In this document: piece by piece, positions 1 to 44,184 of the stretch
Layout of the letters: the number at the start of each line of letters is the position of its first letter
Position numbering within the stretch: the stretch's first letter is position 1
From: Acidimicrobiales bacterium
GTDB lineage: Bacteria; Actinomycetota; Acidimicrobiia; Acidimicrobiales; Ilumatobacteraceae
Direction of reading: 5' to 3'
NCBI GenBank assembly: GCA_025463415.1
Contig: JAOBWO010000237.1
Span: 1-44,184 of the forward strand
Length of the DNA: 44,184 nt
Position numbers and translations under genes: made by a program
Notes under the pieces: model-generated
What the model was told of the DNA's origin: nothing
The model's input: the letters and a program-made list of their open reading frames with translations, nothing else
Databases searched by the model: none

Positions 1-486
1 GGCGATGATCGGGACGAACCGCAGCATCTGCACGTTTGCGTCGACGAGATCGTCGCCGACCCTCCACAGGCCGGCGATCAACGCCAGGCCCGCGCCGATC
101 GGGATGCCGAAGGCGAGACCTTTCAACACCCGCTGGAGCGAGGCCCAGAGCGCGGTCGTGAGCGTGCCGTCGCGGAGGAGGTCCCACGCGGCGGTGAGGA
201 CGGTGGAGGGGGCGGCGAGGTGCCGCTTGGACACCCAACCGGCCCGTGATGCGACCTCCCAGAACGCGAAGAGCACGACGACGCCGAGGAACCGCTCGAG
301 TCCACGTGGCAGCCGCCATCGACTGCGGCGCCCGCCGGTTCCAGTGCGCAACGTCTCCAGATCGACCGCATCGGACGACTCGGATGCCCTGAGCTCGTCA
401 GGGGCGAGGACGCGCCCGGGCGCGAGATTCGAGGGGCTCGCGCTGCGTTGTGACGCCACAGCAACGCGAGGTTGGACGGCGGTCAT
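1..486 (-). CDS. ABC transporter permease, sulfonate/taurine type (SsuC/TauC-like), 3'-truncated by window edge
   Basis: The ORF track does not list this frame; I translated it by hand. It starts at the ATG on 486-484 and stays open to base 1, giving 162 residues. A polar N-terminal tail of about 60 residues is followed by a first membrane helix (FLGVVVLFAFWEV), a family-typical stretch (APSTVLTAAWDLL) and a second helix (GIPIGAGLALIAGLW) that match the start of BPD_transp_1 permeases of the SsuC/TauC/nitrate group. The protein would form the membrane channel of an importer. Its ATG overlaps the stop of the binding-protein gene in an ATGA, so the two are probably translationally coupled. The EAA loop and the ATPase gene would lie left of the window. 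The substrate is inferred from the family only; aliphatic sulfonates, taurine, nitrate or a pyrimidine precursor are all possible. Confidence 0.85.
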   Translation of the reverse strand, partial: MTAVQPRVAVASQRSASPSNLAPGRVLAPDELRASESSDAVDLETLRTGTGGRRSRWRLPRGLERFLGVVVLFAFWEVASRAGWVSKRHLAAPSTVLTAAWDLLRDGTLTTALWASLQRVLKGLAFGIPIGAGLALIAGLWRVGDDLVDANVQMLRFVPIIA

Positions 487-1742
487 GAGCCTTGTGTCGC
501 CGCCACGAGGGCGTTGAACCGTGGGTCGAAGGAGGCGGAGACGTCAACGGTCGACGGGATCTGACCGGACTTGGCGAACAGGTCGGCGAGGTGTTGCTGC
601 GGCTCGAGCAGATCACCGGGGATCTGGAAGAAGTTCGTGACGCCGTTCTCCGCAACCAGCTCTGCCGCCCGTTCCGGGGTGAGACCGTAGGTCTTCACGT
701 AGACACCCTGGGCGATCAGGTCCTGATGGTCGCGCAGGTAGGCGAACGCACGCACCAGCCGGGTGATGTAGTCGGCCAGCGCGGCCGACTTGCCCGCGTC
801 AGTCAGAGCCTCGGTGGTCGAGATCAGCACCGAGGTGCGGTCGGGCAGCGCTGCCGCCTTGATGACGAGCTTGGCGGTCGGGTCGTTGGCCAGGTAGGCA
901 CTGGTCAGCGGTTCGGTCTGGATGCCTGCGTCGGCGGAGCCACCCTCCAGCGTTGCCGTCACGGAGATCTGGGGGACGTCGACGACGTTGATGTCGTCCT
1001 CGGTGAGCCCGACGGCATCGAGCGCCTCGAGCAACACGGCCTCGCCGGCTGTGCCCTTCTGGAACGCGACGGTCTTGCCCTTGAGATCAGCCCAACCGCT
1101 GATGTCGTCGTGCCCCGGGGCGGTGACGAGGCCGTAGCCGCCCTGCTTCGACGACGCCCAGCCGGCGATGCCGACGAGGTCGAGGCCGGCCGACTGGGCG
1201 AAGATCAACGGTGTGGTGCCGATGAACCCGGCGTCGAGTGCACCGCCCTGGAACGCTTGCAACATGGGTGGGCCGCCGACGAACGCGGCGTAGTCGACGG
1301 TGTACGGGAAGTCCTGGTCCTGTCCCGCCTCACCGAGCACCGTCTTGAGGTAGTCGAGCTGATCACCGATGCGCAGCGTGACGCCGGCGGGCACCGGGGG
1401 AGCCGTGACAGGCACCGTCGTGGTCTCGGCAGCGGTGGTGGCCGGTGCCGCGGTGGTGTCGGATGCGGTGTCCGTGGTGGTCGTGCTCGGTGGCGAGTCG
1501 GCCGTCGAATCGGTGGTGCTCGCCTCGGTCGCCGGTGAGCTCGCCGTGACCGGGTCCGTCGGCGCGGTCGTGGCTGCACTGCTGGCGGAAGCGGCGACTG
1601 TGCTCGTCGGCGCGTCCGTCGCACGGGTCGATGCGTCGGAGCTGCAGCTCGCGACGAACGTGCCGGCGAGCACGGTGAGGCTGATCAGCCTGACGCCGTG
1701 CCCGAATCGTCGCGGGTGTGTGGTCACTCCTGGGGTGCGCAT
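483..1742 (-). CDS. Substrate-binding lipoprotein of a sulfonate/nitrate-type ABC transporter (SsuA/TauA-like)
   Basis: The 419-residue product binds substrate outside the membrane and delivers it to the permease encoded just downstream. The ORF track extends it to 2345, but the true start is the ATG at 1742. An AGGAAGG ribosome site lies 5 bases upstream, and a lipoprotein signal peptide begins there (arginines, a hydrophobic run, then lipobox VASC with Cys33). Residues 36-110 are a Thr/Ser/Ala/Pro linker, the type actinobacteria use to lift binding domains through the envelope. The rest is an NMT1/SBP_bac_3-like domain with the family pattern GGALDAGFIGTTPLI and a two-lobed alternation. Ligand specificity cannot be read from the sequence. 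A monooxygenase of the NtaA/DszA family lies 1.9 kb away and a siroheme sulfite reductase further on, which fits an organosulfur substrate but does not prove it. Confidence 0.85.
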   Translation of the reverse strand: MRTPGVTTHPRRFGHGVRLISLTVLAGTFVASCSSDASTRATDAPTSTVAASASSAATTAPTDPVTASSPATEASTTDSTADSPPSTTTTDTASDTTAAPATTAAETTTVPVTAPPVPAGVTLRIGDQLDYLKTVLGEAGQDQDFPYTVDYAAFVGGPPMLQAFQGGALDAGFIGTTPLIFAQSAGLDLVGIAGWASSKQGGYGLVTAPGHDDISGWADLKGKTVAFQKGTAGEAVLLEALDAVGLTEDDINVVDVPQISVTATLEGGSADAGIQTEPLTSAYLANDPTAKLVIKAAALPDRTSVLISTTEALTDAGKSAALADYITRLVRAFAYLRDHQDLIAQGVYVKTYGLTPERAAELVAENGVTNFFQIPGDLLEPQQHLADLFAKSGQIPSTVDVSASFDPRFNALVAATQGS

Positions 1743-1777
1743 CTCGGCCTTCCTGTAAATGTTGATCGGTTTAGTCA

Positions 1778-1807
1778 AGATTACATCGAACGACGCTTGT
1801 CGACAAC
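1778..1807 (-). promoter_or_regulatory. Possible promoter of the ssuA-like operon
   Basis: On the minus strand TTGTCG (1807-1802), an 18-base spacer and TAATCT (1783-1778) resemble -35 and -10 boxes. TAATCT fits the actinobacterial TANNNT rule. Transcription would start about 30 bases upstream of the ATG at 1742 and include the AGGAAGG ribosome site. The -35 match is partial, so this is a suggestion. Confidence 0.35.
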
Positions 1808-1979
1808 CAAATGTGGAAAGAACTTCCGCATCGCGAAAGATCCCCAGGTCTGCCGGCCGGCTGGCGCGGGGGATTCCGCGAGTCCTGCGCCTGAAATTGC
1901 TCAGGTGCTGCGCCGCCCCGGCCGATAGTTGCTGTGACCCATCTGCGCACGGCGTGGACGGCAGCACGCAGAGGATGGA

Positions 1980-3608
1980 GTGGCAGTGGAGGGCGTCGGA
2001 GGGGCAGCAGAGCACGGCGGCAAGGCACGTGATGCCTCGTTGCACGCGCTCCTGGTGCAGCACCCGAATGCCCTCGTCGCCGCCGCTGACGCCCACGGTC
2101 TCTTCGTCGAGGTGCCGGCGAGCGTCGAACTGCTCGGCCACCGCGTGGTCGAAGCCCGTTCCGCGCTGGACCTGGTGGAACCCGCGTGTCGGGCAGCCGT
2201 CATGGAGGCATGGGAGAAGGCCCTGGAGCTCGGCGGGGGCATCGCACCGGTGACCCTGATCGGCGGTGCCGAGGCGTCGTTCTACTTCATCGACGTTCGG
2301 CCGAGCCACGGGGTCCTGATGGTGATCCTCGCCGCTGACGAGCACATCGAACTGGTCGCCGCGCTCGCCGGACGTGAGCCGGTGATGCCGAAGTCCGGCC
2401 GCACCGACAAGGACGAGCTGGCGATCATCCGCTTCGCCGATGATCGCGCGTTGCGGATGCTCGGGTTCACGCTCGACGAGATCGTCGGATGCCGATCATT
2501 GGATCTGATCCACCCGGACGACCAGTTCAAGGCGATCGACGCCTGGATGGAGATGCTCAGCACTCCCGGCGCAGTGACGCGGTTGCGGGCCCGTCACAAG
2601 CGCGGTGACGGATCGTGGCTGTGGGTGGAGTTGACCAACAACAACCTCCTCGCCGGCCCGGAGCACTCGGTGGTGACCGAGATGATCGACATCGCCGACG
2701 AGATGTCGGCGCTGGAAGCGGTGCGGCAGCGTGAGCAGCTCCTGCTCCGTCTGGCGGATGCACTTCCGTCCGGGGTGCTGCACATCGACCGCGACCGCAA
2801 CGTCGTGTACGGCAACTCCCAGCTGCACCGCGTTGTCGGCATCGGTCCGGTCGCGACGCTCGCAGACCAACTCGCCGCCGTCATCCCGGAGGACCGGTTC
2901 GTGCTGGAGAGCAGCCTGGTCTCGGTGCTCGTGGACGGCCTCGACGCAGATCTCGAAGTGCGTCTCGCGTTGCCGGGTGAGACCAAGATCCGGTACTGCT
3001 CGATCGCGATCCGATCGTTGACCGATGCCGATGACGCGCCGGTCGGCGCGGTGCTGTGCATCGACGATGTGACCGAGGCGTCCGTCCTGCGTGCCGAGCT
3101 GGAGATCCGGGCCACGACGGACGATCTCACCGGCTGCCTGAACCGGGCGGCCGTGCTGCGCGAGCTCGATGCTGCCTTGGCCCACCATGCCGACCACTCG
3201 CCAGGCACTGCGGTGGTGTTCCTCGACCTCGACGGCTTCAAAGAGGTCAACGACACGTTCGGGCACACCACCGGCGATCGTCTGCTCGTCAGCGCCGCCG
3301 ATCAACTGCGCAGCGCGATGCGCTCGATCGACTTCATCGGTCGGCTCGGCGGCGACGAGTTCGTCGTCGTGCTGCCTGCCGTTCGATCGATCGAGGAGGC
3401 GACACGAATCGGCATGCGGCTCACCGATGCGCTGGCCCAGCCGGTCGAGATCGTCGGCGGGCTGCCGACTCGCATCCGCTCGAGCATCGGCGTGGCGTGG
3501 ACCGACATCGTCGGCGTGACCTCCGAGACGCTCACTGCGGCGGCTGACCGGGCGATGTACGAGTCGAAGCGGGCCGGAACGGCAGAGCCGGTGTTCGTCT
3601 CGCTCTGA
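1980..3608 (+). CDS. Diguanylate cyclase with three PAS-like domains (GGDEF protein 1)
   Basis: The 542-residue soluble protein should make cyclic di-GMP from two GTP. It starts at GTG 1980, preceded by a purine-rich AGAGGA. Residues about 20-120 and 250-370 look like PAS folds. Residues 140-245 are a clear PAS (IHPDDQF, then RHKRGDGSWLWVE). The GGDEF domain covers 375-540, with DDLTGCLNR at its start, DLDGFKEVNDTFGHTTGD, and GGDEF at 457-461. RSID at 448-451 lies exactly five residues before GGDEF, where the product-inhibition I-site belongs, so feedback inhibition is likely. No membrane helix is visible, so the signal is probably cytosolic or redox/ligand based. It is transcribed away from the ssuA-like operon, and its stop abuts the stop of the convergent monooxygenase gene without a gap. 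Confidence 0.9.
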   Translation: MAVEGVGGAAEHGGKARDASLHALLVQHPNALVAAADAHGLFVEVPASVELLGHRVVEARSALDLVEPACRAAVMEAWEKALELGGGIAPVTLIGGAEASFYFIDVRPSHGVLMVILAADEHIELVAALAGREPVMPKSGRTDKDELAIIRFADDRALRMLGFTLDEIVGCRSLDLIHPDDQFKAIDAWMEMLSTPGAVTRLRARHKRGDGSWLWVELTNNNLLAGPEHSVVTEMIDIADEMSALEAVRQREQLLLRLADALPSGVLHIDRDRNVVYGNSQLHRVVGIGPVATLADQLAAVIPEDRFVLESSLVSVLVDGLDADLEVRLALPGETKIRYCSIAIRSLTDADDAPVGAVLCIDDVTEASVLRAELEIRATTDDLTGCLNRAAVLRELDAALAHHADHSPGTAVVFLDLDGFKEVNDTFGHTTGDRLLVSAADQLRSAMRSIDFIGRLGGDEFVVVLPAVRSIEEATRIGMRLTDALAQPVEIVGGLPTRIRSSIGVAWTDIVGVTSETLTAAADRAMYESKRAGTAEPVFVSL

Positions 3609-4952
3609 TCAGGCGTACGGGCCGGCGGGACGCGGCAGCTGAAGCTTGTCGCGCAGCGTGCCGGGGGAGTAGCCGCCTTGGACCACGCCGCGGTGCTGGA
3701 GGATCGGCACGACGTGGTCGGCGAACAGCGCGAGGTCAGCAGGAAGCCGCAGCGGCTGCAGGGTGAACCCGTCCGCGCCGCCTGCGCGCCACCACGACTC
3801 GATGAGGTCGGCCAGACCCTCCGGCGTGCCGGTGAAGTGCAGGCCGCCCGGCAGCGTGGCGAACCGCGCGGCGGCCTGGCGGAAGGTGAGCCCGTCGGCT
3901 CGCGCTGCGGCGCACACGGCAGCGCCGAACGTGCTGCTCGTCGACTTCTCGAACACGTGGTACGGGAACGGGCCGTCAGGATCGAACGCTCCGGTGGTGT
4001 CTGCGTGCACACCGGCGATGTGGAGCAGGTTGAGCAGACGGAACTCCTCGCTCGATGCGGCCTCGAGGCGCTGCCACGCTGCTTCGGCTTCGGTCTCGGT
4101 GCTGCCCAGCACGAAAGAGAGCCCCGGCAGGGTGCGGATCGAGTCGGGCGATCGCCCGTTGCCGGCGGCGACATCGCGGATCCTGCGCCGGAAGGCGATG
4201 CCGTCGTCCAGCGTCGACTGAGGGGTGAAGACGAGGTCGGCGAAGCGGCCCGCGAGGGCGACGCCGGCGGGGGAGGAACCGGCCTGGGCCAGCACCGGGT
4301 GTCCCTGGGGTGACCGCGCCATCGGCAGCAACCCGGCGACGGAGAAGTGCTGACCCTGGTGGTGCGGAGCGTGGAGCGATGCAGCGTCGGCCCAGATGCC
4401 CGTCGATCGCGAGGCGACCACCGCGTCGTCCTCCCACGCGTCCCACACCTTGAGCACGACCTCGACGAACTCCTCGGCGATGCCGTACCGATCGGCGTGG
4501 TCGGGGTGCACCTGGACGGGGAAGTTGGCCGCGGCGTACGGCGAGCCGGTCGTGACGATGTTCCAGCCGGCGCGACCGCGGCTGAGGTGGTCCAGCGTCG
4601 CGAAGCGGCGAGCGAGGTCCCACGGTGTGCTGTACGTCGTCGAAGCGGTGGCGGCCAACCCGATGTGCTTCGTGACCGGCGCGAGCGCGGCCAGCAGATC
4701 GATCGGATCGAAGCCGGACTGCGCCATGAACCGCGGGCGGAACTCCGCCACGCCGGGCGAGTCGGCGAAGAACAGTGAGTCGATCACGCCCCCCTCGGCG
4801 ATCCGCGCGACGTCGATGAAGTGATCGAGGTCGAGCATGCCGGGGTGTTCGACCTCACTGACCTTCCACGACGACTCGTGGTACCCGTACCCGGCGACGA
4901 AGACGTTGAGGTGGGCGAAGCGATCGGTAGGAATCGTCTCGGGATCGGTCAT
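3609..4952 (-). CDS. LLM-class flavin-dependent monooxygenase, NtaA/SnaA/DszA family
   Basis: The 447-residue protein matches the bacterial luciferase-like TIM-barrel monooxygenases that use reduced FMN supplied by a separate reductase. The family includes nitrilotriacetate monooxygenase, pristinamycin IIA synthase and dibenzothiophene-sulfone monooxygenase. Family features are the early beta strand (RFAHLNVFVAGYGYHESSW), FFADSPGVAEF, the LEPIDLLAAL-type stretch with thresholds for FMN binding (GLAATASTTYSTPWDLARRFATLDHLS), GRAGWNIVTTGSP, and HPVLAQAGSSPAG. The length is normal. A CAGACT hexamer six bases before the ATG resembles the leaderless promoters elsewhere here. No flavin reductase lies nearby. 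The neighbouring sulfonate-type importer suggests, by position only, a role in sulfur or nitrogen scavenging from organics; the substrate is unknown. Confidence 0.9.
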   Translation of the reverse strand: MTDPETIPTDRFAHLNVFVAGYGYHESSWKVSEVEHPGMLDLDHFIDVARIAEGGVIDSLFFADSPGVAEFRPRFMAQSGFDPIDLLAALAPVTKHIGLAATASTTYSTPWDLARRFATLDHLSRGRAGWNIVTTGSPYAAANFPVQVHPDHADRYGIAEEFVEVVLKVWDAWEDDAVVASRSTGIWADAASLHAPHHQGQHFSVAGLLPMARSPQGHPVLAQAGSSPAGVALAGRFADLVFTPQSTLDDGIAFRRRIRDVAAGNGRSPDSIRTLPGLSFVLGSTETEAEAAWQRLEAASSEEFRLLNLLHIAGVHADTTGAFDPDGPFPYHVFEKSTSSTFGAAVCAAARADGLTFRQAAARFATLPGGLHFTGTPEGLADLIESWWRAGGADGFTLQPLRLPADLALFADHVVPILQHRGVVQGGYSPGTLRDKLQLPRPAGPYA

Positions 4953-4958
4953 CGACCG

Positions 4959-4964
4959 AGTCTG
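4959..4964 (-). promoter_or_regulatory. Weak -10-like hexamer of the LLM monooxygenase gene
   Basis: CAGACT on the minus strand ends six bases before the ATG at 4952. It differs from the TANNNT pattern at the first base. Spacing matches the leaderless genes of this window, but the match is imperfect. Confidence 0.25.
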
Positions 4965-5015
4965 CCGTCGTTTGCCGGATGGCGTCGGCAGGGATTCGTT
5001 GGGCGTCGGTCAGCC

Positions 5016-5426
5016 TCAGGGACGGCGGAAGTTCGCCCACATGGTCTTGCCCTCTTCGTCGAGGCGCGTGCCCCATTCATCGGCGATGTCGTCGACGATC
5101 TCGAGCCCACGTCCGCCGTGCTCGTCGACGTGTTCGGCCGGCGTGGGCAGGGTGGGATCGTGGTCGTGGACCTCGAGCCGCAGGGGATCAGCGTCCCAGG
5201 CGTGCAGATGGCCGCCCTGCCCGGTGTGCAGCACGACGTTCGACACCAGCTCGCTCGCGACGAGGCTGACGTCGGCCGCGAACGCCCCTGGCTCCAAGTG
5301 CAGTGGCCCCAAAGCGGTCCGTGCCGCACGAGGTGCCGCCGGATCGTTGCCGAACTCGAAGGCGACGTCCGGCTGGGACCACTCTCGTGGGTCGGCGTCG
5401 CCTGCTCCGTTCATACTCTCTGTCAT
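5016..5426 (-). CDS. RsbW-like ATP-binding protein (anti-sigma factor / serine kinase family)
   Basis: The 136-residue protein is a single GHKL ATPase domain of the RsbW/SpoIIAB type, which holds sigma factors or phosphorylates anti-anti-sigma partners. The N-box is visible as ELVSNVVLHT and the G1-type glycine box as GGRGLEIVDD followed by DEWG. The length is typical of stand-alone actinobacterial members. I chose the ATG at 5426; a second ATG lies 12 bases downstream (5414), and the ORF track extends further with no support. No sigma factor or STAS partner is present in the window. It is transcribed divergently from a GGDEF gene with a shared short control region that contains a 7-bp inverted repeat. 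A link between general stress control and c-di-GMP is inference from this arrangement. Confidence 0.8.
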   Translation of the reverse strand: MTESMNGAGDADPREWSQPDVAFEFGNDPAAPRAARTALGPLHLEPGAFAADVSLVASELVSNVVLHTGQGGHLHAWDADPLRLEVHDHDPTLPTPAEHVDEHGGRGLEIVDDIADEWGTRLDEEGKTMWANFRRP

Positions 5427-5444
5427 ACCCCAACGGGACCCCCG

Positions 5445-5468
5445 CCGAGACTCCGGCATGCGTCTCGG
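5445..5468. promoter_or_regulatory. Inverted repeat in the divergent control region (candidate operator)
   Basis: CCGAGAC and GTCTCGG form perfect 7-bp arms separated by 10 bases. It lies between the RsbW-like gene (minus) and GGDEF protein 2 (plus), where a dimeric regulator could act on both. No family is recognised. Confidence 0.35.
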
Positions 5469-5510
5469 TCACGGTTCATGCCGCTGACCAGCTGATCCAC
5501 GCCTTCACAT

Positions 5511-6887
5511 TTGCTCAAGCGCGTGCGGAACATCGCCGAAGACAACAACGTGGGAACTGCAGCGGACCGGGCATTCAGGTCGATGAGTCGGCGCGAGGGC
5601 CACTACACGCTGCTGCTCGACGAGCAGTTCAACATCATCTGGCACTGTGACTCGCTCAGTCCGATGCTCGGCTTCGACGATCTCGTCGGCCACAACGCAG
5701 CCGACTACGTGCACCCCGACGACCTCGAGCTGGTGCTCCAGACGCTGCTGCAGGTCGCCAACTCCGACGGCTACGACCGCCTCGATCCCACCCACTCGCC
5801 CGAGTCCGCCGACATCCGCATCTGCGACGTCGACGGGCGTTGGCACACCTTCGCGGTGACCACCTACGACCACCTCGACGACGAGGGCGTGCAAGCCGTG
5901 CTCTGCACCTGCACGCTCATCCGTGACAGATCCGATGTCAGCCGGACGATCGAGATGCTCGGCTCCGGGGCCGACGTCGAGGCCGTGCTGCCCGTCGTGG
6001 CACGCCTGGCCGACCGATCACTCGGCGGCAACACCCGCACCGCGTTCGCGTGGCGCACCGGCGAGCGCGTGCAGCGGGTCTGCGCGCTCGACGAGGCCAC
6101 GCTCGACCCCCGCCTGTGCACCGCTGTCGATCTGGTGTGGTCACTCGATCTGCGCGAGCCATTGATCATCACCGACCTCGACGACCCTCGTCTCGGCGCG
6201 TCGGGCCCACTGGCTCGCGAGCACGGCTTCATCGCCGCGTTCCTCGTGCCCATCGAAGAGCCCAACGGCAACGCCGTGATCGGCGCGATGGTGGCCTGGG
6301 GCAAGTCGATCGTCGAGTTCCAGGTCGCCCGTCAGTCGCCGATCCACGTCGCGCTGCGCCTCGCCGCGCTCGCCATCGCCGACAGCCGCACGAAGCGCGA
6401 CCTGCGCTGGGCAGCGGCCCACGATCCTCTGACGGGGCTGATCAACCGGGCCGAGTTCGCTCGCGCACTGGAGCACGCTGCTGCCGCCGACGATGTCGTC
6501 CTGTTGTACATCGACCTCGACGACTTCAAGCCGATCAACGACCTGTACGGTCACGCGGTCGGCGACAAGGTGCTGATCGAAGTCGGCCGACGGATCACCG
6601 ATGTGATCGGGCCACGAGATGTGGTCGGTCGCCTCGGCGGCGACGAGTTCGCCGTCGTCTGCGGCGGCACGGACGACCCGATCTACGGCCGTGACGTCGC
6701 CAACCGCATCGTCAGCGCCGTGCACGAACCGATCGACAGCCAAGGCGTCGATGTCCGGGTTGGCGCATCGGTCGGTGTCGCAGTGGGCGCTCAGCCATTG
6801 GTGGCCGCGCACCTCATGCAGCGTGCCGACGATGCCCTGTACCTCGCCAAGGCATCCGGCAAGAACACCGTCCGCCTCGCCGGCTGA
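5511..6887 (+). CDS. Diguanylate cyclase with PAS and GAF-like domains (GGDEF protein 2)
   Basis: This 458-residue soluble protein has a PAS domain at about 30-140 (YVHPDDLELVLQTLL), a GAF-like region at about 150-290, and a complete GGDEF domain from 300. It shows HDPLTGLINR, DLDDFKPINDLYGHAVGD and GGDEF at 376-380, so cyclase activity is expected. The residues where an RxxD inhibition site should be read GPRD, so the arginine is displaced and the canonical I-site is missing, unlike the two neighbouring cyclases. The start is uncertain: the ORF opens at TTG 5511 with no ribosome site, GTG 5523 is possible, and ATG 5583 has only a weak AGG before it but sits right at the PAS domain. It is divergent from the RsbW-like gene and convergent with GGDEF protein 3 across a strong hairpin. 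Confidence 0.85.
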   Translation: MLKRVRNIAEDNNVGTAADRAFRSMSRREGHYTLLLDEQFNIIWHCDSLSPMLGFDDLVGHNAADYVHPDDLELVLQTLLQVANSDGYDRLDPTHSPESADIRICDVDGRWHTFAVTTYDHLDDEGVQAVLCTCTLIRDRSDVSRTIEMLGSGADVEAVLPVVARLADRSLGGNTRTAFAWRTGERVQRVCALDEATLDPRLCTAVDLVWSLDLREPLIITDLDDPRLGASGPLAREHGFIAAFLVPIEEPNGNAVIGAMVAWGKSIVEFQVARQSPIHVALRLAALAIADSRTKRDLRWAAAHDPLTGLINRAEFARALEHAAAADDVVLLYIDLDDFKPINDLYGHAVGDKVLIEVGRRITDVIGPRDVVGRLGGDEFAVVCGGTDDPIYGRDVANRIVSAVHEPIDSQGVDVRVGASVGVAVGAQPLVAAHLMQRADDALYLAKASGKNTVRLAG

Positions 6888-6895
6888 GCCGATCC

Positions 6896-6915
6896 GCCAG
6901 CCCTGCGGGGCTGGC
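6896..6915. terminator. Bidirectional hairpin between convergent GGDEF genes
   Basis: GCCAGCCC, loop TGCG, GGGCTGGC gives a perfect 8-bp GC-rich stem with a four-base loop. It sits in the 40-bp gap between the stops at 6887 and 6928. There is no clear T-run, which is usual for actinobacterial terminators. Confidence 0.65.
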
Positions 6916-6927
6916 TCGCTCTGCCGG

Positions 6928-8256
6928 TCAGACCAGCGAGGGGTCGAGCTCGGTCTCCCGGGCGTCCAGTTCGTCGTGCACGTCGACGAGGTCCATCGCC
7001 TCGGAGGCAGCGAACGCGATGCGGTTGACGATCCGGTTGCGGCCGGTGCGCTTGGCGCGCATCAACCGCTCGTCGGCGAGCTGGAGGAGCACCTGGTAGT
7101 CGCCGGACTCAGTGGTGTCGGCCACGCCGGCGGACACCGTGAAGGCGGGAGTGCGGCCGTCGCTGACGGCAGCGATCAACTCGAGCCGGACTCGCTCGAG
7201 GATCTCGGTGGCGCCGATGGAATCGGTGTACGGCATGACCACGACGAACTCCTCGCCGCCGTGACGCGAGACCAGATCGGCGGCGCGCACGGTGTTGCGC
7301 AGCGTGCGTGCGAAGAGGCGCAGCGCACGATCACCGGTGTCGTGTCCGTACGTGTCGTTCAGCCGCTTGAAGTGGTCCAGATCGCAGATGCCGACGGCGA
7401 AGGGCACGTCGTCGCGCATGAGGATGCGCACCGAGTTCTCCATGCTGCGCCGGTTGTTCAACCCGGTCAACGGATCGGTGCTGGCCTGCAGCTGGGTCTG
7501 CGCCGTGGCGCGAAGCATGCCGACGTACTGGCCGGCCTGGTGGGCGACGGACTCGACCCGGTCGCGCTCGGTGGCATCCAGCGGCATGCCCTCGCGGACG
7601 ACGTGGACGACTCCGGTCGCACGTCCGACGACGCTGACCGGAACGCACAGCGCGGCGAGGTTGGCGATGCCTCGTTCGGCGAGGTGCGGGCAGCAGTCGA
7701 GCTGATCGCTCGACGCGAACTGGAGGGTCTGACCGTTGCGCACCGCGGGGCAGCCGCGCGGCGTGGCGACCTCGCACACGCTGGCGCCCGTGCAGTTGCT
7801 GGTGCTGACGACGGTCTGGAGGTGGGCGTCGCTGTTGTCCGCAAGGAGGATCGATGCGCTGAGGTCGGTGCCGGCCATCGACAGCGCCTTGGCGGCGACA
7901 CCGAGCGCCATCGTCTCGCTGTCGGCCATGTCCAGGGCACGCCCGAGCCGCGCATCGAATGCTTGCCGCTCGTTCTGCTGACGGAGCTCCTCGGTGATGC
8001 GGAACGAGGCCTTGCGCTGGGTCGTCAGCAGGACGCGCAGCGGCACGGCGACGACGACGAGGATCAAGAAGGTGGTGACGGCGACGAAGGCAGCCCACGA
8101 CATGGCCTCGGTGGTCTGGGTCTGGGCGATCGCGTTGCCGATGCATGCGATGGAGACGACGACGCCGAGGTTGAGCAACACCGTCGGCCACGTGCCGCTC
8201 ATCATGTTGAGGCGCTGCGTGCTGCGCGCTTTGTCGACCCTGGACTGACCACTCAT
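6928..8256 (-). CDS. Membrane diguanylate cyclase with cysteine-rich GAF domain (GGDEF protein 3)
   Basis: With the ATG at 8256 the product has 442 residues; the ORF track's longer start at 8355 adds unsupported residues. Two membrane helices (about 24-46 and 54-78) are followed by a GAF domain (about 115-250) and a GGDEF domain (255-420). The active-site variant is GGEEF at 333-337, which is catalytically competent in this family. RAAD at 324-327 lies five residues upstream and is a proper I-site. The GAF domain carries six cysteines (155, 161, 169, 188, 189, 204), including a CEVATPRGCP stretch and a CCPHL stretch. Similar cysteine-bearing GAF domains occur in actinobacterial cyclases, and metal, heme or redox sensing is plausible but unproven. 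The start codon overlaps the stop of a short upstream reading frame in an ATGA. Confidence 0.9.
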   Translation of the reverse strand: MSGQSRVDKARSTQRLNMMSGTWPTVLLNLGVVVSIACIGNAIAQTQTTEAMSWAAFVAVTTFLILVVVAVPLRVLLTTQRKASFRITEELRQQNERQAFDARLGRALDMADSETMALGVAAKALSMAGTDLSASILLADNSDAHLQTVVSTSNCTGASVCEVATPRGCPAVRNGQTLQFASSDQLDCCPHLAERGIANLAALCVPVSVVGRATGVVHVVREGMPLDATERDRVESVAHQAGQYVGMLRATAQTQLQASTDPLTGLNNRRSMENSVRILMRDDVPFAVGICDLDHFKRLNDTYGHDTGDRALRLFARTLRNTVRAADLVSRHGGEEFVVVMPYTDSIGATEILERVRLELIAAVSDGRTPAFTVSAGVADTTESGDYQVLLQLADERLMRAKRTGRNRIVNRIAFAASEAMDLVDVHDELDARETELDPSLV

Positions 8257-8291
8257 GGCACTGTCATCGGCCTTCCTCTGTGTTTCGTCAT
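8253..8291 (-). other. Possible 12-codon leader peptide upstream of GGDEF protein 3
   Basis: A short frame starting at ATG 8291 encodes MTKHRGRPMTVP and stops with a TGA that overlaps the ATG of the cyclase gene (ATGA). An AGGAAGG ribosome-binding sequence lies inside it, 3 bases before its internal ATG (MTVP) but 14 bases before the cyclase ATG. The spacing suggests that ribosomes load on the short frame and pass to the cyclase by coupling. Chance occurrence cannot be excluded. Confidence 0.3.
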
Positions 8292-8526
8292 GGTTCTTGA
8301 CAAAACCTTGAGGCTCACCTTCGTGCTTTCCCGCGAGATCGGCGGAGAAGGCCATGAAGAGTGGACGGCGCCTCGGTGGCAGCCGTGCCCTTGGTCGGCC
8401 GTGATCGTCAAGAACTTCTCTGGACGCTCACTGATCGCTCACCCTCGGAGTCGTTCGTGCCGATACGCACCGTGTCCCGATCTGCCCGGGTCCGTGCATC
8501 GGATCCGCCTCCCGGCAAGGAACAGC

Positions 8527-10254
8527 GTGCCCGCTTCGTCAACCACCATCGACATCGAATCCGACGTCTTCGCTCTGCGGCTGGCCAACCTGCTGCGCGC
8601 GACGCGCACGACCAGCGGGCGGTCTTACCGCGGCCTGGCCCGCGCCAGCGAAGGGCGCTTCACTCGCGAGCAGCTGCGCGAACTCGAAGAGGGCACTGCA
8701 GCGGTCGACGAGGAGATCGTCGAACTGGTCAGCGCGCTGTACGGCGCCGACCTCGGCACGATCCTCCCCAACCGCCTGCCCGTCTCGATCACCAACGGTG
8801 TGATCAGTGCCGGTGGGGTGCGCGCCTCGTTCGTCGCCACGAACGCGACATCGCTGCTGACTGCGTACCTGCGTCTGATCCGCTCGATGCGGCGTCAGAA
8901 GAAGGCGCCGATGATCGCGCTCCGGCGTGAGGATGTCGAAGCCCTCGCCGAGTACCTCGAGGAGCCGGGTGAGTCGATCGTCGACCGCCTGACCGCGCTG
9001 ATGGGGGCAACACTGACCCAGCGCACTGCGATGGCGACGATGTTCGCGACGGGCGCGATCGTGATCGGGCTGGCCGGCTCGACCGCTGCCCGCGCACCCG
9101 ACCCGACCGGCGCTCCGGTGGCGGGTGGCAACCGCACGGTCGAGCTCGTCGTCGACGACACGTCCACCACGATCGAGCAGACGGTCTCCACGGAGCCCAC
9201 CGCCGATGCCTCCTCGTCGACCACCGTCGTGGACCCGAGCGGGCAGGACTCACCTGCCGCCGACCCGCACGTCGTCGTGCAGGACACCGAGACGACGGTC
9301 GCCGCCTCCGGCACCGCACCCGGCACGACACGCGCGACCGACGCGAGCGGTACGGAGACGAACCAGCCCGCGACCAACGGCCGGTCTGCAACGACGCCGT
9401 CGTCGGCGGACCCGACCGCGCCGGATCCGGCAACGCCTACGACTACGCCGACGACCGTGGCCCCCGTGGCCGGAGTCGCCACCGACACAGCGCCCGTTGC
9501 CGACGCCGGTGTGCCCCCCACGACCGACGATCTGACATGGCTCGACGGCGATGGGACCACGCAGATCCCGACCAGCGCGAACGTGCCTGCCGACGGCAGC
9601 CCGGTGACGACCGTGCCGGCGACGATGCCGGCGACTGGGCCGGTGGCGGATGCCGACCCCGTCGTACCCACCGGCCCTGCCGGCGAGGTCGCCACGGACG
9701 CACCACCGATCCCTTCGGCGGTGCCTCAGGGCCGAGCTGCACCGGCCGACGCCGCTACGGCTGAGGGCTTCGCCTCTGCCGCGTTCGTTGCGTCCGAGGC
9801 GCCAGTGGCCGCCACGTCGTCCACCCACCCGACGATGATTGACGGGGCGTCCAAGAGCTCCGCCAGGGAAGCCCGGCGAGCGCGCCGGGCGGACCGCAAG
9901 AACGCTGCAGCGCTCCACCGGATCGAAAGTCGCGCCAAGTCGGCGATCGAGCGTGGCGTGAACCGCATCTACCTCGAGGCGGACGAGGAGCGGGTCGCTG
10001 CCCTCCAAGTGATCTACGCCCGCGCCGACACAGCGCTCGAGCGTGCCTCGATGCGCATCTTCGCCAACGGTCGCACGGAGAAGTCAGAAGCTGTGCTGGC
10101 CGGCGTGAAGGAAGAGATCCTCGCCCGCGCCGAGGACGACAAGGACATCGTCCTCGACAGCATCTACACGCGTGCCCATGCCGAGCGCACCGCGCTCACG
10201 ACCGCGGTGGAGCTTCAGGCCCGTGCTGCACGCGAGGGTCTCGGCCTCGTCTGA
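8527..10254 (+). CDS. One-pass membrane protein: HTH-like N-terminus, Thr/Pro-rich stalk, 15-residue helical repeats
   Basis: I do not recognise this gene as a named family. The ORF track starts at 6619, but the supported start is GTG 8527 with AAGGA five bases upstream, giving 575 residues. Residues 14-80 resemble a Xre-type helix-turn-helix (SYRGLARASEGRFTREQLRELE). One membrane helix spans about 166-189. Residues 190-440 are low-complexity Thr/Ser/Pro/Ala/Asp. The last 130 residues are charged and helical, with isoleucines at 466, 481, 496, 511, 531 and 546 marking a repeat I-[EYFL]-x-[RE]-A. By topology the N-terminus would be cytosolic and the repeat tail outside, recalling RodZ-like or anti-sigma arrangements. 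DNA binding is inference from the weak HTH resemblance. The 3' end overlaps the convergent membrane gene by 40 bp. Confidence 0.7.
   Translation: MPASSTTIDIESDVFALRLANLLRATRTTSGRSYRGLARASEGRFTREQLRELEEGTAAVDEEIVELVSALYGADLGTILPNRLPVSITNGVISAGGVRASFVATNATSLLTAYLRLIRSMRRQKKAPMIALRREDVEALAEYLEEPGESIVDRLTALMGATLTQRTAMATMFATGAIVIGLAGSTAARAPDPTGAPVAGGNRTVELVVDDTSTTIEQTVSTEPTADASSSTTVVDPSGQDSPAADPHVVVQDTETTVAASGTAPGTTRATDASGTETNQPATNGRSATTPSSADPTAPDPATPTTTPTTVAPVAGVATDTAPVADAGVPPTTDDLTWLDGDGTTQIPTSANVPADGSPVTTVPATMPATGPVADADPVVPTGPAGEVATDAPPIPSAVPQGRAAPADAATAEGFASAAFVASEAPVAATSSTHPTMIDGASKSSAREARRARRADRKNAAALHRIESRAKSAIERGVNRIYLEADEERVAALQVIYARADTALERASMRIFANGRTEKSEAVLAGVKEEILARAEDDKDIVLDSIYTRAHAERTALTTAVELQARAAREGLGLV
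9919..10206 (+). repeat. Six helical protein repeats, 15-residue period
   Basis: The encoded tail repeats RIESRA, RIYLEA, VIYARA, RIFANG, EILARA and SIYTRA. The isoleucines are 15, 15, 15, 20 and 15 residues apart. The DNA itself is diverged, so the repeat is kept at the protein level. Confidence 0.7.
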
Positions 10255-11393
10255 TCGATGGCCCGCGCCAGCAACACCGGCGCTCGCCGGTGGCGCATCA
10301 CGCCGTAGGTCACCCAGCCGATCGCGAGCACCAACCAACAGCTGATCGCCCGGTACATCAACGCCGCGATCACAGCGATGTCCGTCGGTGTGCCGGCGCG
10401 CACGAGCGCCAGGGCCAGCGCGCCTTCGACGATCCCGACTCCGGCAGGCGTGAAGCTCAGTGAGGCCGCGCCCAACACCGCGGCGTACACGACGGCGAGC
10501 TGGGTCCACGGCACGGGTGCGCCCAACGCAGCGATGCACGCCGCGAGGCAGCCGATGTCGGTGGTCCAGTTGAGGATGGAAAGACCTGCCGAGGATGCTG
10601 CCGCTCGCCGGCCGAGCCGGAACCCGGCGATCCGGCTGAAGGTCGCCGACACGGCGAATGGGTCGAGTCGGCTGCCGCGGCGCGTGATCCGCTGCATGCC
10701 CGTGATCAACCGGGTAGCGGCCCGTTCGAGCGATGCGCGGAAGGACGGCCACCTGAACGCTGCGACGATCGCCGCGATCGGCAGCACGCCGGCGACGATG
10801 GTGATCGCCCCGAGCACTGACGTGGTGGCGTCTCCCGCGAGCGTGGCGCCGATGCCCAGCACGGCGGCCAGCGTGGTGGTCGACACGATGCCGGACATCG
10901 CGATCGTCCATCCCGCGATCGGTAGGTCCGCGCCGTGTTGCTTGAGCTGGTGGTAGGTGAACGCAGTTCCGGCGGTGCTGCCCGCCAGTGGGAGGGTCAC
11001 GGACACGGCGTTGCCCGCAACCGTGATCGCCACCATCGCCGACAGGGGCACCGTCAAGCCGGCCGAGCGGAGGACCCTGCGCTGCAGCATCGCTGCGGCC
11101 ACCATGCTGACCGCGGCGAGCACGCCGGCGGGGACGAGCCACTGCAGGCGGACGTGGCCGAGATCGTGGTGGCTGCGCACCACCGGCCAGACCTGACGGA
11201 TCGCGAGGCCCAGCACCACCACCGTGGCGACTGCCATGCCGAGCATCCGGCGCCGGTGTCGGTGCCGGTCGGGCGGAGCCACTGGATGGTCGGACGGAAC
11301 CACTGGATGGTCCGACGGAACCTCTGGATGCGGGGCGGGCGTGGCGTGTTCGACGGAGCTCTCGCTCGGTGCAGCCAGCTCGCAGATGCTCAT
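10215..11393 (-). CDS. UPF0104 / lysylphosphatidylglycerol-synthase-like integral membrane protein
   Basis: The 392-residue protein has a Pro/His-rich cytosolic N-terminus of about 47 residues followed by about eight hydrophobic helices. The pattern of the LPG_synthase_TM (UPF0104) family is visible: GNAVSVTLPLAGSTAGTAFTYHQL near the middle, and SFTPAGVGIVEGALALALV near the C-terminus. Family members are the flippase-like half of lysyl-phosphatidylglycerol synthase (MprF) or stand-alone proteins of unknown role in lipid or glycan transport. No aminoacyl-transfer domain is present, so synthase activity should not be assumed. ATG 11393 is the first possible start after an in-frame TGA; a GAGGAGG lies rather far upstream (15 bases). 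The 3' end overlaps the convergent repeat-tail protein gene by 40 bp. Confidence 0.8.
   Translation of the reverse strand: MSICELAAPSESSVEHATPAPHPEVPSDHPVVPSDHPVAPPDRHRHRRRMLGMAVATVVVLGLAIRQVWPVVRSHHDLGHVRLQWLVPAGVLAAVSMVAAAMLQRRVLRSAGLTVPLSAMVAITVAGNAVSVTLPLAGSTAGTAFTYHQLKQHGADLPIAGWTIAMSGIVSTTTLAAVLGIGATLAGDATTSVLGAITIVAGVLPIAAIVAAFRWPSFRASLERAATRLITGMQRITRRGSRLDPFAVSATFSRIAGFRLGRRAAASSAGLSILNWTTDIGCLAACIAALGAPVPWTQLAVVYAAVLGAASLSFTPAGVGIVEGALALALVRAGTPTDIAVIAALMYRAISCWLVLAIGWVTYGVMRHRRAPVLLARAIDQTRPRPSRAARA
11281..11330 (-). repeat. 21-bp tandem repeat within the UPF0104 gene
   Basis: Two 21-bp units (11281-11301, 11302-11322) differ at one base and are followed by a partial third. They encode the heptapeptide PSDHPVV-type repeat in the disordered N-terminus. 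The unit is a multiple of three, so copy changes would keep the frame. Confidence 0.75.
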
Positions 11394-11440
11394 CGCTGTC
11401 GGTCAACGCCTCCTCGGACCGATCTCATCCCGGTTCCACG

Positions 11441-11467
11441 AAATTGCTTGGTATATCCATTCAATTT
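11441..11467. promoter_or_regulatory. AT-rich inverted repeat in a divergent promoter region
   Basis: AAATTG and CAATTT form 6-bp arms around a 15-base centre that includes TATAT. It is an AT-rich island in GC-rich DNA between the UPF0104 gene (minus) and the DinB-like gene (plus). It could hold the promoter of the minus gene or an operator. Confidence 0.35.
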
Positions 11468-11508
11468 TCGCGCCGCGCCCCGTGTCGTGCCTGGTGCCGC
11501 GGCAGGGC

Positions 11509-11514
11509 TACGTT
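11509..11514 (+). promoter_or_regulatory. -10 box of a leaderless DinB-like gene
   Basis: TACGTT fits TANNNT and ends six bases before the ATG at 11521, so transcription would begin at or next to the start codon. No ribosome site is present at a useful distance. No good -35 is visible. Confidence 0.5.
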
Positions 11515-11520
11515 CGCGCG

Positions 11521-12114
11521 ATGAGCACCTCCGAGATCGCCGTCACCGCAAACGCGCTCACTCTCGACTCGTTGCGGCGACGGATGAAGGCGCTGCACTC
11601 GCTGTACGAGGACGCGGTCACCACGATGGGGCCTGAGCACGTCAACCACTTCGAGCGCGAGGGCGTGCTGCCGATCGCGTTCTCGTTGTTCCACATCGTC
11701 AACATGATGGACACCTCGTTCTTCCTGATGACCGGGAGCACGCCGATCTGGGATGCGGAATGGGAGCGCCGGATCGAGATGACGATCCCCGACCACGGCA
11801 AGCACAAGACGGTCGGCGAGATGATCCACCAGCGGATCGGCAACTACGACGAGTTCATCGCCTACATGCGCGCCGTCTTCGCTCGCACCGAGTCGTGGCT
11901 GGCCGGCCTGGAGCCGCACGACCTCGATCGCCTCGTGATCCCTCGCCCGTTCCCGCCCCAGATCGCCACGACGTTCAGCGCACGCGTCGCCGGGGAGGCC
12001 GGCCTGACCCTGCTCGACTGCACCGAGTGCTGGATCTACCAGCACGGCCTGCGTCACATGGGCGAGATCGAGCTCTCCCGTGGCCTCGTCGGCCTCGGTG
12101 GCATGACGTCCTGA
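11521..12114 (+). CDS. DinB-superfamily-like protein
   Basis: The 197-residue protein is mostly helical and fits the DinB/YfiT four-helix-bundle group, whose members bind a divalent metal and often act as thiol-dependent transferases or are uncharacterised. Candidate metal ligands are the histidine in SLFHIVNMMD and those in YQHGLRHMGEIELSRG near the C-terminus; the latter H-x3-H is typical. I chose ATG 11521, well inside the ORF-track frame, because a TACGTT box sits six bases ahead of it and the upstream codons are not protein-like. It stands alone between a divergent membrane gene and the convergent protease gene. The substrate and thiol cofactor are unknown; mycothiol would be usual in actinobacteria. 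Confidence 0.75.
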   Translation: MSTSEIAVTANALTLDSLRRRMKALHSLYEDAVTTMGPEHVNHFEREGVLPIAFSLFHIVNMMDTSFFLMTGSTPIWDAEWERRIEMTIPDHGKHKTVGEMIHQRIGNYDEFIAYMRAVFARTESWLAGLEPHDLDRLVIPRPFPPQIATTFSARVAGEAGLTLLDCTECWIYQHGLRHMGEIELSRGLVGLGGMTS

Positions 12115-12134
12115 CCCCGTGAGGTCGAGTCGCG

Positions 12135-15100
12135 TCAGGGGTTGAAGTAGCCGTTGACGTCGATCACGAGGTGGGTGGCCTGCTGGGTGAAGACGCAGAC
12201 GGTGCCGTCGGCCGCGATCCGGGAGATGACCGCGTTTGCGATGGTGGTGCCGGCGCCGTAGTTGAGGTTGGATGCCGTCGGCGGATCTCCACCGCAGGGG
12301 AACACGGTGGCGAACCCGGGCGCCGTGGCCTCGGTGACGGTCACGTTCAGCACGGCTGCCGTCGCGTCGAGCGGGACAACGGCCCTGCCAGCGACACGCA
12401 CGACGGTCACCGCCCCGGCCGGTCGCAGCCCGATCGCGTTGGACTCGCCGTCGGTGGTGCTGGCCCCGCCACGGCTCTCCAGCAGCCGGGCCGGCACGAT
12501 CGGCACGAGCTTGGAGCCCGCCGGCGCGAAGCCGTTGACGTCGACGACGAGCTGGATCGGGCTCTGGGTCAGCACGCACACCGCACCGCCGGTGCCGACC
12601 TTGGTGACCGCAGCATTGGCGATCGTCTGCCCCGCGGAGTAGTTGAGGTTCGAGGCCAGCGGCGGATCGCCGCCGCACGGGTACACGGTGACGAACCCGG
12701 CGAACTGGGCCTCGGTGACCGTCATGTTCAGTGCCACCGCCGTCGCGTCGTTCGGAACGCCTGCTCGGCCGAGGACCGGCACCACGGTGACCGAACCGGC
12801 CGGGCGCTGCCCGCCACCGCTCAGCTGCCCGTCTGCGGTCGGCTGACCCGGCCGCGAGTCGAACAGGCGGCCGGGTACCAGCGAGGTCAGGCTGGACCCG
12901 AGCGGAAAGTAGCCGTTGACGTCGACGACCAGATGCGTACGGAGCTGGTTGAACAGGCAGACCTGACCGCCGGCGCCGACCTTGACGATCACCGCATTGG
13001 GGATCGTCGAACCCTCGACGGCGTTGATGTTCGACGCTGTCGGCGGATCGCTGCCGCACGGGTACACCGTGACGAACCCGGCGCCCTGAGCCTCGGTGAC
13101 GGTGACGTTGAGGACCACCGTGGCAGCATCCGACGCGACGCCGCCGCGACCTGCGACGAGCAGCGACGTGACCGTGCCAGCCGGCCTGACGCCGATCGCG
13201 TCGTACTGGCCGTCGATCGTCGAGCCATCCGATCGGGTGTCCATCAGGCGCGCCGGTACGAACGACTGGAAGCCGATCGACGGGCTGACGATCGGCGTCG
13301 CTGCCGATGGTGGTCCCGTGCCCAGTGCGGTCGTGGCCGACACGGTGAAGGTGTACGGCGTGCCATTGGTGAGACCGGTGAGGGTGACGGTGTTGGTGCC
13401 GCCGGGAACCGCGTACGTCGTCGACGGGGCGCCGTTGACGAACGATGCCACGGTGTACCCGGTGATGGGGGAGCCGCCGTCGGTGGGGGTGGTCCAGGTC
13501 ACGGTCGCCGACTGGTTGCCCGGCGAACCGATGACGCTCGCCGGAGCTCCTGGCAACGTGGAGCACGAGTAGATCGCGAGATCGTCGATGAACCAGCCGG
13601 GATACTCCTCGGTGAAGCTGTCCTCGCCGAAGGCGAACCGGAACCGCACGCTCTGGCCGGCCAGCGAGCTGAGGTCCACCCGGGTGGTCTGGTAGTTCGG
13701 GCTGATCAGCCCGAACGCGCTGCGGCCCTGGAGTGGGTCGCTGAAGCCGTTCTGGATCGTGCCGTTGTAGCCGTTGATCGTCGGCAGGCCGCCGATGTCT
13801 TGCCAGGTCGTGCCGTTGGTCGTGTACTCCACCACCCCGCCGTCGTACATCTGCGGGGCATCAGGGTCCGAGTCCGTCGAGAACGAATGGTCGAACCGCA
13901 AATAGGCGTTCTGCCCGGCTGGCAGGCCCACCGCCGCCTGCTCGGTGACGGTGGCGGAACCGGGCCCGGCGACATCGTCGACGTGCAGGGAGCGGGAGCC
14001 GCTCTGCGAGGAGTCCGTGGAGTAGCTCCAGGGCGCGCCGGCCCCTGTCTGGCTGCTCACCCAGTTGCCGGTGTTGGTCTCCATGTCGTCGTTGAACCGC
14101 ACGATCTGGTTCCCGCTGTCGCACACCGGTGCTGTCAGCACGGCGCCGGCCTTGGTGGCCCGCTTGTTCATCTCGGTCGCGGTGACCGCCTTGGTGACCT
14201 GAGCGCAGTCGCCGGCGGTGATGCCGACGGTACCGATCAGGTTGGTGCACGCCTGCGGCAGGATCCGGAACAGATCGAGGTAGTCGGACCCCGGAGTGAG
14301 CAGCGTCGTGTTGGCGTAGTAGTAGATGTCGGCCGTCTTGGTGTTGCCGATGCCCGTGATGATCTGACCGTTGAAGCCTGGTGCGGCGACGCCAACAGCC
14401 ATCAAGTACGCGGCCTTGTTGTCGACGCCGCTGTTGGTGTGCACGCCGTACCCGTCGCCGATCGTGCCGATGTAGCGGGGGCTGGTCATCGTGTCTGGGT
14501 CGTTGAAGGTCGGCGGATTCTTCATGCTCCGGATGGGCCCGTCCGGCGGTTGGCCAGCTATCGAGGGCAGCGTCTCGCCGATCAGCCAATTCGGATCGGA
14601 GGCGCCGGTGCTGAGTTGGATCAGCTCGCCCATCACGTCGGACATCGACTCGTTGATGGCTCCCGTGTCGGCGTAGTAGAAGAGGCCCGAGGTGTACTGG
14701 GTCACGCCGTGAGTGAGCTCGTGACCGACGACGTCGAGCGCCGACGAGTAACCCTGTCCGTAGATCATCTGCTTGCCGTTCCAATAGGCGTTGTGATAGC
14801 GGCACGGCCCGGCCGATGGGCAGAACCTCACCGTCGACGTGATCGGCAGGCCCGCTCCGTTGATGCTGTCGCGCCCGAACATGGTGTTGTAGAAGTCGTA
14901 GGTGACGCCGGCGTTGTCGAATGCCGCCCTCGCATCGCTCGAGGATCCGGCATAGGCGGCGGCCTGATTGGCTTCGGTCAGCGTGGGTGCACTGCACGTC
15001 TCCGGCGCACCGACGGTGCCGCCGTCGTCGCACACGCTCCGGTTCTTGGCCTGTTCCTGCTGGCTGAACTGGAGGGCCACCGTGCCCTTGGTGGCGTCGA

Positions 15101-15833
15101 TCAGCACGAGCCGGTCGATGTCGCCGAGCGCGCTGCGAACGTCGATCCGCCACACCACTCTCGCCCCGAGCGGGTCGGGCGCGCCGAGCAGGGCGGGGTC
15201 GTAGACCCACAGCGCAGGAGCGCTGACCGTGAGCGCCGTCGGGTCGAGGCCCGATGCACGCGCGGTGAGGGCTCGAGCAGTGGACGCAGCCGACTCCGCC
15301 GTGACCGTGCCGGCGACCGGGATGGCCAGCTGCGGCGACGCTTCGCCGGTGGCCGACAGCACGGCGCCGGCGTCGTCGACCTGCACGGCCACCTGGCCGG
15401 CCAGCACCGGAAGCCCTTCGTAGCTCTGCTGGAACCGCACGGCGTCACCGCCCTGGCCGTCGAACACGGCGAGCTGGGTCAGATCGGTGCTGGCGTCCTC
15501 GACACCGAACATCTGGCCGTAGTCGTCGACGAACCGGCGGGCTGCGTCGGATGCATCGGCCGCGGATCCATCGTCCTCCGCTGGCGCGTTCCGGAGCGGG
15601 TGGTGCGGTACGGAGCCGATGAAGGTGACGTCCCCCGTGCCGGGCCGCACGGCGAAGGTGGCGGTTCCCCCGGTGACCCTCTGCAGCCTGGAGGCCAACG
15701 CGGCGACCGCGGGCCGGGCCAGCGCGAGTGGGCTCGCAGGCGCGGCGACCGTCGGTGGTGTCACCACCGTCATGGAACCGACGACGAGCGCGAGCAGGCC
15801 AGCGGAGGCCACGGTCCGTCGTCCGGATCTCAC
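12135..15833 (-). CDS. Secreted M4 (thermolysin-type) metalloprotease with FTP prodomain, jelly-roll, Fn3 and three C-terminal repeats
   Basis: The product is a 1232-residue zinc endopeptidase that should be exported and self-processed. A Sec signal peptide is followed by an FTP/PepSY-type propeptide (about 35-230). The catalytic domain carries HELTH at 371-375, with the third ligand in the downstream GAINESMSDVMGE. After it come a MAM-like jelly-roll (FNDDMETNTGNWV through GWFIDDLAIYSC), one fibronectin type III domain (about 765-850), and three surface repeats of about 127 residues that end exactly at the C-terminus. I prefer GTG 15833 to the ORF-track ATG at 15854, because TACCGT lies six bases before this GTG, the leaderless arrangement used by several genes here. 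Extracellular protein digestion is the likely role. The repeats probably attach the enzyme to the surface or a polymer, which is inference. Confidence 0.9.
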   Translation of the reverse strand: MRSGRRTVASAGLLALVVGSMTVVTPPTVAAPASPLALARPAVAALASRLQRVTGGTATFAVRPGTGDVTFIGSVPHHPLRNAPAEDDGSAADASDAARRFVDDYGQMFGVEDASTDLTQLAVFDGQGGDAVRFQQSYEGLPVLAGQVAVQVDDAGAVLSATGEASPQLAIPVAGTVTAESAASTARALTARASGLDPTALTVSAPALWVYDPALLGAPDPLGARVVWRIDVRSALGDIDRLVLIDATKGTVALQFSQQEQAKNRSVCDDGGTVGAPETCSAPTLTEANQAAAYAGSSSDARAAFDNAGVTYDFYNTMFGRDSINGAGLPITSTVRFCPSAGPCRYHNAYWNGKQMIYGQGYSSALDVVGHELTHGVTQYTSGLFYYADTGAINESMSDVMGELIQLSTGASDPNWLIGETLPSIAGQPPDGPIRSMKNPPTFNDPDTMTSPRYIGTIGDGYGVHTNSGVDNKAAYLMAVGVAAPGFNGQIITGIGNTKTADIYYYANTTLLTPGSDYLDLFRILPQACTNLIGTVGITAGDCAQVTKAVTATEMNKRATKAGAVLTAPVCDSGNQIVRFNDDMETNTGNWVSSQTGAGAPWSYSTDSSQSGSRSLHVDDVAGPGSATVTEQAAVGLPAGQNAYLRFDHSFSTDSDPDAPQMYDGGVVEYTTNGTTWQDIGGLPTINGYNGTIQNGFSDPLQGRSAFGLISPNYQTTRVDLSSLAGQSVRFRFAFGEDSFTEEYPGWFIDDLAIYSCSTLPGAPASVIGSPGNQSATVTWTTPTDGGSPITGYTVASFVNGAPSTTYAVPGGTNTVTLTGLTNGTPYTFTVSATTALGTGPPSAATPIVSPSIGFQSFVPARLMDTRSDGSTIDGQYDAIGVRPAGTVTSLLVAGRGGVASDAATVVLNVTVTEAQGAGFVTVYPCGSDPPTASNINAVEGSTIPNAVIVKVGAGGQVCLFNQLRTHLVVDVNGYFPLGSSLTSLVPGRLFDSRPGQPTADGQLSGGGQRPAGSVTVVPVLGRAGVPNDATAVALNMTVTEAQFAGFVTVYPCGGDPPLASNLNYSAGQTIANAAVTKVGTGGAVCVLTQSPIQLVVDVNGFAPAGSKLVPIVPARLLESRGGASTTDGESNAIGLRPAGAVTVVRVAGRAVVPLDATAAVLNVTVTEATAPGFATVFPCGGDPPTASNLNYGAGTTIANAVISRIAADGTVCVFTQQATHLVIDVNGYFNP
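12138..13271 (-). repeat. Three tandem surface-module repeats, protease type (Cys-paired)
   Basis: The units span about 12888-13271, 12507-12887 and 12138-12506 and encode 123-128 residues each. Each has RL-[MFL]-[DE]-[ST]-R near the start, a G[FY]VTVYPCG-type stretch, a SN[LI]N turn and a VDVNG[YF] end. Each has a Cys in YPCG and a second Cys 33 residues later in the VC[LV] strand. Confidence 0.85.
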
Positions 15834-15839
15834 GCTCCG

Positions 15840-15845
15840 ACGGTA
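15840..15845 (-). promoter_or_regulatory. -10 box of the leaderless M4 protease gene
   Basis: TACCGT (minus strand) fits TANNNT and ends six bases before GTG 15833. It decides the start, because the ATG at 15854 would lie upstream of the transcript. Confidence 0.5.
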
Positions 15846-15923
15846 ACAGAGCATCTTTCAGAACGGTCGGCGACCCCAGCCGATGCGGAATCCGGAGCAC
15901 CTCGTGCGATCGCGCTGCGCCGG

Positions 15924-15929
15924 TACCAT
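15924..15929 (+). promoter_or_regulatory. -10 box of the leaderless EamA gene
   Basis: TACCAT ends seven bases before the ATG at 15937. No ribosome site precedes this ATG, so a leaderless transcript is likely. Confidence 0.5.
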
Positions 15930-15936
15930 CGGCCCG

Positions 15937-16839
15937 ATGTCCACCCTCGCGCCGCCGTCAGCCGAAGCTGCGCCGGAGGCGCGACGCGGAGCGCTGCTGA
16001 CCATGGCGCTGGCGGTGGCCGTCGGCAGCGTCTCGTTCACGATGATCAAGCTGGTGCTCCGCGACATCTCGCCGTTGGCGCTGGCGGCCGGCCGGGTGGT
16101 GTTCTCGGCGTCCGCGTTCGTGCTGATCGTCGTCGTCCAACCGCAGCGGCGGCGGCCGATCGCCCGTGAGGACCGGGTCCGAGTCCTGTTCTGCGGCCTC
16201 GGAGGTTCGGCCGGCTTCCACCTCCTCTTCAGCTGGGGACAGGACCACGTCTCTGTGGCCGTTGCTGCGATCGTGCTGGCGACGATGCCTGCGATGGTGG
16301 CGCTGGGCGAGGTGATCTTCATGTCGCATCGGCTCTCACGGCGTCAGGTCGCTGGTCTGCTGCTGTCGTTGGCCGGCGTGGCGGTCATCTCGCTGCGGTC
16401 GAGTGGCGGCCATTCGACCGTGCTCGGCATCCTCGCCGTGGCCGCAGCGACGGTCGTCTGGGCGGCGGTCACGATCACCACGCGCAGCCTCGCCGATCGC
16501 TACGACCCGTGGTGGTTGAACACGCCGGGCACCGTGCTCGGCGCGGTCGTGATGATCGCGCTCGTCCTGCCCCACGCACGTGAGTACGCCCACCTGTCCG
16601 GACCGTCCTGGGCGTACCTGATCTGGCTCGGCATGGTCGGATCGGCGTTCATCTACGCCGCGCTCGCCCACGCGATGAAGTCGTTGTCGGCCACGGTGAC
16701 CTCCAGCCTGTCCACGCTGGTGACTCCAGTCGGCGTGATCGTCGCTTGGATCGGGCTGGGCGAACGACCCGGTCTGGTCACGCTCGCGGGCGGCACGATC
16801 GCCGTGCTCGGCGTCGGGCTGGTCACCGGCCGGGCGTGA
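15937..16839 (+). CDS. EamA/DMT-family transporter (RhaT-like)
   Basis: The 300-residue integral membrane protein has ten predicted helices in two EamA halves. The first half contains the family pattern SFTMIKLVLRDISPLALAAGR and a later LATMPAMVALGEVIF. The second half contains WAYLIWLGMVGSAFIYAALAHAMKSL and STLVTPVGVIVAWIGLGE. EamA proteins export amino acids, nucleosides or other metabolites, and substrates cannot be predicted from sequence. I placed the start at ATG 15937 rather than 15883, because TACCAT lies seven bases before it. It is divergent from the secreted protease gene across about 100 bases. Its stop codon and that of the convergent DUF4202-type gene share an inverted repeat. 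Confidence 0.85.
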   Translation: MSTLAPPSAEAAPEARRGALLTMALAVAVGSVSFTMIKLVLRDISPLALAAGRVVFSASAFVLIVVVQPQRRRPIAREDRVRVLFCGLGGSAGFHLLFSWGQDHVSVAVAAIVLATMPAMVALGEVIFMSHRLSRRQVAGLLLSLAGVAVISLRSSGGHSTVLGILAVAAATVVWAAVTITTRSLADRYDPWWLNTPGTVLGAVVMIALVLPHAREYAHLSGPSWAYLIWLGMVGSAFIYAALAHAMKSLSATVTSSLSTLVTPVGVIVAWIGLGERPGLVTLAGGTIAVLGVGLVTGRA

Positions 16840-16855
16840 TCAGCTGGAGCTGATC
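16838..16855. terminator. Inverted repeat over convergent stop codons
   Basis: GATCAGCT-GG-AGCTGATC is a perfect 8-bp inverted repeat that includes parts of the EamA stop and the last codons of the DUF4202-type gene. A hairpin would form in either transcript, with the central bases opening as the loop. The terminator role is inferred from position. Confidence 0.4.
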
Positions 16856-17481
16856 GGGCCGGTGTCAGGAGCGATGTCAGCGCCGGCAGGAGCCGTCAGT
16901 GCCTCGGCCAGCAGCGCATGCGCGTGCTCACCGAGTCCCATCTCACCGACCGCGGCGAGTCCGGCCGGGCTCATCTTGCGAGCTGTCTTGCGGATCACGT
17001 CGAGCAGGTGGTCGTGCTCCAGACGGGCCTCGACGTCGGCGAGCTGCGTCTCGAGGAACACGAGGCACGCAGCGTCCTCGAGGACCTGGGTGTCGGCGTC
17101 GGTGGCGAGGTGATCGCGCCGGATCAGCTCCTGCGTCCGCGCGATCGTGGCTGCGTCGTAGCCCGAGTCCGCCAGGATCGCCTCGACCTCGGTGGCGTGG
17201 CGGAGCTTCTGGTCGCGGCGCCAGCGCAGGTACCCCGCCTTGCCCTCCGGGTAGGTACCCCGGGGCACCTCCCAGCGGCGCAGGTGGTGCGCACGCGCGG
17301 CAAGCAACAGGGCCTCGGCCGGATCATCGACGAGGTGGGCCACCCATTCGGCGGCCAGGTGGCCGTGAGCGAGGGCCAACGGCTGCGTGGTGCCGCGCAC
17401 CGTGACGTGGTTCGGATCGGCGGCGTTGGCCGCGTCGATGGCCGCGACGGCGGCGTCGTACGATGCGCTCAGACGGCGCAT
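16840..17481 (-). CDS. DUF4202-type protein, coupled to sulfite/nitrite reductase
   Basis: The 213-residue protein matches my memory of the DUF4202 family, which often neighbours ferredoxin-type sulfite or nitrite reductases. The true start is ATG 17481, overlapping the reductase 3' end by 13 bp; the ORF-track start at 17625 lies inside the reductase in another frame. Visible features are HGHLAAEWVAHL, then AARAHHLRRWEVPR, and GYLRWRRDQKLRHA, a spacing of His and Arg residues that recalls helical HD-like metal sites, although no canonical HD pair is present. The rest is helical and charged. The overlap implies joint expression with the reductase, so a role in reductase maturation, siroheme handling or control of sulfur assimilation is plausible. 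No function has been shown that I know of. Confidence 0.7.
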   Translation of the reverse strand: MRRLSASYDAAVAAIDAANAADPNHVTVRGTTQPLALAHGHLAAEWVAHLVDDPAEALLLAARAHHLRRWEVPRGTYPEGKAGYLRWRRDQKLRHATEVEAILADSGYDAATIARTQELIRRDHLATDADTQVLEDAACLVFLETQLADVEARLEHDHLLDVIRKTARKMSPAGLAAVGEMGLGEHAHALLAEALTAPAGADIAPDTGPISSS

Positions 17482-19259
17482 TCGGAGTCGCCGACCTCGG
17501 CCACGAACGGGCCGGTTTCGTCGTAGTCCGCGTAGTACTCGGGGTGCTCGTCGGGGTGGGGGAAGTGGTCGAGGTCGCGCAGCCCGTCGGCCACGGCGGT
17601 GGCGCCGCCGACCCGGTCCATCCACGTGCGGAACGCCTCGCCGGCAGTGCGCTCGTCGTTGAACCGGCGGATCACGCGGGCGGCGGCGACCGGTGCGTTC
17701 TTGGCCGGCAGGCGCAGCGCCTTCTCACCGAAGTTGATCTGCTCCTGACCGACATAGCCGCCGAGCAGCATCTGGTAGCCAGGTGCCGACTTGCCGTGGG
17801 CCCGGCGCTCTGCGCCGAAGAAGCCGATGTCGGCGGTGTGGTGCTGGCCGCAGCTGTTGGTGCATCCGGAGATGTTGATCCGCACGCCGCCGACTTCGGC
17901 CAGCCCTTCGTCCTCCAGCTCCTGGCCGATGGCCTTGGCGAGGCCGCGCGACTGGGTGACGGCGATGTTGCAGGTGTCGGCACCGGGGCAGGCGACGACG
18001 TCGCGGGCCAGCTCGGCGCCGGGACGTGCCATGCCGATGGCCTCGAGCCGTTCGAACAGGATCGGCAGCTGGGCCTCGGTGAGGCCGCGGTAGACGACGT
18101 TCTGGCGGTTGCTCAAGCGCACGTCGGCGCCGAGCTCGCGTTGGATCGAGGCGAGCGCGCGGAACTGGTCGGCCGTGACGTCGCCGAGTGCCGCGTACGC
18201 GACTGCTGAGACGGAGCCGTTGGCCCGGCCGTAGACGACGCTGGTGGCGACCCACCGCTGATACGGATCGCGTGGGGTCAGCGAGACGTTGACGCCCTGA
18301 CCGACGGCGGTGGGAGCGACCGTCCCGGACACACCGGCCGGGCGGTCACCGGCCTTGAGCACTTCCTCGGGGATGCCGCCGGGCCACGTCGATGAGGCGG
18401 GCAGGGTGTGGCGGACCTTGATCACCCGGCGACGCACTTCGTCGATGCCGAGCTGATCCACGACCCACTTCATGCGGGCGCGCAGCTTGTTGTCGCGGTT
18501 GCCGGTCTGTTCGAAGACGCGCAGTGCGGCTTCGATCGTGGGCAGGAGGTCTTCGCGGGCGGTGAAGTCCTCGAGCGCGAGCGCTGGATGCGGCGTCGCA
18601 CCCAAGCCGCCGGCGATGTAGATGCGGAACCCTGCCTCGGTGCTGCCGTCGTCGAGCGTTCGAGTGACGGCGATGACGCCGACGTCGTTGAACATCGCCT
18701 GGCCGCAGTCGGTGGAGCAACCGGAGAAGTTGACCTTGAACTTGCGCGGCAGGCGCTGACCCAGCGGGTTGCGCACGAAGTGGCGGAACGTCGCCTCGGC
18801 CCAGGCCGTGACGTCGAGGTGCTCGTGCGGGCACGCGCCGGCGAGGTGGCAGGCCATCACGTTGCGGACGGTGTCGCCGCAGGCCTCGCGGCTGGTGAGC
18901 CCGACGGCGGCGATGTGGCGCATGAGCTCGGGCACCAGGGTCAGCTCGACGTAGTGGACCTGCACGTTCTGGCGGGTGGTGATGTGGCCCCAGCCGCGCG
19001 AGTAGGTGTCGGCGATGTGGCCCATCGTGTCGAGCTGCTCGGGTGTGATCGTGCCGGCAGGAAGCTTGATCCGGACCATCTGGTTGGTGCCGCCCTGGCG
19101 CTGGCCGTAGATGCCGTTGTTGAGGCGCATCACGCGGAACACGTCTTCGCTGATCTCGCCTGCGAGGTACTGCGCGATGGCGCGCTCGAAGCGCTCGATG
19201 TCGCGGCGCTGCTCTTCGTCCAGATCTCGTGGTGCTGCGACGACCGGTGTGATTCCCAC
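17469..19259 (-). CDS. Ferredoxin-dependent sulfite/nitrite reductase (siroheme, [4Fe-4S])
   Basis: The 596-residue protein has two repeated ferredoxin-like and siroheme-binding halves. The second half carries the cluster ligands CPGADTC (Cys424, Cys430) and CTNSC (Cys466, Cys470), the C-x5-C ... C-x3-C pattern of assimilatory six-electron reductases. The first half keeps related sequence (ACGDTVRNVMAC, SGCSTDCGQ). N-terminal GGTNQMVRIKLPAG and QNVQVHYVEL are typical. It would reduce sulfite to sulfide (or nitrite to ammonia); the two cannot be separated by eye. I chose GTG 19259, which has AAGGGG eight bases upstream. The ORF-track ATG at 19304 falls inside a possible -10 (TAATGT). The overlapping DUF4202-type gene follows; no cysH, cysD or nitrate reductase is nearby. 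Confidence 0.88.
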   Translation of the reverse strand: MGITPVVAAPRDLDEEQRRDIERFERAIAQYLAGEISEDVFRVMRLNNGIYGQRQGGTNQMVRIKLPAGTITPEQLDTMGHIADTYSRGWGHITTRQNVQVHYVELTLVPELMRHIAAVGLTSREACGDTVRNVMACHLAGACPHEHLDVTAWAEATFRHFVRNPLGQRLPRKFKVNFSGCSTDCGQAMFNDVGVIAVTRTLDDGSTEAGFRIYIAGGLGATPHPALALEDFTAREDLLPTIEAALRVFEQTGNRDNKLRARMKWVVDQLGIDEVRRRVIKVRHTLPASSTWPGGIPEEVLKAGDRPAGVSGTVAPTAVGQGVNVSLTPRDPYQRWVATSVVYGRANGSVSAVAYAALGDVTADQFRALASIQRELGADVRLSNRQNVVYRGLTEAQLPILFERLEAIGMARPGAELARDVVACPGADTCNIAVTQSRGLAKAIGQELEDEGLAEVGGVRINISGCTNSCGQHHTADIGFFGAERRAHGKSAPGYQMLLGGYVGQEQINFGEKALRLPAKNAPVAAARVIRRFNDERTAGEAFRTWMDRVGGATAVADGLRDLDHFPHPDEHPEYYADYDETGPFVAEVGDSECAV

Positions 19260-19300
19260 GTTCTCGACCCCTTGGCTGCGAATGTCTACGAACGTGGTCA

Positions 19301-19306
19301 ACATTA
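19301..19306 (-). promoter_or_regulatory. Possible -10 box of the sulfite/nitrite reductase operon
   Basis: TAATGT on the minus strand fits TANNNT and would start transcription about 35 bases before GTG 19259. No convincing -35 is visible. Confidence 0.3.
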
Positions 19307-19339
19307 CCCCCGGAACGGCGGGAGCGCTACGGACTGGGG

Positions 19340-19615
19340 TCAGTCGCCCGGGTCCTGCCCGATTTCGCGCATCGCGTCACGGAGTGCCGTGCGCAGCCGG
19401 CGGACGTGGGCGGGCCCGAGATGGGCGACCAATCCCTGACCCGGGCTGCCGACTTCCTCGACCGTCAGCACGACGCGCGGCTCGGCGTCGTCGTAGTCGT
19501 CGCTGATCGCGACGGCCCACGAGAGCTGCGCCGCGTCGTCGGCTCCTTCGGGCAGATCTTCGGGGTTGAACGGGTAGTCGTCGATCGAGCGTCGCACCGC
19601 GTCATGCTCGCACAT
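19340..19615 (-). CDS. Small acidic hypothetical protein
   Basis: The 91-residue protein is rich in Asp and Glu in its first half (DDYPFNPEDLPEGADDAAQ) and ends with a helix containing HVRRLRTALRDAMREIG. I do not recognise the family. A GAGGAG ribosome site lies three bases before ATG 19615, which supports this start. It precedes the sulfite/nitrite reductase on the same strand with an 80-base gap, so co-transcription is possible but the reductase seems to have its own -10. Its start region is divergent from the helicase-nuclease gene, only 56 bases away, and the two probably share a promoter region. Codon use looks normal for the window. Confidence 0.6.
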   Translation of the reverse strand: MCEHDAVRRSIDDYPFNPEDLPEGADDAAQLSWAVAISDDYDDAEPRVVLTVEEVGSPGQGLVAHLGPAHVRRLRTALRDAMREIGQDPGD

Positions 19616-19656
19616 GGGCTCCTCGAGCCCGGGATGGTCGGGCGCCCGCGGACGGG

Positions 19657-19662
19657 TACGAT
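19657..19662 (+). promoter_or_regulatory. -10 box of the helicase-nuclease gene
   Basis: TACGAT ends nine bases before ATG 19672, close to the leaderless spacing. No ribosome site precedes the ATG. Confidence 0.4.
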
Positions 19663-19671
19663 CGAACTCCG

Positions 19672-22600
19672 ATGCCGACGTTGCCGACGGACCCGTCCGA
19701 CGACGCCAGCGGTGGGACGAGCGGCGCGGCGGCGGACGCGACGCCAGATCATGCGGCGGCGAGGCGGCGCATCGTGGTCGCCGCAGCGGCCCGCACCTGG
19801 GCCGCGCAGCTGGTCGACCTGGGTGGCCGCAACACGCTCCTGCACTACCGCGACCTCCGCGCCGGCACCCTCGATCTGACCTCGGCGGCCGCCCCCGCGC
19901 TGGACGCGCTGCTCGACGGTCGGTCGGTGCGGCTGTCGGCGCTGTTCCCCGGCGACCTCCTCGCCGAGGCAGCTCGGCGGGTGCGCACTGTCACGTCCAA
20001 GGCGCGCGAGAACTTCGAAGAGCGCGGCCTCAGCACGCTGTACGTGGCGACCGGGATGGCGACCTGGGCGGCCGAGACGGGCACGACGGCTCCCGCGGCG
20101 CCGGTGGTGCTGGCCGAAGTCACGCTCCGTCCGATCGGTGCGTCGGAGAACGACTTCGACGTCGCGATCACCGACGAGTGGGAGCCCAACCCGACCCTTC
20201 TGCACCTGTTAGCCACGCAGTTCCAGGTGCGCATCGACCCGGACGATCTGCTCGCCGCGGTCGAGGCGGCCGACGGTGATCTGGGCGCGGCCGGGACGGC
20301 GCTCGCCGCTGCGGCCGCGACGGTGCCCGGATTCGGTGTCGACCTTCGCACGGTGATCGGCAACTTCTCCTACGCCAAGCAACCGATGGTGCTCGATCTC
20401 GAGTCCGGCGTCGACGTGATGTGCGCCAGCACCGTCATCGCCGCGTTGGCGGGAGACGCGGCGGCGGTGGCTCAACTTCGATCGGCTATGCCGGCGGCGA
20501 CGCTCGACGAGCCGGACCGGATCACGCCGTCCGACGAGTTCGTGGTGATCGACGCCGATGCGTCGCAGCACTACGTGATCAACGCCGCCAGCCGCGGCGC
20601 CGACCTCGTCGTGCAGGGGCCGCCTGGAACCGGCAAGTCCCAGACCATCGCCAACCTGATCGCCTCGCTGGCGGCCGGTGGCAAGAGCGTGCTGTTCGTG
20701 GCCGAGAAGCGCGCCGCGATCGACGCCGTGGTCGATCGACTCGATCGAGCCGGCCTGCGCGACCTCGTCCTCGACCTCTACGGCGGAGGCGGGAGTCGGC
20801 GCACCATGGCGGCGGAGCTGCGCCGGGTGTACGACGCGTCGGCTGCTGTGCCGTCGGTCCGTCGCGATGTCGACGACGCACGTCTGGTCGACCGCCGCAG
20901 CCGCCTCAACGTTCACGCTGCAGCGATGCACGAGCCACGTGCGCCATGGCAGACCACTGTGTACGAGCTGCAGGCCGGCGTGCTGGCGGTTCCACCGGAA
21001 CTGCGGCTGCCCCTGCGCCTCGGTCCGGCGGAGACGGCCGGGCTGGATCGCACTGCGTTGGTCGCGCACGCCGATGCACTGGCCGACTGGCTGACCACGG
21101 GCGGACCAGCGGTCGAGACGGGCGTCAGCCCGTGGGCGTCAGCGGCGGCGACGATCACGGATCTGGCAACCGCCCAAGCGGCGCTCGGCACCGCCCGCCG
21201 GCTGGCCATGGAGTCGTTGCCGGCGCTGGCGATCTGGAGCGCGAGGGTGGCCGCCGAATGTGGGCTGCGACAGCCGCCCACCATCGCCGACTGGATCGGA
21301 ACGGTCGACCTGTTGCGGCACGTCGCCCTCGTCGACGAGCTGCACACGGACACGATCTGGCCACTCGACCTCGATGCGTTGTCCAGTGCGATGCAGCCCG
21401 CCGCACGGGGTGCGGTCGGCCGAGCGGCAGCGTCGATCTTCAACGGCGGATATCGCGCCGCGAAGACGCAGATCGTGGCCACGACCAAGCGTCCGGCGAC
21501 CCCGGCGGAGTTGCTGCGCACCGTCACCGCGGCGGCGGGTGTGCGACGCGCATGGATCGAAGCCAGTGTCGACGGCGGCTCACCGCGTCTGCCGGCCGGG
21601 TTCGTTGGCACCGTCGGGACGTTCGAGGCGACGGTCGCCCAACTGGGCGAGCTGGCGGGGCACGTGGGCGAGCGCGGACTGCTCGACGCGGATCTTCCCC
21701 GCGCCCAACGCAGAGTCGACGCGCTGCTGGCAGACACGGCGACGCTGTACCGGCTGCCGACGTTGCACGACCTGGTGACACGGCTCGATGCAGCAGGCCT
21801 CGGGCCGATCCGGCACGCGGTGGCCGCCAAGGGCCTCGACCCCACGGCCGCCCGACACGTGCTGGAGCACGCGTGGTGCGCGTCGGTGCTGGAGCAGATC
21901 TCCTTCGCAGATGCGCGGGTGGGAGCGTTCGACGGCACGACCCACGGGCGTGTGGTCGACGAGTTCGCCACCGCGGATCGCGCCCAAATCGCCAGTGGCG
22001 CCGCGAAGGTGCGGCGCGCCGTGGCCGAGCGACTGGTCAGCGCACGCAACGCGCAGCCGGCCCAGGACGCGCTCGTGGCGGCTGAGGTGCGCAAGAAGTC
22101 GCGCTACCGCACCCTGCGCGAGCTGACCCAGCAGGCGCCGGACGTGTTGCTGGCGCTCAAGCCGTGCTGGGCGATGAGCCCGCTCGCGGTGTCGCAACTG
22201 CTGGATGCCCGGCCGCTGTTCGACGTCGTCATCTTCGACGAGGCCAGCCAGGTGCCGCCGGCCGATGCCATCCCGGCGTTGATGCGCGGTCGTCAGGCGA
22301 TCGTGGCCGGTGACTCCAAGCAGCTGCCGCCCACTGCGTTCTTCGCGTCGGCGACCTCAGCCGACGATGGCGAGGTCGGTACGGACAGCGACGCAGCGGT
22401 CGAGGACGGGCCGGGCAACCTGACCGTCGGCACCGAATCCGTGCTGGACGCGATGGCCATTGTGGTGACCGCTGGATCGACCACCTTGCGCTGGCACTAT
22501 CGCAGCCGCGACGAACGCCTCATCGCGTTCTCCAACGCGCAGCGCTCGCTGTACGACTGGCAGATGGTCACCTTCCCCGGCACCTCCGCTGCCGGTGATG

Positions 22601-23832
22601 CCATCCGCCACGTGCACGTGCCCTGGCGCGGCCCGCAGGACCCGGCGGGAGGTTCGACCGACAGCGCAGCCGACGAGGTGCGTCGGGTCGTCGAGTTGAT
22701 GGCCGAGCACGCCCACGCCCACCCCGAGCGGAGCCTGGGCGTGATCGCGATGGGCATCCAGCACTCGGAGCGGATCAACGATGCCCTGCGCGCCGCCCGC
22801 CAGAGCGATGGTGTGCTCGACGAGTTCTGCGCGACCCGTCACCCGGCCGAGCCGCTGTTCGTGAAGAACCTCGAACGCGTCCAGGGCGACGAGCGCGACT
22901 CGATCATCCTCACGGTGGGCTACGGCAAGAACGCCGCGGGCGCGATGGTGTACCGCTTCGGGCCGATCAACCAAGCCGGTGGCGAGCGTCGGCTGAACGT
23001 GGCCATCACCCGGTCGAGGTCGCAGATGACCGTCGTCTCGTCGTTCCTGCCGAGTGACCTGGATCCGGCGAAGCTGAACAGCGAGGGCGCGCAGATGCTC
23101 GGTCGCTACCTCGCCTACGCGGCGTCCGGCGGTACCGACCTCGGCTCCGCCGGCCACCAGCATCCACCGTTGGACGCGTTCCAGACGGACGTGCGCGACC
23201 GGCTCGCCGCCGCGGGCATCGAGATCGTGGCGCAGCTGGGCGTGTCCGGGTTCTGCCTCGACTTCGCCGCCGCGCATCCCCAACGTCACGGCGAGTGGGT
23301 GCTCGCGACCGAGACCGACGGCGGCACCTATCGAGCCGGCGCGACGGCTCGCGAGCGCGATCGGTTGCGCAAGGAGCACCTCGTCCGCCTCGGCTGGGTC
23401 GTGAGCCGGATCTGGTCCACCGATTGGTTCCGCGACCCTGATGCCGAGGTCGCCAAGATCATCGCGACGTGGCAATCGGCGTGTGTGATCGCCGACGCGC
23501 GTCACGCCGCAGGGGTCAGCCGCGCTGTGCCGGCGTGGGCGCCACCGGTCGCCGGCACCGTCTCACCACCGCCGGCACCGATCACGACGCCGGTGCCGAA
23601 GGCTGCACGAACCCGGCCCCGTCCAGTCATCGAGGGCGGCGCGCCCATCGCCGACTACACGGACGCGCAGCTGTCGACGATCGTCGCGTGGGTCGCATCC
23701 GACGACGTGCTTCGCACGGACACCGAACTGCGCGAGGTGGTTGCCGACGAGATGGGCTACTCGCGCATCGGCTCGCGCATCCGCCAGCGCGTCGACGATG
23801 CAATCGCCGCGCACCGACGACCGCACGCTTGA
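19672..23832 (+). CDS. DUF4011-type superfamily 1 helicase fused to a C-terminal PD-(D/E)XK-like nuclease
   Basis: The 1386-residue protein begins with a DUF4011-like region (about 35-110, LVDLGGRNTLLHYRDL). It then carries the UvrD/DNA2-Nam7 helicase core: Walker A GPPGTGKS at 316-323, a long insert to about 840, Walker B FDEAS with Asp856/Glu857, GDSKQLPP near 880, QGDERDS near 1075, and NVAITRSR near 1109. Residues about 1169-1265 form a DUF559/MTES_1575-type nuclease with Asp1197, Glu1214 and Asp1216 as candidate catalytic residues, and the family's RLGWVVSRIWSTDWF. A DUF3320-like winged C-terminus follows. It should translocate on and cut nucleic acid. Relatives occur in defence neighbourhoods, but no partner gene lies here. 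The gene is complete, with no frameshift. Confidence 0.88.
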   Translation: MPTLPTDPSDDASGGTSGAAADATPDHAAARRRIVVAAAARTWAAQLVDLGGRNTLLHYRDLRAGTLDLTSAAAPALDALLDGRSVRLSALFPGDLLAEAARRVRTVTSKARENFEERGLSTLYVATGMATWAAETGTTAPAAPVVLAEVTLRPIGASENDFDVAITDEWEPNPTLLHLLATQFQVRIDPDDLLAAVEAADGDLGAAGTALAAAAATVPGFGVDLRTVIGNFSYAKQPMVLDLESGVDVMCASTVIAALAGDAAAVAQLRSAMPAATLDEPDRITPSDEFVVIDADASQHYVINAASRGADLVVQGPPGTGKSQTIANLIASLAAGGKSVLFVAEKRAAIDAVVDRLDRAGLRDLVLDLYGGGGSRRTMAAELRRVYDASAAVPSVRRDVDDARLVDRRSRLNVHAAAMHEPRAPWQTTVYELQAGVLAVPPELRLPLRLGPAETAGLDRTALVAHADALADWLTTGGPAVETGVSPWASAAATITDLATAQAALGTARRLAMESLPALAIWSARVAAECGLRQPPTIADWIGTVDLLRHVALVDELHTDTIWPLDLDALSSAMQPAARGAVGRAAASIFNGGYRAAKTQIVATTKRPATPAELLRTVTAAAGVRRAWIEASVDGGSPRLPAGFVGTVGTFEATVAQLGELAGHVGERGLLDADLPRAQRRVDALLADTATLYRLPTLHDLVTRLDAAGLGPIRHAVAAKGLDPTAARHVLEHAWCASVLEQISFADARVGAFDGTTHGRVVDEFATADRAQIASGAAKVRRAVAERLVSARNAQPAQDALVAAEVRKKSRYRTLRELTQQAPDVLLALKPCWAMSPLAVSQLLDARPLFDVVIFDEASQVPPADAIPALMRGRQAIVAGDSKQLPPTAFFASATSADDGEVGTDSDAAVEDGPGNLTVGTESVLDAMAIVVTAGSTTLRWHYRSRDERLIAFSNAQRSLYDWQMVTFPGTSAAGDAIRHVHVPWRGPQDPAGGSTDSAADEVRRVVELMAEHAHAHPERSLGVIAMGIQHSERINDALRAARQSDGVLDEFCATRHPAEPLFVKNLERVQGDERDSIILTVGYGKNAAGAMVYRFGPINQAGGERRLNVAITRSRSQMTVVSSFLPSDLDPAKLNSEGAQMLGRYLAYAASGGTDLGSAGHQHPPLDAFQTDVRDRLAAAGIEIVAQLGVSGFCLDFAAAHPQRHGEWVLATETDGGTYRAGATARERDRLRKEHLVRLGWVVSRIWSTDWFRDPDAEVAKIIATWQSACVIADARHAAGVSRAVPAWAPPVAGTVSPPPAPITTPVPKAARTRPRPVIEGGAPIADYTDAQLSTIVAWVASDDVLRTDTELREVVADEMGYSRIGSRIRQRVDDAIAAHRRPHA

Positions 23833-23837
23833 GGCAG

Positions 23838-23853
23838 CGCCACTAGCGTGGCG
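23838..23853 (+). promoter_or_regulatory. Leaderless -10 box inside an inverted repeat, upstream of SRPBCC gene
   Basis: CGCCAC-TAGC-GTGGCG is a perfect 6-bp hairpin just after the helicase stop. The -10-like TAGCGT (23844-23849) is embedded in it and ends six bases before ATG 23856. It may end the helicase transcript and start the next, or be an operator over the -10. Confidence 0.4.
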
Positions 23854-23855
23854 AG

Positions 23856-24326
23856 ATGAGCACCCGCCCGTTGGAGATGTCGCGCACGTTCCCCGTCAAC
23901 GTCGAGGACGCCTACGACGCGGTGCTGACAACGCCGCTCACCGACCTGTTCAGCCGCCACTACGGGGTGATCGCGCGCATCAAGGCGGTCGAGGATCAAG
24001 AGGGCGAATGGGGGCGCGCCGCCGGGCAGACGCGCACGATCCGTCTCGCCGATCGGGGCACGATGCGCGAGACGCTCACCGTGATCGAGCGTCCGCAACG
24101 GTTCGGCTACACGATCAGCGACGTCACCGGCGCGATGAAGGCCCTCATCGCGACCGCCGACGGGACGTGGCGGTTCGAGCCTGCCGGCACAGGTGCGCGG
24201 GTCACGTGGCGCTGGGACGTGACACCGACCAACGTCGGGCGGCTCGCGATGCCCCTGTTCTCTCGACTGTGGCTCGGCTACGCCCGGCAGGCGATGGACC
24301 GGATCGAGCAGATCCTCGTCCCCTGA
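23856..24326 (+). CDS. SRPBCC-family (START-like) protein
   Basis: The 156-residue protein fits the polyketide cyclase/dehydrase and lipid-transport SRPBCC fold, a helix-grip pocket that holds a hydrophobic ligand. It begins with a strand and helix (EMSRTFPVNVEDAYDAVLTTPL), has the mid-domain strands (RETLTVIERPQRFGYTISDV), the conserved turn GTWRFEPAGTGARVTWRWDV, and a long C-terminal helix (YARQAMDRIEQIL). Catalysis cannot be inferred; many members are binding proteins or immunity-like factors of unknown role. The start at ATG 23856 is backed by TAGCGT six bases upstream. It follows the helicase by 23 bases and converges on the split-barrel oxidoreductase gene, the two stops separated by only four bases. 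Confidence 0.8.
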   Translation: MSTRPLEMSRTFPVNVEDAYDAVLTTPLTDLFSRHYGVIARIKAVEDQEGEWGRAAGQTRTIRLADRGTMRETLTVIERPQRFGYTISDVTGAMKALIATADGTWRFEPAGTGARVTWRWDVTPTNVGRLAMPLFSRLWLGYARQAMDRIEQILVP

Positions 24327-24330
24327 CGGG

Positions 24331-24714
24331 TCAGCGGACGTCGGTGACGAGCACCCGTTCCGGGGTGAACGAGATGAGCAACCGGCGGTCGTTCGGGCCG
24401 TCGAACGCGCGGAAGTCGGCGCCGTAGCGGACCGCGATGCGGTCGGCGGCTGCGTAGTCGGCGTCCTCGATCAGGTCCGCGCGGCCGCGGATCTCGACGT
24501 AGTAGTCGACCGACTTCGGGTGGAAGATCAGGATCGACGAGCGGCCGTCGGCGGCGAGGTTCTTCGTCTTCTTGCGGCGCGCCGTGGCCGAGATCAGGAT
24601 CCGCTCGCCCTCGACGGCGTACCAGACCGCCGTCATCTCCGGTCCGCCGGCACCGAGGGTGGCAAGGGTGGCGATGGTGTTCGTCAGGATCTCCGGGTCG
24701 ATGGTGTCCAGCAT
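24331..24714 (-). CDS. PPOX-class split-barrel oxidoreductase, probably F420-dependent (Rv1155-like)
   Basis: The 127-residue protein has the FMN/F420-binding split barrel of the pyridoxamine-phosphate-oxidase-like superfamily. Typical stretches are TIATLATLGAGGPEMTAVWYAVEG, ILISATARRKKTKNLAADGRSSILIF, and YYVEIRGRADLIED. The ARRKKTKNL stretch is typical of the F420-binding subgroup. It would reduce or oxidise a small metabolite using F420 or FMN, and the substrate is unknown. ATG 24714 is supported by GAAAGGG six bases upstream. The gene is convergent with the SRPBCC gene and lies downstream of a membrane protein gene on the same strand with a 53-base gap that includes a short direct repeat of GGTGGTGGTGA-type sequence, probably unimportant. 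Confidence 0.82.
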   Translation of the reverse strand: MLDTIDPEILTNTIATLATLGAGGPEMTAVWYAVEGERILISATARRKKTKNLAADGRSSILIFHPKSVDYYVEIRGRADLIEDADYAAADRIAVRYGADFRAFDGPNDRRLLISFTPERVLVTDVR

Positions 24715-24767
24715 GGGTGGCCCTTTCAGAGGGTGGTGGTGAGGGTGGTGGTGAGTTCGGTGGTGGC

Positions 24768-25499
24768 TCAGACCACGTACGGGCTGCCGCCGCTGCCAGG
24801 TGTGCCGCCGACGATGCGTCGCCGACCGACGAGCGCGACGACCAAGCAGATGACTGCTGCAAACAGCCCGAACGCGCCGAGGAGGATGAACGCAATCGCA
24901 GCACCGATGGCTGCGGTGCCGGGCGAGACGATGAAGTCGTATCGATCGCCCGACTCGGACTGGCAGACCACGCGGACCGAGCCCTCCGCTGCGAAGAACT
25001 CGCCCACCGACGCCACGTCGCCGATCGTGGTCGACGAGCCCTGGTTGCGCCCCGAGAACGCCGTCGTGGAGCCGTCGGCGAACGTGACCTGGCAATTCGT
25101 CGACGCGACGATGTCGTCGCGCACGTCCGAGCTGCTGGAATCGATGATCGCGTAGACGCTGTAGGTCTGCGACTTGGGCGCCGAGAACTCGGCGACCTTC
25201 GAGCTGCCGTTGACCTCGGCGCGTGCGACGGCGTTGACGACGGTGTCGTCGTTGATGTTGACGATCTCGACGATGCCGTGCACGAGCGAGTACACGCTGG
25301 CTCCGAAGACCACGATGGCCAGGACCAGCCAGACCTTGCGCACGCCGCGCCGCTTCGGCTCGCCGCTCGGCGCCCACGGACCGGGGCCGCTGCCGCCCGA
25401 CACGCCGAGCGCGGCGAAGTCGATCGGAGTGCTGCCGCGCGGCGGACTGAACGGCGTGCCGTACCCCTGCGGCGGCGGTGGCGGCATCGGCTGGCCCAT
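24768..25499 (-). CDS. Membrane protein with Pro-rich cytosolic N-terminus and exported middle domain
   Basis: The family is not recognised. The 243-residue protein starts with a Pro/Gly-rich stretch (MGQPMPPPPPQGYG) of the kind seen in many actinobacterial membrane proteins, then one helix at about 57-75 (VWLVLAIVVFGASVYSLVHG). A polar 110-residue domain with two cysteines (NCQV and VVCQSESG) follows, and a second helix near 205-228 before a basic tail. The two cysteines are likely disulfide-bonded if the domain is outside. The start is set by TACGGT eight bases before ATG 25499. It is divergent from the small basic protein gene, the two starts being 69 bases apart. Function is unknown. Confidence 0.7.
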   Translation of the reverse strand: MGQPMPPPPPQGYGTPFSPPRGSTPIDFAALGVSGGSGPGPWAPSGEPKRRGVRKVWLVLAIVVFGASVYSLVHGIVEIVNINDDTVVNAVARAEVNGSSKVAEFSAPKSQTYSVYAIIDSSSSDVRDDIVASTNCQVTFADGSTTAFSGRNQGSSTTIGDVASVGEFFAAEGSVRVVCQSESGDRYDFIVSPGTAAIGAAIAFILLGAFGLFAAVICLVVALVGRRRIVGGTPGSGGSPYVV

Positions 25500-25507
25500 G
25501 TGCGCAA

Positions 25508-25513
25508 ACCGTA
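25508..25513 (-). promoter_or_regulatory. -10 box of a leaderless membrane protein gene
   Basis: TACGGT on the minus strand ends eight bases before ATG 25499. There is no ribosome site upstream of the ATG. Confidence 0.4.
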
Positions 25514-25567
25514 GCCGGGGCCGGGTCGTGTAGCCTCCAGTGTCCCCGAAACGAAGGAATCCGTTCC

Positions 25568-25885
25568 ATGGCCATCCCCGCCAAGCTCACACCGCTCCAG
25601 GAAATGGAGGCGCGCCGCAACGCGCCGAAGCCGGACAAGTCCAACCGTGTGATCTCCGAAGCCGAGAAGACCACGCGCAAGGACCGCGTCGCGAAGGCCA
25701 AGGACGCCCTCGCCCGGTCGGTCGGCACCAAGGGCGAGCACGTCGCTCCGGCCCGCAGCGCGCTGAAGATCTACCTGCAGAAGCTCAACGATCCCAAGCA
25801 GCCCGACGATGCACACTTCGAGGCGCTCATCGAGGCACCGTTCAAGGCGCCGCCGAAGAAGAAGACCAACGACCGCCGCTTCTGA
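25568..25885 (+). CDS. Small basic hypothetical protein
   Basis: The 105-residue protein is very rich in Lys, Arg and Ala (EKTTRKDRVAKAKDALARSV) and ends PKKKTNDRRF. It looks helical, with a central segment HVAPARSALKIYLQKLNDPKQPDD. I do not recognise the family. The charge would suit nucleic-acid or ribosome association, but that is inference. ATG 25568 has AAGGAA nine bases upstream. A TAGCCT at 25531-25536 could be its -10, giving a leader of about 25 bases. It is divergent from the Pro-rich membrane protein gene and convergent with the SDR gene, with a hairpin between the two stops. Confidence 0.65.
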   Translation: MAIPAKLTPLQEMEARRNAPKPDKSNRVISEAEKTTRKDRVAKAKDALARSVGTKGEHVAPARSALKIYLQKLNDPKQPDDAHFEALIEAPFKAPPKKKTNDRRF

Positions 25886-25894
25886 GTCGCCCGC

Positions 25895-25922
25895 CTGACG
25901 TGCCGGTGGCGGCCGGCGTCAG
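25895..25922. terminator. Hairpin between the convergent small-protein and SDR genes
   Basis: CTGACG, a two-base bulge, CCGG, a six-base loop, CCGG, CGTCAG. The outer right arm contains the SDR stop codon. It could act in both directions; there is no T-run. Confidence 0.45.
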
Positions 25923-26722
25923 CCGTCGCGCTCGGGAAGGCGCAGAGGCAGGCGCCCGAGATGGGCGCCGGCATCGGCCAGGATCAGCTGACCGGTGATG
26001 CACCGGGCCAGATCGCTAGCCAGCACGACGCACAGCCGCCCGAGCTCGTCGGGCTCGCACACCCGCTGCAACGGCGTGGACCGTGAGATCTCGTCGAACT
26101 GCTCCTGCCCGATCACCGCGGCCACGTCGGCCGTGTAGGTGGTGCCCGGCGCGACCGCGTTGACACGGATGCCCAGCGGCCCGAGCTCCACCGCCAACGT
26201 GGTCGTGAGGTGCACGATCGCGGCCTTCGCAGCGCCATAGCTCGCCAGCCCGAGCGCGGCACGAGTCGCCTCGCCGGACGCGACGTTGATGATCACGCCA
26301 CCTGGACCCTGACGCTCGAAGAGCGCGGCCTCGGCCCGGCAGCAGCGATACGTGGCGTGCAGGTTCTGTTCGATCACGGCCCATGCATCGTCGAGCGGCG
26401 TGTCCAGGAACGCGCGGGCCTTCCTGCCGGCCATCATTCCGACGTTGTTGACGGCGACGTCCAGTCGGCCGAGCTCGGTGACGATGCGCGCGAACATGTC
26501 GTCGAGCGCATCGTCGGAGCGAACGTCGGCTGCGAAGGCGACCGCGTTCCCCCCGTCGGCGCAGATCCGGGTCGCCGTCTCGGTCGCGCGGACCGGGTCG
26601 ATGTCGTTCACCGCCACCGAGGCGTCGGCCCGAGCGAACCAGGTGGCGATCTCGCGGCCGATTCCTGCGCCCGCCCCGGTGACGAGCACGACGGTGCCGG
26701 GCATGGTGATCTCGATCGTCAC
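25919..26722 (-). CDS. SDR-family NAD(P)-dependent oxidoreductase
   Basis: This 267-residue short-chain dehydrogenase/reductase has the N-terminal cofactor motif TGAGAGIG, the NNVG motif, a catalytic Ser in NVASGEA, and YGAAK (Tyr-x3-Lys). An acidic residue after strand two (NDIDP) suggests NAD rather than NADP. GTG 26722 has GAGG seven bases upstream; ATG 26704 (261 residues) is the alternative and lacks a good ribosome site. The ORF-track start at 26878 reads through promoter DNA. It is divergent from the WGDG-UGSC operon and probably uses the same control region of about 95 bases. Its substrate is therefore likely to be an alcohol or ketone in that pathway, which is inference. Confidence 0.88.
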   Translation of the reverse strand: MTIEITMPGTVVLVTGAGAGIGREIATWFARADASVAVNDIDPVRATETATRICADGGNAVAFAADVRSDDALDDMFARIVTELGRLDVAVNNVGMMAGRKARAFLDTPLDDAWAVIEQNLHATYRCCRAEAALFERQGPGGVIINVASGEATRAALGLASYGAAKAAIVHLTTTLAVELGPLGIRVNAVAPGTTYTADVAAVIGQEQFDEISRSTPLQRVCEPDELGRLCVVLASDLARCITGQLILADAGAHLGRLPLRLPERDG

Positions 26723-26817
26723 GGGGCGCCTCGTGCTGGTTAGTGTTCGGCCGTCGAACGGGTCGTTCGAAGCGTAGATCGATGATGTCGTTGGCCACCG
26801 GGTCAGGGGAGGCGATG

Positions 26818-27870
26818 ATGAGCACCGCCGAGTACACGGCAGCGACGATCGATCTCGACCACGACACGCCCGAGGCACTGCTCGAGCTGTTCACCGCGCG
26901 TGGGTGGGGTGACGGGCTCCCGCTCGTCGCTCCGACCATCGACCGCGTCGCCGCGATGCTGGCCGAGGCCAGTGGGCCACCCGACGAAGTGATCGCGATC
27001 CTGCAACCACGTGCTGGCGTGGTGACCCGACGCGTCGTCGCCATCAACGCGGTCCTCGCGGGCTGCGCGCCGAACACGTTCCCGGTCGTGCTCAGCGCGA
27101 TCCGCGCGTTGGCGCGGCCCGAGGTCAACCTCCGCGGCGTCAACGCCACGACGCACCCCGTCGCACCGATGGTGATCGTCCATGGCGAGGTCGTCGAGCG
27201 CTGCGGCTTCAATGCCGGCACGGGCGGCTTCGGCCCCGGCAACCGGGCCAACGCGACGGTCGGCCGGGCGGTACGACTGATCCTCCTGCACGTCGCAGGC
27301 GCGGTGCCCGGGTCGGGCGACGCGTCGACGCACGGCCAACCGGCGAAGTACACGTTCTGCGCGGCGGAGAACCTCGCCGAGAGCCCCTGGGGCGGCTATG
27401 CCGCGACCCGTGGCGTGTTGGAGCCGAGCGCAGTCACGGTTCACTGCGGCGAGGGTCCGCACAACGTGCACGATGCCGAAGCAGCCGGTGATCCGGCGTT
27501 GATCCTCGACAAGATCGCGTCGTCGATGACGACGCTGGGGATGAACAACGCCCCGATCAGCCAGGCCGAGTTCTTCGTCGTCCTCGGCCCGGAGCACGCG
27601 CGCAGCCTCGCTGCTGCGGGTCTGTCGCGTGAGGACGTGTCGTCGTACCTGTACGAGCGCGCCCGCTTGCCCGCCGCCCTGTTCCGCCGCCACTTCCAGG
27701 AGCTGGCCTGGGCGACGTGGATTAAGATCGTCGCCGACGATGCCCTGCTGCCGATGACCGGCCACCCCGACAACGTGCGCGTCGTCGTCTCCGGTGGTCC
27801 CGGGAAGCACTCGTTCGTCGTACCGTCGTGGGGCATGACCCGATCCGTCACCGTCCCGGTCACCGGCTGA
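26818..27870 (+). CDS. Conserved WGDG-motif protein, first gene of the UGSC operon
   Basis: The 350-residue protein is not assigned a function by me. It opens with a helix and the striking motif RGWGDGLPLVAPT at about 28-40. It continues with a mixed alpha/beta region containing conserved-looking NAVLAGCAPNTFPVV, NATTHPVAPMVIVHG and a Gly/Asn-rich GFNAGTGGFGPGNRANATVGRA. A C-terminal segment has EFFVVLGPEHARSLAAAG and HSFVVPSWG. Cysteines at GCAPN and RCGFN could be redox or metal ligands. I recall proteins with this WGDGLP start beside UGSC genes in other bacteria, so it is probably an obligate partner. ATG 26818 is chosen over 26815 because AGGGGAGG ends five bases before it. The next gene begins four bases after its stop. 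Confidence 0.75.
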   Translation: MSTAEYTAATIDLDHDTPEALLELFTARGWGDGLPLVAPTIDRVAAMLAEASGPPDEVIAILQPRAGVVTRRVVAINAVLAGCAPNTFPVVLSAIRALARPEVNLRGVNATTHPVAPMVIVHGEVVERCGFNAGTGGFGPGNRANATVGRAVRLILLHVAGAVPGSGDASTHGQPAKYTFCAAENLAESPWGGYAATRGVLEPSAVTVHCGEGPHNVHDAEAAGDPALILDKIASSMTTLGMNNAPISQAEFFVVLGPEHARSLAAAGLSREDVSSYLYERARLPAALFRRHFQELAWATWIKIVADDALLPMTGHPDNVRVVVSGGPGKHSFVVPSWGMTRSVTVPVTG

Positions 27871-27874
27871 AGCC

Positions 27875-28690
27875 GTGGCCATCACCATCTACGCCCCGGA
27901 CAGCGAGCCGAGACCGGACCACGGTTCGCTGGCGGCATCGCCCCCGTCGCTCGCCGGCCTGCGCATCGCGGTGCTCGACAACGGCAAGCCCAACGCCGTC
28001 ACGGTGATGACTCGCGCCGCCGAGACGCTGGCGGCCCGCACCGGCGCCACCGTCGCGCTCGTCACCAAGAAGGGCCCCGGAGGCCGCTCGGCGAACGCGG
28101 CCATCCCGTGCGCTGACGACATCTTCGAACGCATCGTCGCGGAGGCCGACGTGGTGGTCACCGGCGCCGCCGACTGCGGCAGCTGCACGGCCTACAGCGT
28201 GTACGACGCGATCAGCTTGGAGAAGGTCGGTCTGCCCGCCGTCGTCGTGACGACGACGAAGTTCGCGCCGATCGCGGCGACCATGGCCGCCGACTTCGGC
28301 ATGCCCGACGTGCGCACGCTCGTGCTGCCCCATCCGTTCGGCGGCACCGATCGGGACACGTTGTGGGAGTGGGCGGATGCAGCCGCGGAGTCGCTCGAGG
28401 CGCTGTTGCTCGGGCGGACACCGCCCCCACGGACGGGCGACGTCACTGCGGCACCGACGGGTGTTGCGATGACCGATCTGCTCGCTCTGGTCGAGGGCGA
28501 TGGTGCGACCTTCGAGCTCATTGAGGTGTCACCGGCCGGTGTGGTGCGGCTGCGCCTGGTGATCGAGGACGCATCCTGCGCCGAGTGCGTGATGCCCACC
28601 GAGCTCCTGGAAGCCACCGCGTTGCGAGTCCTGCGCTCGACGCAGCCCGGGGTGTCCGCGGTGACGATCATCGACCCCCGCCGGCCATGA
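27875..28690 (+). CDS. UGSC-family protein, cysteine form (CGSC)
   Basis: The 271-residue protein matches the UGSC family, named for a U-G-S-C motif whose first residue is often selenocysteine. Here the motif reads CGSC (Cys101, Cys104) and the codon is TGC, so no selenocysteine is needed. Other family marks are LDNGKPNA near the N-terminus, VTKKGPG, and the later VLPHPFGG. The C-terminal 75 residues add a small alpha/beta domain with CAEC (Cys235, Cys238) and a NifU-like or MetN-like ending (TIIDPRRP), which may be a second redox or metal site. The family function is unknown to me; a thiol/selenol oxidoreductase or C-S chemistry is inference from the motif. GTG 27875 follows the WGDG stop by four bases, and its own stop overlaps the next start (ATGA). 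Confidence 0.85.
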   Translation: MAITIYAPDSEPRPDHGSLAASPPSLAGLRIAVLDNGKPNAVTVMTRAAETLAARTGATVALVTKKGPGGRSANAAIPCADDIFERIVAEADVVVTGAADCGSCTAYSVYDAISLEKVGLPAVVVTTTKFAPIAATMAADFGMPDVRTLVLPHPFGGTDRDTLWEWADAAAESLEALLLGRTPPPRTGDVTAAPTGVAMTDLLALVEGDGATFELIEVSPAGVVRLRLVIEDASCAECVMPTELLEATALRVLRSTQPGVSAVTIIDPRRP

Positions 28691-29724
28691 CCGACGCGCC
28701 GCCGATCGTCGTCGCGATCCTCTACCCGCGTGAGTGGTACGGCGATCCCCACGGGTTCGACCGTGAGATCGATCGGCTCCACCAGCTCGACTCGCGGATC
28801 GAGGTCGTGGTCGAGCCGTACATCGAGGCCCATGAACGACGTGCGGGCGGAGCCGACGTGCCGCCCGCGCCGGAGCTCACCGTGGCGCAACACGCCGCGC
28901 TGGCCCGTGCCGAGATCGCGCTCGCGATGGACCTGCCCGACGGGCTCGTCGATGTCGCGCCACGCCTGCGCTGGGTGCAGTCCGTCGGCGCCGGGGTGAA
29001 CCACATCCAGGCCAAGGTCGCGGCCACCGACGCGCGGTTGACGACGAACGGAGGCAGCAACTCGATCGGCATCGCCGAGTTCGGCATGGCACGCCTGCTG
29101 GAGCACTGGAAGCGCTTCGACGACCTCCGCGGCTTTCAGGCCGAGCATCGGTGGGAGGCCCGGTTCGGCCGGCAGCTGTCCGGCTGCACGCTCGCTCTGA
29201 TCGGCTTCGGGCCGATCAACCAGGCCATCGCGGCACGCGCCGCCGCCTTCGGCATGCGCGTCCTCGTCGTGCGCAGGTCACCGGGCTCCACGCCGCCGGG
29301 CGTCGAAGGCGTCGTCGGTCCCGATGGTCTCCTCGCCGTGCTGGCCGAGAGCGACGCGGTGATCGCGGCCGTGCCGGAGACCCCGGCCTCGATCGGCATG
29401 ATCGGCGCCACCGAACTGGCAGCGATGCCCAAAGGTGCGTTCTTCTGCAACCTCGGCCGGGGATCGCTGGTCGACGAGGCCGCGCTGGTGTCCAGCCTGC
29501 GCAGCGGCCACCTCGGCGGCGCTGCCATCGATGTCGCGTCCGTCGAACCGCTGCCCGCCGACCACCCGTTGTGGGACGCGCCCCGGCTGCGGATCTCGGC
29601 GCACTGCTCCAGCGTGCCGGCGGCGATGTTCCCGAGCGTGCACCGCGTCTTCCGCGACAACCTGGCCCGCTACCTCGCGGGCGAGCCACTGGCCAGCGAG
29701 GTCGCGCTCGAGCACGGTCGCTGA
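28687..29724 (+). CDS. D-2-hydroxyacid dehydrogenase
   Basis: The 345-residue protein belongs to the NAD-dependent D-isomer 2-hydroxyacid dehydrogenases, which interconvert 2-oxoacids and 2-hydroxyacids. The Rossmann motif reads GFGPINQAIAARAAAFGM. Catalytic residues are visible as Arg in NLGRGSLVDEAAL, Glu in VEPLPADHP, and His in ISAHCSS. WVQSVGAGVNH is the typical substrate-loop start. The residue after the second Rossmann strand is a basic VVRRSPG, hinting at NADP(H) as in glyoxylate/hydroxypyruvate reductases. ATG 28687 overlaps the UGSC stop in an ATGA, so the two are coupled. The context suggests that the pathway includes a 2-oxo or 2-hydroxy acid intermediate. Confidence 0.9.
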   Translation: MTDAPPIVVAILYPREWYGDPHGFDREIDRLHQLDSRIEVVVEPYIEAHERRAGGADVPPAPELTVAQHAALARAEIALAMDLPDGLVDVAPRLRWVQSVGAGVNHIQAKVAATDARLTTNGGSNSIGIAEFGMARLLEHWKRFDDLRGFQAEHRWEARFGRQLSGCTLALIGFGPINQAIAARAAAFGMRVLVVRRSPGSTPPGVEGVVGPDGLLAVLAESDAVIAAVPETPASIGMIGATELAAMPKGAFFCNLGRGSLVDEAALVSSLRSGHLGGAAIDVASVEPLPADHPLWDAPRLRISAHCSSVPAAMFPSVHRVFRDNLARYLAGEPLASEVALEHGR

Positions 29725-29729
29725 CCCAC

Positions 29730-30572
29730 GTGGCCGTGTCCCCGTCTGTGGACGTGCCCGTGATCGACACTCACGTGCACGTCGCCTGCGGTGACACGGT
29801 GGCGCATCCGCTTCGGCCGACCGGGGTGGGCAGCGCGTGGTGGTCGCAGCAAGACGGGACGGCAGCAGCGGTGTTCGCGGCAGCTCGGTCGGTCGGCGTC
29901 GACCGAGTCGTGGTCGTGCAGGCTGTCGGCGCGTACGGCTACGACGCCTCCTGCGCGGCAGCCTCAGTCGCAGCGTCGTCCGGATTCGCGACCTTGGTCG
30001 CCGCACCGGACATGAGCCGGCCGGATCCGTGCGCGTCGATCGGTGCAATCCTCGAATCGCCGCACCTGCGCGGCCTGCGACTGTTCGGGGTGGCCGACGG
30101 CGCGCCATGGTTGGACGATGCACGCGGGGACTCGGTGATGGCGTGCTGCGCGGACCGGGGCTTGGTGGCCGTGCCGACGATCTTCTCCGACCGTGTGCCC
30201 TCCCTTCGCGGGTTGATGGCGCGCCACCCCGACGTCGTGGTCGCGCTGGACCACTGCGCGTTCCCCGACATGGCCGGTGAGGCCGGTGAGCGCGCCCTGT
30301 TCTCGCTCGCCGACGTCGCCGGGTTGCACCTGAAGGTGAGCAGCCACGTGTTGGCGGCATGGCAGAGCGAGGGCCGCCTGGGTGAGGTGTTCGGCCGGCT
30401 CGTTGACGCCTTCGGTGCGTCGCGCATGTGCTGGGGCTCGGACCACCCGCAGCACGAGGGCCTCGACTACGCCGGCAAGCTGGCGCTCGCCCGTCTCGCG
30501 GCCGCGCACCTCGTTGACGCCGATCGGGAGATGTTCTTCGCCGGCACCGCCCGTCGCCTCGGGTGGGGCTGA
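29730..30572 (+). CDS. Amidohydrolase-2 family TIM-barrel enzyme (decarboxylase or lactonase type)
   Basis: The 280-residue protein fits the amidohydrolase_2 group, which includes 2-pyrone-4,6-dicarboxylate lactonase and aromatic decarboxylases. The first metal motif is IDTHVHVACGD, with LDHCAF in the middle and WGSDHP near the C-terminus providing the last Asp. The chain is a little shorter than the 300-330 usual in the family. GTG 29730 begins five bases after the dehydrogenase stop; GTG 29736 is an alternative. It is the last gene of the plus-strand operon and converges on the CrtC/AttH-like gene with a 27-base gap. It would hydrolyse a lactone or decarboxylate an acid made earlier in the pathway; the substrate is unknown. 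Confidence 0.85.
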   Translation: MAVSPSVDVPVIDTHVHVACGDTVAHPLRPTGVGSAWWSQQDGTAAAVFAAARSVGVDRVVVVQAVGAYGYDASCAAASVAASSGFATLVAAPDMSRPDPCASIGAILESPHLRGLRLFGVADGAPWLDDARGDSVMACCADRGLVAVPTIFSDRVPSLRGLMARHPDVVVALDHCAFPDMAGEAGERALFSLADVAGLHLKVSSHVLAAWQSEGRLGEVFGRLVDAFGASRMCWGSDHPQHEGLDYAGKLALARLAAAHLVDADREMFFAGTARRLGWG

Positions 30573-30599
30573 CGGCCGGGGCGGACGGCTGTGCGGGGA

Positions 30600-31724
30600 T
30601 CAGTGCTCGGCGTGAACGCGCAGGTGGCCGTCATCGTCGAGGTCAGCTTCCGCGATGAACGTGAGGCTGCCGGTGCCGTAACTGGTCCCGTGGGGCCCGT
30701 TCAGCGCCAGCCGTACGGGCTGGATGCGGTGCACCGGGCGAGTGGTCGTTCCATCGGGGAGCACGACCTCTGCGGGATGGGTGACGTCCCACACTCCGTG
30801 CTCGAGGTGATCCAGGCCGCGGTGCACACCGAGGCCCCGGCCGTCGTCGTAGCCGCCGTAGCCGAGGCCCTGCATCGCGACAGCGGGACCCTGGCGTTCG
30901 ATGACCAGCTCGAAGGACTCACCCTCGTCGTCGGTGACGGCGATCGTGGCTTCGCCGAAGCGGCGCGGCCGGCCCTCGTCGACGAACTGGGCGTCGAGAT
31001 CGACTCGGTGGCAGGCGTGCACGCGCCCGTCCGCGCGCTCGACGATCTGGGCGGTGAGGTGGCTGGCCCCGCCGATCCGGGTGACTTGCACATGACCGCT
31101 GTGGGTCTCGGTCGAGAAGAACAAGAACACGAAGACCGGACCGGACACGACCGCCTTCTGGCCGGTGTACGGCTCGAGGATGCCGACGTTCTCGCGCACA
31201 CCCCACGAGTGGTCACGGCATGCCCACCACGACTCGACGTCGAGGCGTTGCCCATCGATCTCCAACCATCCCGAGAGCTCGCCGATCTGGTCGTAGCGGC
31301 TGTAGTCCTCCAGGACCCGCCCCCACGAGCGGTTGAAGTGGTGGTGCTCCTCCTGCGCGCCCGAGGTCGCCGTCCACACCACGTCCCCGCTGATGCTGCC
31401 GGCATTGGGGGCGATCGTCAGACGGATCCGCCGCAGCGGTTCGATCACCTCCATGCGCAGAGGCCCGGTGGAGGTCTCGTACTCGGGACGGAGCTGGCGT
31501 GAGGCGCGCACGTTGTGCTGCCGGCCATCGCGGATGACGACTGCTCCGCCATCCACCACGTTCATGTTCTGGTACACGCCGATCGTGAACTGGAACGCGC
31601 CGTTGCCGATCCGGTCCGACGCGGCGAACCAGAGCCGGTCGAAGAAGCGCACGTCGCTCGTGCCGACGTGGTCGAAGGTGGTCGGCAGCTGGTGCCAGAG
31701 CGAGTCATCGAGCGGTGTGAGCAC
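30600..31724 (-). CDS. CrtC/AttH-like lipocalin-fold protein (DUF7064/DUF7065 type)
   Basis: The 374-residue protein resembles a two-domain beta-rich group related to carotenoid 1,2-hydratase and AttH. The marker is WWACRDHSWGVR, the RDHSWGxR signature of these families, with FNRSWGRVLEDY earlier. DRLWFAASDRIGNGAFQFTIGVYQN near the N-terminus is also typical of the actinobacterial members found in lipid or steroid degradation clusters. No catalytic role is established. Its start overlaps the 3' end of the DUF6285-type gene by 20 bp, so it is the last cistron of the minus-strand operon. It may bind or hydrate a hydrophobic intermediate, which is inference. Confidence 0.7.
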   Translation of the reverse strand: MLTPLDDSLWHQLPTTFDHVGTSDVRFFDRLWFAASDRIGNGAFQFTIGVYQNMNVVDGGAVVIRDGRQHNVRASRQLRPEYETSTGPLRMEVIEPLRRIRLTIAPNAGSISGDVVWTATSGAQEEHHHFNRSWGRVLEDYSRYDQIGELSGWLEIDGQRLDVESWWACRDHSWGVRENVGILEPYTGQKAVVSGPVFVFLFFSTETHSGHVQVTRIGGASHLTAQIVERADGRVHACHRVDLDAQFVDEGRPRRFGEATIAVTDDEGESFELVIERQGPAVAMQGLGYGGYDDGRGLGVHRGLDHLEHGVWDVTHPAEVVLPDGTTTRPVHRIQPVRLALNGPHGTSYGTGSLTFIAEADLDDDGHLRVHAEH

Positions 31725-32148
31725 TGGTGATCCCTTCGACGCGCGCCGTACGACCGACGGACGTGCTGGCCAGCGGGAAGCGCCCGCATCGCTCGCGGAA
31801 GTAGCCGACCATCGCGGTCCGTGCCGCAGCGTCGGCGAGCACCACCGGCATTGCGGCTTCGAGGGCGCGACGCGCGTCCCGCTGATGCTCGGCCAGTGCG
31901 TCGAGGTCCAGCGGATCGCCGGCGAAGCCGACCGTCTGCGCGCCGGCGATCGCGAGGATCGAGTTGCACCGCTCGGAGTCCCACCGCAAGAAATCGGGGA
32001 TCTCGTCCCACCGGCTCAGCGTGTCCAGGACCGCCAGCACGCCCGCGAGCACGTCGGCCGGGTAGGGATCGGCGACGTGCGGCGCGACGACGTCGGCGAG
32101 GATCCGCCGGATGCCGGCCAGTTGTTCCGTGACGTTCGGTCGCATCAT
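31705..32148 (-). CDS. DUF6285-type small protein
   Basis: The 147-residue protein is helical and fits the small family usually found beside APH-type phosphotransferases and acyl-CoA dehydrogenases. Visible features are MRPNVTEQLAGIRRILADVVAPH at the start, CNSILAIAGAQTVG in the middle, and RERCGRFPLASTS near the end. Role unknown; a partner or stability factor for the adjacent kinase is likely from the constant pairing. Its ATG at 32148 (a second at 32145) overlaps the stop of the phosphotransferase in an ATGATG arrangement. No acyl-CoA dehydrogenase gene is present in this operon, unlike the usual layout I recall. Confidence 0.7.
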   Translation of the reverse strand: MMRPNVTEQLAGIRRILADVVAPHVADPYPADVLAGVLAVLDTLSRWDEIPDFLRWDSERCNSILAIAGAQTVGFAGDPLDLDALAEHQRDARRALEAAMPVVLADAAARTAMVGYFRERCGRFPLASTSVGRTARVEGITSAHTAR

Positions 32149-33176
32149 GCCCCGATCTGGTCGAGCAGGATCCGGTAGAGCATCACCGGCGACTGGTGGA
32201 CCCGGTCGAGCCGGTGATCGACGAAGGCGTGCGTCCCGCTGAGCACGATGATCGACAGCTTCACGTTGGCCAGGACCTGCCACCAGTGCACGACGTCGAG
32301 GTCCGGAGTCCAGCCGGTGCGGGCGGTCCAGAGGCGCAGCAGATCGGCCGGTTCCCAGTGACCGGCGATGCGGTGCTCGCCGGCGCGCAGCGGGTTGGTG
32401 ACCCAACCGAGATCTTCGTGCGGGTCACCGAGGTGCACGGTCTCCCAGTCGAGCACCGCAGTCACGTCTGTTCCGCCGCCATCGGCGTCTCCATCGCCGT
32501 CTCCATCGCCGTCTCCATCGCCGTCTCCATCGCGGTCGTCACCGAGGAGCAGGTTGCCCGGCTTGAAGTCGCCGTGGACGAGTGTCGTGCGCTCGTTGGG
32601 CGGCGCGTTCGATCGCAGCCACGCGAGCACGAACGCGAGCTCGGGCTCCGGGTCGAGCTGCACGCGACGCAGCTCGCCCTGCCAGTGATCGAGCGCCGCG
32701 CCGGCGGCGTGCTGGCCCGGGTCGACGAGGTGCTCGCCGAGGCCGAGCTCGGTCCAGTCGAGGAGGTGGATGTCGGCGAGGCGTCCGTAGATCCGCCGCG
32801 CGAGCGCGACGCGAGCCTCGATCGGTCGATCGCCGTTCAACACCAGCGGCTGACACGAGCCCGGAGCGAGGTCCATGATCAGCGCAGGCCGGCCGAGGCG
32901 GATCCCATCGACGTCTGCCCAGCGCAGCACGGGCGATGGCACCTCGGTGTGGGCCAGGGCGCACAGCACCGCCGTCTCGATCCGCCGATCGGTGTCGAGC
33001 ACGCTGCCGACCGGGTCGCGTCGAGCGATCAGCGGATGGTGCTCGCCGTTCCAGCTCGCATCGAAGACCCAGTTCTCGCGCGAGAAGCCGTTCGATGTGC
33101 GTCGCAAACCTTGGATTTCGACGTGATGGCCCGTCTCGTCAGCGAGCCAGGTGGCGAGCCCGTCGGCGATGCTCAC
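32145..33176 (-). CDS. APH-type phosphotransferase family protein with a (Asp-Gly) repeat insert
   Basis: The 343-residue protein has a protein-kinase-like aminoglycoside-phosphotransferase fold. N-terminal SNGFSRENWVFDASW is the nucleotide loop, LVHGDFKPGN (about 199-208) is the catalytic loop, and LDWE (242-245) holds the metal-binding Asp. Between these, residues about 213-232 are an Asp/Gly repeat encoded by a 12-bp minisatellite. Members in catabolic clusters are ACAD10-like and phosphorylate hydroxyacyl-CoA or small alcohols; that role is likely here, rather than antibiotic resistance. GTG 33176 overlaps the amidohydrolase stop in a GTGA. The ORF-track frame runs on to 34382 antisense-like within the next gene and is not used. 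Confidence 0.85.
   Translation of the reverse strand: MSIADGLATWLADETGHHVEIQGLRRTSNGFSRENWVFDASWNGEHHPLIARRDPVGSVLDTDRRIETAVLCALAHTEVPSPVLRWADVDGIRLGRPALIMDLAPGSCQPLVLNGDRPIEARVALARRIYGRLADIHLLDWTELGLGEHLVDPGQHAAGAALDHWQGELRRVQLDPEPELAFVLAWLRSNAPPNERTTLVHGDFKPGNLLLGDDRDGDGDGDGDGDGDGDADGGGTDVTAVLDWETVHLGDPHEDLGWVTNPLRAGEHRIAGHWEPADLLRLWTARTGWTPDLDVVHWWQVLANVKLSIIVLSGTHAFVDHRLDRVHQSPVMLYRILLDQIGA
32479..32538 (-). repeat. 12-bp minisatellite inside the phosphotransferase gene
   Basis: Five 12-bp units of the type CCATCGCCGTCT (plus strand) lie end to end; the first and last differ at one or two bases. They encode alternating Asp-Gly. The middle units are identical, which points to recent slippage. 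Copy changes keep the reading frame. Confidence 0.85.
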
Positions 33177-34348
33177 GCCGCAACGCGGTAGAGGCGGGCC
33201 GCGTTCGAGACGAGGACCTTCTCCAGCACGTCGTCGGGCAGCGACGCGAGCGCTGCGTTCGCGTAGGTCTCCGGCGCGACCGCCGGCGTGGCCGGGCCGG
33301 GGTGCTGGCAGGTCGGGTGCGGGAAGTCCGTCTCGAACATCATGTTGTCCGGATAGGCCAGCAGCGCCGGCAGCACTGCGTCGCGCTCGTACCAGAAGCA
33401 GCCGTGGATCTGTCGCCGAAAGTACTCCGAGGGCAGGAGGTCGTACTCCGGGTGCTCGCCGGCGACACCGCCGTTGCGCCACTGCCAGTCGAACGCTTCG
33501 AGCGCGCCGGGAATCATCCCGACCCCGCTCTCGACCGACACGAACATCAGCTCCGGGAACCGGTGGCACACCCCGCCGTGGATCAGGTCGGTGATGCACT
33601 TCAGGTTGTCGACGAACAGCATCGAGGACATGCGCGAGAAGTTGGCCCGAAAGCCCATGTCGAGGCCCTTGGCGATCAGCTCGCCGATCCGGCCGCCGCC
33701 GATGTGGAAGTTGACCGGCACGCCGGTGTCGCGAGTGGCGGCCCAGAGCGGGTCCCAGTGACGGTCCCACAGCGGCGGCTGCCCGTATGCCTCGGGCTGG
33801 TTGCAGAAGTTGATGCCGCGGTGGTCGTTGCCGACGCAGCGCTCGATCTCGGCGATCGATGCATCGACGTCCCAGAAGGGGATCGACGTGATCGGCAGCA
33901 GCCGCTCGGGGGCGACCGACGCGAAGTCGGTCTGGAAGTCGTTGTAGGCACGCAGGCAGTCGAGCGCGTACTCGGGCTCGCCCTTGTCGAGCCACGCTCC
34001 CGCGCCGAAGCCGCCGAGGTTCGGGTAGAGCACCTGGGCGCGGATGTGCTGTTCGTCCATGAACCGAACCCGTGCTTCGGGGTTCCAGGCCGCCGGGTGC
34101 ATGTCTGCGTAGGTCTTCGGCCCGTCGGGCAGCGTGCCGTCGAAGCCCGCCATCGCGGTGTTGCCCGGCTTGGCGTACGGCTGTCCGTTGACGACCCACA
34201 CATCGAACTCGTTGATCCGCTCGATGTGCGGGATCGCGTCGCCCCACTTCGACGACATCCGGTCGGTCCAGGTGCCGGGCGGTTCGGTGATGTGGGTGTC
34301 GACGTCGATCACACCGAAACGTTCGAACAGCGACACGGTGCTGCTCAT
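33173..34348 (-). CDS. Amidohydrolase family protein (ACMSD-like)
   Basis: The 391-residue TIM-barrel protein belongs to the amidohydrolase_2 group related to 2-amino-3-carboxymuconate-semialdehyde decarboxylase. The N-terminal metal motif reads VIDVDTHITEPPGTW, so the usual HxH is replaced by DTH after VD. VNFHIGGG supplies the central His and FETDFPHPT the last Asp. PNLGGFGAG and FEPDYDLLPSEYF-like regions match actinobacterial members in catabolic gene sets. It would decarboxylate or hydrolyse a carboxylated intermediate. ATG 34348 shares one base with the VOC stop (TGATG), and its own stop overlaps the phosphotransferase start. Confidence 0.87.
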   Translation of the reverse strand: MSSTVSLFERFGVIDVDTHITEPPGTWTDRMSSKWGDAIPHIERINEFDVWVVNGQPYAKPGNTAMAGFDGTLPDGPKTYADMHPAAWNPEARVRFMDEQHIRAQVLYPNLGGFGAGAWLDKGEPEYALDCLRAYNDFQTDFASVAPERLLPITSIPFWDVDASIAEIERCVGNDHRGINFCNQPEAYGQPPLWDRHWDPLWAATRDTGVPVNFHIGGGRIGELIAKGLDMGFRANFSRMSSMLFVDNLKCITDLIHGGVCHRFPELMFVSVESGVGMIPGALEAFDWQWRNGGVAGEHPEYDLLPSEYFRRQIHGCFWYERDAVLPALLAYPDNMMFETDFPHPTCQHPGPATPAVAPETYANAALASLPDDVLEKVLVSNAARLYRVAA

Positions 34349-34776
34349 CAGCGGCGGTTGGTCGAGCCGGGATCCGGCACACCTTCGGGCGTGCCTTCGT
34401 GGTTCTCGATCAGCTCGATGAGGTAGCCGTCGTAGTCCTTGATGAACGCCACCGTGACCGGCCAGCGGTCCAGCCGGGCCGGCTCTGATACCGATTCGCA
34501 ACCGGCGTCGAGGCAGCGCTGGTACAGCGCGACGCAGTCGTCCGTGTACAGGTAGAGCTTCCACAGCGATCCGCCCATCTCGATCGGGCCGACCTGGTCC
34601 TTCTGCTGGGCGAGCTGGATCCGCGACCCGCCGGCGTCGGCCTGGAGCACGGCTTCGAGCGCCGTCGGGATCTCCGTGCGACTGCGCAGCGGGATGCCGC
34701 ACAGGTCCCGCCAGAACCCGATCGAGCGCTCGAGGTCGGTGACGTTGATGCAGAACTGGCCGATGATCTGGCCCAT
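34348..34776 (-). CDS. VOC-family (glyoxalase/dioxygenase fold) protein
   Basis: The 142-residue protein has two beta-alpha-beta-beta-beta modules of the vicinal-oxygen-chelate fold. The start IIGQFCINVTDLERSIGFWRDLCGI is typical, although the usual first metal His is replaced (FCINV). The C-terminal YDGYLIELIENHEG keeps the final Glu of the metal site. Members act as glyoxalases, extradiol dioxygenases, epimerases or isomerases; lacking the first His, it may not be a classical metalloenzyme. A strong GAAGGAG lies six bases before ATG 34776, so this is probably the first gene of the minus-strand operon. The FAH gene upstream on the same strand is 88 bases away. Confidence 0.82.
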   Translation of the reverse strand: MGQIIGQFCINVTDLERSIGFWRDLCGIPLRSRTEIPTALEAVLQADAGGSRIQLAQQKDQVGPIEMGGSLWKLYLYTDDCVALYQRCLDAGCESVSEPARLDRWPVTVAFIKDYDGYLIELIENHEGTPEGVPDPGSTNRR

Positions 34777-34864
34777 GGGCGACTCCTTCGTCGATGTCGG
34801 CTCAGGATCACATGCGACGTCGATCCGAGACGAGCCGGACCGAGCGCGGCCGTGTGGACGGGGG

Positions 34865-35707
34865 TCAGCGCGCCGCTGAGCAGACGTTGACGAGCTCGCC
34901 GATGCCCTCGATCGCAGTGCGCACCGTCTGTCCCGGCCGCAAGAAGACGGGCGGCGTGCGGCCGGCGCCGACGCCGTCGGGTGTGCCGGTTGCGATCAGG
35001 TCGCCGGGCACGAGCGTGAAGATCTGCGACAGGTAGGCGATCGTCTCGGCCACCGGGAAGATCAGCTCGGCCGTGGTGTCGGACTGCATCTCGACGCCGT
35101 CCACCTCGCACCGCACTGCGAGCCCGCTGCCACCGGCCGGCAGCTCGTCAGCGGTCACCAGCCACGGCCCGACCGGCGTGCTGTGCTCGAACGTCTTGCC
35201 CTGCAGGAACTGCGTGGTGCGACGCTGCCAGTCGCGGGCGCTGATGTCGTTCATGATCGTGTAGCCGGCGACGTGATCGAGCGCTGAAGCGACCGGGATG
35301 TCGCGTCCGGGACGCCCGATGACGACGGCGAGCTCGACCTCCCAGTCCATGCGCTCGGACACCAGCGGCATCTCGATCTGGTCGCGAGGGCCGATCAACG
35401 AGCTCGTGTACTTGGCGAAGATCGTCGGGTGGTCGGGCACGTCGTGACCCATCTCGCGGATGTGGCGCATGTAGTTGAGCCCGAGGCAGATGATCTTCGG
35501 CGGGCGTGGGACGACCGGCGCGAGCGCTGTCATGTCGAGCTCGATCGTCTCGCCTGCTTCTCCGGCGAGCGCGCGCCAATCGGCTGCTTCGAGCAACTCG
35601 TTGAGGTCACGTGCGCCGAGCAGCACGACGGAGTCGCCCTCGACGCGGCCTGCGCGCGTGCCGCCTCCTGCACGACCATCGCCGGTGCGGATGGTCACGA
35701 GTCGCAT
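34865..35707 (-). CDS. Fumarylacetoacetate hydrolase (FAH) family protein
   Basis: The 280-residue enzyme belongs to the FAH/HpcE group that cleaves C-C bonds or hydrates oxo-acids in aromatic and other catabolic routes. PKIICLGLNYMRHIREMG opens the catalytic domain. The metal carboxylates are in DWEVELAVVIGR (Glu-x-Glu). GYTIMNDISARDWQ, SDTTAELIFPVAETIAYLSQ and GDLIATGTPDGVGAGR complete the family pattern. The active-site acid usually placed near GLNYxxHAxE is present in part (HIREM). ATG 35707 has only a distant GGA before it. It likely belongs with the VOC-amidohydrolase operon, so the pathway probably yields a 2,4-dioxo or hydroxymuconate-like acid; that is inference. Confidence 0.9.
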   Translation of the reverse strand: MRLVTIRTGDGRAGGGTRAGRVEGDSVVLLGARDLNELLEAADWRALAGEAGETIELDMTALAPVVPRPPKIICLGLNYMRHIREMGHDVPDHPTIFAKYTSSLIGPRDQIEMPLVSERMDWEVELAVVIGRPGRDIPVASALDHVAGYTIMNDISARDWQRRTTQFLQGKTFEHSTPVGPWLVTADELPAGGSGLAVRCEVDGVEMQSDTTAELIFPVAETIAYLSQIFTLVPGDLIATGTPDGVGAGRTPPVFLRPGQTVRTAIEGIGELVNVCSAAR

Positions 35708-35780
35708 GAGGAGGATCCGTGTCGAGTCATGGTTCCGACGCTAGTTCCGTGACCTCACCCCGCGGCGGCCCACGGACCCG

Positions 35781-36695
35781 GTGGCACGCCGGGTCTGCGG
35801 CTTGACACGGCGGGGTAGAACGGAGCCATGGCACGAGGGCCGTCGCACGTCTGCTGACCCGACTCGGTCGACGCGCTCCGACGCGGCGACGGGGTGGCGC
35901 GCCTCTGACGCCGCGGGGACCAAGCGGTACCTGCGTCGTCGCCGCCTCGTGGGTGTCGGTGGGATCGTGGTCGGCGTCGTCTTGGCAGCGACCTCGTTGC
36001 TGCTCCTGGTTGCCGACGATCGGCTGCGCGACACGTCGAACGACGTGCGGCAGATGGCGACCATCACGACGGTCACGAGGTCGTGGGGCGGAGCATCGGG
36101 ACCGACGGTCACCGTCGACTTCTCCTTCGTGGCACCCGACGGCACGCACCGGGTGGATCGGTTCAGCGCTCGACCATCGACGCGCTACGTCGTCGGTGGA
36201 CTGATCGACATCGCATATCCCGTCGGGCATCCCGACCAAGCCTTCGTGCTCGGCGAGACGCGTGATGCCGGCCCTGTGCCGTGGTTCTTCCCGATGCTGT
36301 TCGGCATCGGTGCGTTCGCGGTGGGTCTGGCCGCCCTGCGGCGGCTGCGGTGGATCTCGCGGACGCTGCGCGACAACCCGTGGGTGCTCGCCGGCGCGTC
36401 CGTCGTCGAACGGCCGGTGCGCATGCTGCACCTGTCCGGCGCCCCGGAGGACGGCACCGTGCTGGCCCAGCCGTTGTCCTGGCGCGGCCGCACGCTCGAC
36501 CCCTTCGCACCACAGGCCTGGGTGGCGGGCTCCGGGCGCCGGTTCCTCGTCGCCGTTCCCGGAGGTTCGGACGTGCTGCGCTTCCGGCGGATACGTCTGG
36601 TCGCCGATCCGCTCAGCGCATTCGACCCCTCACGGTTGCGGTCCCGGCTGGTCGACGAGAGGTCGTCTCCCGACGATCCCGACCGGAGGGGATGA
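35781..36695 (+). CDS. DUF3592-like membrane protein
   Basis: The protein of up to 304 residues has two membrane helices (about 54-77, LVGVGGIVVGVVLAATSLLLL, and about 165-187, WFFPMLFGIGAFAVGLAAL) with an exported-looking domain between them. That domain resembles DUF3592 (FSFVAPDGTHRVDRFS ... VGGLIDIAYPVGHPDQAFV). A long cytosolic C-terminus follows. The function of this family is unknown. The start is unclear: GTG 35781 and TTG 35802 are possible, neither with a ribosome site. ATG 35828 has a good AACGGAG before it but is in another frame and stops after ten codons. The basic, low-complexity first 50 residues suggest that the true start may be later, for instance GTG 35949. It is divergent from the FAH gene and convergent with the SGNH gene. 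Confidence 0.65.
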   Translation: MARRVCGLTRRGRTEPWHEGRRTSADPTRSTRSDAATGWRASDAAGTKRYLRRRRLVGVGGIVVGVVLAATSLLLLVADDRLRDTSNDVRQMATITTVTRSWGGASGPTVTVDFSFVAPDGTHRVDRFSARPSTRYVVGGLIDIAYPVGHPDQAFVLGETRDAGPVPWFFPMLFGIGAFAVGLAALRRLRWISRTLRDNPWVLAGASVVERPVRMLHLSGAPEDGTVLAQPLSWRGRTLDPFAPQAWVAGSGRRFLVAVPGGSDVLRFRRIRLVADPLSAFDPSRLRSRLVDERSSPDDPDRRG

Positions 36696-36719
36696 CGACG
36701 GGTCGCGTGCTCTCTCCCC

Positions 36720-36735
36720 GCGCCGTTGCCGGCGC
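36720..36735. terminator. Hairpin between convergent DUF3592 and SGNH genes
   Basis: GCGCCG-TTGC-CGGCGC forms a perfect 6-bp GC stem with a four-base loop in the 55-base gap between the stops at 36695 and 36751. It is likely a bidirectional terminator; no T-run follows. Confidence 0.5.
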
Positions 36736-36750
36736 CCGGCTCGCGGCGGA

Positions 36751-38649
36751 TCAGAACCGGTAGAGGCTGTGCAGATCCGGGGTGGACCCGACCGAAGCGG
36801 CGTACGCGTCGGGGCTCGGGCAGGGATCGTCGATCGGACCTCGGGCTGCCCACGGCAGCGCGCAGGGGAGGTGACTGACGTGGGCGATCCACCGCGAGAG
36901 GTAGTCGCCCGTGGCCCACACTCCGGTGGTCTGCAGGTGCACCCGGTCGGAGGCGTACCAGTTGCTCGATGCGGCCGCGTACCCGCGCCAGTCGGCGACG
37001 ACGAGATCGGGGTACAGCGGGCTGCCGGCAAGGCGCCGCAGCGCCGCGTTCGACGTGTTGTAGCTCCCCGGATGGGTGCTCTCCGCGTACGTCAGCCAGA
37101 TCACGTGATGCGCGCCCTTGGCGCGAGATGCTGCCATCACCTGCGCGACCGCCGCGTCGAAGTCGCCGGCGCTGTCGTTGTACCCCGTCTTGATCACGAC
37201 GACGTCGAACGGTCCCTGCGATCCGTTGATCGCGTCGATCGCCGTGTTCGGGGCGATCATCGTGAACCGACTCGTGCAGGACGGCCGGAACAACCGTCGA
37301 CAGGGCTTCGCATCGAGCACCGGGGTGAACCCGAGGAAGCTCGCCTGCGCGGCGGGCACGTCGATGAAGCCGCCCAGCGTGGAGTCGCCGATCATCAACA
37401 CCCGCGGCACCGGAGCGATGTTCGCCGGCACCGGCAGCGTGGCAGCGGCGGGCGCGCCCGTGAAGTATCCGGTGAGATCGACGACGAGATCGGTGCCCGC
37501 GTTCGAGTAGTACCCGACGCCTCGAGTCGACACGGTGGTGATCGCCAGGTTCGGGGTGACCGTCCCCGACCGAGCAGCGTTGACCGATGACGTGGACGGC
37601 AACGCGGTGCCGGCGGGGTAGGCCGTGACGAAGCCGGCGGCATCCGCGTCGACCGCAGTCACGTTGGTGACGACCGCTCCTGCGCCCGCGGGTACTGCAC
37701 CGATCTCGCGCGCGCCTGCAGGCCAGAGGCGCGGCGCTGCGGCCCGCGTGTCCAGCAACCGTGTGGGGGTGACCGGCACGAGCAGACCGTCGGTGGAGAT
37801 CGCCGCGGCGTCCCCGGTGAACCAGCCGACGAGGTCGACGATGACGTGGCCGCCTTGCGACGACGCGATGGTGATCCCCTGGGCGGACACGGGCAGGATC
37901 ACTGACGCCGCCGTCGCGCTGCCGGTGCCGTCGGGGTTGAGGAACGAGGTCGCGGGCGGTGTGGTGCCGGCGGCGTAGCCGGTGAGGAAGCCGGCCGCCG
38001 GTGCTCCGACGCTGGTGACGTTGACCGCGACCGCGCGGGCGTCGGCATCGACGCCCGCCGGCAGCGGGACGGTGATGGTGCCACCCACCGCCAGCCCGTT
38101 GGGTTGCGACGATCGCGTGTCCACCAGCCGGGCCGGCGCCACGGGCACGAACCGGCCTGCGGCCACTGATGTGGCCGGCGAGAACGTGCCGGAAAGGTCG
38201 ACCACCAGTTCCGTGTCGACCGACGCGTACACGTCGACCGCGCCGCCGTCGCCGATCGGGATGATGGTCGAGTTCGACGTCGCCGAACCTACCGGGAGGT
38301 TGAGCGTGGAGGTCGGTGGTCGGGCGACGCCGGCCGGATACGCGGTGACGAAGCCGGGAAGACCTGCTCCGGTGGCCGTCACGGTCAGCGCCGCAGCGAC
38401 GATGTCGGTGCCCACACCGGTCCGGCCGGCCACCACGACCCGGATCGTGTGGTCGTCCAACCGGCTGCAACCGCAGGACGACTCACGTGTGTCCGCCAAC
38501 CGGGTCGGCCCGACGGCCCGGAACTGGGCAGTGGCACCCGCCGAGGCCTGCGCTGCCGATGTGCTGGACGGCTGCACGGCCACCGATCCGGCGGTGCCGA
38601 CGACGGTCAGGGCGGTCAGGACGGCGAGACGACGGAGGGTTGCAGCCAT
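36751..38649 (-). CDS. Secreted SGNH/GDSL-type hydrolase with three N-terminal surface repeats
   Basis: The 632-residue protein has a Sec signal peptide (about 1-33), three surface-module repeats (about 43-157, 167-278, 289-398), and a C-terminal SGNH hydrolase. The hydrolase shows GDST with Ser423, GYND (489-492) as the oxyanion block, and Asp568/His571 in SDRVHLQTTG. Paired cysteines (450/458, 596/610) suggest disulfides and an extracellular site. It would remove acyl or acetyl groups from a glycan, lipid or peptidoglycan-linked polymer; the target is unknown. The repeats are N-terminal here, whereas in the protease and beta-helix proteins they are C-terminal. A TAGGTT box seven bases before ATG 38649 supports this start. 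It lies just downstream of the beta-helix gene on the same strand. Confidence 0.85.
   Translation of the reverse strand: MAATLRRLAVLTALTVVGTAGSVAVQPSSTSAAQASAGATAQFRAVGPTRLADTRESSCGCSRLDDHTIRVVVAGRTGVGTDIVAAALTVTATGAGLPGFVTAYPAGVARPPTSTLNLPVGSATSNSTIIPIGDGGAVDVYASVDTELVVDLSGTFSPATSVAAGRFVPVAPARLVDTRSSQPNGLAVGGTITVPLPAGVDADARAVAVNVTSVGAPAAGFLTGYAAGTTPPATSFLNPDGTGSATAASVILPVSAQGITIASSQGGHVIVDLVGWFTGDAAAISTDGLLVPVTPTRLLDTRAAAPRLWPAGAREIGAVPAGAGAVVTNVTAVDADAAGFVTAYPAGTALPSTSSVNAARSGTVTPNLAITTVSTRGVGYYSNAGTDLVVDLTGYFTGAPAAATLPVPANIAPVPRVLMIGDSTLGGFIDVPAAQASFLGFTPVLDAKPCRRLFRPSCTSRFTMIAPNTAIDAINGSQGPFDVVVIKTGYNDSAGDFDAAVAQVMAASRAKGAHHVIWLTYAESTHPGSYNTSNAALRRLAGSPLYPDLVVADWRGYAAASSNWYASDRVHLQTTGVWATGDYLSRWIAHVSHLPCALPWAARGPIDDPCPSPDAYAASVGSTPDLHSLYRF
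37456..38523 (-). repeat. Three surface-module repeats, SGNH type (no paired Cys)
   Basis: The units lie at about 38179-38523, 37816-38151 and 37456-37785. They keep the RL-[AVL]-DTR start, G[FY]-[VL]-T-x-Y-x-A-G centre and VDL-x-G-[TWY]-F end, but are more diverged than the protease copies and lack the C-x32-C pair. Confidence 0.8.
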
Positions 38650-38656
38650 TGTCGAG

Positions 38657-38662
38657 AACCTA
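38657..38662 (-). promoter_or_regulatory. -10 box of the leaderless SGNH hydrolase gene
   Basis: TAGGTT (minus strand) ends seven bases before ATG 38649 and lies in the 24-base gap after the beta-helix stop. The gene may therefore have its own transcript besides read-through. Confidence 0.45.
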
Positions 38663-38673
38663 CTGCCGGAGGC

Positions 38674-41280
38674 TCAGGCGGCGATGAACACGCCGGCGAG
38701 GTCGACCACCAACTGGGTGCCGCTCTGGGAGTGCAGGCTCACTGCGCCGCCCGTGCCGACACCGACCATGACGGCGTTGGGGATCGTCTGGTCAGCGCCC
38801 TCGACGTTCACGTTGGACGCCAGAGGCGTCGGTGCACCGGCCGGCGAGACCGTGACGTAGCCGGCCGCAACGGCTTCGGTGGCGGTGACGTTGAGGACAG
38901 CGGCCGAGATCGGCTGACCGCCGTCGATCGCGAGGTCGACGGACGCGCCGGCCCCGACTCCGTGATCGGGACGGGTGTCGAGCAGCCGTCGCGGTACGAC
39001 GGGAGCGAAGAGGCCGACCTTGGAAGCGGGTGCGCTGCCATCGGTGTAGTAGCCGGTGATGTCGACGACGAGGTGGGTGCCCGATTGCGAGAACAGTGAG
39101 ATCGCGCCGCCCGCACCGACCGGGACGATGACGAGGTTGGGGATCGTTTCGCCGGCGTGGCTGATGTTGAGGTTGGACACGACGGGACGGGCGATGCCTG
39201 CCGGCCACACCGTGACGTAGCCGGCGTCGAGCGCGTCGGTGGCGGTCACGTTGACGACGACGGCCGACGCTGCCGACGGAACTCCACCGACGTTGGTGAC
39301 CACGAGATCGGTCGATTTCTGCGCTGCCAGTGGCGTTCCACCGGTTCGCGTGTCGAGCAGTCGGGTCGGCGTGAGCGGGATGAATCGGCCTGACTTCTGG
39401 TCGGTGAACGGCCGGTAGTAGCCCGAGATGTCGGCAATCAGGTGCGTGCCGGACTGGGTGAACAGCGACACCGTGCCATCGGCGCCGATGGGCACCGTGA
39501 CGAGGTTCGGGATGGTCTCGCCGGCGTACTCGAGGTTCAGGCTGGACACCACGGGCTGGGCCTGACCGGTCGGGAACACCGAGACGTAGCCCGGCGCGGT
39601 GGCCTCGGTCGCGGTGATGTTGAGCACCACCGCGGTCACCCCAGATGTCGGGATGCCGTTGACGCCGAGCACGAGGACGCTCGTGGTGGAACCGGCCACC
39701 GGCTTGGTGCCCTGACGGGTGTCGAGCAGGCGGAACGGGGCGATCGGCACGAACTGCGAGATGTTCGCGGGGTCGGCGGGGTTGGCGGGGTTGCCGTTCC
39801 CACCGGGGGGTGCGCCGAGCACGGCCGGCGCGGCAACGGTGACGGTGACGTGCGCGGCGTGGCACTCCTGGGCGACGCACACGGTGTAGTCGAAGCCGTC
39901 GGCACCGCCGAACCCGACGTTCGAGGTGTACACGACGTCGTGACCGGCGAACTGCGCCGTGCCGTGTGCCGGCGGTGTGCTGACCGCGAAGGATCCGCCG
40001 GTGATCGACGAGGCCAGCAGCGTGTTGCCGTCGGCGCCGAGATCGTTGGCGAACACCGAGATCGTCTTTGCCGTGTTCGACGACGCGATCGCGCTGTCGG
40101 CGACCGGGGAGATGCTGCGCTCATAGGCACCGGCATCGCAGCGTTGGGTGTTCGTCGGTCGTGGGAAGCCCCGTTCGTCGAGCTCGCCCGGATCGCAGGT
40201 GGTGATGTTCACGGCTGCGCTGGACGCGGTGAGGGCCTGGGTCCGTGCCGGACCGCCGTTGTCCATCAACGGGCTCAGCCCCGGGTCGGCGTTGCCGAGG
40301 GTCAGCACGTTGAACGAGGCCGGTGCGCACGAGCTGTCACTCACGACGGTGGCACCGCTGACGTACGGCGTGGTGACGCTGCACTCGGCTCCCGTGTTGC
40401 GCACGATCAGGCTGTCGACGAGCGCGAACTCGCCCGACTGGGCCACGGCGATTCCACCGCCGGTGACACCACCGACGTTGTCGGCGATGGTCACGTGGTC
40501 CAGCGTCCACCGCCGCGTCCCCGGCGTGCCGCCCTGAGCCCACAGCCCGGGGTACTTGTTCGCGGTGTTCTCCGAGATCGTGGTGTCGGAGATCACCAGC
40601 GGGAGACCGATGCCGACGATCGTCCCGGAGCCGCCGTGGTTGGCGTTGAACGTCGAGCTCTCGATCAGGGTCAGGCCGCCGACGATCGAGTTGAACTGGA
40701 TCGCGTTGCCGACCTGGCTGGCACTGTTGCCCGCGAACGTCGAGGTGTGGATCGAGAAGGGGCCGCCGGTGCTCACCCCGCCGCCCTGCGAGGCGCTGTT
40801 GCCGATGAGGTCGACGTCGGTGAGCGTCAGACGCGTGTGGTTGTCGATGTCGATCCCGCCGCCGTAGTCGACTCCGTTGCCGTTCTGCACGGTGACCCCG
40901 ACCAGTGTGAGCTGCCCGTTGCCGAGCACGTGCAGCACCCGATCAGTGATGTTCTTGGCGTCGATGAACGTCTGGCCTGAGCCGAGCCCGGTGATCGTCA
41001 ACGGCTGGAGCACGTCGAGATCGCCGCTGACGTTGCCGTCCTCCTGCGCGCCCGTGAGCGTGAGCGAGTACTTGCCGGCCCCGAGCTGGATGGTGTGGGC
41101 ACCACCGCTGGAGTTGGCGACGTTGACGGCGGCGCGAAGGCTTCCCGCCCCTCCGTCGGTGTGGACCGTGACAGCTGGTCCGGACGCTTGCGCGAAGAGG
41201 CCCGATGCCAGTGAGGTGACAGCAATGGCAGAGCTGGCGAGCAGCGCGCTTGCGACGATGGAGCGGATCTTTGTGGCCAT
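38674..41280 (-). CDS. Secreted right-handed beta-helix protein with Ig-like domain and three C-terminal surface repeats
   Basis: The 868-residue exported protein starts at ATG 41280, preceded by GAAGGTGG; the ORF-track ATG at 41310 has no support. After a signal peptide (about 1-36) comes a parallel beta-helix (about 40-400) with LTLTDVDLIGNSASQGGG and GNSASQVGNAI rungs, as in polymorphic outer-membrane-like and choice-of-anchor proteins. An Ig-like/cadherin-type domain (about 405-485; VFANDLGADGNTLL, GFGGADGFDYTVC) and a Gly/Asn/Pro linker follow. The last three modules (508-630, 631-754, 755-868) are the RLLDTR-type repeats and end at the C-terminus. No catalytic residues are visible, so adhesion or matrix building is the likely role. 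A perfect 7-bp palindrome lies about 35 bases upstream. Confidence 0.85.
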   Translation of the reverse strand: MATKIRSIVASALLASSAIAVTSLASGLFAQASGPAVTVHTDGGAGSLRAAVNVANSSGGAHTIQLGAGKYSLTLTGAQEDGNVSGDLDVLQPLTITGLGSGQTFIDAKNITDRVLHVLGNGQLTLVGVTVQNGNGVDYGGGIDIDNHTRLTLTDVDLIGNSASQGGGVSTGGPFSIHTSTFAGNSASQVGNAIQFNSIVGGLTLIESSTFNANHGGSGTIVGIGLPLVISDTTISENTANKYPGLWAQGGTPGTRRWTLDHVTIADNVGGVTGGGIAVAQSGEFALVDSLIVRNTGAECSVTTPYVSGATVVSDSSCAPASFNVLTLGNADPGLSPLMDNGGPARTQALTASSAAVNITTCDPGELDERGFPRPTNTQRCDAGAYERSISPVADSAIASSNTAKTISVFANDLGADGNTLLASSITGGSFAVSTPPAHGTAQFAGHDVVYTSNVGFGGADGFDYTVCVAQECHAAHVTVTVAAPAVLGAPPGGNGNPANPADPANISQFVPIAPFRLLDTRQGTKPVAGSTTSVLVLGVNGIPTSGVTAVVLNITATEATAPGYVSVFPTGQAQPVVSSLNLEYAGETIPNLVTVPIGADGTVSLFTQSGTHLIADISGYYRPFTDQKSGRFIPLTPTRLLDTRTGGTPLAAQKSTDLVVTNVGGVPSAASAVVVNVTATDALDAGYVTVWPAGIARPVVSNLNISHAGETIPNLVIVPVGAGGAISLFSQSGTHLVVDITGYYTDGSAPASKVGLFAPVVPRRLLDTRPDHGVGAGASVDLAIDGGQPISAAVLNVTATEAVAAGYVTVSPAGAPTPLASNVNVEGADQTIPNAVMVGVGTGGAVSLHSQSGTQLVVDLAGVFIAA
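38677..39759 (-). repeat. Three surface-module repeats, beta-helix protein type (no paired Cys)
   Basis: The units lie at about 39391-39759, 39019-39390 and 38677-39018. Each shows RLLDTR, V[VL]N[VI]TAT[ED]A, GY-[VS]-x-V-x-P-x-G, S-[SN]-[LV]-N, QTIPN or ETIPN and a DI-[ST]-G-Y-Y type end. In the two positions where the protease copies have Cys, these have Thr or Ala and Ser. Confidence 0.85.
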
Positions 41281-41314
41281 GGTTCCACCTTCGTGGAGAC
41301 CGCCGGGCATGTCC

Positions 41315-41331
41315 TGAGTACCACGTACTCA
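41315..41331. promoter_or_regulatory. Palindrome upstream of the beta-helix gene (candidate operator)
   Basis: TGAGTAC-CAC-GTACTCA is a perfect 7-bp inverted repeat around three bases, 35 bases before the beta-helix ATG. It could bind a dimeric regulator or form a hairpin at the end of the ABC-exporter transcript. Confidence 0.45.
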
Positions 41332-41332
41332 T

Positions 41333-41350
41333 TCCCGGGCCCCACCGGGA
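41333..41350 (-). terminator. Hairpin after the ABC exporter operon
   Basis: TCCCGG-N6-CCGGGA lies six bases after the permease stop and just before the palindrome at 41315. It is a plausible terminator; no T-run follows. Confidence 0.4.
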
Positions 41351-41356
41351 TGAGCA

Positions 41357-42211
41357 CTAGTTGGTGCGGCCGAACCGCAGCGTCGTCAGCGTGCCGAACA
41401 CGAGCATGATCACGGCGCACCAGATCAGGCTGAGCACGATCCAGTAGCCGGTCGTGTGGTCGATGCCGACCGCTGTGGTGCCGCCCTGCATCAGGCTGCG
41501 CACGGCGTTGATGATCACGCTGACCGGCTGGTTCGCGGCGAACGGCTGCATCCAGCCGGGCATCGATCGCACCGGCACGTTCGCGCTCGAGATGAACGAG
41601 AACGGGATGACGAGCATCGACATCCCCTGCGCGGCCTGCGCGTTGCCGGAGGTGAGGCCGATGAAGATGAAGACCCACGTGAAGGCGAAGCCGGCGATGA
41701 TCGTCAACGCGAAGGCGCCGACGACCGCAGCCACGCTGCCGTGGGTGCGGAACCCCAGCGCGAAGCCGAGCACGGATGTCGTCAACAGGCCCCAGGTGAT
41801 GAGCGTGGCGTCAGCCATCGCCCGGCCGAGCATCACCGCCGAGCGTGGGATGGGGAGGGAGCGCAACCGGTCGTATACGCCCGTGGCCGAATCTTCGGCA
41901 ACTCCCGCCGCGCCGCTCATCCCGGTCCACAGGATGACGGTGACGATGAACCCGGGGACGAGGAAGTCGACGTAGCTGATCACGCCACGGGTGTTGATCG
42001 CGCCGCCGAAGACGTAGCGGAACATGAACAGGAACAGCGCGCCCTGCACGGTGCCCATCATCAACAGCTGTGGTGTGCGGAAGAACTTCAGCACCGTGCG
42101 ACGCGATGTGGTCGTCGCGGTGGTGAGGTAGCCGGCGCCCGACGTCGAGGAGTCGATCGAGCGCTCGGCCGGCGTGGTGACGACGGCGGGGGAGATGTCG
42201 GTGGTGGTCAT
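41357..42211 (-). CDS. ABC-2 type exporter permease (DrrB-like)
   Basis: The 284-residue protein has six hydrophobic helices and the ABC-2 family layout. Visible features are RTPQLLMMGTVQGALFLFMFRYVFGGAI, YVDFLVPGFIVTVILWTGM, GVYDRLRSLPIPRSAVMLGR as the cytosolic coupling loop, and FISSANVPVRSMPGWMQPFAANQPVSVIINAVRSL near the C-terminus. It forms the membrane part of a DrrAB-type exporter for drugs, lipids or secondary metabolites. The ATPase gene ends 12 bases upstream, and GAGAG lies before the ATG. Nothing in the window names the substrate; the neighbouring secreted proteins and palindrome hint at envelope work, which is weak inference. Confidence 0.9.
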   Translation of the reverse strand: MTTTDISPAVVTTPAERSIDSSTSGAGYLTTATTTSRRTVLKFFRTPQLLMMGTVQGALFLFMFRYVFGGAINTRGVISYVDFLVPGFIVTVILWTGMSGAAGVAEDSATGVYDRLRSLPIPRSAVMLGRAMADATLITWGLLTTSVLGFALGFRTHGSVAAVVGAFALTIIAGFAFTWVFIFIGLTSGNAQAAQGMSMLVIPFSFISSANVPVRSMPGWMQPFAANQPVSVIINAVRSLMQGGTTAVGIDHTTGYWIVLSLIWCAVIMLVFGTLTTLRFGRTN

Positions 42212-42223
42212 GGTGCTCTCGAT

Positions 42224-43210
42224 TCAGGCGGCGTCGGCGGAGGGCCCGGTGGGCGGGATGGTGTCGTCGGTGACGCTGGGCTGGCCGGTCAGAGCCAGGA
42301 AGACCTCGTCGAGCGTCGGACGGCGAAGCCCGATGTCATCGACCCGGATCCCCTGCTCGTCGAGCAGGCGCACGACGGTGGCGAGGTGGGTTGCGCCGCC
42401 GTCGACCGGTGCCGACACGCGCTGGGTGTCGAGGTCGGTGCGTGGCGGCTCGGCGGCCACCGATTCGAGGATCGCCGAGATGGCCTCGAGCTGACCCGAG
42501 GTGTGCGGACGCACCTCGATCATGTCGCGGCCGCCCTTGCTCTTCAGCTCGTCCGGAGTGCCGGACGCGATCACGTGGCCGTGGTCGATGATGACGATGT
42601 CGCGCGCCAGCTGGTCGGCTTCCTCGAGGTACTGCGTGGTCAGCAGCACGTCGGTGCCATCGGCCACGAGCGTGCGGATCGCCTCCCAGAGGTCGAGCCG
42701 GCTGCGAGGATCGAGGCCCGTGGTGGGCTCGTCGAGGAGCAGCAGGCGGGGACGGCCGACGAGGCTGGCTCCGAGGTCGAGCCGGCGGCGCATGCCACCG
42801 GAGTAGTCGCGCACCAGCCGGTCACCGGCATCGCTGAGGCCGAGCCGTTCGAGGACCTCGGCCGACGCAGTGCGCGCGGCCTGCTTGCCGAGCCCGAACA
42901 GCCGGGCGACCATCTCGAGGTTCTCCAGTCCGGACATCGCCGGCTCCACCGACGCGTACTGGCCGGCCAGCCCGATCACCTGGCGGACCTGCTTCGGATG
43001 GGTGCGGGCATTGATGCCGGCGACGTGCAGCTCGCCCGACGTCGGCGACAGCAGCGTCGCGACGGCGCTGATGAAGGTCGTCTTGCCCGCGCCATTCGGT
43101 CCGAGCAGGGCCGTGACGCAGCCCGACTCGGCGACGAGGTCGAGGTGGTCGAGGGCGACGACGTCGCCGAACTTCTTGGTCAGCCCGTGGGCTTCGATGA
43201 TGGGGGACAT
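42224..43210 (-). CDS. ABC exporter ATP-binding protein (DrrA-like)
   Basis: The 328-residue ATPase energises the DrrB-like permease. Walker A is GPNGAGKTT, the signature YSGGMRRRLD, and Walker B LLLLDEPTTGLD. The switch residue is Gln in TTQYLEEAD, as in DrrA proteins, where most ABC ATPases have His. The C-terminal 80 residues match the DrrA extension that regulates coupling (GLRRPTLDEVFLALTG). ATG 43210 has GAGGA six bases upstream. It is the first gene of a two-gene operon. Drug self-resistance, lipid export or metabolite export are all compatible; no biosynthesis genes are in view. Confidence 0.92.
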   Translation of the reverse strand: MSPIIEAHGLTKKFGDVVALDHLDLVAESGCVTALLGPNGAGKTTFISAVATLLSPTSGELHVAGINARTHPKQVRQVIGLAGQYASVEPAMSGLENLEMVARLFGLGKQAARTASAEVLERLGLSDAGDRLVRDYSGGMRRRLDLGASLVGRPRLLLLDEPTTGLDPRSRLDLWEAIRTLVADGTDVLLTTQYLEEADQLARDIVIIDHGHVIASGTPDELKSKGGRDMIEVRPHTSGQLEAISAILESVAAEPPRTDLDTQRVSAPVDGGATHLATVVRLLDEQGIRVDDIGLRRPTLDEVFLALTGQPSVTDDTIPPTGPSADAA

Positions 43211-43271
43211 GCGGATCCTCGGTGGGGGAAGTGCGGGGGTCGTGGGTGCAGACGTCGTCGTGCGGAGGAAC

Positions 43272-43934
43272 TCAGCGGTCTGTCGCTGGATCAGTCTGCC
43301 CGCTCGGCGGCGTCGGCGGGGGCACCGCGGTGGTGCGCTCGACCGCCAGCACCGCGATCTGGGTCGTGTTGTCGGGTCGGATCCCGAGAGGCAAGGCGTC
43401 GGGGCGGGCGATCAGCTCCACCGCGACGGCGCGCACCGCGTCGTGGGCCGCCTCGTCCTGCGGCGACGGATGGCTGAACCGCCACCGGCGGACTCGCTCG
43501 GCGATCAAGGCCTTGTCTGCTTCGTCGGGTTCGAGCCCCGCCGCGGCGAAGACCCGGCAGTCGTACGTGCGGCACGTGCGCGGCCGGTGGGCGTAGATCG
43601 AGCAGCGGCCCTCGATCAGCATGGGGCAGCGGCCGTGCTCGTCGTAGCCCATCAGCACGTGGCCCTTCGGCATGCGCGGCGCGGGGAACAGCAGCGCAGC
43701 CGGGATGTGCGCCTTGGCATCGAGCTCGTCGGGACCGATGTGGATGAACTGCGACGCCGTGCAGCACGCGGTGCACTCGCCGCACGGCACATCCGACTCC
43801 GCCTCGCCGCGGATCGCGGCCTGCATCTGGCCGAGCCACTCCGAGAAGGAGCCTGCGGGAAGGGTGTCGACGTCGACCCCGCCCTCGCCCTCGAGCTCGC
43901 CCTGGCCTTCGCCGGTCGACGGTTCGGGCGTCAT
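43272..43934 (-). CDS. YkgJ-family cysteine-cluster protein
   Basis: The 220-residue protein has the CxxCxxxCC-type metal site of the YkgJ family (CGECTACC near residues 51-58). A second cluster follows (CPMLIEGRCSIYAHRPRTCRTYDC), consistent with binding an iron-sulfur cluster or zinc. RPRTCRTYDC is a strong family mark. The N-terminal 30 residues are acidic and Gly-rich. Function in the family is poorly defined; proposed roles involve Fe or Zn handling. ATG 43934 overlaps the stop of the cupin gene in an ATGA, so they are coupled. A 61-base gap separates it from the ABC exporter genes downstream. Confidence 0.85.
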   Translation of the reverse strand: MTPEPSTGEGQGELEGEGGVDVDTLPAGSFSEWLGQMQAAIRGEAESDVPCGECTACCTASQFIHIGPDELDAKAHIPAALLFPAPRMPKGHVLMGYDEHGRCPMLIEGRCSIYAHRPRTCRTYDCRVFAAAGLEPDEADKALIAERVRRWRFSHPSPQDEAAHDAVRAVAVELIARPDALPLGIRPDNTTQIAVLAVERTTAVPPPTPPSGQTDPATDR

Positions 43935-44184
43935 CCCGCAGACACCGGGCGCAGGTGGGCGAGGTCGCCGTCGCGATCGAAGATCGCGATGATCTCGACC
44001 GGCCCGCCGTGACCATTGATCGCGTGAGGAGTCATCGTGTTGAACTCGGCGGCTTGCCCGGCGTGGACCAGGTGCTCGCGCTCGCCGAGGACCAGTCGCG
44101 CCGTGCCCTCGAGCACGTAGAACCAGTCTCGGCCCGGGTGGACCTGCTGGTGGGGCGGTTGCTTGGAGGCGGCGATCCGCATCT
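43931..44184 (-). CDS. Cupin-domain protein, 5'-truncated by window edge
   Basis: About 84 C-terminal residues are visible. HPGRDWFYVLEGTARLVLGE, the Gly-x-Ala-Ala-x-Phe turn (GQAAEFNTMTPHAING), and the final strand VEIIAIFDRDG match the conserved cupin_2 barrel. The pattern is that of the C-terminal ligand domain of Xre-cupin regulators, in which an HTH domain would lie to the right, outside the window. A stand-alone cupin is the alternative; the ATG at 44182 may be internal. The first metal-binding His of the cupin motif is present (HPGRDW), with PHAI near the second. The stop overlaps the YkgJ-type start. Confidence 0.8.
   Translation of the reverse strand, partial: MRIAASKQPPHQQVHPGRDWFYVLEGTARLVLGEREHLVHAGQAAEFNTMTPHAINGHGGPVEIIAIFDRDGDLAHLRPVSAG

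Follow-up and report, generated by a model that had tools for sequence, protein, structure and literature searches.

A putative membrane-anchored sister family of BldD in Acidimicrobiia with a predicted half-site for c-di-GMP

BldD is an actinobacterial switch protein under the control of the messenger c-di-GMP, which it reads with an RXD-X8-RXXD signature. To our knowledge, c-di-GMP signaling in the bacteria considered here, which carry many GGDEF proteins per genome, has been little studied. BldD itself is described as a soluble repressor driven by c-di-GMP, its signature is stated to be conserved in all BldD homologs (PMC4151990), and one c-di-GMP dimer is reported to suffice for dimerization (PMC11082216). 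A c-di-GMP receptor that works across a membrane has been described in Pseudomonas, where LapD controls a periplasmic protease from the inside (PMC12564702). Here we describe what appears to be a membrane-anchored sister family of BldD across Acidimicrobiia. Unlike BldD, which is soluble and cytosolic, this family adds a predicted membrane segment and an outer tail.

The member that we analyzed lies in a window (the whole stretch of DNA studied, 44,184 nucleotides) that is an entire contig of an incomplete actinobacterial genome. The gene, its parts up to the tail, and two neighboring genes are as follows:

8527 to 10254, forward strand: gene of the membrane-anchored BldD-like protein, an open frame of 575 residues with a GTG start, recognized also from its homologs
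8517 to 8521, forward strand: AAGGA, a Shine-Dalgarno-like site 5 bases 5' of the GTG, read directly and conserved in three species
8563 to 8751, forward strand: BldD-type helix-turn-helix (HTH), residues 13-75, from Pfam HTH_31, a profile match to 2EWT/4OB4, and a fold match
8839 to 9006, forward strand: BldD-like C-terminal (c-di-GMP-type) domain (CTD), residues 105-160, from PF21179 and a profile match to 4OAY/5TZD
8890 to 8934, forward strand: RRQ-KKAPMIAL-RRED, residues 122-136, the counterpart of BldD RXD-X8-RXXD in an alignment with BldD
9031 to 9087, forward strand: predicted single membrane helix, residues 169-187, from hydropathy and conservation in the family
9097 to 9858, forward strand: Thr/Ala/Pro-rich stalk, residues 191-444, recognized by composition and predicted to be extracellular
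9685 to 9714, forward strand: EVATDAPPIP, residues 387-396, a diverged copy of VAVGxPPVP, the motif that ends tail-less homologs
6928 to 8355, reverse strand: divergent neighbor, a GAF-GGDEF protein with hydrophobic N-terminal segments, a GGEEF sequence, and an RxxD I-site found by eye
5511 to 6887, forward strand: second GGDEF protein of the conserved neighborhood

The GTG start and the AAGGA site are also conserved in two related species, and the closest named relative in the collection searched is an Ilumatobacteraceae metagenome-assembled genome (MAG), in which the N-terminal half of the protein is 93% identical. Residues 169-187 form the best 19-residue hydropathy window of the protein, with a Kyte-Doolittle mean of 1.50 and every other window at or below 1.14. 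This segment is only modestly hydrophobic in the window protein, its homologs reaching 1.5-2.6, and a conserved hydrophobic segment is present in 40 of the 46 family members (hydropathy-window mean 1.48-2.6). The stalk that follows is 18.5% Thr, 18.1% Ala, and 13.8% Pro. A preliminary description of this DNA had proposed an HTH-like N-terminus, one membrane helix, and a Thr/Pro stalk of about 250 residues. All three are borne out: the HTH by Pfam HTH_31, by a family profile that leads to 2EWT, and by a top fold match to the same structure; the helix, as a prediction, by a single hydrophobic segment kept in homologs; and the stalk by the richness of residues 191-444 in Thr, Ala, and Pro. As predicted anatomy, the reading of a membrane-tethered HTH protein holds.

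The identity of the cytosolic half emerges from the family. Searches with the single N-terminal sequence return HTH_31 (at residues 18-75), BldD-like_C, and the NCBIfam BldD equivalog, each weakly and below its cut-off; for the equivalog, NF050110, the scores are 27 and 31 bits against a cut-off of 250 bits. A profile of 16 family members, by comparison, matches the BldD DNA-binding domain (2EWT, E = 4e-8) and the structures of the BldD CTD with c-di-GMP (4OAY/5TZD, E = 7e-4), with the domains in the right order, and PF21179 is found in 12 of 16 members. The predicted model of the N-terminal part, which is mediocre in AlphaFold (pLDDT 74, pTM 0.51), has 2EWT as its top fold match (E = 1e-3, TM-score 0.80 on the target). 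The likeness to Streptomyces BldD (NF050110, 2EWT, 4OAY, 5TZD) extends to the order of HTH and CTD and to the HTH fold. Contig C61 of the genome also encodes an ordinary, separate BldD, whose signature is intact (RQD-FNGKVLTV-RGDD), and in a tree of 56 sequences a 100/100 branch divides true BldD orthologs from the family to which the window protein belongs. Because the two lie on opposite sides of this branch and a true BldD is encoded elsewhere in the genome, the window protein is very probably a membrane BldD paralog and not BldD itself. The preliminary description had the layout right but missed what the cytosolic half is, namely a BldD-type HTH followed by a BldD-like CTD.

Regulators of the ToxR and CadC type have winged HTH domains. 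They resemble the window protein in having a cytosolic HTH, one membrane helix, and an outer domain (the latter arrangement being predicted here from hydropathy and conservation), but the window protein combines an HTH of the XRE/BldD kind with a BldD CTD, and its DNA binding appears to be dispensable. If it nonetheless worked as they do, which was the main idea of the preliminary description, it would be a membrane-tethered one-component transcription regulator whose outer hairpin senses the envelope while the HTH binds DNA inside. The HTH fold is kept in most members, there is one membrane segment, the outer part shows the variation expected of a sensor, and a 171-base intergenic region is shared with the divergent GAF-GGDEF gene, as in autoregulated pairs. 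Against this stand the conservation of the HTH and its absence from several lineages. Among the BldD orthologs of these bacteria, conservation is higher in the HTH (0.80) than in the CTD (0.73) and the recognition helix does not vary, whereas in the membrane family the HTH scores below the CTD both in the window protein's branch (0.45 against 0.52) and in the other branch (0.39 against 0.42); the gap is small within the membrane family, but the contrast with BldD is clear. The membrane-family HTH keeps its structural positions alone, and FKASVLGAYERGERA, the recognition helix that never varies in BldD, differs among its members. The HTH is missing altogether from L011, L012, L014, and L056, which fall in at least two places in the tree, and from L185, which lies outside the class Acidimicrobiia; a tblastn search for a hidden HTH upstream of the HTH-less members gave no convincing match. 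No BldD box, TNAC(N)5GTNA, is found in the window, although the site could have changed.

Because several lineages have lost the HTH and the conservation of the recognition helix is gone, DNA binding does not appear to be the core function of the membrane family. HTH loss also fits simple decay after the gain of some other role. The earlier suggestion that the HTH acts on DNA is therefore retained for its anatomy and weakened for its function, as the recognition helix varies while the ligand-type residues are invariant, and we consider a regulator of the ToxR or CadC kind unlikely.

The CTD shows a different pattern of conservation. As in BldD, residues equivalent to Arg114, Arg125, and Asp128 of the c-di-GMP signature stand at the exact spacing: both arginines and the spacing are found in 46/46 members of the membrane family, and the aspartate in 45/46, the remaining one having Glu. 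The equivalent of Asp116, in contrast, occurs in 0/46 members, compared with 11/12 soluble cytosolic BldD-like sequences from the same bacteria, and with this residue missing the membrane family lacks the full RXD-X8-RXXD signature. The window protein conforms to the family, with Arg114, Arg125, and Asp128 kept and Asp116 changed to Gln. Across 27 aligned members that bear the HTH, residues 13-164 contain nine invariant columns, three of which are the kept signature residues. The family also differs from BldD in the loss of Asn118 and of Arg130, a phosphate contact that is usually Glu here, and c-di-GMP may therefore not bind. The way in which the signature is halved corresponds to the two c-di-GMP dimers seen in the BldD structure, and from the alignments we predict that the membrane family is a half-site receptor for c-di-GMP. 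We put the chance that the ligand of the CTD is still a cyclic dinucleotide at roughly even.

The kept Arg and Asp residues could instead be structural. The CTD would then bind no nucleotide, and the protein would be an adaptor that links membrane to wall without a ligand, which agrees with the loss of all three of D116, N118, and R130 of BldD. That R122 and R133 (numbered as in the window protein) never change and D136 hardly ever does, although neighboring residues vary, and that not one member departs from the signature spacing, make such an adaptor rather doubtful.

In RodZ, an HTH is followed by a membrane helix and an outer domain. A RodZ-like scaffold, whose HTH would bind a cytoskeletal or division protein in place of DNA and whose outer part would bind the wall, shares that order. 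It is compatible with the presence of MreB (two full-length matches in most genomes tested), as is the cytoskeletal action that the preliminary description named as its alternative to DNA, and it finds some support in another branch of the order, where a GT2 glycosyltransferase, DNA polymerase IV (Pol IV), and DUF3040 are encoded near the gene, along with a NUDIX protein. Such a scaffold is nonetheless very unlikely, given that RodZ lacks a BldD CTD, that the CTD is the better conserved domain in the membrane family, that HTH-less members occur in genomes with MreB (G027, G060), and that HTH_25, the RodZ-type Pfam model, matches just one of the 16 members (E = 0.005).

The outer part of the window protein ends in a tail with a 15-residue repeat. 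Isoleucines stand at residues 466, 481, 496, 511, 531, and 546, that is, in steps of 15, 15, 15, 20, and 15, exactly as the preliminary description had reported, and a seventh unit starts at Val561. Five of these six units agree with the motif that it gave, I-[EYFL]-x-[RE]-A; the exception is the fourth, which reads IFANG. Self-identity of the tail is 0.22 at a lag of 15 and 0.20 at 30, against about 0.10-0.13 at other lags; the number of Ile-Ile pairs at any lag of 5-30 has a P of about 0.003 on shuffled sequences; and the Ile positions are invariant in a homolog whose tail is ~47% identical. The hydropathy spectrum alone is not significant in either the window protein (P = 0.10) or that homolog (P = 0.84). 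At the protein level, the 15-residue period is real and more than chance. A recent tandem duplication at the DNA level was considered and rejected, as there is no tandem array of that period. AlphaFold, run from three sequences, predicts that the tail is a hairpin of two helices, 440-511 and 518-571 (mean pLDDT 92, pTM 0.72), with these parts:

9844 to 10059, forward strand: first hairpin arm, residues 440-511, with units at 466, 481, and 496 (AlphaFold)
10060 to 10077, forward strand: hairpin turn, residues 512-517 (FANGRT), inside the 20-residue step (AlphaFold and alignment)
10078 to 10239, forward strand: second hairpin arm, residues 518-571, with units at 531, 546, and 561 (AlphaFold)

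Of the near-straight or slightly right-handed coiled coil proposed earlier, right-handed helix packing still suits a 15-residue repeat, but one long straight coil is unlikely and gives way to the predicted hairpin with its turn at the 20-residue step. In the VASP tetramerization domain, short helices assemble in parallel into a four-stranded oligomer. This right-handed coiled coil has a 15-residue helical repeat (cited in PMC4721544), as the tail does, but the tail is predicted to be an intramolecular hairpin built from two long helices. Searches for a relative or known fold of the tail gave no PDB sequence match, no Pfam domain, and no significant fold match, none falling below E = 0.3. Tail homologs at strong E-values are confined to 3 of 201 genomes of the family, representing three species of one genus, and the weak matches elsewhere showed no relation. 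Most homologs lack the tail and several lack the HTH, which in part contradicts what the preliminary description expected of homologs. We regard the repeat as a real, genus-level decoration.

Two GGDEF genes adjoin the gene in all three tail-bearing species, and among nine genomes of the genus the divergent GGDEF gene has orthologs only in these three. Adjacency to GGDEF genes as a family-wide rule was rejected, as it was not found outside this genus. Because the genome has 36 GGDEF matches, the locus was inherited whole, and other homologs are not beside GGDEF genes, we take the adjacency as a weak sign of a link to c-di-GMP. The number of matches is large for a 4.7 Mb genome, and three GGDEF proteins are encoded within a 6.4 kb part of the window (1980-3608, 5511-6887, and 6928-8355). 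Next to the GGDEF genes, positions 5016-5459 encode a small HATPase_c_2 protein of the RsbW anti-sigma type, which is also present in the G004 and G005 neighborhoods.

Judged by its sequences, the membrane-anchored BldD-like family is widespread in Acidimicrobiia and has a few members in other actinobacteria. Most homologs end in short Pro-rich tails. In L013, L015, and L069, the membrane segment is followed by HELGHxxD or a similar metalloprotease-like sequence, although a Pfam scan of L013 and L015 did not recognize a metalloprotease-like domain. A subclade, L082-L093 (L082, L083, L085, L092, and L093), has no membrane segment; in these five proteins, the HTH and CTD are followed by a long Pro-rich stretch and then by a C-terminal domain weakly like a 3-keto-disaccharide hydrolase (E = 0.002 in L085). 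The outer part of L068 (genome G117) contains DDTGDQ repeated over a long stretch, together with a further domain in tandem copies.

Short motifs recur at the ends of these proteins. VAVGxPPVP, often in 2-5 copies, is found at the C-termini of the tail-less L006, L008, L011, L012, L050, L056, and L098. It also occurs in unrelated, secreted-looking proteins, namely a GH71-like glycosidase of this genus and small, Pro-rich proteins with signal peptides from one related genus; the loci with the motif also include G000:C425:7920-7945 (L130), L122, L123, L139, L149-L154, and L162. Across 151 genomes, the motif has 35 matches at the DNA level, compared with 6 for the reversed pattern. It is possibly a surface-binding or recognition tag. 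The C-termini of L071, L073, L088, and L190 carry other short motifs, for example VVIGDGLTIER or VEIGDAIVIERGD, some in two copies, and these may play the part of VAVGxPPVP there.

Taken whole, the protein is best explained, with a probability of about 0.4, as a membrane-anchored BldD paralog in which nucleotide-driven dimerization of the CTD is relayed to the outer part. In the predicted topology, the cytosol would hold the HTH-CTD half, and the stalk and hairpin would face outward. The CTD would dimerize on its nucleotide, and dimerization would be passed through the membrane helix to the hairpin in this genus and, elsewhere, to a metalloprotease-like domain or to short tails rich in Pro. 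The HTH would be an inherited module, dispensable in several lineages. We tentatively prefer the inside-to-outside direction of this relay, which is itself somewhat less likely than not, because the ligand-type domain is conserved while the outer part is variable or looks like an enzyme. Were that direction right, the family would resemble LapD in joining a cytosolic c-di-GMP receptor domain to the outside through the membrane, but LapD uses a degenerate EAL domain, and we claim no sequence relation. A literature search, covering part of the whole literature, found no paper describing such a membrane BldD family, so novelty is unproven.

The main object of interest is thus the membrane BldD paralog family behind the repeat and not the repeat itself. 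The family probably serves as a messenger receptor linked to the cell surface, and not as an ordinary gene regulator. More speculatively, and at odds that we consider low, its members would be widespread actinobacterial transmembrane receptors in which a BldD-derived half-site dimerizes on a single intercalated c-di-GMP dimer and signals from inside to outside, DNA binding having been discarded several times. If this is true, a c-di-GMP transcription factor would have been turned into a membrane receptor in these bacteria. With its halved signature and its repeated loss of the HTH, the family makes it possible to test directly how a transcription factor that binds a tetramer could become a membrane receptor.

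Follow-up and report, generated by a model that had tools for sequence, protein, structure and literature searches.

A UGSC/WGDG gene pair with a fused NifU-like domain in an Acidimicrobiales operon: a widespread two-gene system and its proposed role as a thiol- or selenol-dependent reductase

Few selenoproteins are as abundant in aquatic metagenomes as those of the UGSC family, of which the GOS set has 255 (PMC2398784); a 2026 review lists them with the selenoproteins that have largely uncharacterised functions to this day (PMC13188914). A literature search turned up no function assigned to the family, and the sole mention of its NCBIfam model NF041046 was in a family table. The window, a stretch of 44,184 nucleotides from an Acidimicrobiales bacterium (GCA_025463415.1, contig JAOBWO010000237.1), encodes a cysteine form of UGSC directly behind the gene for a protein with a WGDG motif. 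What do these two proteins do together, and what are the genes around them for? UGSC and WGDG are a real and widespread two-gene enzyme system, and the window carries a divergent cysteine-type version of it with a fused redox domain; the literature search found no description of such a system. As for the reaction, we put the chances at about 0.5 that the pair are two subunits of one thiol- or selenol-dependent reductase, fed by thioredoxin-type dithiols, with a substrate that partner enzymes would prepare or finish.

The gene order, read from the sequence, is an SDR oxidoreductase on the minus strand followed on the plus strand by WGDG, UGSC, a D-2-hydroxyacid dehydrogenase (HADH) and an amidohydrolase. 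The SDR (25919..26722, minus strand; PF13561 adh_short_C2, 196 bits) has YxxxK and GxxxGIG motifs and is divergent from WGDG; its start is best set at the GTG at 26722, because its relatives open with MSI-I-L-G---LVTGAG. The divergent intergenic region of about 90 bp (26723..26814) holds a AGGGGAGG ribosome-binding site at 26805-26812. WGDG (26815..27870, plus strand, ATG start) is 351 aa long with GWGDGLP at residues 30-36. Only 4 bp later comes the UGSC reading frame (27875..28690, plus strand, GTG start), which scores 150.9 bits on Pfam PF24696 against a cut-off of 25. On the NCBIfam equivalog NF041046 it scores 107 bits, under the cut-off of 125, so we regard it as a divergent member of the family. 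The ATG of HADH (28687..29724, plus strand; PF02826 2-Hacid_dh_C, 153 bits) overlaps the UGSC stop as ATGA, and after a further 5 bp follows an Amidohydro_2 TIM-barrel hydrolase (29730..30572, plus strand, GTG start; 95 bits) with HxH and GSDHP motifs. This hydrolase is weakly lactonase-like, reaching 37 bits on the L-fucono-1,5-lactonase model against a cut-off of 400. A sequence-only reading had already named WGDG, UGSC with CGSC and its TGC codon, the CAEC in a C-terminal extension, the ATGA-coupled HADH, the amidohydrolase and the divergent SDR, and base by base it was right about all of them.

The same reading proposed that WGDG and UGSC share a reaction, an idea that survives the evidence on co-occurrence elsewhere. 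At loci selected for UGSC, WGDG is adjacent on the same strand for 63 of 63 UGSC genes. At loci selected for WGDG, UGSC is adjacent in 86 of 98; of the 12 exceptions most lie at the edge of a contig, are a second WGDG copy in tandem or stand about 1 kb from UGSC. WGDG comes first in 81 paired loci and UGSC in 68, with a median gap of 35 bp. Since both orders are found, it is selection that keeps the pair together and not one ancestral arrangement. In a sample of 198 genomes from the class of the window genome, PF24696 and the WGDG profile each match 68 and share 65; some of the six genomes with only one of the two are partial or weak matches. Sporomusa termitida joins the UGSC and WGDG domains in a single protein of 574 aa, whose UGSC part is without the Cys motif. 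Relatives in GTDB genomes number more than 580 among the matches listed, which take in Betaproteobacteria, Alphaproteobacteria, Chloroflexota, Rokubacteria, Nitrospinota, Mycobacterium gordonae and the archaeon Natrialba. The two genes form an obligate pair, and the recurrence of gene pair, motif and partner set in many genomes is not chance.

Conservation of the motif bears on the shared reaction as well, and the idea holds here too. In an alignment of 55 UGSC proteins (A1), G102, S103 and C104 never vary, and U or C occupies position 101. The window's CGSC (TGC GGC AGC TGC, 28175..28186, plus strand) supplies Cys101 and Cys104, and most relatives have selenocysteine (TGA) where the window has Cys101. 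Of 149 paired loci, 113 have UGSC as their motif, 21 CGSC, 5 UGGC and 3 UGAC, and in 7 it is altered or not recognised; a few UGSC paralogues, the Sporomusa fusion among them, have neither Sec nor Cys. The window protein, with a TGC codon in place of an in-frame TGA, is not a selenoprotein. Its genome encodes a second UGSC copy, on contig C305, that does have an in-frame TGA and lies beside a WGDG gene of its own, together with a tRNA-Sec (67 bits against a cut-off of 47) and SelB (264 bits against 242). A WGDG tree made by a quick method puts the window in a clade of 5 Cys rows (support 99); this clade is part of a group of 8 Cys rows (support 73) that sits inside a subfamily otherwise of the Sec type.

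Which enzymes accompany the pair? We counted partners within 2.5 kb at 29 loci of the window's subfamily and at 111 other loci. An SDR of at least 40% identity is present at 21 of the 29 and at 0 of the 111 (p = 9e-19), an amidohydrolase at 7 against 0, a NifU-like protein at 9 against 1, a DmdA-like demethylase at 4 against 0, and HADH at 3 against 3; such p-values are optimistic, because the counts take in the window and near relatives such as L123, L130, L131 and L134. The HADH loci of the subfamily include L133, with WGDG-UGSC-HADH and the amidohydrolase opposite, and L073, where HADH and the amidohydrolase lie upstream of WGDG-UGSC-NifU-like. In Embleya (Streptomycetaceae) a plasmid carries WGDG-UGSC-SDR and the amidohydrolase. 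The set of SDR, HADH and amidohydrolase is a real recurring module. All three enzymes recur with the subfamily; the SDR is the core partner, and HADH, found at so few subfamily loci, is an optional part.

From clade to clade the neighbours differ widely and include TctC receptors, CoA transferases, DmdA-like demethylase and ThDP enzymes. A ComA-like neighbour was considered as a general clue and rejected: the Arthrobacter ComA-like protein matches 0 of 141 loci. The neighbourhoods also bear on the idea that the module serves to detoxify reactive electrophiles, organosulfur compounds or metal(loid) species, with the thiol as scavenger and the catabolic genes nearby incidental. Sec/Cys chemistry in many aerobic hosts would suit such a role, as would the demethylase at four loci and ComA-like genes near the pair in Arthrobacter and Natrinema. 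However, the pair's strong and specific tie to a single SDR subfamily and to an amidohydrolase points to catabolism, as do the receptors for small organic acids (TctC) beside the pair in proteobacteria, and we consider detoxification unlikely.

The two-subunit reductase that we favour needs a source of electrons, and the C-terminal extension of the window UGSC is a candidate for part of it. The CAEC is no second UGSC-type active site; it is best read as the CxxC of a fused NifU-like domain (28448..28687, plus strand; CAEC at 28577..28588, plus strand). These last 80 residues are the counterpart of a separate gene in relatives. PF01106 NifU is matched by 6 of 8 homologues of the extension (best 2.1e-8), the window copy alone reaching E 0.017 and 15.7 bits against a cut-off of 27, and the CxxC is invariant in 8 of 8. 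The same 271-aa fusion is found on a plasmid of Arthrobacter sp. ERGS1:01 (PF01106 27.2 bits, cut-off 27) in an operon trxB-trxA-WGDG-UGSC; no further case was seen in the 141 loci of the comparison. Since the Arthrobacter copy is independent, an assembly error is an unlikely origin for the fusion. A NifU-like gene lies beside 10 of 21 Cys-type and 5 of 121 Sec-type pairs, figures that are only indicative since the sequences are related. The GOS paper describes UGSC fused to an 'Unknown_1' domain with conserved Cys (PMC2398784), which could be this same domain.

WGDG is the least explained part of the system. Pfam and NCBIfam searches with the window protein found no family, and 57 WGDG homologues gave no credible Pfam match. 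In an alignment (A2) D33, G34, P36, A79, C84, R151, C182, E185 and T208 are invariant, and conservation suggests that D33, C84, R151, C182, E185 and T208 make up an active site or subunit interface. The AF2 model is a confident single structure (pLDDT 91, pTM 0.91); a Foldseek search of the PDB with it gave nothing at E<=0.001, and a PDB sequence search gave only noise. Homology to GrdE/PrdA is rejected as well, as WGDG does not align with GrdE (E 0.5).

Could WGDG nonetheless be the actual enzyme, hydrolytic or akin to Fe-S (de)hydratases and acting through C84 and C182, with UGSC and the NifU-like domain supplying or repairing its metal centre? NifU-like domains classically carry Fe-S clusters, two WGDG cysteines are invariant, and the weak Foldseek list is topped by class I fumarases and includes barbiturase. 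Yet TM-scores of only 0.2-0.27 lead us to reject a likeness to either; the invariant cysteines number only two, and the NifU-like protein is missing from most loci, with a thioredoxin in its place in the sister clade. We hold this explanation to be improbable, to about the same degree as detoxification.

The reductase reading draws on what UGSC itself resembles. The core domain (residues 1-180, 27875..28414, plus strand; PF24696) is modelled by AF2 at pLDDT 88 as an alpha/beta sandwich in which CGSC immediately follows a strand and opens a helix. Foldseek aligns the model with flavodoxin-like proteins (E 1.6e-4, probability 1.0); its top 50 matches include no thioredoxin, and a PDB sequence search with the UGSC profile gave no match. 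The fold is therefore predicted to be flavodoxin-like, contrary to the thioredoxin-like fold put forward in the metagenome paper's treatment of the family (PMC2398784). At the level of sequence, the GrdB model is hit individually by 38 of 55 UGSC proteins (best 1.2e-6) and its sarcosine/betaine relatives by 15-36, while unrelated models draw 7 at most. When PrdB-like and GrdB sequences are read through their Sec codon, hhalign aligns UGSC with Actinobacterial PrdB-like proteins at E 5e-5 and with GrdB proteins at E 6e-4, with Sec/Cys in exact register, though the likeness is remote (probability 30-67%, about 80 residues around Sec). As a baseline, WGDG gives E 0.09 against GrdB and 0.5 against GrdE. 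Because of these model matches and the shared register, we believe that UGSC probably belongs to the superfamily of these reductase selenoproteins, yet it is neither GrdB nor PrdB. Against the full-length models GRDB, TIGR01917 and TIGR04483 the window protein is a partial, remote match under the cut-off (19 against 602 bits), and PF09338, the pyruvoyl subunit GrdE/PrdA, has no match in the window genome, which is 76% complete.

Known members of the GrdB/PrdB group carry out reductive chemistry linked to thioredoxin, and thioredoxin-type proteins accompany the UGSC/WGDG pair too. In the sister clade WGDG has an extra N-terminal domain with an invariant CxxC (DCPTC and similar), present at 34 of the 111 other loci and 0 of the 29 in the window's subfamily. 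This domain is under Pfam detection and owes its identity to its profile, which picks out thioredoxins in the PDB (best 4.7e-5, with some 70 chains up to E 0.1). A trxB gene adjoins the pair in Roseovarius (WGDG-UGSC-trxB) and Arthrobacter, lies nearby in Variovorax, and is within 2.5 kb in 7 further loci among the 141. The earlier suggestion of a redox step is strengthened by these domains and neighbours and by the remote kinship with GrdB/PrdB; the C-S or C-Se chemistry, the 2-oxo/2-hydroxyacid intermediate and the decarboxylation that it also named are conjectural. Thioredoxin-type dithiols would thus feed UGSC; the window operon has no thioredoxin or TrxB genes, and there the NifU-like CxxC domain may act as a substitute or a relay for thioredoxin. 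The working idea of the literature, which makes UGSC a general thioredoxin-like oxidoreductase or peroxidase and could see in WGDG its substrate or chaperone, can point to the U/CxxC motif and to a peroxiredoxin gene near 4 subfamily loci, but it is less likely still than the rivals above, given the predicted fold, the separate thioredoxin domains and TrxB/TrxA that already accompany the pair, and the catabolic-looking clusters in which the genes lie.

How might a two-subunit reductase work? What the data show is genetic: the pairing, the conserved motif, the identities of the domains, the partner statistics and the Trx genes nearby. From these we infer that UGSC and WGDG form a complex in which WGDG would hold a small carbonyl-bearing substrate. 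Cys101, Sec in most relatives, would attack it as the nucleophile from the N-terminal end of its helix, and a bond beside the carbonyl would be cleaved or reduced. The analogy is with GrdB/PrdB, where a thiolate or selenolate attacks next to the carbonyl and the adduct is then reduced off. Cys104 would resolve the intermediate, leaving a Cys101-Cys104 disulfide to be reduced by a dithiol partner, whether the thioredoxin domain fused to WGDG, free TrxA/TrxB or, in the window, the NifU-like CAEC domain. Electrons would run in the reductive direction from NADPH to TrxB, to thioredoxin or another dithiol, to CAEC, to Cys101/Cys104 and on to the substrate on WGDG. In the window's subfamily that substrate may be an oxo- or hydroxy-acid prepared or finished by the neighbouring enzymes, the SDR and HADH turning hydroxy into oxo groups or the reverse, while the lactonase-like amidohydrolase opens a lactone. 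Since neighbours vary between clades, the reaction would be either generic or different from clade to clade.

Taken as a whole, this may be a previously undescribed class of two-subunit reductases in bacteria and haloarchaea, with a GrdB/PrdB-like subunit, a WGDG subunit of new fold and interchangeable dithiol modules, a wider claim that we make tentatively and at somewhat less than even odds. If it is true, one of the commonest orphan selenoprotein families gains a function. With a partner gene, a kinship with reductases and electron donors to go by, the 'unknown redox protein' becomes a concrete two-subunit enzyme, open to purification and assay. The window and the Arthrobacter plasmid are handy for this, because their active form uses Cys and requires no selenocysteine expression, and because they bring the presumed reductant along as a fused domain or a neighbouring gene.

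It remains to compare the window with systems that are already known. With the UGSC family (PF24696, NF041046) it shares the core domain, the U/CGSC motif and a Pfam score far over the cut-off, and it differs in being a Cys form, under the equivalog cut-off, with a NifU-like domain fused. The extension agrees with the NifU-like (NFU) domain PF01106 in length and in its DG..{hydrophobic}..CxxC pattern, but the window copy alone is under the Pfam cut-off and the domain occurs as a separate gene or fusion beside UGSC. Thioredoxin/TrxB systems are represented by the domain on sister-clade WGDG and by trxB-trxA beside the Arthrobacter pair; the window operon has neither, and its NifU-like CxxC domain may stand in for them. 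The last comparison is with GrdB/PrdB (PF07355, TIGR01917, TIGR04483). UGSC has Sec/Cys in register with them, followed by a helix and -LE..GiPtv-, but it is only remotely similar, its hosts include many aerobes, and its partner is WGDG and not the pyruvoyl GrdE/PrdA. As WGDG bears no likeness to GrdE, the activation chemistry must differ from that of the pyruvoyl systems.

The genome to which the window belongs carries a second UGSC-WGDG pair beyond the window, on another of its contigs (C305, positions 2179-3814; L032), where UGSC is of the selenocysteine type with an in-frame TGA. The WGDG protein of this pair bears a thioredoxin-like domain at its N-terminus.

UGSC paralogues at four loci (L143, L160, L091 and L198) have a changed or missing Sec/Cys pair and still adjoin WGDG; they are possibly non-catalytic subunits. 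On a plasmid of Sporomusa termitida, an anaerobic acetogen, a UGSC-like domain that has lost the motif is joined with WGDG in one protein (L231, 6320-8041), and its neighbours are aconitase X and ETF genes.

In the window, the operon adjoins a convergent minus-strand cluster (30600-35707) that looks catabolic. It encodes an Rv3169-family protein, an APH-type phosphotransferase with a GD-repeat stretch, an Amidohydro_2 protein and an FAA hydrolase. Also on the minus strand, the gene at 38674-41310 codes for a large protein that carries a choice-of-anchor Q domain (NF041518).

Betaproteobacterial UGSC-WGDG pairs sit amid TctC (Bug) receptors for small organic acids and CaiB CoA-transferases (L151, L152, L158, L189, L191, L201 and others), frequently with several pairs per locus. 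ComA-like genes of the phosphosulfolactate synthase family lie near the pair in Natrinema (L229, 3883-4350) and Arthrobacter (L234, 4710-5495).

Finally, a DmdA-like gene of the GcvT family lies inside or adjoining the WGDG-UGSC-SDR operon at L124 (6734-7840), L125, L127 and L132. It scores 366 bits against the DMSP demethylase model, below the cut-off of 410, and its position hints at methylated sulfur or amine compounds as the substrates in that branch.
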